From Candidatus Zipacnadia bacterium (GTDB lineage Bacteria > Armatimonadota > Zipacnadia > Zipacnadales > UBA5352), in the NCBI GenBank assembly GCA_029821635.1, contig JALGSW010000010.1, forward strand, positions 1 to 44,615: a stretch of 44,615 nucleotides of DNA, read 5' to 3'. Below are positions 1-44,615 of this stretch, piece by piece. The translations under genes and the position numbers were made by a program. The number at the start of each line of letters is the position of its first letter. Position 1 is the stretch's first letter. Below the pieces are notes generated by a model that was not told the origin of the DNA, did not search any database, and saw only the letters and a list, made by a program, of their open reading frames with translations.

Positions 1-921
1 GCGACGAACGCGCGCCTCTGGACGCTGCGGGCGCTGCCACGCGCGGCACGTACGCTGGGCCTGGACGTGCTGCACGTGCAGTACAACGGGCCGCGGATCA
101 GGCGACCCGCGCTCGTGACCACGGTGCATGACATCAGCTTCCGCCTCTTCCCGGAGTGGTTCTCGCTGAAGGATCGTCTCATCCTCGACCTGGGGCTGCG
201 CTCGACGCTGTCGGTCACGAAGCACGTCTTCGCGGTCTCCGAGTGCACTTGCGAGGACATCGCGCGCGTCTACGGAGTCGATCGCGAACGCGTCAGTGTC
301 ACGCACAACGCCCTGCCGCCGGGGTTCGCGGCGCCCGAGCCGGCCTGGACGGCCGAGGTGCTCGCGCGGCACGGGGTCGAGCGGCCCTACGTACTCTTCG
401 TGGGCGTGCGGCAGCCGCGGAAGAACCTGCCACGTGCGATCGGCGCCTTCCGCGCGGCCAAGCGCAGCGCCGACCTGCCGCACAGACTCGTGCTGGTCGG
501 CAAGCGCGGCTGGCAGGCCGATGCGACGGAGCGAGTAATTGAGGCCGCCGGGCGCGACGTCCAGCCTGTCGGCTACGTGCCCGATGCCGATCTGCCCGCG
601 CTCTACGCAGGCGCGGACGCGTTCCTCTTCCCATCGCTCTACGAGGGCTTCGGGATCCCGCTGCTGGAAGCGTTCGCGTGCGGGACGCCTGTGATCGCCG
701 GGAACGTCTCGGCGATGCCGGAGGTGGCGGGCGACGCTGCGCTGCTGGTCGATCCCCGCGACGAGGCGCAGATCACCGATGCGCTGCTGCGGGTGCTGGC
801 GGACGCGGACCTGCGCGAGACGCTGACGGGGCGGGGGAGGGCGCGCGTGGGGCAGTTCGACTGGCTGGAGACCGCGCGCCGCACCGTCGAGGGCTATCAG
901 AGGGCGGCTGGTGCATCATGA
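1..921 (+). CDS. Glycosyltransferase family 4 (GT-B fold), 5' end cut by window
   Basis: The frame is open from base 1, so the start lies upstream; a GTG at 67 is internal to the conserved N-terminal domain and should not be taken as the start. The protein should transfer a sugar from a nucleotide-sugar donor to a lipid-linked or polysaccharide acceptor in the cytoplasm. The C-terminal Rossmann domain has the GT4 donor-site signature: EGFGIPLLEAFACGTPVIAG (E-x7-E) followed by a SAMPEVAGDAALLVDP loop. The VLFVGVRQPRKNLPRAIGAF segment is the usual GT4 entry into the C-terminal domain. The stop overlaps the next glycosyltransferase start (ATGA), so the two are translationally coupled, as in exopolysaccharide or O-antigen clusters. 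Family assignment is firm; donor and acceptor are unknown. Confidence 0.93.
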   Translation, partial: ATNARLWTLRALPRAARTLGLDVLHVQYNGPRIRRPALVTTVHDISFRLFPEWFSLKDRLILDLGLRSTLSVTKHVFAVSECTCEDIARVYGVDRERVSVTHNALPPGFAAPEPAWTAEVLARHGVERPYVLFVGVRQPRKNLPRAIGAFRAAKRSADLPHRLVLVGKRGWQADATERVIEAAGRDVQPVGYVPDADLPALYAGADAFLFPSLYEGFGIPLLEAFACGTPVIAGNVSAMPEVAGDAALLVDPRDEAQITDALLRVLADADLRETLTGRGRARVGQFDWLETARRTVEGYQRAAGAS

Positions 922-1796
922 GCGCGCCGGCGCTGTCGATCGTGATCGTCTCATGGAACACGCGCGACTACCTCGACGCGTGCCTGACGAGCCTTCGCGA
1001 CGCGCCCGACGCGGTCACGCGCGAGGTCATCGTGGTGGACAACGCCTCCGAGGACGGCACGGCCACGATGGTGGCCGAAGCGCACCCGGGCGTGACGCTG
1101 GTGGCGAACGATGCGAACCTCGGCTACGCGGCGGGGAACAATCAGGGGATCGAGCTGGCGTCGGGGGAGCAGGTGCTGCTGCTGAACCCGGACGTCGTCG
1201 TGCATGAGGGCGCGCTTGACACGCTCGTGAGCTTCCTGGCGCGCTGCCCCGAGGCGGGCGCGGTCGCGCCGCGGCTGATCCTGCCCGACGGCTCCGTGCA
1301 GGCGAGCTGCCGGAGCTTCCCGACGCCTGACGTGGTGCTGTACGAGGCGCTGGGGCTGAGTCGGCTGTTCCCGCGCAGCCGCCGGTTCGGCAAGTACCGT
1401 ATGACGTGGTGGGACTACGACGACGAGCGGCAGGTCGATCAGCCGATGGCGTCGTCGATCCTCATCCGTGGCGAGGCGCTGGCGCAGGTCGGGGGGATGG
1501 ATGAGCAGTTCCCGATCTTCTTCAACGATGTGGACCTGTGCAGGCGTCTGCGGGACGCCGGGTGGAATATCTGGTACACGCCGGAGGCGTCGATGGACCA
1601 CGTCGGCGGCGCTTCGACCGGGCAGGTGCGGCGGCGGATGCTCGTCGAATCGCACCGCAGCTTCGTGAGGTTCTACGAGGTGCACTACCGGGGACGGGTG
1701 GCGTGGTGGAGGTACGGTGGCGCGATCGCGCTGCTCAAAGTGGGCTTCGCGGCGAGGCTGCTGGCGCTCGACCTGCGTACCGCGCTGAGGGGCTGA
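918..1796 (+). CDS. Glycosyltransferase family 2, rhamnosyltransferase-like
   Basis: A 292-residue GT-A fold transferase. The start is the ATG inside the ATGA overlap with the preceding GT4 gene; the open frame runs further upstream, but only as a shadow of that gene. Visible motifs are LSIVIVSWNTRDYLDACL at the N terminus, VDNASEDGT in the nucleotide-binding loop, NLGYAAGNNQGI, the DxD-like LLLNPDVVV around residue 95, and FNDVDLCRRLRDAGW, which is characteristic of the WbbL/rhamnosyltransferase-like branch of GT2. There is no membrane segment, so it probably acts at the inner face of the membrane on a lipid-linked acceptor. The pairing with a GT4 enzyme indicates the tail of a surface polysaccharide operon. 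Rhamnose as the donated sugar is only a family-level guess. Confidence 0.92.
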   Translation: MSAPALSIVIVSWNTRDYLDACLTSLRDAPDAVTREVIVVDNASEDGTATMVAEAHPGVTLVANDANLGYAAGNNQGIELASGEQVLLLNPDVVVHEGALDTLVSFLARCPEAGAVAPRLILPDGSVQASCRSFPTPDVVLYEALGLSRLFPRSRRFGKYRMTWWDYDDERQVDQPMASSILIRGEALAQVGGMDEQFPIFFNDVDLCRRLRDAGWNIWYTPEASMDHVGGASTGQVRRRMLVESHRSFVRFYEVHYRGRVAWWRYGGAIALLKVGFAARLLALDLRTALRG

Positions 1797-1975
1797 AGGC
1801 AGCGGGCGTAGGGCGCTTCGGAGGAAGTACTGGTCTGCCGGGAGATCGTAGAGGTAGTTTTCAGGCACGCGAGGAAGCCTATTCGTTGACTGCACTGCCG
1901 CCGGTCGCGTGTGGGGCGGCGTGCCGTTGAGCCGCGTCTGAGAGCCTGTTCGGCGCACCGAGGAGGGACTGCTCT
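1797..1975. other. Intergenic gap before the histidine kinase
   Basis: 179 bases without a convincing gene. It contains a GGAGGAA at 1820-1826 not followed by an ATG, GTG or TTG at a useful distance. The only firm element is the Shine-Dalgarno AGGAGG at 1961-1966 that sets the TTG start of the next gene. No clear promoter or terminator was found by eye. Confidence 0.5.
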
Positions 1976-3268
1976 TTGTCAATACAGGAGCCTGCAGTTG
2001 AGTCCGGCGGCGATGACGCCAATCGTAGCCGGCGTTCGCTGCTCTACGCAACCGCTATTCTGCTTGTCCTCATGCTGGTCATGTCCGTAGCCGCGCACCT
2101 CGTGCAGTTGCGGCCGGCGGCACTGATCGGATTCCCGGTCATGATGATCGGCGCGACCGCACTGATCCTCATCCTGCTCTATCTTGTCGGGCCCAGGCCG
2201 GAGGCGGCCGAGGGCGACGCTGTCCGGACCGTGGTGCGCGCGGCGCTGATGCCCGCGGTGGCGTTGGACGCGCAGACCGGGCGCGTCCTCGCTGCGAACG
2301 ACGAGGCGACGACGATGGTGGGGCCTGCGCGCCTGGCGCCGGGCAATCACTTCAGTGACCTCTTTGCCGACGACAGCCCGGAGAAGGCCTGTCGCCGGAT
2401 TTTCGAGGAGGCGGTGGAGCGCGGTCAAGCCGAGGCGGACGCCTGCTCGATGCGCACGCACACCGGAGCCCCGGTGGTCGTGCGGCTTATGGCACGGCTG
2501 TACCCGGCCGCTGATGCCGGCACCGCCGGGTTCGTCGTCGTGGGCTTCGACGGCAACGAGGCGAACGACGCGGTCGCGCAGTTCGCGCGGGTGCAGGAGC
2601 GGCTGATGTCGAACATCAGCCACGAGCTACGCACGCCGCTGAACGTGGTGATGGGCTTCTCCGAACTGCTCACGACCGGGACGCTCGGGGAGATGCCGGA
2701 CAAGCAGCTCGATGCGGCCGCGGAGTGCCATGAGGGCGGCGAGCGTATCCTGCGGCTCATCAACGACATCCTTGACGTGGGCCGCAGTCGGAGCTACTAC
2801 CTTGCCGGTGAGGAACACCCCATCGCCCCGCTGCAGATGATCCGGCGGATCGAGAACCTGCTCGCGGGACAGGCGCGGCGGGAGAACCTGCAGGTAGAGA
2901 TGAATGTGGAGCCCGGCCTCCCGGAGATCTCGACCGAGGAGCGGGCGTTCAAGCAGCTTGTCTACCACTTGCTTCTGAGCAGCATGGACCGCAGCCAGCC
3001 CGGTGGCGCGGTGCGCATCGCGGCGCGCCAGGATGGCGAGGAACTGGTCCTGACCGTGACCGATTCGGGGCCCGAGCTGACTGAGCCGATCCGAGTTGGG
3101 CGGGTGCCCTCGGTCTCCGATGACGCCGCCCGTGACACGCTCGCTCCGCCGCTGCTGGGTCTGCCATTGTGCGCGTTCCTCGCCGAGCGGCTCGGCTCCA
3201 CGCTGACCGTCAGCACCGATCAGGATGGCGTTCACTTCGAGGTCAGGTTGCCGCGAGAGCGCTCCTGA
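1976..3268 (+). CDS. Membrane-anchored PAS-like sensor histidine kinase with degenerate ATP site
   Basis: 430 residues from a TTG start that is supported by AGGAGG nine bases upstream. Two membrane helices lie at about 21-43 and 49-71 with almost no periplasmic loop, so the input is probably intramembrane or cytoplasmic. A PAS-like region covers about 88-195, with VALDAQTGRVLAANDEA at its start. The dimerisation/phosphoacceptor helix carries SNISHELRTPLNVVMGFSEL with the phosphorylatable His at 216. The C-terminal ATPase domain is recognisable but worn: the N-box has HLLLSSMD (331-338) where NLLxNAxK is expected, and the D/G1 box reads DSGPE (363-367) instead of DxGxG. No response regulator gene is adjacent. 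It may be a weak kinase, a phosphatase-type partner or a pseudokinase. Confidence 0.88.
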   Translation: MSIQEPAVESGGDDANRSRRSLLYATAILLVLMLVMSVAAHLVQLRPAALIGFPVMMIGATALILILLYLVGPRPEAAEGDAVRTVVRAALMPAVALDAQTGRVLAANDEATTMVGPARLAPGNHFSDLFADDSPEKACRRIFEEAVERGQAEADACSMRTHTGAPVVVRLMARLYPAADAGTAGFVVVGFDGNEANDAVAQFARVQERLMSNISHELRTPLNVVMGFSELLTTGTLGEMPDKQLDAAAECHEGGERILRLINDILDVGRSRSYYLAGEEHPIAPLQMIRRIENLLAGQARRENLQVEMNVEPGLPEISTEERAFKQLVYHLLLSSMDRSQPGGAVRIAARQDGEELVLTVTDSGPELTEPIRVGRVPSVSDDAARDTLAPPLLGLPLCAFLAERLGSTLTVSTDQDGVHFEVRLPRERS

Positions 3269-3340
3269 GCACGTCGGCCGTCCGATCGGCGACGCCACGT
3301 TGTTGCGTCCTTGAATCGCACCGTCTGGGGGTCGCATACG

Positions 3341-5677
3341 ATGAAGGCCTCTGCATCACGCATCGCTCGCCCGATCGTCGCGCTGTTCGTCATCTGCACT
3401 GCCCTCGGCGCCGTGCACCTCGCCTGCGCTCAGGAGAACCTCATCGCCAACCCCGGCTTCGAGCTCGACGAGGACGGCGACGGCATCCCCGACGGCTGGG
3501 GCTTTAGCTGGGTCACGACCAGGTCCGGTGACACGCCAGAACTTGGGCGGCAGGAGCCGGACTGGGGGCGCGATGACGACGCGGCGCACGCGGGAGACTT
3601 CTCCGTGCGCACCGGCGTCGAGCGCGCCATCGACGACGGCCTCTGGCAGCAGAGCAACATCGAGCTGCCCGCGGGTGTGCGTGTCTACCGCCTCAGCGCA
3701 TGGATGAAGGTCGAGGGCGCCGATGGCGGCACCGCGCACGTGGCGGTGGTATACCTGGGCCAGGACGGCACGTGGCTGGGCGCGGATTACAACGCGATCC
3801 TGGTCGACGAGGACACTGACTGGCGACGCTTCGTCGCGCTGTGCCAGCCGCCTGAGGGGGCGAAGTTCCTCCGCCTGCGGCTGTGGACGAACTTCAACCG
3901 GCGCGGGCCGATCACGGCCTGGTACGATGACCTGACGTTCGAGCCGACCGACCTCGAGGAGGCGCCCCCCTTGCAGCACGTGGACCTGACGCCGATGCCC
4001 GCGCTGCCCGAGGCGGATCGGGCGCGCGGCTACGTGCCCTTCGCAGCGAACTACCTCGACGCGGTCATGCCCGCGATCGTGCCGACCGCCGAACAACTCG
4101 CGCCGACGCTGCGCGTCTTCGCCGCGCCCGGTGAGAGGGAGCCGATCAGCTTCGCAGTGCGTGCGCTGGACGATCAGACGGGCATGAGCGCCGCGATCGA
4201 CGCTTTCTCCGGCGAGGCCGGTTCGCTGCCGCAGGGCGCGGTGTACGCCGGCGTCGTGCGCGACCTCGTGCGGAAGATCCACCCGCGGACCGATGAGATG
4301 CTGTCGCTGCCCGCCTTCATCGAGGACATGCACCCGGTGGACGTGCCTGCGGACAGCTCGCGGTGGTACTGGTTCACGGTGCAGGTGCCGGACGACGCGG
4401 CCCCCGGCCTCTACCGCGCGACCATCACGATTTCCGCGAGCGGCGGCGATACGCAGGTGCCGGTTGAGCTAGAGGTGATGCCGATCGAGCTGATGCGGCC
4501 TGAGGGCATCGCCTGGGGGATGTACGACTACATGCATCGCACCTATTCCGACGCGCCGGACGCGATCGAGGAGAAGTTCCGCGATCAGGCTGCGCACGGG
4601 ATGACGTCCGTCGGGCTGTGCGGCAACCACGGTGTCGAGACGGAGATGTTGGACGGTCGCGTGGTGATGCACTGGACCGGCGATACGAACCTCGAGCGCG
4701 CGATGGAGGGCTACGTCGCGGCGGGCTTCACGGAGCCGATCCAGTGGCTGATCGCCGGGGACATCTGGCGCTTCGCGCAGCAGTCCGGGGAGGTCGGCAC
4801 GCCGGAGTACGCGGCCGCCTACAGGGGCGTCATCCAGGCCGTGCTGGACAGGGCCGAGGAGGAGGGCTGGCCGGAGATCATCTTCCAGCCCGTGGATGAG
4901 GCCTTCGAGCATCGCCCGGTCTTTGAGCGGATGATGGTGGAGATGGCGATCCTCAAGGAGATGGGGCTGCCCGTCGAAGCCGACGGGATGAACGGCCACC
5001 CCGAGGGCCTCGAGGAGGCGCTGCCGCTGATCGACTATCTGAACTTCCACGACGGACCGTTCCTCCAGCGCGGCGTCTACGACGCGGTCGCGTGGGAACA
5101 GTTCCGCGCGCGCATGGAGCAGCTCGGGAAGACGCTCTGGTACTACAACGTGGAGATCTCCGGGCACCGGCCGGAGAACGCGCGCTTCTCGCAGGGCTTC
5201 CACCTCTGGAACACCGGCGCGAGGGGCGCGTTTACGTGGTCCTACCGCTCGGTCCTCGACGATCCGTACACGGCGGACCCGGACGTGAGGTTCATCTTCA
5301 TGCACCGCTACCCGCCGATGGGCGAAGAGACCGGCGGCCCGTCGATCGGCTTCGAGGCCCTGCGCGAGGGGATCGACGACTATCACTACCTCTACACGTG
5401 GGACCGGCTGTGTGAGCGCGCGCTGGCGGAGGGCAGTGCCCAGCAGAAACAGATCGTGGAGACCTCGCGCGCATGGATGGCGAGCAAACTCGCGGAGATC
5501 GACTACTCGCAGTGGGCCGGCTGGCCGACGCAGGGCGAGTGGATCGGCGGGACGCTCGTGACCGACGAGGGCGCGAAGGCCGTCGCGGGTCATCTGAAGG
5601 TGCCCGGCGTGTGGAGCTTCGCGGACTACGACGAGGTCCGCCGGCGGCTGGCCGACTGGATCGTCGCGCTGCAGTGA
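3341..5677 (+). CDS. Secreted DUF4091 glycosidase-like protein with N-terminal carbohydrate-binding-like domain
   Basis: 778 residues from the ATG at 3341; the frame opens at a TTG 30 bases upstream, but the signal peptide (hydrophobic core PIVALFVICTALGAVHLA, cleavage near ACAQ) fits the ATG. After cleavage comes ENLIANPGFELDEDGDGIPDGWGF, the usual opening of a jelly-roll carbohydrate-binding-like domain (to about residue 200). The rest matches the DUF4091 architecture: a beta-sandwich with VPDDAAPGLYRATITI near 350, then a TIM-barrel-like region ending in the family hallmark ALREGIDDYHYLY. DUF4091 proteins are presumed glycoside hydrolases, but I know of no established substrate. It lies 72 bases after the kinase and 52 bases before the BatA-like gene. 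Confidence 0.85.
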   Translation: MKASASRIARPIVALFVICTALGAVHLACAQENLIANPGFELDEDGDGIPDGWGFSWVTTRSGDTPELGRQEPDWGRDDDAAHAGDFSVRTGVERAIDDGLWQQSNIELPAGVRVYRLSAWMKVEGADGGTAHVAVVYLGQDGTWLGADYNAILVDEDTDWRRFVALCQPPEGAKFLRLRLWTNFNRRGPITAWYDDLTFEPTDLEEAPPLQHVDLTPMPALPEADRARGYVPFAANYLDAVMPAIVPTAEQLAPTLRVFAAPGEREPISFAVRALDDQTGMSAAIDAFSGEAGSLPQGAVYAGVVRDLVRKIHPRTDEMLSLPAFIEDMHPVDVPADSSRWYWFTVQVPDDAAPGLYRATITISASGGDTQVPVELEVMPIELMRPEGIAWGMYDYMHRTYSDAPDAIEEKFRDQAAHGMTSVGLCGNHGVETEMLDGRVVMHWTGDTNLERAMEGYVAAGFTEPIQWLIAGDIWRFAQQSGEVGTPEYAAAYRGVIQAVLDRAEEEGWPEIIFQPVDEAFEHRPVFERMMVEMAILKEMGLPVEADGMNGHPEGLEEALPLIDYLNFHDGPFLQRGVYDAVAWEQFRARMEQLGKTLWYYNVEISGHRPENARFSQGFHLWNTGARGAFTWSYRSVLDDPYTADPDVRFIFMHRYPPMGEETGGPSIGFEALREGIDDYHYLYTWDRLCERALAEGSAQQKQIVETSRAWMASKLAEIDYSQWAGWPTQGEWIGGTLVTDEGAKAVAGHLKVPGVWSFADYDEVRRRLADWIVALQ

Positions 5678-5729
5678 GACCACCCGCAGGCGCGAACGTG
5701 CTTCCCGGAGGACCGGGCGTGGTTGAGCG

Positions 5730-7823
5730 ATGACACTCGCGAGTCCCGTCTGGCTGACGGCCGCCGCGTCGGTCATCGTGCCGATCCTCATCCACCTCTT
5801 CGGCCGCCCGCGGCCGCGGCTGCACCGCTTCCCGTCGCTGATGCTCCTGCGCCGCGTCCAGCGCGAGCGGCGCAGCACCACACGCATCCGCCGCATCGTC
5901 TCGCTGCTCCTCCGCTGCCTCGCGCTCATGCTGCTCGCGCTGGTGCTTGCGGGGCCGCTGAGCGACCGAGCGCTCCTCGCGCGTCTCGGCGAGCCGCTGG
6001 GGCTCACTGCCATCGTGCTGGACACCTCGCCGAGCATGGACGCCCGGCTGGACGATGGCCGCTCACGCGGCCGCCCCATCGACCGCGCTCGTGAAGCTGC
6101 GCTGGCGGTCCTCGACGCGCTGCCCGATGGTGAGGAGGTCATTGTGCGTGACACCGGCGGTGAGGCCGCGGCGGTGTTGGCGGTGGCCGATGCGGAGCGC
6201 ATGATCGCGTCCGCGACGCTGAGCGACCGGCGCGCGCGGCTTGGCGACGACGTCGCCGCGACGCTGGATGGTGACCGGCCGATCGCGCGCGTCTTCGTGG
6301 CGACGGACCTGCAGGCGTCCTCGCTGGGCGCGCTGCCGCCGTCGGCGGACAGGCAGGCTCGAGCGATCGTGCTCGATGCGGGCGGGGAGATCGGCGGCAA
6401 CTCCGCGGTCACCCGCGTGGAGGCGAGCTCGCCGGTGCTGACGCGCGGCCGGCCGCTGGAGTTGCTGGTGCGCGCGCGCACGTGGGGCGAGGGTCAGGGG
6501 CGCGTGCCGCTCACTGTGGAGTGCGCCGGGGAGAGCGCGACGGCGGGGATCGACCTGCTGCCGGACGCGCGGTCGGTCGCGTCGGTCGAGGCGCCGGCGC
6601 CCGAGGCCGGGCTGCTCACCTGCGCCGCGCGCCTGCCCGCCGACGCGATGCCGGGCGATGACGAGCGCGTCTTCGCCGCGTTGGTGCGTGAGCGCCTGCG
6701 CGTGGCGGTGATCGGCCCCGAGCGCGAGACGCGCTTCATCGAGGCGGCGCTCGACCCGTGGCCGGCGGGCGACCCACGATCGGCGGTCGAGGTCGTGCGG
6801 CCGGACGCGCTCAGCGGCGAGTCCGACCTTGACGCGGTGATCTTCGCCTCAGGCGACGCGACGGACGCCGAGCTGGCGGCGCTGCGCGCGCTCACCGGGC
6901 GTGGCACCGGCGTGATGCTCTACGCGACCGCGAGCCCCGCGATGCTGGATGCGGTGGGCCTTGGCGGCGTGACGCTGGGCGATGCGCTCCGCCGCGAGGA
7001 CGGCGCGGCGCTCGCGGAGATGACGACGGACCGGGGGCCGCTGGCGGGCTTCGCCGATCCGGGCGCGGGCGATCTGACCGCCGGGCGCTTCACGACGCTG
7101 CCGCGGGTGACGATCGGCGACGATGCGGATGTGAGCGTCCTCGCGCGTTACGACGACGGCATGCCGGCGCTCATCGAGGGCGCGGATGGGCGCGCTCGGA
7201 CACTGCTCTTCGCGACCTCCCCCGACGACGGCTGGGGCGACCTCGTGCGCATCCCCGAGTTCGTGCCGCTGATGCACCGGCTCGCGATGCACCTGGCAGC
7301 CGGGACCGAGCCGGCGATCCTCGCGGGCGCGCCCGGCGAGCCGACAGTCGGCGCCGTCCCTGCCTTTGCAGGACCGGGCTCCAGCCTGTCCGTCGTTGCT
7401 GTTCCGTCGTCTGTGGGACGGGCTTCCGAGCCGGCCGTCGCTGCCGTCTCGTCGTTTGTAGGACGGGCTTCCAGCCCGTCTGTCGTTACTGGCGATGACG
7501 ACTGGCAGTTCGTGGCACCGGAGCGCGGGGTGTACGCGCTGCGCTCGGGCGAGGAGGAGATCGCGGCCTGCGCAGTCAACCTCGACGCAGCCGAGTCCGA
7601 TCCGGCGCGCCTGACGGATGCCGAGGTGCGCGAGCGCCTGCGACCGATGGACGCGCAGGTGGTGGAGGCGAGCGCGCTGGATGCCTTCCTCGCGCGCCTG
7701 CGACCGGACGCGGCGGACGTGTCATCCCTGATCGCGCTGCTGGCGCTGTTCGTCCTCGCGGTTGAGGGCGTGCAATCATTGCAGCCGAGTGGAAGCTCCG
7801 ATGGTGAGCGAGGAGAGCGATGA
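5730..7823 (+). CDS. BatA-like membrane protein with VWA-like domain and repeat-derived linker
   Basis: 697 residues. The N terminus is a clear BatA/aerotolerance-regulator N-terminal domain: LASPVWLTAAASVIVPILIH, then FGRPRPRLHRFPSLMLLRRV, then a second helix SLLLRCLALMLLALVLAG. It is followed by a von Willebrand A-like segment starting LTAIVLDTSPSMDARL, whose DxSxS keeps the MIDAS start as DTSPS. A GATase-like middle region and a C-terminal helix (SLIALLALFVLAVEGV) complete the BatA/CoxE-like layout. Between about residues 541 and 587 three tandem copies of an intergenic palindromic repeat are read in frame (VGRAS-type units), an insertion unlike the rest of the protein. The stop overlaps the alanine racemase start by 4 bases. 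No MoxR ATPase is visible in this window, so the usual partner must be elsewhere. Confidence 0.85.
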   Translation: MTLASPVWLTAAASVIVPILIHLFGRPRPRLHRFPSLMLLRRVQRERRSTTRIRRIVSLLLRCLALMLLALVLAGPLSDRALLARLGEPLGLTAIVLDTSPSMDARLDDGRSRGRPIDRAREAALAVLDALPDGEEVIVRDTGGEAAAVLAVADAERMIASATLSDRRARLGDDVAATLDGDRPIARVFVATDLQASSLGALPPSADRQARAIVLDAGGEIGGNSAVTRVEASSPVLTRGRPLELLVRARTWGEGQGRVPLTVECAGESATAGIDLLPDARSVASVEAPAPEAGLLTCAARLPADAMPGDDERVFAALVRERLRVAVIGPERETRFIEAALDPWPAGDPRSAVEVVRPDALSGESDLDAVIFASGDATDAELAALRALTGRGTGVMLYATASPAMLDAVGLGGVTLGDALRREDGAALAEMTTDRGPLAGFADPGAGDLTAGRFTTLPRVTIGDDADVSVLARYDDGMPALIEGADGRARTLLFATSPDDGWGDLVRIPEFVPLMHRLAMHLAAGTEPAILAGAPGEPTVGAVPAFAGPGSSLSVVAVPSSVGRASEPAVAAVSSFVGRASSPSVVTGDDDWQFVAPERGVYALRSGEEEIAACAVNLDAAESDPARLTDAEVRERLRPMDAQVVEASALDAFLARLRPDAADVSSLIALLALFVLAVEGVQSLQPSGSSDGERGER
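7350..7490 (+). repeat. Three tandem in-frame copies of the GGCTTCCAGCC palindromic repeat
   Basis: Three units of roughly 45-55 bases inside the BatA-like gene. Unit cores are GACCGGGCTCCAGCCTGTC (7372-7390), GACGGGCTTCCGAGCCGGCC (from 7408) and GACGGGCTTCCAGCCCGTC (7462-7480). The same core occurs outside genes at 17001-17040, 19054-19097 and, inverted, 34720-34757. In the gene it encodes repeated units around VGRASEPAV and VGRASSPSV. The reading frame is kept across all three copies. Confidence 0.85.
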
Positions 7824-8968
7824 ACCCGACGACGCGCGTGGTGGTCGATCCTGAGGCGCTGGCGCACAACACTGCCGTGGTCCGCGAGCGCGCGAGCCGC
7901 GGGGCGCGGCTGATGGCGGTGGTGAAGAGCAACGCCTACGGGCACGGGCTCGTCGGGGCCGCGCGCGTGTTCCTCGAGGCGGGCGCGACGTGGCTGGGCG
8001 TCAGCTCGGTCGGCGAGGGCGTGGCGTTGCGTGAGGCGGCGATCGACGCGCCGATCCTGTGCTTCATGCCCGCAGCGTCGGGGGAGTGCGAGGCGCTCGT
8101 TGAGGCGCGGATCACCGCGACGGTCGCGTGCTCCGAGCACGTGACATGGCTGCACGAGGCGTCCGAGGCGCTCGGCAAGAGCGTGAACGCGCACGTCTTC
8201 GTGGACACCGGGCTCGCGCGGTTGCCCTCCGACGAGCGCGCGATTGACATCATCGACGCGGCGAGCGGGGTGGGCTTGAAGGTGACGGGCCTCTACACGC
8301 ACTACGGGCCGCCCGGCTCCGGCGCAATGGCGGACGGGCTGGACCTCTTCCGCTCGGGCGTCAGCACGCGGATGTTCGTCAAGCTCGCCGAGGACTTGCG
8401 CACCGCCGCCGACCGGCGCGACCTGATCGTGCACTGCGCGGCCAGCCGCCTGGTGCTGGAGGAGCCGAAGACGCACCTGGAGATGGTGCGCGTTGGCACG
8501 CTCCTCTACGGGCAGTACCCCACGCACGTGAAGACGCACGACCTCGACCTGCGCAACACCTTCGAGCTGCGCAGCCGCATCGTGCACATCGGCACGGTCG
8601 GCGTCGGCGGGAAGATCGGCTACGGTGGGGAGTTCAACACGCGGCGGGAGACGAGGCTCGCAACCGTGCCGATCGGCTATGCGCACGGGCTGGAGATGAT
8701 GCCGCGTAGCCTCGCCGAACGCCCGCAGGTGGCCGTGCGGGGCTTCCTCGCGCGCACCTCCGCCGCGTGGGGACGCGCGAAGCACCTGCCGATGGTGTGC
8801 ATCCGCGGGCAGGAGGCGCCGATCATCGGCCGCATCGCGATGGATCACTGCAGCGTGGACGTGACGGACCTGCCGGAGGTCGAGCTGAACGATGACGTCG
8901 TTCTGCCCGCCCGCCGGACGGCGGTCAGTCCGGACGTGCCGAGGGTCTATCAGTCGCTCGGGGAGTGA
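7820..8968 (+). CDS. alr: Alanine racemase (PLP-dependent, fold type III)
   Basis: 382 residues. It should interconvert L- and D-alanine in the cytoplasm to supply D-Ala for peptidoglycan. The PLP lysine is K36 in the signature AVVKSNAYGHG. Other family landmarks are VFVDTGLARL, GLYTHYG, MVRVGTLLYGQYP, KIGYGGEF (aligning with the region of the second catalytic base), TVPIGYAHG and GRIAMDHCSVDVTDLP. The C terminus is compact and ends PARRTAVSPDVPRVYQS; some alanine racemases have this kind of ending, so I do not read it as damage, but confidence in strict Ala specificity is lower than for the fold. It overlaps the gene before by 4 bases (ATGA) and the gene after by 4 bases (GTGA), so it is deep inside the operon. 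Confidence 0.88.
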   Translation: MNPTTRVVVDPEALAHNTAVVRERASRGARLMAVVKSNAYGHGLVGAARVFLEAGATWLGVSSVGEGVALREAAIDAPILCFMPAASGECEALVEARITATVACSEHVTWLHEASEALGKSVNAHVFVDTGLARLPSDERAIDIIDAASGVGLKVTGLYTHYGPPGSGAMADGLDLFRSGVSTRMFVKLAEDLRTAADRRDLIVHCAASRLVLEEPKTHLEMVRVGTLLYGQYPTHVKTHDLDLRNTFELRSRIVHIGTVGVGGKIGYGGEFNTRRETRLATVPIGYAHGLEMMPRSLAERPQVAVRGFLARTSAAWGRAKHLPMVCIRGQEAPIIGRIAMDHCSVDVTDLPEVELNDDVVLPARRTAVSPDVPRVYQSLGE

Positions 8969-11940
8969 GCGCCTTGCGTCGCATCCTCATGCCGGTCATC
9001 GTCGCGCTGATCGCGGCCTCATCGACCTACGCCGCCGACGTCGCCCTGGTGCGGGCCACGTTCTCGCTGGAGAAGCACCCCGACGCCGGGATCGGCACCT
9101 ACTACGAAGCGGTCAAGCGCGGGCTCGATCAGAACGGCGTCGAGTACGACATCATCACCGACGAGCAGATCGTGGCGGGCTCGCTGGCGGGCTACCGGCT
9201 CGCGATCTTCCCCTTCACGATCGACACCACCCCCGAGCACACGCAGGCGATCCTCGACTACGTGGCCGGCGGCGGCAACGTCATGTGGCTCTTCTCCGTG
9301 CCCGCCCCGCTGCAGGAGATGCTCGGCCTCGAAGTGGTGACCTACCGGCGCAACGAGTATGAGGGTCAGCTTCACACGATGCAGTTCACCGACGACGCTC
9401 CGCCCGGCTTCCCCGCGCAACTGCGGCAGGAGTCGAAGAGCTGCTACGTGGCGACGGAGCTGACCGAGGGCGCGCGCGTGATCGCCGACTGGCTCGACTC
9501 CGAGGGCAAGGCAACGGGCACTCCCGCGGTCGTGATGACCGACCACTCGCTCTGGGTCGCGCACGTTTTCTGGCCGGACGCGGACACCGCCGCGCAGTAT
9601 CACCTGCTGCTGGCGACGATCGGGCACTTCGTGCCAGGCACGTGGCAGGCGGCGGTCGAGGGTGCGATCGCCGGCGGCACCACGGACACCGACTACCCGA
9701 GCTTCGAGGCGCTCGTCGCGGACGTGAGCGGCCACGAGCAAGCCGGGCCGATCGCGCGCCGAGCCGCCAAGCTGGCCGGCGAGGCGCGGGCGGCGCTTGC
9801 GCGCGAGGACTACGCCCAGGCTGTCGGCCTTGCCGGGCAGGCGCGTGACGCCGCCCAGCGCGCGGTCGCGGCAGGCTTCCCCTCGCGGCCCTACGAGTTG
9901 CGCGGTGTGTGGTCGGGGATGCCCGGCGATGACACCGACTGGGACGCGATCATGTCGGAGCTTGCGGCCGCGAACTTCAACGCGATCTTCCCGAACATGT
10001 GCACGCCCGGCGCGGCCGCCTACCCGAGCGACGTGCTGCCGCAGGTCACGGAGCGCGATCATCTGACCGAGTGCATCGCGGCCGCGCACGCGCACGGGAT
10101 CGAGGTCCATCCGTGGCGGGGCAACTGGCAGGTCTACCGCGCCGCCGAGGGCGTCGTCGATGGCTTCTTCGAGGAGGGGCGCTTCGTCGTCTCGGTGGAG
10201 CAGGCGATGGGCGAGGAGGAGCAGGATCAGCGGTACCGCTGGAGCCACCGGTGGCTCGATCCGTCCGACGAGCGCAACCGGCAGCTTGAGATCGCCGCGA
10301 TGGAGGAGATGGCGCGGCGCTTCGACGTGGATGGCATCCACTACGACTTCATGCGCTACCCGTCGAGCCGCTACTGCTACTGCGACCGCTGCCGCGAGCA
10401 GTTCCAGGAGTGGGCGCGTGTGACGGTCGAGGACTGGCCCGCCGAGTGTTGGGCGGGCGGCAAGCACCTTGCCGCCTACCGCGACTGGCGGCGGCACCTG
10501 CAGACCTCGCTGGTGGCGGAGATGCGTGAGCGGCTGGCGGCCATCGACCCCGACCTGAAGATCTCACTGGCGGCGCGCGCAAGCGTGACCGGTGCGCCGG
10601 AGAACGACGCGCAGGACTGGATCACGTGGTCGCACGAGGGCTACCTCGACTTCCTTTGCCCGATGGACTACACGGGCGACGTGGACAACTTCCGCCGCAA
10701 GCTCGCACCGCAGATGGACCTCGTCGGTGGCACGATCCCGGTCTACGCGGGCATCGGCGTTAGCCCGACGCGTTCGGACACCCCCGTGAACTTCTCGCAG
10801 CAGATTGCCCTCGCGCGCGAGCTGGGCGCCGACGGCTTCCTGCTCTTTTCGCTGACCGGCTTCTCGCGCGACATGCTGCCCGCGATCGCCGCGGGCGCGA
10901 CCGCCACGCCGGTCGATCGCATGCCCCACGCGCTGCAGTCGGCCTCCGCGCAGTTCGAGTATCCGCCCGGCGCCAATGGCGCCCCTGAGCGCACGTACGC
11001 GCCGGGCGAGGCGGTGGCGGTGACCGTGCGGCTCAACGCGACCGCGCCGGGCGTCGCGCAGATCACCGCGCAGCCGCTGGTGATGCCCGCGCGTGGCGGG
11101 GAGGCTGAGGCGCTCGCGCCCTACGCCTCGACGGACGGTCCGGCTGCCGAGCTGGCCGCGACGCTGTCGCTCGATCCGGGCATCTACTCGCTCATCGTGC
11201 GCGGCGAGGTCGTCTTCGAGGACGGCCACGAGGAACCCTTCTACCTGCGCAGCCGGCCACTGACCGTGCTCGATGAAGAAGCACTCGCGGGCCTGCTGGC
11301 CAGCCTCGCGCCGCCGAAGTTCGCGACCGATGCTCTGCACGTGGGCGTGGCCGCGGGCGGCTACGGGAGCGAGGCGATCATGCAGGCTCTCGGCGCCGCG
11401 AAGGGGATCGAGGCCGCTTCGCTGCACGGACTGACGCCCGAGTTCCTCGCGGCCTGCGACGTGCTGGTGCTGCCGCAGATGCGTCCCGGAGGCCTGAGCA
11501 TCGGCGAGGCTGAGCGCGAGGCGCTGCGGGCGTTCGTGCGTGGCGGCGGCGGGCTGCTGGTGACGCACGACGCGGTCGGCATCCGCGGCTACGAGGCGCT
11601 CTTCCCGGAGGTCGCGTCGGCCGCGGGCGGTCCCCTGCGCGAGACAGAGCTGGCGGTCGCGGCCGAGCACGCGATCACCGTCGGGCTGGGCGTCGGGCAG
11701 GCCTTCGCGCACAGCTACTACGATCACGTGCCCCTGAGCGTTGGCGAGGCGGGCACGACGCTCGTCATCGACTCGCAGGCCCAGCCGGTGATTGCCTGCG
11801 GCGGGGCGGGCGATGGACGCTACGTCGCGTGGGGGATGGCGACCGGCCTCGGCTCGGGAGACCGCGAGGTCAGGCCGCGGGGCGCGGAGCAGACGCTGCT
11901 GCTGAACGCAGTGCGGTGGCTGGGGGAGACGGGCAACTGA
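8965..11940 (+). CDS. Secreted GHL10-type glycosidase-like protein flanked by two ThuA/GATase-like domains
   Basis: 991 residues from a GTG overlapping the racemase stop; a TTG at 8974 is an alternative. Signal peptide: RRILMPVIVALIAASSTYAA. Residues about 25-215 form an amidotransferase/ThuA-like Rossmann domain (KRGLDQNGVEYDIITDEQI). Residues about 308-640 are a GHL10 (family 10-like glycosyl hydrolase) barrel: YELRGVWSGMPG at 310, HPWRGNWQVYRA, and IHYDFMRYPSSRYCYCDRC near 460, the typical GHL10 strand with a Cys-rich turn. A beta-sandwich (about 650-770) precedes a second ThuA-like domain from about 785 ending LLLNAVRWL. GHL10 proteins are thought to cleave glycans in the envelope or outside the cell; substrate unknown. 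The next gene carries a homologous C-terminal domain. Confidence 0.85.
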   Translation: MSALRRILMPVIVALIAASSTYAADVALVRATFSLEKHPDAGIGTYYEAVKRGLDQNGVEYDIITDEQIVAGSLAGYRLAIFPFTIDTTPEHTQAILDYVAGGGNVMWLFSVPAPLQEMLGLEVVTYRRNEYEGQLHTMQFTDDAPPGFPAQLRQESKSCYVATELTEGARVIADWLDSEGKATGTPAVVMTDHSLWVAHVFWPDADTAAQYHLLLATIGHFVPGTWQAAVEGAIAGGTTDTDYPSFEALVADVSGHEQAGPIARRAAKLAGEARAALAREDYAQAVGLAGQARDAAQRAVAAGFPSRPYELRGVWSGMPGDDTDWDAIMSELAAANFNAIFPNMCTPGAAAYPSDVLPQVTERDHLTECIAAAHAHGIEVHPWRGNWQVYRAAEGVVDGFFEEGRFVVSVEQAMGEEEQDQRYRWSHRWLDPSDERNRQLEIAAMEEMARRFDVDGIHYDFMRYPSSRYCYCDRCREQFQEWARVTVEDWPAECWAGGKHLAAYRDWRRHLQTSLVAEMRERLAAIDPDLKISLAARASVTGAPENDAQDWITWSHEGYLDFLCPMDYTGDVDNFRRKLAPQMDLVGGTIPVYAGIGVSPTRSDTPVNFSQQIALARELGADGFLLFSLTGFSRDMLPAIAAGATATPVDRMPHALQSASAQFEYPPGANGAPERTYAPGEAVAVTVRLNATAPGVAQITAQPLVMPARGGEAEALAPYASTDGPAAELAATLSLDPGIYSLIVRGEVVFEDGHEEPFYLRSRPLTVLDEEALAGLLASLAPPKFATDALHVGVAAGGYGSEAIMQALGAAKGIEAASLHGLTPEFLAACDVLVLPQMRPGGLSIGEAEREALRAFVRGGGGLLVTHDAVGIRGYEALFPEVASAAGGPLRETELAVAAEHAITVGLGVGQAFAHSYYDHVPLSVGEAGTTLVIDSQAQPVIACGGAGDGRYVAWGMATGLGSGDREVRPRGAEQTLLLNAVRWLGETGN

Positions 11941-11959
11941 CGGTGGGAGGTCTCTGACT

Positions 11960-14830
11960 ATGCGAACGCTCGCTGTAATCATCGCACTGCTGGCCATCGT
12001 GGCGGCGGCGCACGCCGCACCCGCCACGTATGAGGACATGATCCCGCAGCCCAAGCAGATGCGCGTGAGCAGCGCGCGCTGGTTTCTGCGCGCGGGCAGT
12101 CGGACGCTCGGGCAGATCGTCGTGCCGCCGCGCCAGCGCAAGGCCGCCATCGGCGCCGAAGAGATCAACGCGCGTCTCGCGGAGATCGGCGCGGAGGCGC
12201 TGCCGGTGACGGAGAGCGATGATCCGGCGGCGCTCCCCGAGGACGGCGTCTCGATCGTCATCACGAAATCCTACGGCAACGACCTCGCGCGGGCGATCAT
12301 CGACGAGTGCGACGTGCGAATCACGCGCGACGATCCGGGCGAGCAGGGCTACGTGATCCGCTACGTGACCTTCCGCGGCCGGCGCGTGATCTTCCTGTGC
12401 GGCAGTGACGAGCAGGGCGCGCTCTACGCGGCCGTCACCTTCCGCAATCTGCTGGAGGGCGGCGCGGAGGGCGTGGGCGCGATCAAGGCTCGCGTGCGCG
12501 ACTGGCCCGACTTCAAGTGGCGCGGCACCGGCAGCGTCATGCAGATGCGCAAGAGCTATCCCGCCTACGGGCAGACCGGCGAGGAGCTGGCCGAGGCCCT
12601 CAAGCCGCAGGTTGACTGGATGCTGCGCGCCAAGCTGAACCTGCTCGGTGACTACCTCTACGGCGGCGAAGACGCGATGGCGTGGGCGGACGCCGACTGG
12701 GTGGGGGAGCTCAACGCCTACGCGCGCGCCCGGGGGATCGTCGGCGAGGAGTATCAGAGCACCAACGTCGGCTACGATGAGCGCGACGCGAACGACCCGC
12801 GCTTCGCCGGCATGATGCACACGCGCGACCTGTTCTTCACGTGGAGCGATGATGAGCTGATCCGCAAGCGCGCGCGGGAGATCGCGCAGGTGTGGGACGA
12901 CCTGAACCTGGGCGTGGCCGTCCTGCACTGCCCCGACGGCGGCGGGCCGGTCAACCCGGAGATGTGGAACAATCGCTCCGAGGCCGACCGCGAGCGCTGG
13001 GGCGACGACCGCGCCTCCGCCGACGCGCACGTCTTCGGCATCTTCTACGAGGAGATCAAGCGCGTCGCACCTGATGTGCAGGTCGTCTTCGTGGTCTACC
13101 CCTACAGCGCGCAGTACCTCGACTGGGAGATGCTCAAGCCGCGCTACCCGGACCTCACGCGCGAGCAGTTCAACTGGGCCGGGCGCGACTACTGGGCCGA
13201 GCTGGGCCCCAAGCTCCCCGAGGACTGCGGCATCTGCGTCTGGCTGGGCGAGCCGGGCTACATGGACCGCTTCCGCGAGGCCTTCGGCGATCGGCCGATG
13301 TACTACTGGTACAAGTTCGCGAGCGGTTGGGTGGACGCGGGCTGGCTCATCACCACCGTGCGCTACATCGGCACGAACTACTACGCCAACCCCGGCGACA
13401 TCATGGCGGTGCGCATCGACCGCAACTTCCCGAACTACATCAACCGCCTGCTCGCCTGCCAGTTCGCCTGGGACACCTCCAGCGCGGGCTCGGAGGACTT
13501 CTCCGGCAACTACTACGACTTCCGCACCGACAACGATCAGCCCGAGGTGATCGTCGAGCAGTGGGGCGAGCGCGCCTGCCGGTGCATGTGGGGCGCGGAG
13601 GCGGGCGCGGTCATGCACGAGGCCTTCAACAAGGGCGTCATCCCCGCGCTGATCGTCAACCCGTCGCGGATGCTCAACGATGAGAACCGCGGCCGCCGGT
13701 TCTACGGGAAAGAGGAGCTTGTCCTCACGCCCGAGATGATGCTCAAGCAGGCCGACGGCTGCCGCGCCGCGGCGGCTGCGTTGGACACGCAGGTCGGGAG
13801 CGAGGCGCTTGCTGGGATGTCCGAGATCCAGGAGCGCATGTTTGTCTACTATCTGCGCCGCACGCACTGCCTCGCCGCCTACGCGCAGGCGCACTACCAC
13901 CTGCTGATGGCGCAGCAGGCGCTCGCGGAGGGCGACGGCGCGGCGGTCGGCGAGCAGGCCGCGGCGGGCATTGCGGCGGTGGATGACGGCCTCGCGGACA
14001 TGCAGCAGGTCCTCGCGACGACCGCCGAGATGCGCACGTACGATCCCAAGTACACGCGCCAGGCGGCAGCGGGCGTCTTCCCCGCGATCCCCGGCACGGA
14101 CGCGGACTTCCCGCGCATGCGCGAGTCGCTGGAGGCCGTCGAGCGGCGCCTGCGCGACTCGAAGCTCAGCTTCGAGCCGGTCTCGCACGAGGGCCCGGTC
14201 CGTGTGGCGATCTACGAACCGAGCGGTGATGGCGGCACCGCGATCGGCCATCAGGGCTGGCTGCTCACGCTGCAGACCGACGCGGAGATCGAAGTGGAGT
14301 TCATCGACGACCTGAGCCTGTCGAACCTCGTGAACTACGAGGTGCTGCTCTACCCGCAGTCCACGAGCGGGCGCAGTGTCAGCCGCTACGAGTACTTCGA
14401 GGTGCTGAAGCGCTACGTCGAAGAGGCCGGCGGCGGCGTGATGTTCGGCCACCACCAGGTCGGCCACGACCGCGCGGAGTTCGGGCAGGAGACGACCTTC
14501 CGGCTGATCGGCATGGGTTCGGTCGGCCGCCCGGACACGCACACGGTCGTGGTGGCGGGCGAGCATCCGATCACCGAGGGCCTCGCGGCGGGGGAGAGCT
14601 ACGATCACGTCTACTACGATCACTTCACGGTGAAGCCCGGCAAGCGCGGCGTGGCGATCCTCAAGGACCCCGGCGGTGACGCGGTGATGGTCGCGGGCGA
14701 GCAGGGCAAGGGTCGCGTGATCTACGACGGGGAGATCGTGCTGAGCGACTCCTCCGGCGCCGTCGCGGCCGAGGGCGCCGAGCGCGACGTGCTGCTCAGC
14801 GCGATCCGCTGGCTGGCGCAGAGGAAGTAG
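11960..14830 (+). CDS. Secreted GH20b/GH84-like glycosidase-like protein with C-terminal ThuA-like domain
   Basis: 956 residues from the ATG at 11960; GGAGG at 11945-11949 is its ribosome site. Signal peptide: RTLAVIIALLAIVAAAHA. After it comes ATYEDMIPQPKQMRV, the start of a GH20-domain-2-like module with GYVIRYVTFRGRRVIFLCGSD and GALYAAVTFRNLL. The core starts at VRDWPDFKWRG (about 179), as in GH84/GH20-type hexosaminidases. GH84 enzymes use a paired Asp-Asp; here the corresponding region seems to read LHCPDGGGPVNP with a single Asp, so hexosaminidase activity is uncertain. A helical region (600-720) is followed by a ThuA-like domain (about 745-956) ending LLSAIRWLAQRK, homologous to that of the upstream protein. 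Likely role: processing of amino-sugar glycans outside the cytoplasm. Confidence 0.8.
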   Translation: MRTLAVIIALLAIVAAAHAAPATYEDMIPQPKQMRVSSARWFLRAGSRTLGQIVVPPRQRKAAIGAEEINARLAEIGAEALPVTESDDPAALPEDGVSIVITKSYGNDLARAIIDECDVRITRDDPGEQGYVIRYVTFRGRRVIFLCGSDEQGALYAAVTFRNLLEGGAEGVGAIKARVRDWPDFKWRGTGSVMQMRKSYPAYGQTGEELAEALKPQVDWMLRAKLNLLGDYLYGGEDAMAWADADWVGELNAYARARGIVGEEYQSTNVGYDERDANDPRFAGMMHTRDLFFTWSDDELIRKRAREIAQVWDDLNLGVAVLHCPDGGGPVNPEMWNNRSEADRERWGDDRASADAHVFGIFYEEIKRVAPDVQVVFVVYPYSAQYLDWEMLKPRYPDLTREQFNWAGRDYWAELGPKLPEDCGICVWLGEPGYMDRFREAFGDRPMYYWYKFASGWVDAGWLITTVRYIGTNYYANPGDIMAVRIDRNFPNYINRLLACQFAWDTSSAGSEDFSGNYYDFRTDNDQPEVIVEQWGERACRCMWGAEAGAVMHEAFNKGVIPALIVNPSRMLNDENRGRRFYGKEELVLTPEMMLKQADGCRAAAAALDTQVGSEALAGMSEIQERMFVYYLRRTHCLAAYAQAHYHLLMAQQALAEGDGAAVGEQAAAGIAAVDDGLADMQQVLATTAEMRTYDPKYTRQAAAGVFPAIPGTDADFPRMRESLEAVERRLRDSKLSFEPVSHEGPVRVAIYEPSGDGGTAIGHQGWLLTLQTDAEIEVEFIDDLSLSNLVNYEVLLYPQSTSGRSVSRYEYFEVLKRYVEEAGGGVMFGHHQVGHDRAEFGQETTFRLIGMGSVGRPDTHTVVVAGEHPITEGLAAGESYDHVYYDHFTVKPGKRGVAILKDPGGDAVMVAGEQGKGRVIYDGEIVLSDSSGAVAAEGAERDVLLSAIRWLAQRK

Positions 14831-14841
14831 GGGGGAGCACG

Positions 14842-15645
14842 CTGGCGATCCTCGCGACGGTCCTCGGCATCGTGCTGCTCATCGCGGCCTGGCGCGTCGG
14901 GCCGTGGCTGTCCGCGAGCGACCGACGCTTCGCGGTCGCGGTGATCGCGTGCCTGCTGGTGATGGGCGCGTGGTTCGCGGGCTTCGAGCTTACCTACGTC
15001 GCCCTGCGCCTGATCCCGTGGGATGACGCGATCTTCTTCGACCGCCTGCCACTCTACGTGGCGATCGTGCTGCTGCTGGGCCTCTGCATCCAGCGCCTGG
15101 AGCGCCGGACGATGCGCCTGCTCGTCGGCGTGATCGTGGCGATCTTCAGCCTCTACGCAGCCGCCGAGATCGCGGCGCCGATCCCTCTGGCGCTCTTCGC
15201 GCAGCAGCTTTCCGCTCGCACCGACGGCCCCGCTGAGGAGATCCAGTCCACGGGCTGGTCATGCGGCGCGGCGGCGCTGGCGTGGGCGGTGCGCCTGCAT
15301 GGCATCCCGGCCTCCGAGCGGCAGATGGCCGAGCTGGCCGTCACCGCGCCGCTGCGCGGCACCAGCACCCGCGGGATGCTGCGCGGGCTGCATCGCGTCG
15401 GCCTCGGCGCACACGCGATCAAGCCGGGCTCGTGGGAGGACGTGCTCGCGGCGCCAAAGCCGGCACTGGTCGGCTGGAAGCTCAGCGCCACCGTCGGGCA
15501 CTCAGTGGTGGTGCTGAGCATCGACGAGCAGCGAGACACGGTTCGCATCGGCGACCCGCTCGCGGGCGAGACTGAGTACACGCGCGAGGAGTTCCTGGAG
15601 GGCTGGATGGGCGATCTGATTGTGATCGAGGGTTCCGTGCGGTAG
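14842..15645 (+). CDS. Membrane protein with C39-like cysteine peptidase domain
   Basis: No ATG is available. A GTG at 14872 would cut the first membrane helix in half. The in-frame CTG at 14842 restores it (AILATVLGIVLLIAAW) and has a GGGGAG four bases upstream, so I prefer CTG (267 residues). Three or so hydrophobic helices fill residues 1-120. The C-terminal domain is C39-like: STGWSCGAAALAWA with the nucleophile Cys at 141, GHSVVVLSI with His at 220 and IGDPLAGE with Asp at 238, a complete Cys-His-Asp set. Stand-alone C39-like domains occur in many proteins of unknown target; the bacteriocin exporter type also has an ABC transporter, which is absent here. It lies 11 bases after the GH84-like gene, so it is probably in the same transcript. 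Confidence 0.78.
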   Translation: MAILATVLGIVLLIAAWRVGPWLSASDRRFAVAVIACLLVMGAWFAGFELTYVALRLIPWDDAIFFDRLPLYVAIVLLLGLCIQRLERRTMRLLVGVIVAIFSLYAAAEIAAPIPLALFAQQLSARTDGPAEEIQSTGWSCGAAALAWAVRLHGIPASERQMAELAVTAPLRGTSTRGMLRGLHRVGLGAHAIKPGSWEDVLAAPKPALVGWKLSATVGHSVVVLSIDEQRDTVRIGDPLAGETEYTREEFLEGWMGDLIVIEGSVR

Positions 15646-15660
15646 GAGGGGCCGCCCGCC

Positions 15661-15739
15661 GTTCTCCCCCCTCTCCCGCTTGAAATCGCGCCAGCGATTT
15701 CCAGGGAGAGGGGGGCCGGGGGGGTGAGGTAGTCGTTCC
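15661..15739 (+). repeat. Palindromic repeat, family A copy 1 (CCCTCTCCC / GGGAGAGGG)
   Basis: Constant outer arms (CCCCCTCTCCCGCTT and CCAGGGAGAGGGGG) enclose an inner stem GAAATCGC (15682-15689) and GCGATTTC (15694-15701) with a 4-base loop; a GGTGAGGTAGTCGTTCC tail follows. It sits between the C39-like and DUF2330 genes and could act as a transcript end. Related copies: 38075-38151, 39773-39877 and 39942-40053. Confidence 0.85.
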
Positions 15740-15814
15740 CGCCGCCATGGAACCACCGCCTCTCCTCATCCGTCAGACCCGGCAGTGCAGCATACTGACG
15801 CGGGGAGGCGTTCC

Positions 15815-16990
15815 ATGCGCATTTCCGTGATCTGCCTGGCGCTCCTGACGCTCGCCTGTGCCCCCATGCTCGCCGATGGCGGCTTCTTCCCGACGCCCGC
15901 GGGTGTCGCCGAGACCGCCGACCAGCGCGCGCTCATCATCGACCACGGTGACGCCGAAACGCTCGTGGTGCAGACCGCCTACGATGGCGACGCGTCAGGC
16001 TTCGCGTGGGTCATCCCCGTGCCGACGCAGATCGTCGGCGCGAGCGCGGTCGGCACCGCCGACCCGCAGGTTTTCTCCACGCTGCACAACCTCAGTGCGC
16101 CGCGCTACTACTCCGGCCTGGAGGGCAGCACGGGCGTGTGCGGCTGCTCAGGCTCGGGCGGGGCGGGCGGTGACGGGTCGCCGAACATGGGTGGCGTCAC
16201 CGTCTGGGACAGCTTCGAGGTAGATGGCTACGACGTGGCGGTGCTCTCGGCGGGCGAGTCCGGCGACCTCGCGACGTGGCTCAACGAGAATGGCTACGCG
16301 CTCCCGGCGGGACACAACGACGTGCTGGACTACTACGTCGCCAAGCGCTGGTTCTTCGTCGCGTTCAAGATCGCCCCGAGCGACGAGCGCGTTGGCAGCG
16401 GCGATGGCGAGGAGTTCCGGCCGATCGCGCTGACCTTCGCCACCGATGAGCTGGTCTTCCCGATGTGCATCTCGCGCGTGAGCACCAGCGACCGCGTTGA
16501 GGTGCTGCTCTACGTGCTCAGCGAGCATCGCATCCGCTCGAACAACTACCCGACGCGCAGCATCCAGGCGCGTCGCACCTGGAACGGCGGCGACTTCGAG
16601 GCGACCTACGACGGCTGGTTCGAGGAGACCATCGCGGATGCGGGCGGCAAGGCGCTGGTCGTGGAGTTCGCGGGCGTGTTCCCGTCGTGGTGGGCCACCG
16701 CGCCGCCCTTCGACGCGCTGCTCGATCCGGCGGACGAGTACTTCGTGACGCGCCTGCGCACGCGGCTGACGCCCGCGCAGATGACTGAGGACGTGGTGAT
16801 GGTCGCGGCGGCCAATGACGATCCGCTCGAGGTGGTCGTCGGCAGTCAGCTCGCGGCGCTGCGGGGGCAGATCGCGTTCGCTGCGCTGCTGCTGGCGAGC
16901 GTGCAGGGGGTGGCGCTGCGGCGCTGGCGCTTCGGGCCGCGCCTTGCGGCCGCGACGGCGCTGCTCGGGATCTTCATGGTGCTGCTGTGA
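15815..16990 (+). CDS. DUF2330 family membrane-anchored extracytoplasmic protein
   Basis: 391 residues from the ATG at 15815, which has GGGGAGG six bases upstream; the in-frame codons before it have no ribosome site. Signal peptide: RISVICLALLTLACAPMLA; the Cys is not in a good lipobox, so ordinary cleavage before DGGFFPTPAG is likelier. The mature start is diagnostic of DUF2330: DGGFFP, AETADQRALIIDHGDAETLV, GFAWVIPVPTQIV. A Cys-rich Gly loop (TGVCGCSGSGGAGGDG) follows near residue 110. The C terminus has two hydrophobic stretches (IAFAALLLASVQGVALRRW and AATALLGIFMVLL), anchoring it. Function is unknown for the family. It shares an almost identical 16-base ribosome region with the gene at 38181. 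Confidence 0.87.
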   Translation: MRISVICLALLTLACAPMLADGGFFPTPAGVAETADQRALIIDHGDAETLVVQTAYDGDASGFAWVIPVPTQIVGASAVGTADPQVFSTLHNLSAPRYYSGLEGSTGVCGCSGSGGAGGDGSPNMGGVTVWDSFEVDGYDVAVLSAGESGDLATWLNENGYALPAGHNDVLDYYVAKRWFFVAFKIAPSDERVGSGDGEEFRPIALTFATDELVFPMCISRVSTSDRVEVLLYVLSEHRIRSNNYPTRSIQARRTWNGGDFEATYDGWFEETIADAGGKALVVEFAGVFPSWWATAPPFDALLDPADEYFVTRLRTRLTPAQMTEDVVMVAAANDDPLEVVVGSQLAALRGQIAFAALLLASVQGVALRRWRFGPRLAAATALLGIFMVLL

Positions 16991-17093
16991 GGCATCGGGG
17001 TCGTTCGTGGCGCAGGCTTCCCAGCCTGCGGTCGTTGTCGTGCGGAACGGCCGACGCATCCAAACGACAGGATGCGTCGCTCCAAACGACGAG
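16991..17093. repeat. Convergent gap filled by two palindromic repeats
   Basis: The gap between two convergent genes consists almost wholly of repeats. 17001-17040 is a GGCTTCCAGCC-family copy with stem GCAGGCT/AGCCTGC. 17050-17087 is a 38-base element with the stem CGACGCATCC/GGATGCGTCG, found again inverted and identical at 21728-21765. Two adjacent hairpins at a convergent junction could serve as a bidirectional terminator. Confidence 0.8.
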
Positions 17094-19037
17094 CTACCCC
17101 TCGGGCATGAACCTCGCGGGGATCACGTCTCCGTCCCAGGCCAGTTCCGGCTTCGGCTGCCAGTCCACGTCGAACCAGCCGCCGAACACGTTCGCCTCGG
17201 TGTCGCCTACGGTGTAGCGCGTGCTGTCGAAGACAATGAAGTCCGGCAACATGTCGTGCTTGTGGTTGACCGACAGCCGCCGCCCGTAGAACTCGCCTGA
17301 GTAGATCAGCACGTAGCGGTCCGGCTGCTCAGGGTTCGGGTAGCAGAGCACGAGCCCGAGCTGCGGGCCCTCGAGAACCTTCCCGGGCACTTCGTAGCGA
17401 TGGTCGCCGATCGTGATCGGCAGCCGGTCCGCGATGCGCGCGAGCACCGAGTTCGTCTCGGGCGTGCCGAAGAGCACCAGGTTCATCGCGCGCGCCTGCT
17501 CGGCCGTCAGCTCCTCGTCGGTGCACACGCGCGGCTGGCCGTCGGCGAAGCGGTCCCACTCGTCCACCCATGTCCCGACCTTCTCCGCGAGCGCAAGGTC
17601 CTGCGCGTCGCTGCCGGCCGTCCCCTGCACCACGATGAAGGGCGTGTTGAAGACATCCTCCGCCGGGCCGCACAGCCCGTTGCGCTTGAGCGGCGGCCAG
17701 TCCTGGGTGGGTGCCGCCTCGATCTCGATCGGCAGGAGGCCGTCCGCGGCGGTCACGCTGTGCTGCTCGCCATTGATCGTGATGCGGAACTGGTCGTGCA
17801 CGGGCTCGCCCGCCTGCAGCGGGCAGGTCGCGAGGTCGATGGTGAGCGCCGCCACGTTGTCGCAGGTGATGTCCAGGCGGCCGCCGTCATCGGCTACGGT
17901 CGCGTCCACGGTCGCGGGTGTGCCCCACGTCTTCATGCGGTCGATCGTCAGCCAGTGCGCGCGGTTGTAGCGCAGCGAGAAGCAGCGGAAGGTCACGCGC
18001 GATGGTCGCCGGTCCAGCGTGAAGTCCTTGCTCCAGCTCCACGCGTTCTCATAGCAGGGCGTGTCCCAGTAGATGTAGTGGCTCGCGCCGGGGAACTCGT
18101 AGTACTTCACGGGCATGCCGAGCCCCTGCAGCTTCTCGACCATCGAGCGCGATTCGATCACCGGGATGAGGCTGTCGAACTCCCCGTGCTGCACAAAGAA
18201 GTGCTGCCCGCGGGCGCTTTGCGCCATCTCCTCCGCGTTGTCCCACGCGACCAGGAAGCGCTTGAAGGGCGTCATCGCCTCCGGGTCCCAGCGCCACCAG
18301 CGGAACATGTCGGTCTGCCCGGAGATCGGGGTGGTGGCGGCGAAGAAGCCCGGCCTGCGCAGCGCCATGTTCCACGCACCCATGCCGCCCATCGACACGC
18401 CGGAGAGGCAGATGCGGTCGGCGTCGATGCTGAACTGAGCGCGCGTGTGCTCGATCGCTTCGTAGATGTCCACTTCGCCGACGCCCTGGAAGTCCGTGTT
18501 GCGCCGGCCGTAGGGGATCAGGAGGATGCAGCCGTTCTGCTCGGCGATGTCGCACACGTCGTCGCCCAGCACCCACGGGTCCGCCACCGTGATGCTCGGC
18601 ACGTAGCCGTGCAGGAACACGATCAGCGGCCACTCGCGGTCGGGCGTGTAGGCTTCGGGCAGGTGCACGTAGTAGGGCTGCACGGTGCCATCGTTCCGGG
18701 CGACGTACGCGAGTTCGCTGAGCGTACCTTTCGGCGGGGAGTACTTCTCGCCGCGGCGCGCCATCTCCAGCAGGCTCATCCCCGCCGCGATCTCGCTGGA
18801 CGCATCGCCGCCCATGTAGAAGCCCCCGCCCTCGAGCAGCCGCGCCTTCTTGAGCTTGAGCTTCGCGAGGGGAAGGTCGGTCGCCCATGCTTCGGCGTTG
18901 GTCGAGCGATCGGTCCCGGGGCCCTCGGCGAGCGCGATGGCGGCGGCGAGGTCGTCGGCCGTGGGCTGCTCCTGCGCGAGCGCGGGGACGAGAGTGCTGC
19001 CGATCAGAAGCGACGCGACGATGAGCGCGTACCTCAC
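17094..19037 (-). CDS. Secreted alpha/beta-hydrolase esterase (prolyl-oligopeptidase/PHB-depolymerase-like)
   Basis: 647 residues from a GTG at 19037; a GGAG lies nine bases upstream and the signal peptide (RYALIVASLLIGSTLVPALAQ) begins right there. The longer open frame to 19241 would read through a terminator hairpin and a repeat, so it is rejected. The hydrolase fold has VFLHGYVPS (oxyanion region, about 140-148), nucleophile Ser215 in CLSGVSMGGMGAWN, likely acid Asp288 in VQHGEFDSLIPV and His320 in FPGASHYIYW: a full catalytic triad. Residues beyond about 350 form an accessory domain of unknown role. Proteins of this type are ester-cleaving enzymes that often accompany glycosidases, for example on acylated polysaccharides; the substrate is not evident. 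Confidence 0.87.
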   Translation of the reverse strand: MRYALIVASLLIGSTLVPALAQEQPTADDLAAAIALAEGPGTDRSTNAEAWATDLPLAKLKLKKARLLEGGGFYMGGDASSEIAAGMSLLEMARRGEKYSPPKGTLSELAYVARNDGTVQPYYVHLPEAYTPDREWPLIVFLHGYVPSITVADPWVLGDDVCDIAEQNGCILLIPYGRRNTDFQGVGEVDIYEAIEHTRAQFSIDADRICLSGVSMGGMGAWNMALRRPGFFAATTPISGQTDMFRWWRWDPEAMTPFKRFLVAWDNAEEMAQSARGQHFFVQHGEFDSLIPVIESRSMVEKLQGLGMPVKYYEFPGASHYIYWDTPCYENAWSWSKDFTLDRRPSRVTFRCFSLRYNRAHWLTIDRMKTWGTPATVDATVADDGGRLDITCDNVAALTIDLATCPLQAGEPVHDQFRITINGEQHSVTAADGLLPIEIEAAPTQDWPPLKRNGLCGPAEDVFNTPFIVVQGTAGSDAQDLALAEKVGTWVDEWDRFADGQPRVCTDEELTAEQARAMNLVLFGTPETNSVLARIADRLPITIGDHRYEVPGKVLEGPQLGLVLCYPNPEQPDRYVLIYSGEFYGRRLSVNHKHDMLPDFIVFDSTRYTVGDTEANVFGGWFDVDWQPKPELAWDGDVIPARFMPEG

Positions 19038-19053
19038 GCGAATCAACTCCGCC

Positions 19054-19097
19054 GTTCGTTGTTCGTAGGACAGGCTTTCCAGCCTGTCAATCGTTCG
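19054..19097. repeat. GGCTTCCAGCC-family palindromic repeat
   Basis: Stem GACAGGCT and AGCCTGTC around a TTCC-type centre, flanked by TTCGT and TCGTTCG. It lies directly upstream of the esterase start. The stem differs from other copies by paired changes. Confidence 0.8.
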
Positions 19098-19161
19098 CCA
19101 CAAGGGAAGAGGCCACGCTGTCTCTTCCCCGCCATCGGCCCGCCCACCTGCAGAATCAGAA

Positions 19162-19201
19162 GACCCCGCCGGTCCAGACAGGGCTGTCTGGTGGCGGGGT
19201 C
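19162..19201 (-). terminator. Intrinsic terminator-like hairpin, minus strand
   Basis: On the minus strand GACCCCGCC, then CCAGACAG and CTGTCTGG, then GGCGGGGTC form a long nearly perfect hairpin, followed by TTCTGATTCT. It ends the small peptide transcription unit and stands before the esterase gene, so it could either insulate that gene or act as an attenuator. Confidence 0.72.
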
Positions 19202-19288
19202 CCGTTACTTGAAGACCGCAGGCCAAGCTGAGGAGACCCATCTGAGATTCTTTCGCCTCAGCAGGGCGCGGTCACCGACAGCGAATGT

Positions 19289-19360
19289 CTAGCTGCCGAC
19301 ACCACACCCTGTGCAACTGGTCTCCTTCACCTTCACCATGCAGTCTGTTCTATAGCCCAA
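19289..19360 (-). CDS. Candidate Cys-rich micropeptide (23-25 residues)
   Basis: Too short for ordinary gene calling. On the minus strand a perfect extended Shine-Dalgarno AGGAGGTGAT (AGGAGG at 19374-19369) is followed eight bases later by a TTG (19360); an ATG at 19366 is in the same frame but only two bases from AGGAGG. The peptide contains YRTDCMVKVKE and ends TSCTGCGVGS before a TAG at 19289. It has three Cys, and the CxxC pair close to the C terminus is reminiscent of RiPP cores or of half a ferredoxin motif. There is no hydrophobic segment and no Gly-Gly leader. A sigma70-like promoter lies about 220 bases upstream and a terminator about 90 bases downstream. Translation is inferred from the signals only. 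Alternatives are a leader peptide controlling the esterase, or chance. Confidence 0.5.
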   Translation of the reverse strand: MGYRTDCMVKVKETSCTGCGVGS

Positions 19361-19580
19361 CTGCATCACCTCCTATGTGATGTGCAACCGTAGGGTGCGG
19401 GGCGGTGTCGGCCCCGTTGTGACACCTTTGAATTCTGGTTCTACCTCAACTACTGACGCTGCCGATGCTACGGGAGTTCCATCGCTTCGCCGGGCCGCAC
19501 CATCCTCGCGGAGATGCCCGCGTCGGCGAGCCGAGAAGTGCACAGGGATGTTCAGCTTTGCCCCTGCTATCTCCAGCATC
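19361..19580 (-). other. Long 5' leader of the micropeptide unit, possibly structured RNA
   Basis: About 200 bases between the predicted transcription start (near 19574) and the micropeptide. Hairpins visible on the minus strand include GGGGC/GCCCC (19415-19411 with 19403-19399) and CATCAC/GTGATG, whose loop ATAGGAG holds the Shine-Dalgarno. An open frame through it shows no family resemblance and no ribosome site. I do not recognise any known riboswitch core. Confidence 0.4.
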
Positions 19581-19609
19581 ATTATACTATTCCGCAGCCT
19601 CGTTGTGAA
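19581..19609 (-). promoter_or_regulatory. Sigma70-like promoter for the micropeptide unit
   Basis: Minus strand: TTCACA (19609-19604), a 17-base spacer, then a perfect TATAAT (19586-19581). This is the best promoter-like sequence seen in the window. It points away from the FMN oxidoreductase and toward the micropeptide and esterase. Confidence 0.65.
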
Positions 19610-19679
19610 GGTATCCCGGCAACAAATTGCGGTCGAGTGGCACAAACGCGGCCGCTGGGTAACCCCATCCGCCCGCGCG

Positions 19680-21626
19680 TCAGATGTGCCATGCGGCCAG
19701 TGCGCCCTCATGCACCGCGGCCTGCGCATGGCGCGGCTTCTGGGCGTCGCCGATGACCACCATTGCGATCGGCAGGCTCTCCAGCTCGCCCGCGAGCGCG
19801 TCATTCGCGCGCCGTCCCAGCGCCAGCACGACCGTGCCCGGATCGTCGAAGCGCTTCTGGCCGCCGCTCTTGGTCTCGAGCGCCAGGCCCTCGGCGTCCA
19901 GCCCGAGCGCGCGGTGGCCGGTGAGGATCGTGACGCCCAACTCCTCGAGCCGCTCCAGCAAGAACTTGCGCGGCCCTGAGGGCAGCATCGGCGCGGGATC
20001 GTCGCCCGACTCGAGCAGCGTCACGCCGTGGCCCTGTTCGGCGAGCAGGTGCGCGACCTCCGCCCCCGCGCCTCGGTTGCTGACCACGAACACGGGGCTC
20101 GCGACCTGCGCCTCCCCCGCGAGGACCGTGTCGGCCGGCACGTAGCGTCCGCCCGCGCCGTAGGGCATCGACTCCGCGCCCAGCGGTTGCGAGCCGGTCG
20201 CGACGATCAGCACGTCCGGGTCGAACTGCAGCACAGCGTCCTCGGTCGCGTACGTCATGACCTGCAGCGTCACACCGAGGCGGTTGAGTTCGTCCTTCTG
20301 CCAGGCCGGCAGGTTCGCGAGCTCGCCCTTCCCCGGTGCCATCGCCGCGAGCCGGAAGGTGCCGCCGACGTCTTGCTGCCCCTCCCAGACGGTGACCTCG
20401 TGCCCGCGATGCGCCGCCACAATCGCCGCCTGCATCCCGCCCGGACCCGCGCCCACCACGAGAACGCGCCGGCGCTTTGGCTGCTCGAGTCCGGCCGGGT
20501 AGCCGGGCCAGTCCACCTCGCGCCCGGTCCACGGGTTGCACGTGCACTGGCAGTGCCCCTCCTCCGAGTAGGAGCGGTCGGAGCAGCCGAGGTTGCAGCC
20601 GATGCATCGGATGATCTCCTCGGCGCGGCCCTCGACGGCCTTCTTCGCCCAGTGCGCATCCGCCAGCAGCCCTCGTCCGAGTGCCACGAAGTCGCAGCGG
20701 CCGTCGCGGATCAGGCCATCGGCCATCTCCGGATCGACGAGGCGCCCGACGCCGATCACCGGCACATCCACCACCTCGCGAATGCCCTCCGCGTAGGGGA
20801 TCAGGTGGCCGTGCTCGATGTAGTAGGGCGCGGACGCGAAGCGCGCGGTCTCGCCGATCGCGGCCGATACGTGGATCGCCTGGTAGCCCGCACCGGCGAG
20901 GATCGGCGCGAAGCGTTGTGCCTCGGCGAGGTCCGTCCCGCCCTCGACGAACTCGTTGGCGGAGATGCGGCACCAGCAGGGGAAGTCCTCGCCGCAGCGC
21001 TCGACGATCGCCGCGCGCACCTCGCGGCCGAAGCGCGTCCGGCGCTGCGTGTCGCCGCCCCAGTCATCGTCGCGGCGGTTCAGCAGCGGTGAGAGGAATG
21101 AGCAGCCCAGGTAGCCGTGCGCCATGTGCACCTCGACGCCGTCGAAGCCCGCCTCCATAGCCCGCCGCGCGCCCTCGCCGAAAGCCTCGATCGCCTCGCG
21201 GATCTGCTCCTCGGTCATCTTCGCCGGTTGGTTGCCGCCGCCGACACTCACCGCCGAGGGCGATAGCGGCCGCTCGCCGATCACCTCCGCGCTGGCCTGG
21301 CGGCCGCCGTGCTGGAGCTGCAGCGCGATCCGCCCGCCCGCCTCGTGCACTGCGTCGGTAAGGCGGCGCAGTCCGGGGATCATCGCGTCATCGTAGATCG
21401 CCAGCATCAGCGCGCCGGTCAGCCCGAGCGGGTGCACCGCAGCGTGCTCGACGATCTGCAGGCCCACGCCGCCCTCCGCGCGCGCAACGTGGTAGGCGAT
21501 CAGTCGCTCGGTCACGTGGTGCTGCTCGTCGGCATAGTTCGTGCCCATCGGTGCCATCACGATGCGGTTAGGCAGGTCAAGTGTGCCGATCGAGGCAGGA
21601 GAGAAGAGCGCTTCGTAGGCAGCCAC
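19680..21626 (-). CDS. FMN/4Fe-4S NADH:flavin oxidoreductase, 2,4-dienoyl-CoA reductase (FadH) family
   Basis: 648 residues from a GTG with AAGGAG ten bases upstream. The N-terminal half is an old-yellow-enzyme barrel: LFSPASIGTLDLPNRIVMAPMGTN, QLQHGGRQ (about 103-110) and the active-site stretch VHMAHGYLGCSFLSPLLNRR with Tyr172. It continues into the Fe-S motif CIGCNLGC (Cys341, 344, 348) plus Cys361 in CQCTCNP; the fourth spacing is one residue longer than usual and two extra Cys are present (359, 363). The C-terminal half is an FAD/NAD(P) module starting VLVVGAGPGGMQAA (about 388). This three-cofactor layout is that of FadH and trimethylamine dehydrogenase relatives. The substrate cannot be told from sequence. 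It stands alone, divergent from the Gfo/Idh/MocA gene. Confidence 0.9.
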   Translation of the reverse strand: MAAYEALFSPASIGTLDLPNRIVMAPMGTNYADEQHHVTERLIAYHVARAEGGVGLQIVEHAAVHPLGLTGALMLAIYDDAMIPGLRRLTDAVHEAGGRIALQLQHGGRQASAEVIGERPLSPSAVSVGGGNQPAKMTEEQIREAIEAFGEGARRAMEAGFDGVEVHMAHGYLGCSFLSPLLNRRDDDWGGDTQRRTRFGREVRAAIVERCGEDFPCWCRISANEFVEGGTDLAEAQRFAPILAGAGYQAIHVSAAIGETARFASAPYYIEHGHLIPYAEGIREVVDVPVIGVGRLVDPEMADGLIRDGRCDFVALGRGLLADAHWAKKAVEGRAEEIIRCIGCNLGCSDRSYSEEGHCQCTCNPWTGREVDWPGYPAGLEQPKRRRVLVVGAGPGGMQAAIVAAHRGHEVTVWEGQQDVGGTFRLAAMAPGKGELANLPAWQKDELNRLGVTLQVMTYATEDAVLQFDPDVLIVATGSQPLGAESMPYGAGGRYVPADTVLAGEAQVASPVFVVSNRGAGAEVAHLLAEQGHGVTLLESGDDPAPMLPSGPRKFLLERLEELGVTILTGHRALGLDAEGLALETKSGGQKRFDDPGTVVLALGRRANDALAGELESLPIAMVVIGDAQKPRHAQAAVHEGALAAWHI

Positions 21627-21727
21627 CGGTCATCGACTCCTTGCTGAGGCCGGGCATCGAGCGTCCGCTGAGTCCTTCGCGCCGCGCCCATGAAGACCTG
21701 CCGCCCGGCCATCGTTCGCCGTTTGCC

Positions 21728-21765
21728 GTTTGGAGCGACGCATCCTGTCGTTTGGATGCGTCGGC
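21728..21765. repeat. 38-base palindromic repeat, inverted copy of 17050-17087
   Basis: Stem CGACGCATCC and GGATGCGTCG around TGTCGTTT, preceded by GTTTGGAG. It is identical over 38 bases to the reverse complement of 17050-17087. It lies in the 266-base gap between divergent genes; the rest of that gap shows only the ribosome site of the next gene (GGGAGG at 21881-21886). Confidence 0.88.
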
Positions 21766-21892
21766 AGTTGAGGTCGTTCGCACTCGCGATAACGACACGA
21801 CGCGTCAGTCGCTCGGAAGGTATCCCTACCCCCGCGAGGAAAGTCCACGGGGAGAATTGCGACGCAGCGGAACATGGCAGGGAGGGTCCGAA

Positions 21893-22975
21893 GTGGCGAA
21901 GATCAAGGCGGGAGTCATCGGCGCCGGCATCGGCAAGTATCACATCGAGGGCTACATGGAGCACAAGAACGCGGACGTGGTCGCGCTGTGTGACCTCAAC
22001 AAGGACGCACTGGCGGAGGTTGGGACGTGCTACGGGGTCGAGCACCTCTTCACCGACTACCAGGAGATGCTCGCGACGGACATCGACTGCGTGAGCGTGT
22101 GCGTGCCGAACAAGTTCCACGCGCCCATCGTGATCGACTGCCTCAAGGCCGGGAAGAACGTGCTCTGCGAGAAGCCCCTCGCGCGCAACGCGAAGGAGGG
22201 GCAGAAGATGGTGGACGCCGCCGAGGCGGCGGGCAAAACGCTCATGATCCAGTTCAACAACCGCTTCCGCCCCGAGGCGCAGGTGCTCAAGGGCCATGCG
22301 GACGCAGGCACCTTCGGCGACATCTACTTCGCCCGCTGCGGCTGGATCCGGCGCAACGGCATCCCCGGTTGGGGCGGCTGGTTCACGCAGAAGGACGTCG
22401 CGGGCGGCGGGCCGCTGATCGACCTCGCCGTGCACATGCTCGACCTCACCATGTGGCTGATGGGCAACCCGACGCCGGTCAGTTGCATGGCCTCGACCTA
22501 CTCGGTCTTCGGGCCGCAGATGCAGGGCCTCGGGCCCTGGGGCACGCCCAACCGCAAGGGCGGCTTCGACGTTGAGGACATGGCTGTCGGTATGCTCAAG
22601 TTCGAGGACGGCCAGACGATCATGCTCGAGGCCTCGTGGGCGGCGCGCATCAAACGCGAGTGGGTCTACTCGACGCTGATGGGCACCGAGGCGGGCGCGA
22701 CCCTCGAGCGCGTCTTCGAGATCGATGGCGTGGACGACAGCTCGATCGACACGCTGGAGCTCTACACCCAGGAGCAGGGCGAGGCGGTTGATCGCGTCGT
22801 CAAGCTCGAGCCCGACGAGGCGATGGGCCGGCACGCGGCGGTCATGCACTTCGTGGACTGTCTCATCAAGGGCGAGCAGCCGATCTCACCCGGAACCGAC
22901 GGGCTGCGGCTGATGAAGATCATCGACGCGATGTACAAGTCGGCCGATTCGGGCAAGGCCGTCAACATCAAGTAG
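21893..22975 (+). CDS. Gfo/Idh/MocA family NAD(P)-dependent oxidoreductase
   Basis: 360 residues from a GTG with GGGAGG seven bases upstream; the longer open frame reads back through the palindromic repeat and is rejected. The N-terminal Rossmann fold has AGVIGAGIGKYHIEGY and VVALCDLN. The family signature EKPLA occurs in NVLCEKPLARNAKEG with the catalytic-site Lys. The C-terminal alpha/beta domain includes GGGPLIDLAVHMLDLTMWLM, which carries the usual Asp and His pair. There is no signal peptide. Members oxidise or reduce sugars, inositols and related polyols, or act as retaining glycosidases through transient oxidation; the surrounding genes favour a sugar substrate. Confidence 0.92.
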   Translation: MAKIKAGVIGAGIGKYHIEGYMEHKNADVVALCDLNKDALAEVGTCYGVEHLFTDYQEMLATDIDCVSVCVPNKFHAPIVIDCLKAGKNVLCEKPLARNAKEGQKMVDAAEAAGKTLMIQFNNRFRPEAQVLKGHADAGTFGDIYFARCGWIRRNGIPGWGGWFTQKDVAGGGPLIDLAVHMLDLTMWLMGNPTPVSCMASTYSVFGPQMQGLGPWGTPNRKGGFDVEDMAVGMLKFEDGQTIMLEASWAARIKREWVYSTLMGTEAGATLERVFEIDGVDDSSIDTLELYTQEQGEAVDRVVKLEPDEAMGRHAAVMHFVDCLIKGEQPISPGTDGLRLMKIIDAMYKSADSGKAVNIK

Positions 22976-23052
22976 CGCGCCGCACCGGAGTACACCCGCG
23001 GGCGGGCCGAGCGTGATTGCGTTCGGCCTCGCCGCATTCTGGGAGGCGAAGG

Positions 23053-23547
23053 ATGCCCATCGACGCGATCAGACAGGCAACGGAGGCGGACCTTGACGAG
23101 TTGGTCTCGCTGCTGCGCGCGGGATTCGACAGCCAGGTGCGCGAACTCGGCCTCACTGCTGAGACCGCGCCGTGGCACGTGGCCTTCCGTGGAGCCGAAG
23201 ACACCGAGCGCGAGATGGGCTACCTGACCTTCTACATAATCGTCGCCGACGGCCGGCCCGCCGGCTGCATCGCCATTCAGAACGACGTCGAGCCGGAGTA
23301 TGGCGGTGATGGCTACATCGGCCGCGTGACGGTGCATCCCGACTACCGGCGTCGCGGCTACGCGCGCCTGCTGATGACCTTCGCGGAGAGCGCGCTGCAA
23401 GATCGCGGTGCCAGGCGCGTCCGGCTGCATGTCCTCACGGTGCTGGACGGTCTCGTGGAGTTCTACGCGAGGCAGGGCTACGTGGAGGTCTGCCACCATA
23501 CCTTCAAGGAGTACGACGTGCTGGCGATGGACAAGCCGCTTGTCTGA
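23053..23547 (+). CDS. GNAT family N-acetyltransferase
   Basis: 164 residues from the ATG at 23053 with GGGAGG six bases upstream. Domain order is that of GNAT: IRQATEADLDELVSLLRAGF (strand 1 and helix 1), YIIVADGRPAGCIAIQND (strands 3 and 4), then motif A, YIGRVTVHPDYRRRGYARLLM, with the acetyl-CoA pyrophosphate loop RRRGYA, and motif B, LVEFYARQGYVEV. It should transfer an acetyl group from acetyl-CoA to an amine; the acceptor is unknown. It follows the Gfo/Idh/MocA gene by 77 bases and precedes the next gene by 25. Confidence 0.9.
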   Translation: MPIDAIRQATEADLDELVSLLRAGFDSQVRELGLTAETAPWHVAFRGAEDTEREMGYLTFYIIVADGRPAGCIAIQNDVEPEYGGDGYIGRVTVHPDYRRRGYARLLMTFAESALQDRGARRVRLHVLTVLDGLVEFYARQGYVEVCHHTFKEYDVLAMDKPLV

Positions 23548-23572
23548 CTGCGCAGCTTCCGGGAGGTCCTTC

Positions 23573-24739
23573 ATGTTGAGTGAACTCGGGCGGTCGGACG
23601 TGCTGGCGATGTACGACGAGATGCTGGCCTGGCTGGCGGATCAGCAGGTCGGCGAGGAGAGCGGAGAGCAGCGCGGCGCGATCTACTTCCCGACCGAGGA
23701 CCGCTTCTGCAATCGCGACACGGCGTGTGCGGCGATGGTCTTCGTGCGGCAGGCCCGCAGGTCCGGTGATGCGACGTGGCTGCAGCGCGCCGAGCGCGCC
23801 CGCGACTACGTGCTGCGCGTGCAAAAGCCCAGCGGCGGCTTCCCGGAGTTGCGCCATCAGGATGAGAGCGACGGCGGCTCCACCGTCAACACCGGCATCA
23901 TCGCCGACAGCCTCATGAAAGCCTACGCGCTGGGCCTCGGCCGAGGCGAGCGAGACCTGGACGCCCTGGCGCGCATGGCGGAGTTCGAGCTGACCCTTGA
24001 GTGGCAGCCGGGCGCCTTCTACCACGACACGAACCATCTCGCGACCTTCGTGACGCCCGACGGCGTCCAGCGCTGGGGCGAGGAGGGTTCGCGGCTCGAT
24101 TGCCAGAACACCACCGCCCTCGCCGCGATGATGCTCCCCCGGATCAGCGATTTCCTCGCCGGGAGCGGGGCCGAACCGCGCTCCGAGTGGCGCGAGGCGG
24201 CCGCGCGCGCGGTCGACCGTCTTCTCTCGGGGCAGGACCCCGACGGGCAGTGGCCCTATCGGATGGGCGCGGCTTCGGATGACGCCGGTCACCACGCGAT
24301 GGCGATACTGCACCTCGCGCAGGTTGCCGAGCGCGCGCCGTACACGGGGGATGAGCGGATCCCCACCGCCCTTCTGCGCGGTGGCGAGTGGCTGCTGGAG
24401 TGTCCGCTGCTGGCGACCCGCAGCGGCACGAAGATCGACTGGGCCATCAGCCGTAGCGCGCTCACCTACTTCACCACGGAGTACTTCTTCATCGCGGCGG
24501 CGCTCGCGCGGCTGATGGACGTCGATCCGCAGAACGCGGACCGGTGGCGGCACGAGGCACTCGAACTGCTGCGCTACGTCCGCGGGGTGCTCTGGGACAA
24601 CCCGCAGGCTGAGACGGAGGGCCCGTTCCGCCTCACCGAAGCTGGCCTCACCTTCGGCTACGCGTGGTTCGGGCAGTCGATGGGGTGGGTGCTCTACCAC
24701 ATGGACGAGCTGATCGAGCAGTTCGGCTGGTGGGAATAG
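23573..24739 (+). CDS. Alpha/alpha-toroid-like protein of unknown function
   Basis: 388 residues from the ATG at 23573, supported by GGGAGG six bases upstream. Repeated helix-pair units can be seen with short QxPxG turns: YVLRVQKPSGGFPEL, LLSGQDPDGQWPYRM and others, with aromatic-rich helix starts. This is how six-hairpin or terpenoid-cyclase-like toroids look (lanthionine-cyclase, pectate-lyase or unsaturated-glucuronyl-hydrolase types). There is no signal peptide. I do not see a diagnostic catalytic motif, so I give no activity. A strong hairpin directly follows the stop. Confidence 0.72.
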   Translation: MLSELGRSDVLAMYDEMLAWLADQQVGEESGEQRGAIYFPTEDRFCNRDTACAAMVFVRQARRSGDATWLQRAERARDYVLRVQKPSGGFPELRHQDESDGGSTVNTGIIADSLMKAYALGLGRGERDLDALARMAEFELTLEWQPGAFYHDTNHLATFVTPDGVQRWGEEGSRLDCQNTTALAAMMLPRISDFLAGSGAEPRSEWREAAARAVDRLLSGQDPDGQWPYRMGAASDDAGHHAMAILHLAQVAERAPYTGDERIPTALLRGGEWLLECPLLATRSGTKIDWAISRSALTYFTTEYFFIAAALARLMDVDPQNADRWRHEALELLRYVRGVLWDNPQAETEGPFRLTEAGLTFGYAWFGQSMGWVLYHMDELIEQFGWWE

Positions 24740-24740
24740 G

Positions 24741-24773
24741 CAGCCGCGGCGACCATAGGGCCGCCGCGGGCTG
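24741..24773. terminator. Hairpin between convergent genes
   Basis: CAGCC-GCGGCG (24741-24751) pairs with CGCCGC and GGCTG (24762-24773) with one bulged G and a 10-base loop. It begins two bases after the stop of the toroid-like gene. There is no T-run, so a structural transcript end rather than a classical intrinsic terminator. The remaining gap to 24899 contains a short dyad GTCCA/TGGAC and nothing gene-like. Confidence 0.55.
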
Positions 24774-24899
24774 ACCCGCTGCGCGCCGGCTGGCGTCTAC
24801 TTCACGCGCCTCATGGTAGGCCATCCGGGCGCGCAGGGAAACAGCGGCGTCCAGTCAGATTGGACTGAATTGCGGTAATCGGGGAGCGATTGCGGCCGC

Positions 24900-25514
24900 T
24901 CAGCGTCCGAGCTTCGCATGGCAGTCGCTGCAGAACTCCAGGTTCGTCTGATCGAGCTGCAGCAGCACGTTCGCGAACTGCATGATGCAGCCGGGCGTGT
25001 CGCAGTGGCGCAGGCCGAACGTGTGCCCAAGCTCGTGCACCGCGATCTTCACCGCGCGCTCCAGCAACAGGTCGCGATCGGGCTCGTTGTGCCCCCAGAA
25101 CTCCGGGCGCAGGCGCGCGAGGCTCATCACCGCGCGGTCGCCGGGAAGCTGCGCCTGGCCGAAGACGAAGTTGAGCTTGCGCGCGTAGAGGTCGGCTTCG
25201 GTGAGGCCGAGCGTGCGGTCGTGCTCATCCGCGGGCGCGGGGAGGCCGTCCCTGAGCGTCGCCGCGAGGTACTGCCCGCGCGTCTCGTCGAGGGCCTCGG
25301 TGGGCAGGGGGAGCGGCTCGCCATCGGCGACGCTGACGGGCACCCCGTAGACGCCCTGCACGCCCTCGGCGATGTCCTCGACAAGCTCGCGATCAGCGCC
25401 CTCGAACAGGACGATCGTGATCTGCTCCAGCCCCTCAGTGCCCGGAACGTCAGGCGAGCAGCCGGTGAGCGTAACGGCGGCCAGCAGGGCGAGCAGGCTC
25501 AGTCGCTGGATCAT
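24900..25514 (-). CDS. Archaemetzincin-type zinc metalloprotease, lipoprotein
   Basis: 204 residues. Lipoprotein signal: LSLLALLAAVTLTGC with Cys19 in a canonical LTGC lipobox, so it should be anchored outside the cytoplasmic membrane. The C-terminal half carries the full archaemetzincin signature HExxHxxGxxHC-x4-CxM...CxxC: HELGHTFGLRHC (His160, His164, His170 and catalytic Glu161, Cys171), CIM at 176-178 and CSDC at 195-198. The His set binds the catalytic zinc; the four Cys would bind a second, structural zinc. The ATG overlaps the stop of the upstream WD40 lipoprotein gene by 3-4 bases (ATGA). The N-terminal 100 residues include RDGLPAPADEHDRTLGLTEADLYA, typical for the family. A membrane-tethered archaemetzincin is less usual than cytoplasmic forms. 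Confidence 0.9.
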   Translation of the reverse strand: MIQRLSLLALLAAVTLTGCSPDVPGTEGLEQITIVLFEGADRELVEDIAEGVQGVYGVPVSVADGEPLPLPTEALDETRGQYLAATLRDGLPAPADEHDRTLGLTEADLYARKLNFVFGQAQLPGDRAVMSLARLRPEFWGHNEPDRDLLLERAVKIAVHELGHTFGLRHCDTPGCIMQFANVLLQLDQTNLEFCSDCHAKLGR

Positions 25515-27700
25515 TGCTTCAGCACCTCATTGATAAGCCCCTCGACGCGCAGCTCCGGGAAGCGCGACGCCGGGAGCAACTCGCCGCCGACCTTGAAGCG
25601 GATGCAGGCCTCGATGGCCTCGTCGGTGCCATCGTAGCGGCCATCCGGCGTCCATGCGATCCAGCCGGGCGCTTTGGGGCGGATGGTTCCGACCTGCGCC
25701 ATGCCGATCAGGACCTGACCTGACTGCGGATCGATTACCGTTGTCCGACCCGATGAGCCTGTAGCGACCAGGCGCAAGCTGTCCGCATTGAAGGCCAGAC
25801 CCGTGATCTCGCCAGGACCCACCTGGATGACGTGCTGCAGTGTCCCGGTCCGCCCGTCGCAGAGAGAGACACTGCCGTCGGTGAGCCCGCAGGCCAGAAG
25901 CGAGCCATCGGGAGAGAACGCGAGGTTGGGCCAGTGGCGGGGCCTGTCCAACTTGACCGTGGCCGTCTCCCGGCCGGTTGCTGTGTCTGTCAGCACCATC
26001 TTGTAGTCGTCCCAGGCAACGAGCACGCTCCCATCGGGGCTAAGCCGGATATCTCCGCTGATTCCACCATCCCGAGGGAACGTGCTGATGTGCTCCCCGG
26101 AATCCGTCCGATAGACCCGGACCCTCCAAGTCTTCACGGCCAGAGTGCTCCCGTCGCGGCTCAGTGCGAGTGCGGAGATGGGGCGCTCAGTCTCCCCGGC
26201 ATCGAAGGTTCGCACCCGTTCGCCGGACGCAGCATCGAGCAGCGCTACCGCCTGGTCCTCCGCAATCGCGATCAGACCCGATGCACTCACGTCGAGGAAG
26301 AAACCGAACGATGAGGGATGCGCCTGAAGCGACACCAGTGGAGTGCCGTCTCCCGGCTGGGCGCGTAGCCCCCACTTCAGTGCGCCATCCCGATGTTCCT
26401 GTCTGCTGAAGAGCCAGAGATCAGCGTCCGGGTAGTATTGCCGGCGCCACTTGCCGGACGTGTAGAGGTCAGTTGTAGTCGGGGCGGCCGCCGAGTTCCA
26501 GCGGACGCGTTTCGAAGGGCCGAGGGACCACCTGTACGACGGCATAGTCATGAAGCTCTGAGAGGGCATCGAGAACTGCCCGTCGTAACTGGAGTACACC
26601 TCGACTCTGTTGTCGGGGAATGCGACCGCGCCGGGAACGAATCTGCCCGGCAGGAAGCTCGGCGCAATTGGCGAGGGTGTGTCCTCGTCGGCGAGACGGC
26701 TGATCCAGGCCCCCTCGTCGGCCATACCTGTCGCAAGCAGATCGCCGTCGGCAGTCCAGGCAACTGCATGCGCGGGATAGAGCCATTCGCCGGTCTTCTG
26801 GAGGTGCCGCAGGTCCCATCGAGTGACGCCCGCGATTTCATCGCACAGAGCGATCTCGGAGGCGTCCGGCGCCACCGCGATGCGCGACGCCTGCGCCGTT
26901 GCCGGCTTCAGGTGCTGAGGTGCCTTGGCGGGATGGGCGAGATCCCATACGTACAGCCCAATCCCGGGGCCGACTGCGACAGCCCTGTCTCCCAGCAGTT
27001 CCACATCAGTCACCCGGACGTCGCTGGGTACGCTCCCGGACCACATTTCTGGCGGTGCCCAGCGCTCAACGCCGGGCCGCAGTTCCTGGACTTCATTGGA
27101 CGCGATCTCGCAAAGCAGGACGGCGCCGTCCGGGAAACCCAGGAGTAGTCGCTCTTCCCCCTGGAAGTCGGCAGCGCAAATCCGAGGATGCTGGGCGACT
27201 CCCCGCAGCGGCCATTCCTTGTTGTCTTGCGTCCTCCGGACCACATACTCATCTTCGACGCTTCTGTGCACCAGGGCCAGATCGCCGTCACGACTCATTG
27301 CGACCATCTGACGCGGCCGGGACCGGAGGACAGGATCCATGACCCAACGCTCTGTCAGCAGCTCAAGCGCGGGACTCCGCACGCTGGTGGAAGCGTCGCC
27401 CCACCTCCAGTCCACATCAGCTAGTTCAGGAATGGAAGCCGTACTCAGGAGTTCGCGGCTGTCCGTGTCCCAAGTCTGCACGGTCTGCCGCCCCTCGCGA
27501 ACGTACAGTCGTTCGCCGGAGCTGGCGAAGAACATCTCTGTCGGCAACGAGATGGAGCGCACCTGTATCTGCGGAGTGGAGACGGTGGAGGTGTCCTCGG
27601 ACGAGGACGGGAGGTCTGAAACACCCTTGTCTCTGGAGGCTGGCTCTGTACAGCCGGCCATGACGGCAATCAGCAACAGCGCGACGGGGATGTGGCGCAC
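25511..27700 (-). CDS. WD40-repeat lipoprotein
   Basis: 729 residues from a GTG at 27700 with a purine-rich GAGGGGGG about seven bases upstream. Lipoprotein signal: HIPVALLLIAVMAGC (Cys17). After a Ser/Thr-rich linker, degenerate beta-propeller units run to the end: VAPDASEIALCDE, LSRDGSTLAVKTW, LSPDGSVLVAWDD, FSPDGSLLACGLTDGSVSL and LRLVATGSSGRTTV. The tail has WIAWTPDGRYDGTDEAIE, a closing segment also found in WD40 proteins fused to caspase-like domains, which are absent here. It probably forms one or two propellers as a surface scaffold. Base usage looks less GC-skewed at third positions than neighbours, judged by eye, which may mean recent acquisition. It is translationally coupled to the archaemetzincin gene. 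Confidence 0.82.
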   Translation of the reverse strand: MRHIPVALLLIAVMAGCTEPASRDKGVSDLPSSSEDTSTVSTPQIQVRSISLPTEMFFASSGERLYVREGRQTVQTWDTDSRELLSTASIPELADVDWRWGDASTSVRSPALELLTERWVMDPVLRSRPRQMVAMSRDGDLALVHRSVEDEYVVRRTQDNKEWPLRGVAQHPRICAADFQGEERLLLGFPDGAVLLCEIASNEVQELRPGVERWAPPEMWSGSVPSDVRVTDVELLGDRAVAVGPGIGLYVWDLAHPAKAPQHLKPATAQASRIAVAPDASEIALCDEIAGVTRWDLRHLQKTGEWLYPAHAVAWTADGDLLATGMADEGAWISRLADEDTPSPIAPSFLPGRFVPGAVAFPDNRVEVYSSYDGQFSMPSQSFMTMPSYRWSLGPSKRVRWNSAAAPTTTDLYTSGKWRRQYYPDADLWLFSRQEHRDGALKWGLRAQPGDGTPLVSLQAHPSSFGFFLDVSASGLIAIAEDQAVALLDAASGERVRTFDAGETERPISALALSRDGSTLAVKTWRVRVYRTDSGEHISTFPRDGGISGDIRLSPDGSVLVAWDDYKMVLTDTATGRETATVKLDRPRHWPNLAFSPDGSLLACGLTDGSVSLCDGRTGTLQHVIQVGPGEITGLAFNADSLRLVATGSSGRTTVIDPQSGQVLIGMAQVGTIRPKAPGWIAWTPDGRYDGTDEAIEACIRFKVGGELLPASRFPELRVEGLINEVLKQ

Positions 27701-27712
27701 GGAACGTCCCCC

Positions 27713-27748
27713 CTCTAACGGGCGGTCTCATGCACTCACTGGTTAGAG
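27713..27748. promoter_or_regulatory. Inverted repeat before the WD40 gene
   Basis: CTCTAAC (27713-27719) and GTTAGAG (27742-27748) form a 7-bp inverted repeat with a 22-base spacer just upstream of the WD40 start. It could be an operator or a loop that exposes the ribosome site. No promoter hexamers are obvious. Confidence 0.35.
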
Positions 27749-27756
27749 CGATCCAG

Positions 27757-27780
27757 GGCGGCGGAAGGTTCCACGCCGCC
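27757..27780 (-). terminator. Hairpin after the KaiC/SBP fusion gene
   Basis: On the minus strand GGCGGCG and GGAA pair with TTCC and GCCGCC; it begins five bases after the stop of the fusion gene. No U-run follows, so termination may be partial and the WD40 and archaemetzincin genes may still be co-transcribed. Confidence 0.45.
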
Positions 27781-27784
27781 TGTG

Positions 27785-30415
27785 CTACTCGCCCTCAATC
27801 AGCGCCCGCACCGCCGGTTCGAGCTCGGCCAGCGCCTCATCCGGGTCGCGCTCGCCCGTCAGGACCGGGTGCAGGTGCCGCTGCAGCAGCTCAGACACGC
27901 GCATGTAGTTGGGGATGTCATGCCGCTTGCGCGCGCTGCGCAAGAGCTCGTAGACCGTGGGGTAGTGCGGGTTGAACGCCAGCACCTCCGGGTCGCGGTA
28001 GAGCGAGGTGAGCGTGGGCAGCGGCCCGCCGCGCATCGCCCGCTCCTTCTGCACCTCGGGGCTGGCCATGAACTGGATGAACTCGCCCGCCGCCATCGGC
28101 GCCCGCGCGTTGACGGGGATGCCGAAGTGCCAGCCACCGAGGAAGCTGTAGCCGCGGTCGCCGCGCGGACCGTGCGGCGGCCCGGCGATCCCCACGCGAC
28201 CCGCCAGCGGTGAGTCCGGCTGATTGACCTCCTGCAGCACGCTCGGCAGCATGTAGAGGAAGAGCGTCCGCCCCTCGATGAAGTCCTGCTGCGGCTCCAG
28301 ACCGCCCGCGTAGGAGGTGACGTTGCGCGGCGTGATGCCGTGTTCGTGGATCAGCGCGTGCATGAAGCGCAGACTCTCGCGCGCGGCGTCGGAGTCAAGT
28401 CCGCAGCTCCCGTCCGGGTTCACGATCTGCCCGCCATTGCTCCAGAGGTTCGTGAGGAACGAGCTGCTCAGGCCCTCGTAGAGGTAGCCGGGGAACTGGA
28501 AGCCCATCAGCTCATCGTCGCCCTCATCCTTGAGGACCTTCGCTGCCTGCTCGATCAGCTCATCCCACGTCGCAGGCGCGGCAGAGAAGCCGTGCTCCTC
28601 CAGCAGGTCGCGGCGGTAGAGTAGTGTGCCGCAGACCGCGATCGCGGGCACGGCGTAGAGGCCGTCGGCGCCGCGTGCGGGCTCGACGACCTCCGGGAGG
28701 TGCTGCTCCCACTCGGACGAGCTGAGCAGGCTGTCCACGCCACGCAGCCGCCCGGTCTCCACGATCTCGGGCGTCCAGTACAGGCACATCGGCGCGACGG
28801 ACAGATGCGTGCTCTCCGCGCGCAGAGCGGTGCGGACGGTCGCGAGCACCTCGTCGGGGTTGTACGGGATGTTCAGCGAGACCGGCTGGACGTTGGGGTG
28901 GATCTGCGAGAAGCGCTCCAGCAGCTCGGAGTTGAACTGCTTGTCGAATTCGTTGAAGCTGCGGACCGAAAGCGCGATCTGCGTGGCGCGCGCGGCGCCC
29001 GCCATGAGACCCTCAGCGCCCTCAAAGCGGTTCTGCACCTCGATCCCGCGGTTCTGAATGACGTAGCGCCAGATCCCGGTGTCGTGCCCGGAGCCGCGCA
29101 TCTTCAGCACGGACACCGCGCGCTGAATCTCGCTCTCAAGCTCCAGATACTTCATCAGGATGATGCCGTCCACGATGATCGAGAGGTGTTCGCCGGAGAC
29201 GTGCGTCTGCCCGAAGAGCTCGGGCACCTCGGTCGTCACGAGGCTGGTGATGCCACGGCTGTCGAGCATGCTGACCAGCTCGTAGACCGCTTCGCGCACG
29301 CTCTCCTGGTTCGGGAAGGCCATGTCGAGGTCGGTGATGCTGTCGAAGACGAGGCGCTTTGCGCCGAGGCGGTCGATCTCTTGCATCACGTCGAGCAGTA
29401 GCTTCTCGAAGCGCACGGTGGTCGGGAACTCGTGGATGATCGTGGCCTTGTCTTCCCTGAGCAGCTCGCCCAGGCCCAGCCCGAAGCCGTCGGCCTGACA
29501 GATGAGCTTGTTGGGCGACTCCTCGAAGGTCACGTAGACGCCGGGCTCGCCATTGCGCGCGCCCTCGCAGAGGAACTCCAGCCCGAGCGTGGTCTTGCCC
29601 ACGCCCGCGCTGCCCGCCACCAGCGTCGCACTGCCGGTGAGCAGGCCGCCGTGGACCATGCGGTCGAGGCCCGCGACGCCGGTGGACATGCGCCCGACCG
29701 AGCAGGCCTCGCCCAAGCGCTGGGCCTGGGGCTCCCAGCGCGGGTAAACGACCGGCCCCTCGCTGCATATCTCGAAGCCGTGGCGGCCCAGGCGGTGGGC
29801 CTGCCCGCGCGACTTCGCCACCTCGATGAACCGGCGCCGGCGGGAGCCGCCGATCATCTGATTGTCGAGGCGGATGACCGTGTCGCACAGGTACTCCTCG
29901 AACGGGACGTCGCGGATCTCCGTGCTCTCGAGTTCCTTGGTGACGATGGTGGTGAGGCCCGCGCGCTTGAGGCCGTTGGTCATCGAGTAGAACAGGGCGC
30001 GCTGCTCCCTCGGTTCGTCACAGATCTGCGCGAGATGCGAGGCGCTGTCGATCAGCACGCGCCGCGCGCCCATCTCCGAGACGAGCCGGTCCACCATGCC
30101 CCCGACCTCGCTGAGCTGGTCGAGGAACACGTCCGGTGAGGTGCACATGATGTGCAGGAGGCCGTTACGCTCGAGCTCCTCGAGGTCCCAGCCGAACTGC
30201 GCGGCATCCTCGATCATCTGCTCGGGGAACTGCTCGAAGGTGATCGCGATGCCCGGATCCTCGGCGTGGAGTGCGCCGTGGTGGAGGAAGCGCAGGCCAA
30301 CGGTGGTCTTGCCGGTGCCCGGAATGCCCTCAAGCAGCGTACACGATCCCCGACGCAGTCCACCGCCGAGTATCTGGTCAAGTCCCGCAATGCCGGTGCA
30401 TGCCAGTTCAGACAT
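27785..30415 (-). CDS. Double KaiC/RecA-like ATPase fused to a cytoplasmic solute-binding-protein domain
   Basis: 876 residues from the ATG at 30415, set by GGGGAG eight bases upstream. Domain 1 (1-235): TGIAGLDQILGGGL, Walker A GIPGTGKTT (30-38), catalytic pair Glu61-Gln62 where KaiC has Glu-Glu, Walker B Asp123. Domain 2 (240-465): TGVAGLDRMVHGGLL, Walker A GSAGVGKTT (268-276), intact Glu298-Glu299, Walker B Asp358. Residues about 478-876 are a family 1 sugar-type solute-binding protein: FSQIHPNVQPVSL, YAVPAIAVCGTLLYRRDLL, APATWDELIEQAAKVL and GAGEFIQFMASPEVQKE-like helices. There is no signal peptide and no membrane helix between domains, so the binding domain must be cytoplasmic. The fusion joins exactly at domain ends within an undisturbed frame. 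It overlaps the wHTH gene by 8 bases. Likely role: ligand-responsive ATPase acting on a regulator. Confidence 0.88.
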   Translation of the reverse strand: MSELACTGIAGLDQILGGGLRRGSCTLLEGIPGTGKTTVGLRFLHHGALHAEDPGIAITFEQFPEQMIEDAAQFGWDLEELERNGLLHIMCTSPDVFLDQLSEVGGMVDRLVSEMGARRVLIDSASHLAQICDEPREQRALFYSMTNGLKRAGLTTIVTKELESTEIRDVPFEEYLCDTVIRLDNQMIGGSRRRRFIEVAKSRGQAHRLGRHGFEICSEGPVVYPRWEPQAQRLGEACSVGRMSTGVAGLDRMVHGGLLTGSATLVAGSAGVGKTTLGLEFLCEGARNGEPGVYVTFEESPNKLICQADGFGLGLGELLREDKATIIHEFPTTVRFEKLLLDVMQEIDRLGAKRLVFDSITDLDMAFPNQESVREAVYELVSMLDSRGITSLVTTEVPELFGQTHVSGEHLSIIVDGIILMKYLELESEIQRAVSVLKMRGSGHDTGIWRYVIQNRGIEVQNRFEGAEGLMAGAARATQIALSVRSFNEFDKQFNSELLERFSQIHPNVQPVSLNIPYNPDEVLATVRTALRAESTHLSVAPMCLYWTPEIVETGRLRGVDSLLSSSEWEQHLPEVVEPARGADGLYAVPAIAVCGTLLYRRDLLEEHGFSAAPATWDELIEQAAKVLKDEGDDELMGFQFPGYLYEGLSSSFLTNLWSNGGQIVNPDGSCGLDSDAARESLRFMHALIHEHGITPRNVTSYAGGLEPQQDFIEGRTLFLYMLPSVLQEVNQPDSPLAGRVGIAGPPHGPRGDRGYSFLGGWHFGIPVNARAPMAAGEFIQFMASPEVQKERAMRGGPLPTLTSLYRDPEVLAFNPHYPTVYELLRSARKRHDIPNYMRVSELLQRHLHPVLTGERDPDEALAELEPAVRALIEGE

Positions 30416-30806
30416 CGAGCCCACTCCCCGGTGCGTTCGGCGTTGCCGGCTGAGCGCCACGCTCCCGGAGGCGGCGCTGCACGAGCATCAGAACAATCTC
30501 CTTGCGGGCGTCCGGGTCCTCGTGGTAGGCGTCGCTGAGGCGGCAGAGCGTGCGCCACACCTCCGGGGACGCGGAGAGTGCGAAGACCCGGTAGCGACCA
30601 TCTCCCCGGGCCAGCACCTCCAGATAGCCCTGCTCTGACATCCGCTGCAGGGCCGGCTCGATGTCTCCGAGCGGCCGGTGCGTGCGCAGCGCGATGCCGG
30701 AGGCCGTGTCGAACGCTCGCGGGTTCCCCTGGAAGAACAGCGCCACATCCAGGCCCACCAGGTCCTGCGCGGTCTCCTCAATGAATTTGCGCACGTGTTC
30801 GTCCAT
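30408..30806 (-). CDS. Winged-helix DNA-binding protein, partner of the KaiC/SBP fusion
   Basis: 132 residues from the ATG at 30806, or 135 from an in-frame ATG at 30815; neither has a strong ribosome site. The fold is a small winged helix: LDVALFFQGNPRAFDTASGIALRTHR (helices 1-2), LGDIEPALQRMSEQGYLEVLA (recognition region) and GDGRYRVFAL as the wing. A helical tail follows (VWRTLCRLSDAYHEDPDARK). Its last codons overlap the start of the KaiC fusion gene, so the two are made together in a fixed ratio. It probably binds DNA under control of the ATPase. The divergent promoter region just upstream (30873-30913) has a dyad that is a candidate site for it. Confidence 0.75.
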   Translation of the reverse strand: MDEHVRKFIEETAQDLVGLDVALFFQGNPRAFDTASGIALRTHRPLGDIEPALQRMSEQGYLEVLARGDGRYRVFALSASPEVWRTLCRLSDAYHEDPDARKEIVLMLVQRRLRERGAQPATPNAPGSGLDV

Positions 30807-30872
30807 GGCGACCATCCACAGACGGCATCGTTCAGGCGACGCAGTCGCCCTTACCCGTGATAACCCCGCTTC

Positions 30873-30890
30873 TGTCATTACACTTTGACA
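30873..30890. promoter_or_regulatory. Operator-like dyad TGTCA-N8-TGACA in the divergent promoter region
   Basis: TGTCA (30873-30877) and TGACA (30886-30890) flank eight bases. The right half overlaps the plus-strand -35 element, and the spacer contains a minus-strand TGTAAT (30882-30877) that could be the -10 of the wHTH/KaiC promoter. A protein bound here would block both directions. Confidence 0.45.
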
Positions 30891-30913
30891 TAGCGCGGGT
30901 CGAATCCTCTATT
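30885..30913 (+). promoter_or_regulatory. Sigma70-like promoter for the GH2 gene
   Basis: A perfect TTGACA (30885-30890), 17-base spacer and TCTATT (30908-30913, four of six matches). The leader to the GH2 start would be about 190 bases. Apart from this, the 295-base divergent gap shows only the GAGGAG ribosome site at 31098-31103. Confidence 0.6.
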
Positions 30914-31110
30914 GAGTGCCAAACGGACTCCGCGCGTGAGCCTGTCGCCTCATCCGTCACGTCCGATGGCGGTACCAACACCGATACCCCCGCCCCGGTT
31001 CTTTCCGGCCCATGCTTCCCAGCGGGATCCTGCCGGGAGGTCGCGGCGCACCCACAGCCGAACCTTGGTCTCGCAGGCTCGACACACCGACCACCGCGAG
31101 GAGTGGCAGC

Positions 31111-33828
31111 ATGTCCGAGGCGAACGACACGAACGTCCCCCGCCCGGAGCACCCGCGACCCGACTTCCACCGCGGCTTGCGATCGGGCGTTGACTGGCTG
31201 AACCTCAACGGCGAGTGGCAGTTCGAGTTCGACCCGCAGGACGTGGGTGTCCGGGAGGGCCGGCAGGACGCCGGCGCCGAACGCTTCCCACGCACCATCC
31301 GAGTGCCCTTCTGTTGGGAGAGCCACCTTGCGTGGGGCACACAGGAGCGCGCGGGCAACGATGACTGGTTCTCCACCGAGGCGTACCTCGACCCGGCATC
31401 GGTCACGAAGGACAACTACCGCGAGGCCCCGCGCCACACCATCGGCTGGTACCGCCGCGAGTTCACCGTGCCGGACGGCTGGGCGGGCCGGCGCGTCTGG
31501 CTGAACGTCGGCGCGGCCGACTGGGATCTGCGCGCGTGGGTCAACGGCGTCGAGGTCGGCGCGCAGGAGAGCGGCTACCTGCCGGTCGCGCTGGACATAA
31601 CCGGCTCGCTGCGCGAGGCGCTGCAGCCTGGCGTGAACACGCTCGTGATCCGCGTGCACGACCCCGAGGACCACTCGCACCAGCCCATCGGCAAGCAGGT
31701 GAGCAACTGGTACACGCGCACCAGCGGGATCTGGCAGAGCGTCTGGCTGGAGCCGCGCGCCGACGCGCACATCGCGAACGTGCTCGTGCAGCCCTGCCTG
31801 GCGGACGAGCTTGCGACGCTGACCGTACGCGTCCACGCTCCCGAGGGCGCCGAGGGGCTGGCGGTCGGGACCGAGCTGCGCGCGTCCACCGGCCGCGCCG
31901 TCGCAGGCATCGAAGCCGCGCCCATCGGCGACGATGGCGAGGTGCGGATCGCGCACGAGATCGAGCGGCCGATCGCCTGGACGCCCGACGCTCCGCACCT
32001 GTACCGCGCGCGAGTGTGCCTGCTGCGCGATGGCGCGGTCATCGACGAGGTGCACACGCAATTCGGGATGCGCGACATCGATACGGGGCCGCTCGGGGAG
32101 GACGGCCCGACGTACGTACGTCTCAACGGGAAGCCGGTCTACCTGCGCGGAGCGCTCGATCAGAGCTTCCACCCGGCGGGCGTCTACACGCACCCGACCG
32201 ACGCCGCGATCAAGCGCGACTTCGTGCTGGCGAAGCGCGCGGGGCTGAACTTCCTGCGCCTGCACATCAAGACGCCCGACCCTCGCTACTGCTACTGGGC
32301 CGACCGCTGCGGCGTCCTGCTGATGTGCGACATGCCCGGCGTGGGCTACGAGGGCTACTCGGAGGTCGCGAAGCAGCGCTGGGAGCGCAACGCGTGGGGG
32401 CAGATCGAGCGCGACTTCAACCACCCGAGCATCTTCTCGTGGTGCCTGTTCAACGAGACGTGGGGTCTGGGTGGGCGCGCCTACGCCGACTCGGCGGAGC
32501 GGCAGGCGTGGGTGCGGGAGTGCTACGAGACGGCGAAGCGCCTCGACCCCACGCGGCTGATCGAGGACAACTCCGCGTGCCTGAACGATCACGTGGTCAC
32601 GGACATCAATTCGTGGCACTTCTATATGAACGACTATGAGCAGGCGCGCGAGCACATCGAGGAGGTCGTCGCGCGCGCCTACGAGGGCTCGCGCTTCAAC
32701 TTCGTCGGCGGGAACCTGCAGGCCGGGGAGCCGCTTCTCAACAGCGAGTACGGCGGCATCGGCGCGCGCATGGGCGACCTCGACGTGTCCTGGTGCCTGC
32801 GCTTCCTCACGAACGAGCTGCGCAAGTACGAGAAGGTCTGCGGCTATGTCTACACTGAGCTGACCGACATCGAGTGGGAGTACAACGGGCTCTACAACTA
32901 CGACCGCTCGCCGAAGGAGTTCGGCTACGATCCCGCGCTGCTGCTGGGCGAGGAGTTCGTGGGCTTCGACGCGCCGCCCGCGCGGATGGTGCTGCCCGGC
33001 GCGAGCGTGCGGGTGCCGGTCTTCCTGCGGCCATCGACGGACGCGGCGTCGCTGGAGCGGCGCCTGCGCTGGACCGCGACGTTCATCGACCGCGTCGGGC
33101 ACGAGGAAGTCATCGCGCGCCGGCGGTCGCTGCAGCACACCAAGCGGGGAGAGCGCTACGTCGAGGTCGCCCTGCCGAGGCGGCCGGGGCTGGTGCGGCT
33201 GGAGGCTACGATCTGCGATGAGAAGGGCAGGCCGGCGGCGCTGAACTTCTGCTTCTTCGAGGTCGTCGGCAATACCCTCCCCCCGGCGCGCAGCCACGCG
33301 CACATCCTCGCTCTTCCCGTGGGCGCGGGCGAGGCGGTCTTCGATGCGGAACCCGAGCGTGGCCATGTCCTCGACGAGGTCCATCTCATCGCGGGACGAG
33401 GCGACGGAAACATCACCTGGACGTTCGATCTGCCCGATGACCTGGACCGCGCGACCGTCACGGAAGTCTCATTGTTGGTCGAACTGTCCAGCACGCGACC
33501 GGGTGCGCCGCAGACGAGCGCCGACCGCTGGCCCTCCACCGCGGCGATCGAGATCGGCGGGCAGCCGGCCGCGATCGTGCACCTCGCCGACCAGCCGGCC
33601 GACTCGCGCGGCGCGCTCTCGCACATGAACGGCTTCCGCGGGCGCTACGGGCAGCTCGTGAGTGCGGCCCTGTCCGGCGAGGCAGCGTTGGCGGCGGTGG
33701 ACGGTGAGCGCCTCGAGGTGCGCATCAGCTCCCGCGACGCTGTGCCCGGCCGTGGCGGACTGACCGTCTACGGCTCACGCGCCGGGCGCTATCCGTGCGA
33801 CGTAACGCTGCGAATCGCCCACAGATAA
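31111..33828 (+). CDS. Glycoside hydrolase family 2 enzyme (beta-galactosidase/beta-glucuronidase-like)
   Basis: 905 residues from the ATG at 31111 with GAGGAG seven bases upstream; the frame is open 99 bases further but without a ribosome site. There is no signal peptide, so it acts in the cytoplasm on imported oligosaccharides. GH2 order is clear: sugar-binding jelly roll (DWLNLNGEWQFEFDP, GWYRREFTVPDGWAGRRVWL), immunoglobulin-like domain, then the barrel with VYLRGALDQSFHP, acid/base Glu449 in WCLFNETWGL and nucleophile Glu546 in LLNSEYGG. Residues after about 620 are accessory beta domains. The exact glycosidic specificity cannot be read from sequence. It is divergent from the wHTH/KaiC-SBP pair, which may regulate it. 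Confidence 0.92.
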   Translation: MSEANDTNVPRPEHPRPDFHRGLRSGVDWLNLNGEWQFEFDPQDVGVREGRQDAGAERFPRTIRVPFCWESHLAWGTQERAGNDDWFSTEAYLDPASVTKDNYREAPRHTIGWYRREFTVPDGWAGRRVWLNVGAADWDLRAWVNGVEVGAQESGYLPVALDITGSLREALQPGVNTLVIRVHDPEDHSHQPIGKQVSNWYTRTSGIWQSVWLEPRADAHIANVLVQPCLADELATLTVRVHAPEGAEGLAVGTELRASTGRAVAGIEAAPIGDDGEVRIAHEIERPIAWTPDAPHLYRARVCLLRDGAVIDEVHTQFGMRDIDTGPLGEDGPTYVRLNGKPVYLRGALDQSFHPAGVYTHPTDAAIKRDFVLAKRAGLNFLRLHIKTPDPRYCYWADRCGVLLMCDMPGVGYEGYSEVAKQRWERNAWGQIERDFNHPSIFSWCLFNETWGLGGRAYADSAERQAWVRECYETAKRLDPTRLIEDNSACLNDHVVTDINSWHFYMNDYEQAREHIEEVVARAYEGSRFNFVGGNLQAGEPLLNSEYGGIGARMGDLDVSWCLRFLTNELRKYEKVCGYVYTELTDIEWEYNGLYNYDRSPKEFGYDPALLLGEEFVGFDAPPARMVLPGASVRVPVFLRPSTDAASLERRLRWTATFIDRVGHEEVIARRRSLQHTKRGERYVEVALPRRPGLVRLEATICDEKGRPAALNFCFFEVVGNTLPPARSHAHILALPVGAGEAVFDAEPERGHVLDEVHLIAGRGDGNITWTFDLPDDLDRATVTEVSLLVELSSTRPGAPQTSADRWPSTAAIEIGGQPAAIVHLADQPADSRGALSHMNGFRGRYGQLVSAALSGEAALAAVDGERLEVRISSRDAVPGRGGLTVYGSRAGRYPCDVTLRIAHR

Positions 33829-33906
33829 TACATAGATGCAACAAAGGTAGCGCGGAGCGCCGAGGAGAAACGTGTTTGGGCGGGAGAATCTGCGGAATCG
33901 CGAAAC

Positions 33907-33935
33907 TTGCCGAGCGTCAAGGTGTTTGGTATCTT
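33907..33935 (+). promoter_or_regulatory. Promoter candidate for the pseudopilin gene
   Basis: TTGCCG (33907-33912), 17-base spacer and TATCTT (33930-33935), then about 55 bases to the ATG. The AT-richer stretch stands out from its surroundings. Confidence 0.5.
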
Positions 33936-33995
33936 ACAGATCAGCATAACGCGGTCGCACAATGACGAGTTTCGGCGCTGAAGGAGGCGCAGTTC

Positions 33996-34637
33996 ATGAC
34001 CACCCGGTCACCTAGTAGCGGCTTCACTCTGATCGAACTTCTGGTCGTCATCGCGATCATCTCGATCCTCGCCTCGATTCTCATGCCCGTCTTCGCCCAG
34101 GCGCGGGGGAAGGGCCGTCAGGCCGCGTGCATCTCCAACGCCAAGCAGATATGTCTGGCGTTCCAGATGTATGCGCAGGACTACGACGAGATCTTCCCGG
34201 CCGGGCAGACGATCGCCGGCGACCCGGCGAGTCAATGGTACAACGCGATCTTCCCCTACACCCGGAACCGGCAGATCCTCTACTGCCCCGACCGCAAGGA
34301 CAAGGCACCGGGCTACGGGATGAGCTACCTGGCCTCCGGGCGCTCGCTCAACGCCTTCTGGGACCCGTCCTCCAAGATCGTCCTGTCCGACGTCCGCCCC
34401 GAGGCACTCGGCGCGGCCAGCCCGTGGACGCTCGGCGCCGACGGTGACTGGTACTGCAACGATGTGGGCAACAACATCTGCGGCGCTCCCGGCGACAACA
34501 GCTTCATGGGCAACAACTGGCCGCAGCGTCACAATGAGGGCGTCGTCCTCGGCTTCGCTGATAGCCACGTCAAGTGGGCGCGCGAGCAGTCGGTGGACAC
34601 CGCGGTCTTCTGGGACCCGGTCATCGCGAGCGAGTGA
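33996..34637 (+). CDS. Type II secretion-style pseudopilin with H-X9-DG-like C-terminal domain
   Basis: 213 residues from the ATG at 33996; AAGGAGG lies upstream at 33981-33987. The class III signal is SSGFTLIELLVVIAIISILA: prepilin peptidase should cut after Gly9 and methylate Phe10, leaving a long hydrophobic helix. It continues MPVFAQARGKGRQAACISNA and FQMYAQDYDEIFP, a pattern typical of the many pseudopilins of Armatimonadota and Planctomycetota. The tail has RHNEGVVLGFADSHVKW, the H-X9-DG-type closing motif. No secretion or pilus assembly gene is nearby, so it probably belongs to the lineage's dispersed pseudopilin family. A perfect 9-bp hairpin follows. Confidence 0.93.
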   Translation: MTTRSPSSGFTLIELLVVIAIISILASILMPVFAQARGKGRQAACISNAKQICLAFQMYAQDYDEIFPAGQTIAGDPASQWYNAIFPYTRNRQILYCPDRKDKAPGYGMSYLASGRSLNAFWDPSSKIVLSDVRPEALGAASPWTLGADGDWYCNDVGNNICGAPGDNSFMGNNWPQRHNEGVVLGFADSHVKWAREQSVDTAVFWDPVIASE

Positions 34638-34664
34638 GTCTCGCATCCGAGGGCGCATACGCGT

Positions 34665-34686
34665 GCGAGTCGCGTTGGCGACTCGC
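34665..34686 (+). terminator. Hairpin after the pseudopilin gene
   Basis: GCGAGTCGC (34665-34673), loop GTTG, GCGACTCGC (34678-34686), followed by GCGCTTTC. It is a perfect 9-bp stem placed 28 bases after the stop, with only a short T-run. Confidence 0.6.
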
Positions 34687-34719
34687 GCGCTTTCACGTAC
34701 GGGTGTCCATGGCCACGGC

Positions 34720-34757
34720 AACGGCGGCAGGCTGGAAGCCTGCCCCACAAACGGCCA
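34720..34757. repeat. GGCTTCCAGCC-family repeat, inverted orientation
   Basis: Reads GGCAGGCTGGAAGCCTGCC followed by CCACAAACG, the reverse complement orientation of the copies at 17001 and 19054. It lies between the pseudopilin and a lipoprotein gene. Confidence 0.8.
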
Positions 34758-34802
34758 ACAATGCAAGGTCCATTCGCCGCGCGAGAGGAACTGTGAGGGC
34801 CG

Positions 34803-35768
34803 ATGACGCGCAGAGCCAGCCGCAGCTTCGCGCCCTGGACCATCGCACTGCTGATGCCGGTCGTGGCGTGCATCGGCTGCGCGGCGCTGCTGCCACGAGA
34901 CGCGGCTGACACGCCCACGAATGAGGCGAGGGTGACGGTGAGCGAACTGAGCGAGACAACGATGCACGCGTTGCCGGTGGAGCCGCCGGAGCAGGAACGC
35001 TGGCGGGACGTCGCCGACGTGGCATACCGAGACGACTTCCGCGAAGCCTTCGACTACGCCGACAGCGCCCGCCATCGCGTGGAGGTGCGCTACGAGCCCG
35101 CCGCGGAGATGCTGCAGGGCATCGTGAGCGCGATCGGCCTCAAGCCCTCGATGGCGTATCAGCTCAAGCTGGTGGGGCTGGAGCCGATCGCGGGCGCGAC
35201 CGAGGCCGAGAACGCCGGCGACGCGCGTCGCTGGTCATCGTGGCAGCTCGGGCACATGGGCCGCTGGTGGTGCGAGGACTGCGACTGGAACGTCGCGGAC
35301 GCCGACCTCGCCTCGCACGTCGACGATGGGCACACAGTAAGCGGCTACCTGCTCTTCGACTGGTTCGTGACCGACGCGCAGGGCGACGCGCAGCACCCCT
35401 TCGCGCTCGACAGCAGCCTCCACGTGCTCTGGCGCGTCGGCCAGCGCGAGCGCGGCCCCAACGACTCGCCGCCGCGCTGGTACACTGTCGAGCGTCCTGC
35501 GGATGTCTACCCGCCCTCGGCGGCGAACACCAGGCAGCAGATCGGCCTGTTCGGGGAGTGGGAGTCGGATCGCCCCAATATCGGGCAGGTGCGCCTGCCT
35601 GCGGGCAGCTACCACGTGGGCCTGAACCTGACGGAGGAGACCTTCCACGCGAACCTCGGCGAGGCGCGCGCGCTGGAGGGCGGCGGCTTCTGGGCGTTGG
35701 TGCTGCAGTCGGAGTTGCGCTTTGAGGTGCGGCCGGATGCAGGCGCGGCGCCGGAAGTCGCGCGTTGA
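34803..35768 (+). CDS. Lipoprotein of unknown function
   Basis: 321 residues from the ATG at 34803; the ribosome site is weak. Lipoprotein signal: PWTIALLMPVVACIGC with the Cys followed by AALLP. The mature part has no repeat or motif I recognise. Visible points are a Trp/Cys-rich stretch (RRWSSWQLGHMGRWWCEDC) at about 141-160, and beta-rich segments with RLPAGSYHVGLNLTEETF and LRFEVRPDAG towards the end, as in small beta-sandwich binding domains. The stop overlaps an upstream TTG of the next frame, and the next gene starts 29 bases on, so the two lipoproteins are probably co-expressed. Confidence 0.65.
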   Translation: MTRRASRSFAPWTIALLMPVVACIGCAALLPRDAADTPTNEARVTVSELSETTMHALPVEPPEQERWRDVADVAYRDDFREAFDYADSARHRVEVRYEPAAEMLQGIVSAIGLKPSMAYQLKLVGLEPIAGATEAENAGDARRWSSWQLGHMGRWWCEDCDWNVADADLASHVDDGHTVSGYLLFDWFVTDAQGDAQHPFALDSSLHVLWRVGQRERGPNDSPPRWYTVERPADVYPPSAANTRQQIGLFGEWESDRPNIGQVRLPAGSYHVGLNLTEETFHANLGEARALEGGGFWALVLQSELRFEVRPDAGAAPEVAR

Positions 35769-35797
35769 GTAGTCACCTGAGAAGGAGTCGACCGGTC

Positions 35798-38065
35798 ATG
35801 CGCAGGAACGCCATGTCCGTAGTCATCATGCTGATCGGCCTGTTGCTCGCGGGTTGCACCGCCGGCGCTCAGGACGTGGGCGTCGAGGGCCTCGTGCCCA
35901 ACGCCAGCATCGAGGACGGCGCCGGCGACCAGCCCGCCGACTGGGGATACTACGCGTGGGACCAGGAGAACTCGCGCGGCTGGTGGGCCGACGAGCACGC
36001 CTACAGCGGCGAGCGCAGCCTCGGCATGCAGGGCCTCAACAGCGGCTGGAACGTGACCGTGCCGGTGGAGCCCGAGTCGCTGTGCAGCGTGCGCTTCCAC
36101 TACCGCGCGGAGGCCGGCCCGAGCCGCGCGGTCGTCTATGTGCGCTACCCCGTTGACGCGCGCGAGCAGACGGTCCTGCTCTACCAGCCGATCGTCACAA
36201 TCCCGCAGGACAGCCGGGGCGCGTTCGTCGATGGTGTGTGGATCGGCGGCGCGGACGATCGCGGCTGGGTGCTCGCCGATGCCGGCAACTTCATCCCCCC
36301 CGCGGGCGTCGATCAGATCTCGCTGCTCATCAAGCTCGTCAGCAAGGAGCCCGGCGCGATGCTCTGGCTCGACGACGTCGTGGTGGAGTCGAAGCCGCAG
36401 CGCGAGGTCGAGGACACCGCGCGCGTGCTCGCGCAGTTCGACGGCGGGGCCCTCTGGACCGACGATGTGAACCGCAAGATCCTGCCCGAGCGCGAGCTGC
36501 CGACCGCGACCGCCGATGCGGTGGCGCTCTCCGCGGCGCGCGGTGAGTACGAATCGTTCCAGCTTGCGGTGACGCCCGAGGACGCCACGCAGGCGGTTGA
36601 TTTCGCCTGGACCGACCTCACCGGCCCGGCGACGATCCCGGCGAGCGCGCTGATCTGTCGGCGCGTCGAGTACGTGGACATCCAGCAGCCGATGGGCCCG
36701 TTCGGGCACAAGGGCCTGAACCCCGATCCGCTGACTGAGCAGCTTCCGGTGGACATCGCCGCGGGGGCCAACCAGGGCTTCTGGTTCACGCTGCAGGTCC
36801 CGCGCGATCAGCAGCCCGGTGACTACGCGGGCGAGCTGACCCTTCGCGCCGGCGGCGAGGCCCTGGCGAGTGTGCCACTGACGCTGCTGGTGCGGGATTT
36901 CGAGATGCCATTGCGGCCCTCGCTTGATGTGCGCTCGCAGTTGCGCACGAACCTCGTGCTCCCGCGCGAGAGCGGCGATCCGCAGGACGTGCTGCGCCGC
37001 TACTACGCGGACCTCTTCGCGCACGGGAGCCGATGCGCGCCGGGCGTGCGGGTGAACGTCGCGGTGCAGGGCGACGCCGCCGAGGTCGATGCGAGCGAGT
37101 ACATCGGCGAGTTGACCTACCTGCGCGATGAGCTAGGCAATGATCGTGTAGACATGCCGATCCTGTGGATCAGCCATCGGGGCGAACATGTGATGCCGCC
37201 CGACGCCTCGTGGCAGGGCCTCCCGATCTTCGCGAACGAGGAGCTGACGCAGCTCAACCCCGAGTTCGTGACGCCCTTCCGCGACTTCGTGACGAAGCTG
37301 GTTGGGCAGATGCGCGATGCGGGGGTGCTGATGAAGCCCACCGTGCGCTTCATCGACGAGCCGCGCCTGAGCGATCAGCGCACGGTCAACGGCATCCGCG
37401 CGGTCGCCGAACTGCTGCTGGAGATCGAGCCGGAGCTGCTGGTCGCGCAGACGGTCAGCGCGCCACACCCGGACCTGCTGGACGTCACGAACGTCTGGGT
37501 GCTGCACACCGACGCGTGGGAGGGCGTCTTCGGGCAGATCGAGCTGGCCCGCGCCGACGGCGATGAGATCATGGTCTACAACAATGGGGTCAACCACCCC
37601 GACCACCGGCCGATTCGCGTGCGGCTCTGGCCGTGGATGCTGCGCAAGTATGACGTGGACGGGACCTACTCGTGGTGGGGCTCGGTCTGCTGGCGCAACG
37701 CGATGGAGGACCCGTGGACCGCGCCCGCCGGCTCCTCGGGCGTGCTGCTCTACCCGCCGCGCTCGGCGGACGAGCACGGGCCGATCGACTCGGTCCGCTG
37801 GGAGCTGTTCCGCGAGGGCCTCGAGGACTACGAGTACATGCGCATGGCCGACGACCTCGCTGCGCGGCTGGAGGCGGCGGGCAAGCCTGCTGCCGCGAAG
37901 CTCGGGCGCGATGCGGTGGCGGGCGCGCTGGCGCTGGTCGAGCATTGGTCGGCGGTGCGTGGCGCGAACGATGAGCCCTACACGTTGGACGTGACGGCCG
38001 TCGCGGCGGCGCGCGATGCGCTCGCGGAGGCGATCGTGAACATGCAGGCGGCGGTGGGCGGGTAG
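35798..38065 (+). CDS. DUF4091-type glycosidase-like lipoprotein
   Basis: 755 residues from the ATG at 35798 with AAGGAG ten bases upstream; a TTG at 35765 is in frame but lacks a site, and an ATG at 35813 is also possible. Lipoprotein signal: SVVIMLIGLLLAGC, canonical LAGC lipobox. The mature protein opens with LVPNASIEDGAGDQPADWGYYAW, a carbohydrate-binding-like jelly roll to about 200. Then a beta-sandwich (VPRDQQPGDYAGELTLRAGG) and a barrel-like region with MKPTVRFIDEPRL, and the hallmark ELFREGLEDYEYMRMADDL close to the end. It is paralogous in layout to the protein at 3341-5677, but surface-anchored instead of soluble. Substrate unknown. Confidence 0.84.
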   Translation: MRRNAMSVVIMLIGLLLAGCTAGAQDVGVEGLVPNASIEDGAGDQPADWGYYAWDQENSRGWWADEHAYSGERSLGMQGLNSGWNVTVPVEPESLCSVRFHYRAEAGPSRAVVYVRYPVDAREQTVLLYQPIVTIPQDSRGAFVDGVWIGGADDRGWVLADAGNFIPPAGVDQISLLIKLVSKEPGAMLWLDDVVVESKPQREVEDTARVLAQFDGGALWTDDVNRKILPERELPTATADAVALSAARGEYESFQLAVTPEDATQAVDFAWTDLTGPATIPASALICRRVEYVDIQQPMGPFGHKGLNPDPLTEQLPVDIAAGANQGFWFTLQVPRDQQPGDYAGELTLRAGGEALASVPLTLLVRDFEMPLRPSLDVRSQLRTNLVLPRESGDPQDVLRRYYADLFAHGSRCAPGVRVNVAVQGDAAEVDASEYIGELTYLRDELGNDRVDMPILWISHRGEHVMPPDASWQGLPIFANEELTQLNPEFVTPFRDFVTKLVGQMRDAGVLMKPTVRFIDEPRLSDQRTVNGIRAVAELLLEIEPELLVAQTVSAPHPDLLDVTNVWVLHTDAWEGVFGQIELARADGDEIMVYNNGVNHPDHRPIRVRLWPWMLRKYDVDGTYSWWGSVCWRNAMEDPWTAPAGSSGVLLYPPRSADEHGPIDSVRWELFREGLEDYEYMRMADDLAARLEAAGKPAAAKLGRDAVAGALALVEHWSAVRGANDEPYTLDVTAVAAARDALAEAIVNMQAAVGG

Positions 38066-38074
38066 GCGGACGGC

Positions 38075-38151
38075 GCCTCACCCCCCTCGGTCCCCCCTCT
38101 CCCTGGCGTCATAGACGACATGACGCAAGCGGGAGAGGGTGGAGGAACGAC
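38075..38151 (-). repeat. Palindromic repeat, family A copy 2
   Basis: Outer arms CCCCCTCTCCCTGG and AAGCGGGAGAGGG in the orientation opposite to copy 1. The inner stem is entirely different in sequence but still pairs: GCGTCAT (38106-38112) with ATGACGC (38120-38126), 7-base loop. Confidence 0.82.
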
Positions 38152-38180
38152 AGCGACCGCAGACGCGGGGAGGCGTTACC

Positions 38181-39764
38181 ATGCAGCAGTTCAGCTTCGA
38201 CTTTGGCGATCCGTCCTACGACCTCGGCGGCTGGCGGGTCGGCGCGCAGCTCATCACCTTCGAGAACACCTACGGCCTCGACCCGGAGCGCACGCGCGTC
38301 GAGAACGGCGCGATCTTCGCCGACGGCCTGCGCTGGGCCGGCGGGCAGGAGCGCAGCGGGGGAGAGGTCGCGATCGCGTCCGAGGGCGACGCGAGCTCCC
38401 TGCGCCTCACCATCAGCGCCCGCCACGAGAAGAAGATCCGCTGCACGAAGCTGATCGTCAGCGACCTGCTCGGTGGCCGTATCATCGGCTCGCGCATGGA
38501 CGAGCACGATATCCCCGATGCGGGCGTGATCCTCGGCTGGCCGCGCGGCGGGATTCCGGTGCCGATCGCGTTCCTGCAGGACCCCGACGGCGGCTGGCGT
38601 TACTTCCGCTCGCTCGATGACCGCGTGCGCGACAAGCGCATCGCCGTCTACCGCGCTGGCGATGGCAGCGTGACCGTCGAGCTGATCCACGAGGACGCGG
38701 GCCACGAGATGACCAACGCGACGGTCGCTCCCGCGTGGGAGATCGGCCACTGCGACGACCCGCGCACCGTCGTCCATGCGCAGGCGGCCCATGCAGAGCG
38801 CGTCTTCGGGCTGCAGCCGTGGGAGACGCGGCCGGACGTGCCCGACTGGGCGCGCGAGCTGAGCTTCTGCGCCGCGATTCACATGATGCACTGGAGCGGC
38901 TACGTCTTCAACACCTACGCCGACGCGCTCGACATCCTGCGCTGGGTCTGCGAGCGGATCGAGGGGCGGCGCGTCTTCGCCTTCCTGCCGGGCTGGGAGG
39001 GGCGCTACTACTGGCAGTACGGGCACTACCGCCCGCACGAGCGCCTTGGCGGCGACGAGGGTTTCCGGCGGCTCGTCGATGGCGCGCATGAGTTGGGCGC
39101 GCGCGTCTGCCCGATGTTCGGCTGCAACTCCGCGAACAAGGGGCTGGAGAACTTCGAGCAGTGGGGCGAGACGTCGCACTTGAAGTCCGCGGGCGGCCAC
39201 GTGCTGCAAGGCAACAAGCCCGACTGGGACGTCTCCCGCGCGCACGACCCCGGCTGGCACGCGTGGTTGAACCCCGGCGCGCCCGGCTGGGGGAACAGGC
39301 TCTTCGAGGAATCCGCGCGCATCATCGAGCAGTTCGGCGTGGACTCGACCTTCTACGACACCTCCGGCTCGTGGACCAACGACCCCAACCACCCGGTCTT
39401 CGAGGGCATGATGCGCCTGCGCGATCGGCTGAAGGAGCGCTTCCCGGAGATGCTCGTGACCGGCGAGCACTGGTATTCGCCGCTGGGCGCGATCTTCCCG
39501 GTGAGCCACACCTTCGCGCCCGAGCGCTTCAACGAGGTCTTCGCGAAGTACAACCGGCGCTGGCATCACCTGAACACCGGCGACCCCTCGCGCGGCTCAA
39601 CCGGCGTGCACGAGATGGGCACACACACGTGGCAGATGCCCGAGCTGCGCATCGATCAGTGGCCGACGGTCACCTTCGTCGATGGCACGATCGCCAACGC
39701 CCCCGACCGCGTCGAGCAGGTCATCGAGCTGGCGAAGCGGTACGCGGAGGAGTATCTGGGGTGA
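38181..39764 (+). CDS. Cytoplasmic TIM-barrel glycosidase-like protein (DUF6259-like)
   Basis: 527 residues from the ATG at 38181 with GGGGAGG seven bases upstream. No signal peptide. The N-terminal 200 residues look like a galactose-mutarotase-type beta-sandwich (FADGLRWAGGQERSG, VLGWPRGGIPVPIAFLQDPDG). The barrel has RRVFAFLPGWEGRYYWQYGHY, GARVCPMFGCNSANKG, DPGWHAWLNPGAPGWGNRL and VDSTFYDTSGSW, with strand-end Asp residues resembling the DUF6259 and alpha-galactosidase-like clan. A glutamate-rich late strand, EMLVTGEHWYSPLG, may carry the acid/base. Activity is inferred from fold resemblance only. The 16 bases around its ribosome site match those of the DUF2330 gene. Confidence 0.72.
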   Translation: MQQFSFDFGDPSYDLGGWRVGAQLITFENTYGLDPERTRVENGAIFADGLRWAGGQERSGGEVAIASEGDASSLRLTISARHEKKIRCTKLIVSDLLGGRIIGSRMDEHDIPDAGVILGWPRGGIPVPIAFLQDPDGGWRYFRSLDDRVRDKRIAVYRAGDGSVTVELIHEDAGHEMTNATVAPAWEIGHCDDPRTVVHAQAAHAERVFGLQPWETRPDVPDWARELSFCAAIHMMHWSGYVFNTYADALDILRWVCERIEGRRVFAFLPGWEGRYYWQYGHYRPHERLGGDEGFRRLVDGAHELGARVCPMFGCNSANKGLENFEQWGETSHLKSAGGHVLQGNKPDWDVSRAHDPGWHAWLNPGAPGWGNRLFEESARIIEQFGVDSTFYDTSGSWTNDPNHPVFEGMMRLRDRLKERFPEMLVTGEHWYSPLGAIFPVSHTFAPERFNEVFAKYNRRWHHLNTGDPSRGSTGVHEMGTHTWQMPELRIDQWPTVTFVDGTIANAPDRVEQVIELAKRYAEEYLG

Positions 39765-39772
39765 GCGGCATG

Positions 39773-39877
39773 GAGGAACGACTACCTCACCCCCCGGCCC
39801 CCTCTCCCTGGAAATCGCGCCGTGACTGAACGGGGCGAAGTCCACTGGTACCGCGATTTCAAGCGGGAGAGGGGGTG
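39773..39877 (-). repeat. Palindromic repeat, family A copy 3
   Basis: Starts GGAACGACTACCTCACC, the reverse complement of the copy 1 tail. Inner stem GAAATCGCG (39811-39819) with CGCGATTTC (39852-39860) around a 32-base loop. It overlaps no gene. Confidence 0.85.
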
Positions 39878-39941
39878 TAAGGCAACGGCGATGACGACGA
39901 CGACAGCAACGGCGTCGGCGCTGCGGCCGGAGCGCAGCGCC

Positions 39942-40053
39942 GTTCTCCCCCCTCTCCCGCTTGAAACCGCCACCACTGCTTGCTGGCCCACTCGCTACCT
40001 CGCGCTGGCGGTTTCCAGGGAGAGGGGGGCCGGGGGGGGGTGAGGTGTCGTTC
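39942..40053 (+). repeat. Palindromic repeat, family A copy 4
   Basis: Starts GTTCTCCCCCCTCTCCCGCTT as copy 1. Inner stem GAAACCGCC (39963-39971) with GGCGGTTTC (40007-40015) around a 35-base loop: relative to copy 3, two positions changed together on both arms. It faces copy 3, so 39773-40053 is a large imperfect inverted pair filling the 296-base convergent gap. Confidence 0.85.
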
Positions 40054-40060
40054 GGCGTTC

Positions 40061-42406
40061 CTACTCCTCCGGCTCCACGAACACCACGCGCTCGATGTTG
40101 ATTGCGTTCACGTCGGCCTCGTCGCCGTGCGGGAAGGCCGGGCCCTCGAACTTGATGCGCCCCCAGATGTCGAACTTCTGATCCGGGCGCTCGTTGTCCC
40201 AGGCTGCATCCACGTCAAGCTGGATGATCCAACTCCAGAAGAAGTAGAGGTAGTAGCCGGAGCCGATCTCGAACGAGCCCATGTTGTACCAGTGGTAGCC
40301 CGGTCCCGGCACGTCTTCTGGCTTGATTGTGGCGCTGCCGCGGCTCTGCTTGTTGCGCGTGTCGTAGAGCCCCCACGGCATCGGCAGCGCGTAGCGCTCG
40401 ACCGGGTGCTTGTCGGCGTCCACCGTGATCGGGAACTCCAGCCTGTCCGCGACCCCGCTCTCGGCGTCCTCATCAAGCACGACCTGCACGATGTTGCGCC
40501 AGTTACGCGTCATGTCGGCGGTGAAATCGTGCACGCGCTCGCGCGGCAGGTCCGCGAACTTCTCCGGCGGCGCGATGTAATCCGGCAGCGCCGTGTAACG
40601 CGTCAGCTCCGACTGCAGTTCGTCCAGCGAAGCAGCCCGTCCGCTCTCGGACAGTCGCCGCTGCGCCTCCGCGGTCCAGGCGGCGGCGTAGCGATCCGCG
40701 ATGGCGTCGCGGTCGAGCGGAAGCGTCCCCGGCTCATTGCCAAGCTGCACCCACTGCGTGGTGAGTTGCCGCCAGAGCATCACGGTCGCGCGGTCGAGCG
40801 ACATGCGCGCGTGGCGGACGCGCTGGAGCAGCTCGGCGTCGTCCGCAACCGCCGCCTCAGCGCGGTCGAAGATCGCCTGCGACGAAGTAACCACGTCGAG
40901 CGTGAGGTAGCTCCCGACCGCCTGCAGCGACGCGCCCATGCTGATGTGACTGGGGCGTTCGACCGCGGCCGCCTGGAGCGTCGCGAGGTACCCGCGCACC
41001 AGTGGCCCGGCGGCTCCGTAGAAGCCGTCGGTGAAGGTCGCGAGCAGCGCGTCATAGTCGGCGTACGGGTCCTCGAGGAGCTTGCACATCATCCAGACCT
41101 TGAGATCGCGAATGTCCGAGATCACCGGATACTCCAGCTCGGTGAAGACGCCTTCGACGCTGTTCTCGGAGTAGAAACGGAAGTCGGGCCCGTAGGTGTG
41201 CACGGTGGGCTTGGGCAGGCCGCGCGGCTGCGCATAGGTGACCGCGTAGTCCCAGATGCGCAGGTTCGGCGCGATCTCCGCCCACGACAGCAGGAAGTCG
41301 CGGAACGGCTGGTTCGTCTCCGCGGTGATCGGCTCGGTGAAGTTGCTGGTGGTGTCGCACAGGCGGATGATGACGTTGTCGCGCGGCTTGACCGTCTTCG
41401 GCGGCGCCTGCGTGTACTGATACGCGAGCGTGCTGATGTAGACGTCCGGGTAGTCCTCGGCGATACCGTCGGCCATGAAGTTCACGAAGTCGAGCAGCGG
41501 GCCGGCCTCGGAGCCCTCGCGCTGGGCGATGGCCTGGCAGGCGTCGCACTGGCACTGCCCGCCCCAGTCATTCTGCGACACGCTGTAGACGCGCGGCGCG
41601 GGTGCGCCGGTCTCGGCGGCCTGCGCGCGCGTCTGCTCGATGTAGTCGCGCAGCTTCTGCAGGAACGCCTGGCGCAGCTCCTCGTTGGTGAGGCAGAGCT
41701 GATGGTGGTCGGCCATCCGCTCGTCGCCGATGAGCGAGTACCAGTCGGGGTGGTCGGCGAAGTGCTGCGCGGGCCGGAAGTAGAGGTAGAACGTGTGCAC
41801 GTGGTAGGGCGGCCCGTAGTTCATGCCGCCGCCGTAGCGCGCGTGGATGGGTGGGTCGCCCATGCGGTTGAGGCGATTGCGCGCGGCGAAGCGGCCCTCG
41901 TCGAGGCCGTAGATGCGGTAGATATCGCGGTACTGCAGCACCGGCTTACCGCGCACGTCGAGATCGGCAAGCTCGATGGTGGGTGAACTCGGAACGCTCT
42001 CGGCCCACGGGCTCCACCAGTGAACACCGAGCTGATCCTCCAGCAGGTGATAGGCCGCGTAGAGCGTGCCACGCGGCCTGCCGCCGACCACGAGCAGGTC
42101 CTCGCCGGCGCTGCGCACGATCCACTGCTCGTCAGCGAGCGCGTCCGCATCAATGCCGGCGGCGCGCGCGGCGTCGCTCGGGCCGACGTAGATCGCCGGA
42201 CCGTCCGCGGCCCCCGCGACCGTGAACTCGCAGCCCGCGATCTGCCCGAGGTAGTCCGCAAGCTCCGCGGCGGCGTGCTGTTCGGCGACGTTGGCGTCGG
42301 GCCCGACGACGATCGCTGCGACCGGCGCTCCATCTCGGGCGATAGTGAGCGCGAATGCGTTCGTGGCCAGCACGATCAGCGCGACCGCGATGGTGACTGT
42401 GCGCAT
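40061..42406 (-). CDS. Secreted DUF4838 glycosidase-like protein
   Basis: 781 residues from the ATG at 42406 with AGGAGG seven bases upstream. Signal peptide: RTVTIAVALIVLATNAFA. Residues about 20-130 resemble the N-terminal domain of alpha-glucuronidases and GH20 enzymes (AAAELADYLGQIAGCEFTV, GTLYAAYHLLEDQLGVHWW). The DUF4838 core follows: RDIYRIYGLDEGRFAARNRL, HTFYLYFRPAQHFADHPDWY, SVSQNDWGGQCQCDACQAIA (a Cys-rich turn after an NDW strand) and VYISTLAYQYTQAPPKTV. The final 200 residues are beta-rich and may bind carbohydrate. Family members occur in polysaccharide utilisation loci; the reaction is not established. It lies 24 bases after the aminopeptidase-like gene. Confidence 0.86.
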   Translation of the reverse strand: MRTVTIAVALIVLATNAFALTIARDGAPVAAIVVGPDANVAEQHAAAELADYLGQIAGCEFTVAGAADGPAIYVGPSDAARAAGIDADALADEQWIVRSAGEDLLVVGGRPRGTLYAAYHLLEDQLGVHWWSPWAESVPSSPTIELADLDVRGKPVLQYRDIYRIYGLDEGRFAARNRLNRMGDPPIHARYGGGMNYGPPYHVHTFYLYFRPAQHFADHPDWYSLIGDERMADHHQLCLTNEELRQAFLQKLRDYIEQTRAQAAETGAPAPRVYSVSQNDWGGQCQCDACQAIAQREGSEAGPLLDFVNFMADGIAEDYPDVYISTLAYQYTQAPPKTVKPRDNVIIRLCDTTSNFTEPITAETNQPFRDFLLSWAEIAPNLRIWDYAVTYAQPRGLPKPTVHTYGPDFRFYSENSVEGVFTELEYPVISDIRDLKVWMMCKLLEDPYADYDALLATFTDGFYGAAGPLVRGYLATLQAAAVERPSHISMGASLQAVGSYLTLDVVTSSQAIFDRAEAAVADDAELLQRVRHARMSLDRATVMLWRQLTTQWVQLGNEPGTLPLDRDAIADRYAAAWTAEAQRRLSESGRAASLDELQSELTRYTALPDYIAPPEKFADLPRERVHDFTADMTRNWRNIVQVVLDEDAESGVADRLEFPITVDADKHPVERYALPMPWGLYDTRNKQSRGSATIKPEDVPGPGYHWYNMGSFEIGSGYYLYFFWSWIIQLDVDAAWDNERPDQKFDIWGRIKFEGPAFPHGDEADVNAINIERVVFVEPEE

Positions 42407-42430
42407 GGGTGGGCCTCCTGGTCGGCCGAG

Positions 42431-43699
42431 TTACTTGCGATGCAGATCTGCGCCTCGGCCGATCTCCTCGGCGAGGTCAAGGTCGATCACGCGCCGGACG
42501 AAGTCGTAGATGTCATCGTAGGTCACGTTGGTCCTGCGCGCGATGTCGAGGATGCTCTGATCGCCCTCCAGCGAGAGCATGACCTGCTCGATGGCGCGGT
42601 TGAGGGCGAAGTTCACGCGGTAGTCCACCCACAGGCCGTAGCCGGAGAGGAAGATCGGGCCGGTGAACTTGCGGCGCGGCACGAAGTCGCGCTCGAGGAT
42701 GCCGACGATGTCTTTGATGACATCCAGCGATTCCTCGAGGCACTCCTGCGAGATCATGTCCATGTTGTCGAAGTGCGTGTGGTACTGCCAGTAGGGCCAG
42801 CGAGAGATCGAGACGGTGGGCACGTTCACGCCCGGCCCGTTGAGGACCATCTCGTCGTTGCCGACGACCTTGCGGAATGCGCCCTCGGTGAAGTTCCCCT
42901 CGCCATAGTGATCGACCAGCGTCTGCCGCGCCGCGTGGTCGATGAAGTCATCATGTTGGCGTGAGTGCTGGAAGGCGAACTGGTTGTCGTTGCCCAGCAT
43001 CTCGAGGAAGATGCCCGCCCTGCAGCGGGGGATCAGGTCCATGTTGTGGCTGAAGTAGGCGATCGACCCGATCGTCTCGGGCAGCACCAGCAGCGTGTAC
43101 GTGTAATGATTGTCGCGCTCGCGCAGCCAGTTGATCAGCTCCGCGCCGACTGCGACGCCGGAGAGACCATCGTTCGCCTGGCCTGGGTGGTCGAGGTGCG
43201 CCATGAGCACGATGACCTCGTCGGATCGCCCCGGCACCGTCGCCTCGCCGACCTTCAGCGTTCCGTCGGAGTACTCCGTGTCGATGTGAACGCGGTACTC
43301 GTCTGCGTCAAGCGTGCGGAGCTGGTCGTAGGAGAGCGAGAAACCCCACTTGAGCTCGTAGAAGTTGAAGCGGTAGGGGATTGCGCGCGGGTGGTCCTCA
43401 TTCCACGCGAGGTGCTCGATCAGCTCTTCGCGCGAGACGACGTCGTCTACCGGCAGCGATCCCGTCCACAGGTGCAGCGGGTGGTCGGCGACGTCGATGA
43501 TCCGCTCCCCGTCGGCCTCGACCCACGCCTCGTTGACCGTCCACTTCTGCGGGATGCGCCACGTCCAGCACTCCGAGCCGGACGGGTACTCGTGCACTGT
43601 CATCGCGACGCGCTCTCCGACGAGCTCGAGCGCGCGGTCGTAGTCGTCGGACACCAGCGAGCGGTTGAGCGGATAGACTTCCCTGATCAGGTCGATCAA
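42431..43699 (-). CDS. DUF4910-type aminopeptidase-like zinc protein with C-terminal wHTH-like segment
   Basis: 422 residues from a TTG at 43699; AGGAGG stands seven bases upstream and no ATG fits. It is an M28-fold protein of the DUF4910 (COG4310-like) group: MAHLDHPGQANDGLSG gives a His and an Asp zinc ligand, LVLPETIGS the Glu, and YHTHFDNMD the final His. The tail, SLEGDQSILDIARRTNVTYDDIYDFVRRV, reads as a small helix-turn-helix, normal for this group. Relatives are often found in surface-polysaccharide clusters beside sugar-modifying enzymes, and may hydrolyse an amide on a sugar rather than a peptide; that role is inference. It is 39 bases downstream of the FkbH-like gene. Confidence 0.85.
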   Translation of the reverse strand: MIDLIREVYPLNRSLVSDDYDRALELVGERVAMTVHEYPSGSECWTWRIPQKWTVNEAWVEADGERIIDVADHPLHLWTGSLPVDDVVSREELIEHLAWNEDHPRAIPYRFNFYELKWGFSLSYDQLRTLDADEYRVHIDTEYSDGTLKVGEATVPGRSDEVIVLMAHLDHPGQANDGLSGVAVGAELINWLRERDNHYTYTLLVLPETIGSIAYFSHNMDLIPRCRAGIFLEMLGNDNQFAFQHSRQHDDFIDHAARQTLVDHYGEGNFTEGAFRKVVGNDEMVLNGPGVNVPTVSISRWPYWQYHTHFDNMDMISQECLEESLDVIKDIVGILERDFVPRRKFTGPIFLSGYGLWVDYRVNFALNRAIEQVMLSLEGDQSILDIARRTNVTYDDIYDFVRRVIDLDLAEEIGRGADLHRK

Positions 43700-43738
43700 C
43701 GTGCGGCCTCCTGTACCCCTGTGCTGCGTGCGGTCCCC

Positions 43739-44615
43739 TCAGCCCCCAGTGCGACGGACGTGCTCCGGCCACTCGACCGGCCCGTCGAGGACGTACATGG
43801 CTTCGCCCTCAGCGGCGGCCTCCTCGCGCGCGCCGATGCGCTGCAGGAACTCACGCACCTGCGCGTTGCGGCCGTTGTCGAGCCACTGCGCCTCGATGCG
43901 CGTGGCGCCAAGCTCCTCCGTGGCGACCTGCCACGCTTCGGCGAGCAGCGCGTCCTCGAAGCCCCTCCCGAGGGCGCGGCAGCTCATCAGGAAGGTGTCG
44001 AGGCGCGCGGTGTCGCCATCCGCGATCACGATCGCGATCCCCACCACGCCGAGGTCGCCGAAGCGGTCGGACGCGCGCATCTGAAGCACGCGCGCGGCCG
44101 GATCGCCGATCAGCTCCGCGATCCGCCCCTCCGAGTGGCGGCGGGCGCTGAGGTTGAACTGATTCGTGCGCGCGCACAGTTGGGCGGTGCGAGCGGTCAG
44201 CGCGGGCTCGTCCAGGCTCAGCGTCGCGAGGCCCTCCAGCCCGCGCAGGAACGCCTGCATGTCGCCGGCGCTCTGTGCAAGGTCCTGCCGGCTGCGGTCT
44301 TCGGCGTACATCGACGCGCGCCGCCGGTCCTCTTCGGTGAGTGCGAGCGCGTCGGAGAGGTGCAGGTCGGCGAGGTGCTCGACCCAGCGCGACACGTCCG
44401 CGGGCAGCTCGGGCACCGTCACCTCGGGCAGCGCCTCACGCACTCCCGCGCGCTCGAAGGGCGAGTCGTCGATGAACGCGAGGGCGTCCACGCCGATGTT
44501 CAGCTCGCGCGCGATCTCCGCGATGCGCACGGGCTTGGGCCGCCAGTCGATGCTGATCGCCGCGAAGTGTTCGAGGCGCAGGAGCATGTCCGGGCGCTGC
44601 TCGAACGGCGCGAGG
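43739..44615 (-). CDS. FkbH-like HAD-superfamily protein, 5' end cut by window
   Basis: The frame is open to the window edge, with sense codons for LAPFEQRPDM before the ATG at 44587, so that ATG is internal. The visible part has the FkbH/HAD-IIIC pattern: FAAISIDWRPKPVRIAEIARELNIG, FIDDSPFERAGVREALPEV (the conserved acidic loop), VPELPADVSRWVEHL and a C-terminal GNAT-like region (FGDLGVVGIAIVI, CRALGRGFEDALL). FkbH proteins load glyceryl units onto acyl carrier proteins in polyketide pathways; relatives in polysaccharide clusters have analogous but less defined roles. The catalytic DxD of the HAD domain is outside the window. Confidence 0.88.
   Translation of the reverse strand, partial: LAPFEQRPDMLLRLEHFAAISIDWRPKPVRIAEIARELNIGVDALAFIDDSPFERAGVREALPEVTVPELPADVSRWVEHLADLHLSDALALTEEDRRRASMYAEDRSRQDLAQSAGDMQAFLRGLEGLATLSLDEPALTARTAQLCARTNQFNLSARRHSEGRIAELIGDPAARVLQMRASDRFGDLGVVGIAIVIADGDTARLDTFLMSCRALGRGFEDALLAEAWQVATEELGATRIEAQWLDNGRNAQVREFLQRIGAREEAAAEGEAMYVLDGPVEWPEHVRRTGG

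Follow-up and report, generated by a model that had tools for sequence, protein, structure and literature searches.

Bacterial KaiC proteins, according to one survey, are almost always around 500 amino acids in length, with an overall maximum of 741 (PMC5520375), and in that from Rhodobacter a C-terminal coiled coil shifts with phosphorylation state (PMC10076222), a precedent for the model proposed below. In archaea, KaiC domains occur joined to input or output domains (PMC5847659), and papers that cite Makarova, Galperin and Koonin (2017) treat archaeal KaiC-like ATPases as signalling hubs. Within a window of 44,615 nucleotides (the whole stretch of DNA analysed) from a Candidatus Zipacnadia bacterium, we describe a gene that joins two KaiC domains to a solute-binding protein (SBP) domain, and which overlaps a gene for a small winged helix-turn-helix (wHTH) protein. 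Like the archaeal hubs, it fuses a KaiC ATPase to an input/output domain; it differs in being bacterial, in its double domain with intact ATPase motifs, in having an SBP as the input, and in its conserved wHTH gene partner. With the KaiC proteins of cyanobacteria and Rhodobacter it shares both full-length ATPase domains, the Walker A, Glu and Asp-Ser motifs, a serine equivalent to S431 and the fold, but carries an SBP of 400 amino acids in place of their C-terminal tail or coiled coil. The use of an SBP fold as a cytoplasmic sensor has a parallel in SgrR of E. coli, in which a DNA-binding domain is joined to an SBP-like domain and which, unlike the protein considered here, is a single-chain transcription factor without an ATPase. 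The role of SgrR is in regulating sugar-phosphate stress (PMC4021124). In a literature search that covered mostly openly accessible papers, we found no account of a KaiC-SBP protein, of KaiC in Armatimonadota, or of a conserved bacterial wHTH-KaiC pair.

The fusion gene occupies positions 27785..30415 of the window on the minus strand, with its ATG at 30415 and the stop codon within these coordinates, and encodes 876 amino acids in a frame of 876 codons with zero internal stops. Pfam places KaiC (PF06745) on the protein twice (E 4.7e-104; 347.2 bits against a cut-off of 26.6), and SBP_bac_1 (PF01547, 5.3e-24) and SBP_bac_8 (PF13416, 2.9e-22) on its C-terminal part, where the SBP match spans both lobes (86.2 against 26 bits, positions 7-307 of 307); each domain scores far beyond its curated cut-off. 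Sequence matches in the PDB agree: residues 1-490 match KaiC, and the remainder matches MalE3, the trehalose/maltose-binding protein TMBP, SmoF and an alpha-glycoside binding protein from Thermus. The original prediction of a single reading frame holding two KaiC domains and then a complete family 1 SBP is therefore borne out by Pfam and by the frame itself, as is the similarity of the C-terminal 400 or so residues to binding proteins; the SBP had been placed from about residue 478, and the Pfam match runs from ~481 to 875 (27791..28975, minus strand). As the SBP is internal to the chain there is no signal peptide, again as first proposed, and no membrane-spanning segment was found by hydropathy (best 19-residue value 1.28). 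Lying C-terminal to a cytosolic ATPase, and with no hydrophobic segment, the domain thus lacks the features of the extracytoplasmic SBP of an ABC importer. An AlphaFold model of the single chain, built on a 21-sequence alignment, has a KaiC part that resembles KaiC subunits (TM ~0.75 by target length), and a pTM of 0.49, such that the placement of the SBP relative to the KaiC part is not reliable.

Both halves are under purifying selection, with dN/dS, relative to the nearest orthologue, of ~0.16 for KaiC and ~0.20 for the SBP, and mean identity across 20 aligned fusions is equal, at 62% each, for the first KaiC domain, the second and the SBP. A frameshift or misassembly at codons 465-480, which would have undone the prediction, is ruled out, as the junction is kept in all 20; nor is it an assembly artefact, because the fusion is present in 23 genomes.

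KaiC domain I (residues ~6-232; 29720..30400) was delimited by Pfam, matches to KaiC in the PDB and fold, and KaiC domain II (residues ~242-465; 29021..29692) by the first two of these. Their Walker A motifs lie exactly where originally claimed, at residues 30-38 (GIPGTGKTT, 30302..30328) and 268-276 (GSAGVGKTT, 29588..29614), all on the minus strand, and the catalytic motifs of both domains are intact, K36, T37, E61, K274, T275 and E299 being invariant in the 20 sequences. It had also been suggested that asymmetric pairs, Glu61-Gln62 in domain I (30230..30235, minus strand) and Glu298-Glu299 in domain II (29519..29524, minus strand), set a regulatory ATPase beside an active one. The window sequence does carry these FEQ and FEE pairs, but residue 62 is Gln in 13 of the 20 fusions and Glu in 7, and residue 298 is Glu in 18 and Gln in 2, so the asymmetry marks part of the family and not the system; as a conserved design it is ruled out by these counts. 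Ser412 (29180..29182, minus strand), the S431 equivalent by alignment to KaiC in the PDB, is invariant among the 20. Elsewhere, a 619-amino acid KaiC (L149, 1020-2879, minus strand) carries a cupin-like C-terminal tail, possibly a further small-molecule input on KaiC, and genes of another KaiC subfamily from the same order (L144-L147) are followed by two small ORFs of ~110 and ~100 amino acids without a clear family match.

The SBP domain is closest to alpha-glycoside binding proteins of the CUT1 type, and has the fold of the trehalose/maltose-binding protein. With CUT1 carbohydrate-binding proteins (TMBP, 1eu8; MalE3, 6dtq; a T. thermophilus protein, 6j9w; SmoF, 7nbz) it shares both lobes and equivalents of W295 and R364; unlike them it is cytoplasmic and fused to an ATPase. 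The sugar contacts of TMBP, which we take to be D70, Y121, D123, W257, Y259, W295 and R364 in its own numbering, were placed on the fusion through alignment to solved binding proteins, and five of the seven are replaced: Asp70 by Cys544 (28784..28786, minus strand; Cys in 20/20), Tyr121 by Ile, Asp123 by Leu or Val, Trp257 by Leu723 (19/20) and Tyr259 by Ser. Trp295 (W762) and Arg364 (R831) are kept and invariant, as is G761. The earlier label of a ‘sugar-type’ binding domain therefore holds for the fold but not for most of the mapped contacts. Pocket-equivalent sites are nonetheless conserved above the SBP average (0.88 against 0.69, permutation p 0.011), a pattern compatible with a retained pocket for a different ligand, although no proof of binding. 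Given that most of the sugar contacts have been swapped for other conserved residues, the ligand is probably something other than an ordinary alpha-glucoside.

The wHTH partner gene (30408..30806, minus strand) encodes 132 amino acids from an ATG at 30806, with an alternative start at 30815; it stops at 30408 and the KaiC frame starts at 30415, giving the 8-base overlap already reported. AlphaFold models the protein as a winged helix (mean pLDDT 91), for which the nearest solved folds are MarR-type DNA-binding regulators, at a TM of only ~0.5 and a best E of 1.6e-3. No Pfam family scores above its cut-off (best MarR_2, 13.2 against 27 bits), and the lectin matches returned by a sequence search for solved relatives are spread over short repeats and meaningless. 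The MarR-type matches make DNA binding a candidate function; the protein is acidic (net charge -1 to -9) and its recognition helix mostly neutral to acidic (-3 to +1), which together argue against simple DNA binding; aligned partners retain invariant Arg41 and Arg44 and a conserved wing Arg71. Comparison of the stretches in front of the wHTH genes revealed no shared operator, and the GGCGAC-N3-GTCGCC palindrome of the window is not common to the others in that form.

Related wHTH domains occur in several other settings. One forms the N-terminus of soluble histidine kinases, of the PAS type (L109, L111, L112) and a further one (L113), and of a GAF-PAS-guanylate cyclase (L108). In several Armatimonadota families, a protein with an N-terminal MerR and a C-terminal wHTH domain is encoded directly upstream of a KaiC of ~400-480 amino acids (L151, L152, L158, L159), with the MerR domain confirmed by Pfam in the first two. 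At L104 a wHTH gene is followed by a histidine kinase gene; at L156 (G213:C400, 1478-5434) genes for a GAF-GAF-PAS-HisKA-HATPase histidine kinase, a wHTH protein and a KaiC overlap or adjoin one another, a direct genomic link of histidine-kinase signalling to the wHTH-KaiC pair.

The fusion was found in 23 of 291 Armatimonadota genomes, all from the class of the window (Zipacnadia/WS1) and from two orders within it. Its orthologues, those named being from Candidatus Zipacnadia and WS1 metagenome-assembled genomes, are 48-84% identical and without stops, two of the 23 being split by contig ends. One pattern scan beyond Armatimonadota, of a kind suited to close relatives, matched only this phylum. 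The wHTH neighbour recurs, preceding the fusion in all 20 aligned loci and standing directly upstream in 21/21 once the SBP-less KaiC of genome G290 is added. In the KaiC tree, this protein and the fusions form one clade (97/96) with G290 nested among the fusions (88/93); its KaiC frame, with its own wHTH alongside, stops near where the junction would be, away from the ends of a 92-kb contig. Judged from the sequence, G290 is thus a clean loss of the SBP with the wHTH-KaiC pair kept. In other classes of Armatimonadota, too, KaiC genes that lack the SBP have a wHTH-type ORF immediately upstream (L030, L032, L033, L154, L155, L156, and L029, the last known by profile match); a manual comparison of listed KaiC and wHTH positions puts the number of neighbouring pairs of this kind at 19, from 18 genomes, several of them with MerR-wHTH proteins.

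These SBP-less pairs, together with G290, identify the SBP as a lineage-specific input added to a wHTH-KaiC core. The most economical reading would be that the core is older, that the SBP was gained once in the class, and that it was lost again at least once. A recent origin from a resident transporter SBP was considered and set aside, there being no close relative in the class, where the nearest free SBPs are ~22-33% identical to that of the fusion, with one 105-residue stretch at 40%. The wHTH gene is also present without any KaiC-SBP in G261 and in several reduced genomes of the order, and its survival alone, with the loss of the SBP in G290, implies that the wHTH/KaiC-SBP unit is dispensable. 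The idea of a ‘one-operon’ device consequently stands in so far as the fusion is tied to a conserved wHTH gene, but wHTH-KaiC forms its core, to which the SBP was added later.

Drawing these observations together, we propose a speculative model, to which we would give roughly even chances, of a cytoplasmic switch built on a KaiC ring, which the ligand-binding domain gates and the wHTH protein reads. The two KaiC domains would assemble into a KaiC-type ring, with the SBP following the second ATPase domain, in the place taken by regulatory tails in other KaiCs. The SBP would open and close around an intracellular small molecule, and its occupancy would alter ATP turnover by the ring, and possibly phosphorylation of Ser412; the co-encoded wHTH protein would then read the state of the ring and relay it, either by controlling transcription or through signalling of the two-component type. 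We infer each of these steps, from ring assembly and ligand binding, through coupling to the ATPase and contact between the two proteins, to output. Control of the wHTH protein by the state of the ATPase, as originally envisaged, may apply to the pair, yet some genomes keep the wHTH but have no KaiC-SBP, and some histidine kinases begin with related domains.

Other arrangements of the same parts can be imagined, and the SBP might no longer bind a ligand, serving the KaiC ring instead in assembly or as a spacer. The loss of canonical pocket residues would suit such a role, in particular that of Asp70, since work describing the sugar contacts of LpqY implicates the equivalent position in lobe closure (PMC7949145), as would the fact that G290 does without the SBP; both lobes are however intact in sequence, and the substitutes are themselves conserved (C544, L723) beside the invariant W762, G761 and R831, so that we regard a mere spacer as improbable. 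Less credible still is a Kai-type circadian or ‘hourglass’ clock with an added metabolic input. The CI-CII layout, the Walker motifs and the invariant S431 equivalent are what such a clock would have, and kinase activity is possible in full-length KaiCs without KaiA or KaiB (PMC5520375). Saying this, and unlike cyanobacterial and Rhodobacter KaiC, the fusions have no equivalent of T432, residue 413 being Ile or Val in 20/20, such that the Ser431/Thr432 phosphosite pair is absent; the E318 equivalent is Gln in two, and the protein scores below the cut-off of the circ_KaiC equivalog TIGR02655 (275.8 against 546.25 bits). No KaiB match was found in the genome of the window (G000, 87.6% complete), and KaiB exceeds its cut-off in 3 of 46 genomes of the class, in all three adjoining other KaiC genes; a Kai clock with KaiB is thus unsupported.

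The remaining alternatives concern the output. A glycoside hydrolase family 2 gene (GH2; 31012..33828, plus strand) diverges from the pair, part of a setting in which many putative glycan-use genes (GHL10-like, GH2, GH123, DUF4838) and DUF1559 pilin-like secreted proteins are spread over 8989-42406, and in which a putative lipoprotein with an archaemetzincin-like M54 peptidase domain (24900-25514, minus strand), adjoining a WD40-type beta-propeller gene, lies downstream of the fusion. Of 21 loci, 12 have a divergent GH2 gene beside the pair and 5 have GH123-type genes; the GH2 neighbour hints at carbohydrate use. With the sugar-type SBP fold, this could make the system a classical regulator in one-component style, the wHTH being a DNA-binding repressor of the divergent GH2 and glycan-use genes, and KaiC-SBP its sugar-responsive co-regulator. 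We doubt this strongly, given that the pair is retained where GH2 is missing (L041, L042, L043, L044, L048), ruling it out as an obligate target, that the sugar contacts are mostly replaced, and that the wHTH genes share no operator that we could find. A more serious contender, although still unlikely in our view, is that the wHTH is an adaptor that binds no DNA and connects the KaiC ring with signalling through histidine kinases or cyclic nucleotides, with the SBP as input. The wHTH-headed kinases and cyclase, the gene strings of L156 and L104, the receiver-domain gene that follows the fusion at L048 and the acidity of the wHTH all speak for this; against it stand the MarR-type fold matches, the retained arginines, the clear MerR DNA-binding domain borne by the KaiC partner in L151-type loci, and the window itself, where no histidine kinase adjoins the pair. 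At L048 (G246, 8227-17266), the receiver-domain gene behind the wHTH/KaiC-SBP pair is itself followed by an MCP-like gene, another receiver and another KaiC. For the ligand-gated ring that we prefer, output is accordingly the main uncertainty: the resemblance to the MarR fold and the relatives fused to MerR point to transcription, and the acidity, lack of a conserved operator and histidine-kinase relatives to an adaptor.

More tentatively, and with a degree of doubt, the two-gene wHTH-KaiC modules may amount to a class of signal transduction of their own in bacteria, with a KaiC ring that takes the place of a histidine kinase and turns ligand binding by an intracellular SBP into control of a wHTH or MerR-wHTH effector, and with inputs that would be interchangeable across Armatimonadota. 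The Zipacnadia fusion itself is predicted to be, probably, an internal nutrient or metabolite sensor, and a variant on the known theme of KaiC as a signalling hub. KaiC-like ATPases have been proposed as hubs for which few inputs and readouts are known; here, neighbouring genes encode an input domain, the ATPase and a candidate output protein, and natural variants exist with the SBP, with the SBP lost (G290), with the wHTH alone and with a MerR-wHTH partner, which makes the gating and readout of a KaiC ring testable with just two proteins.
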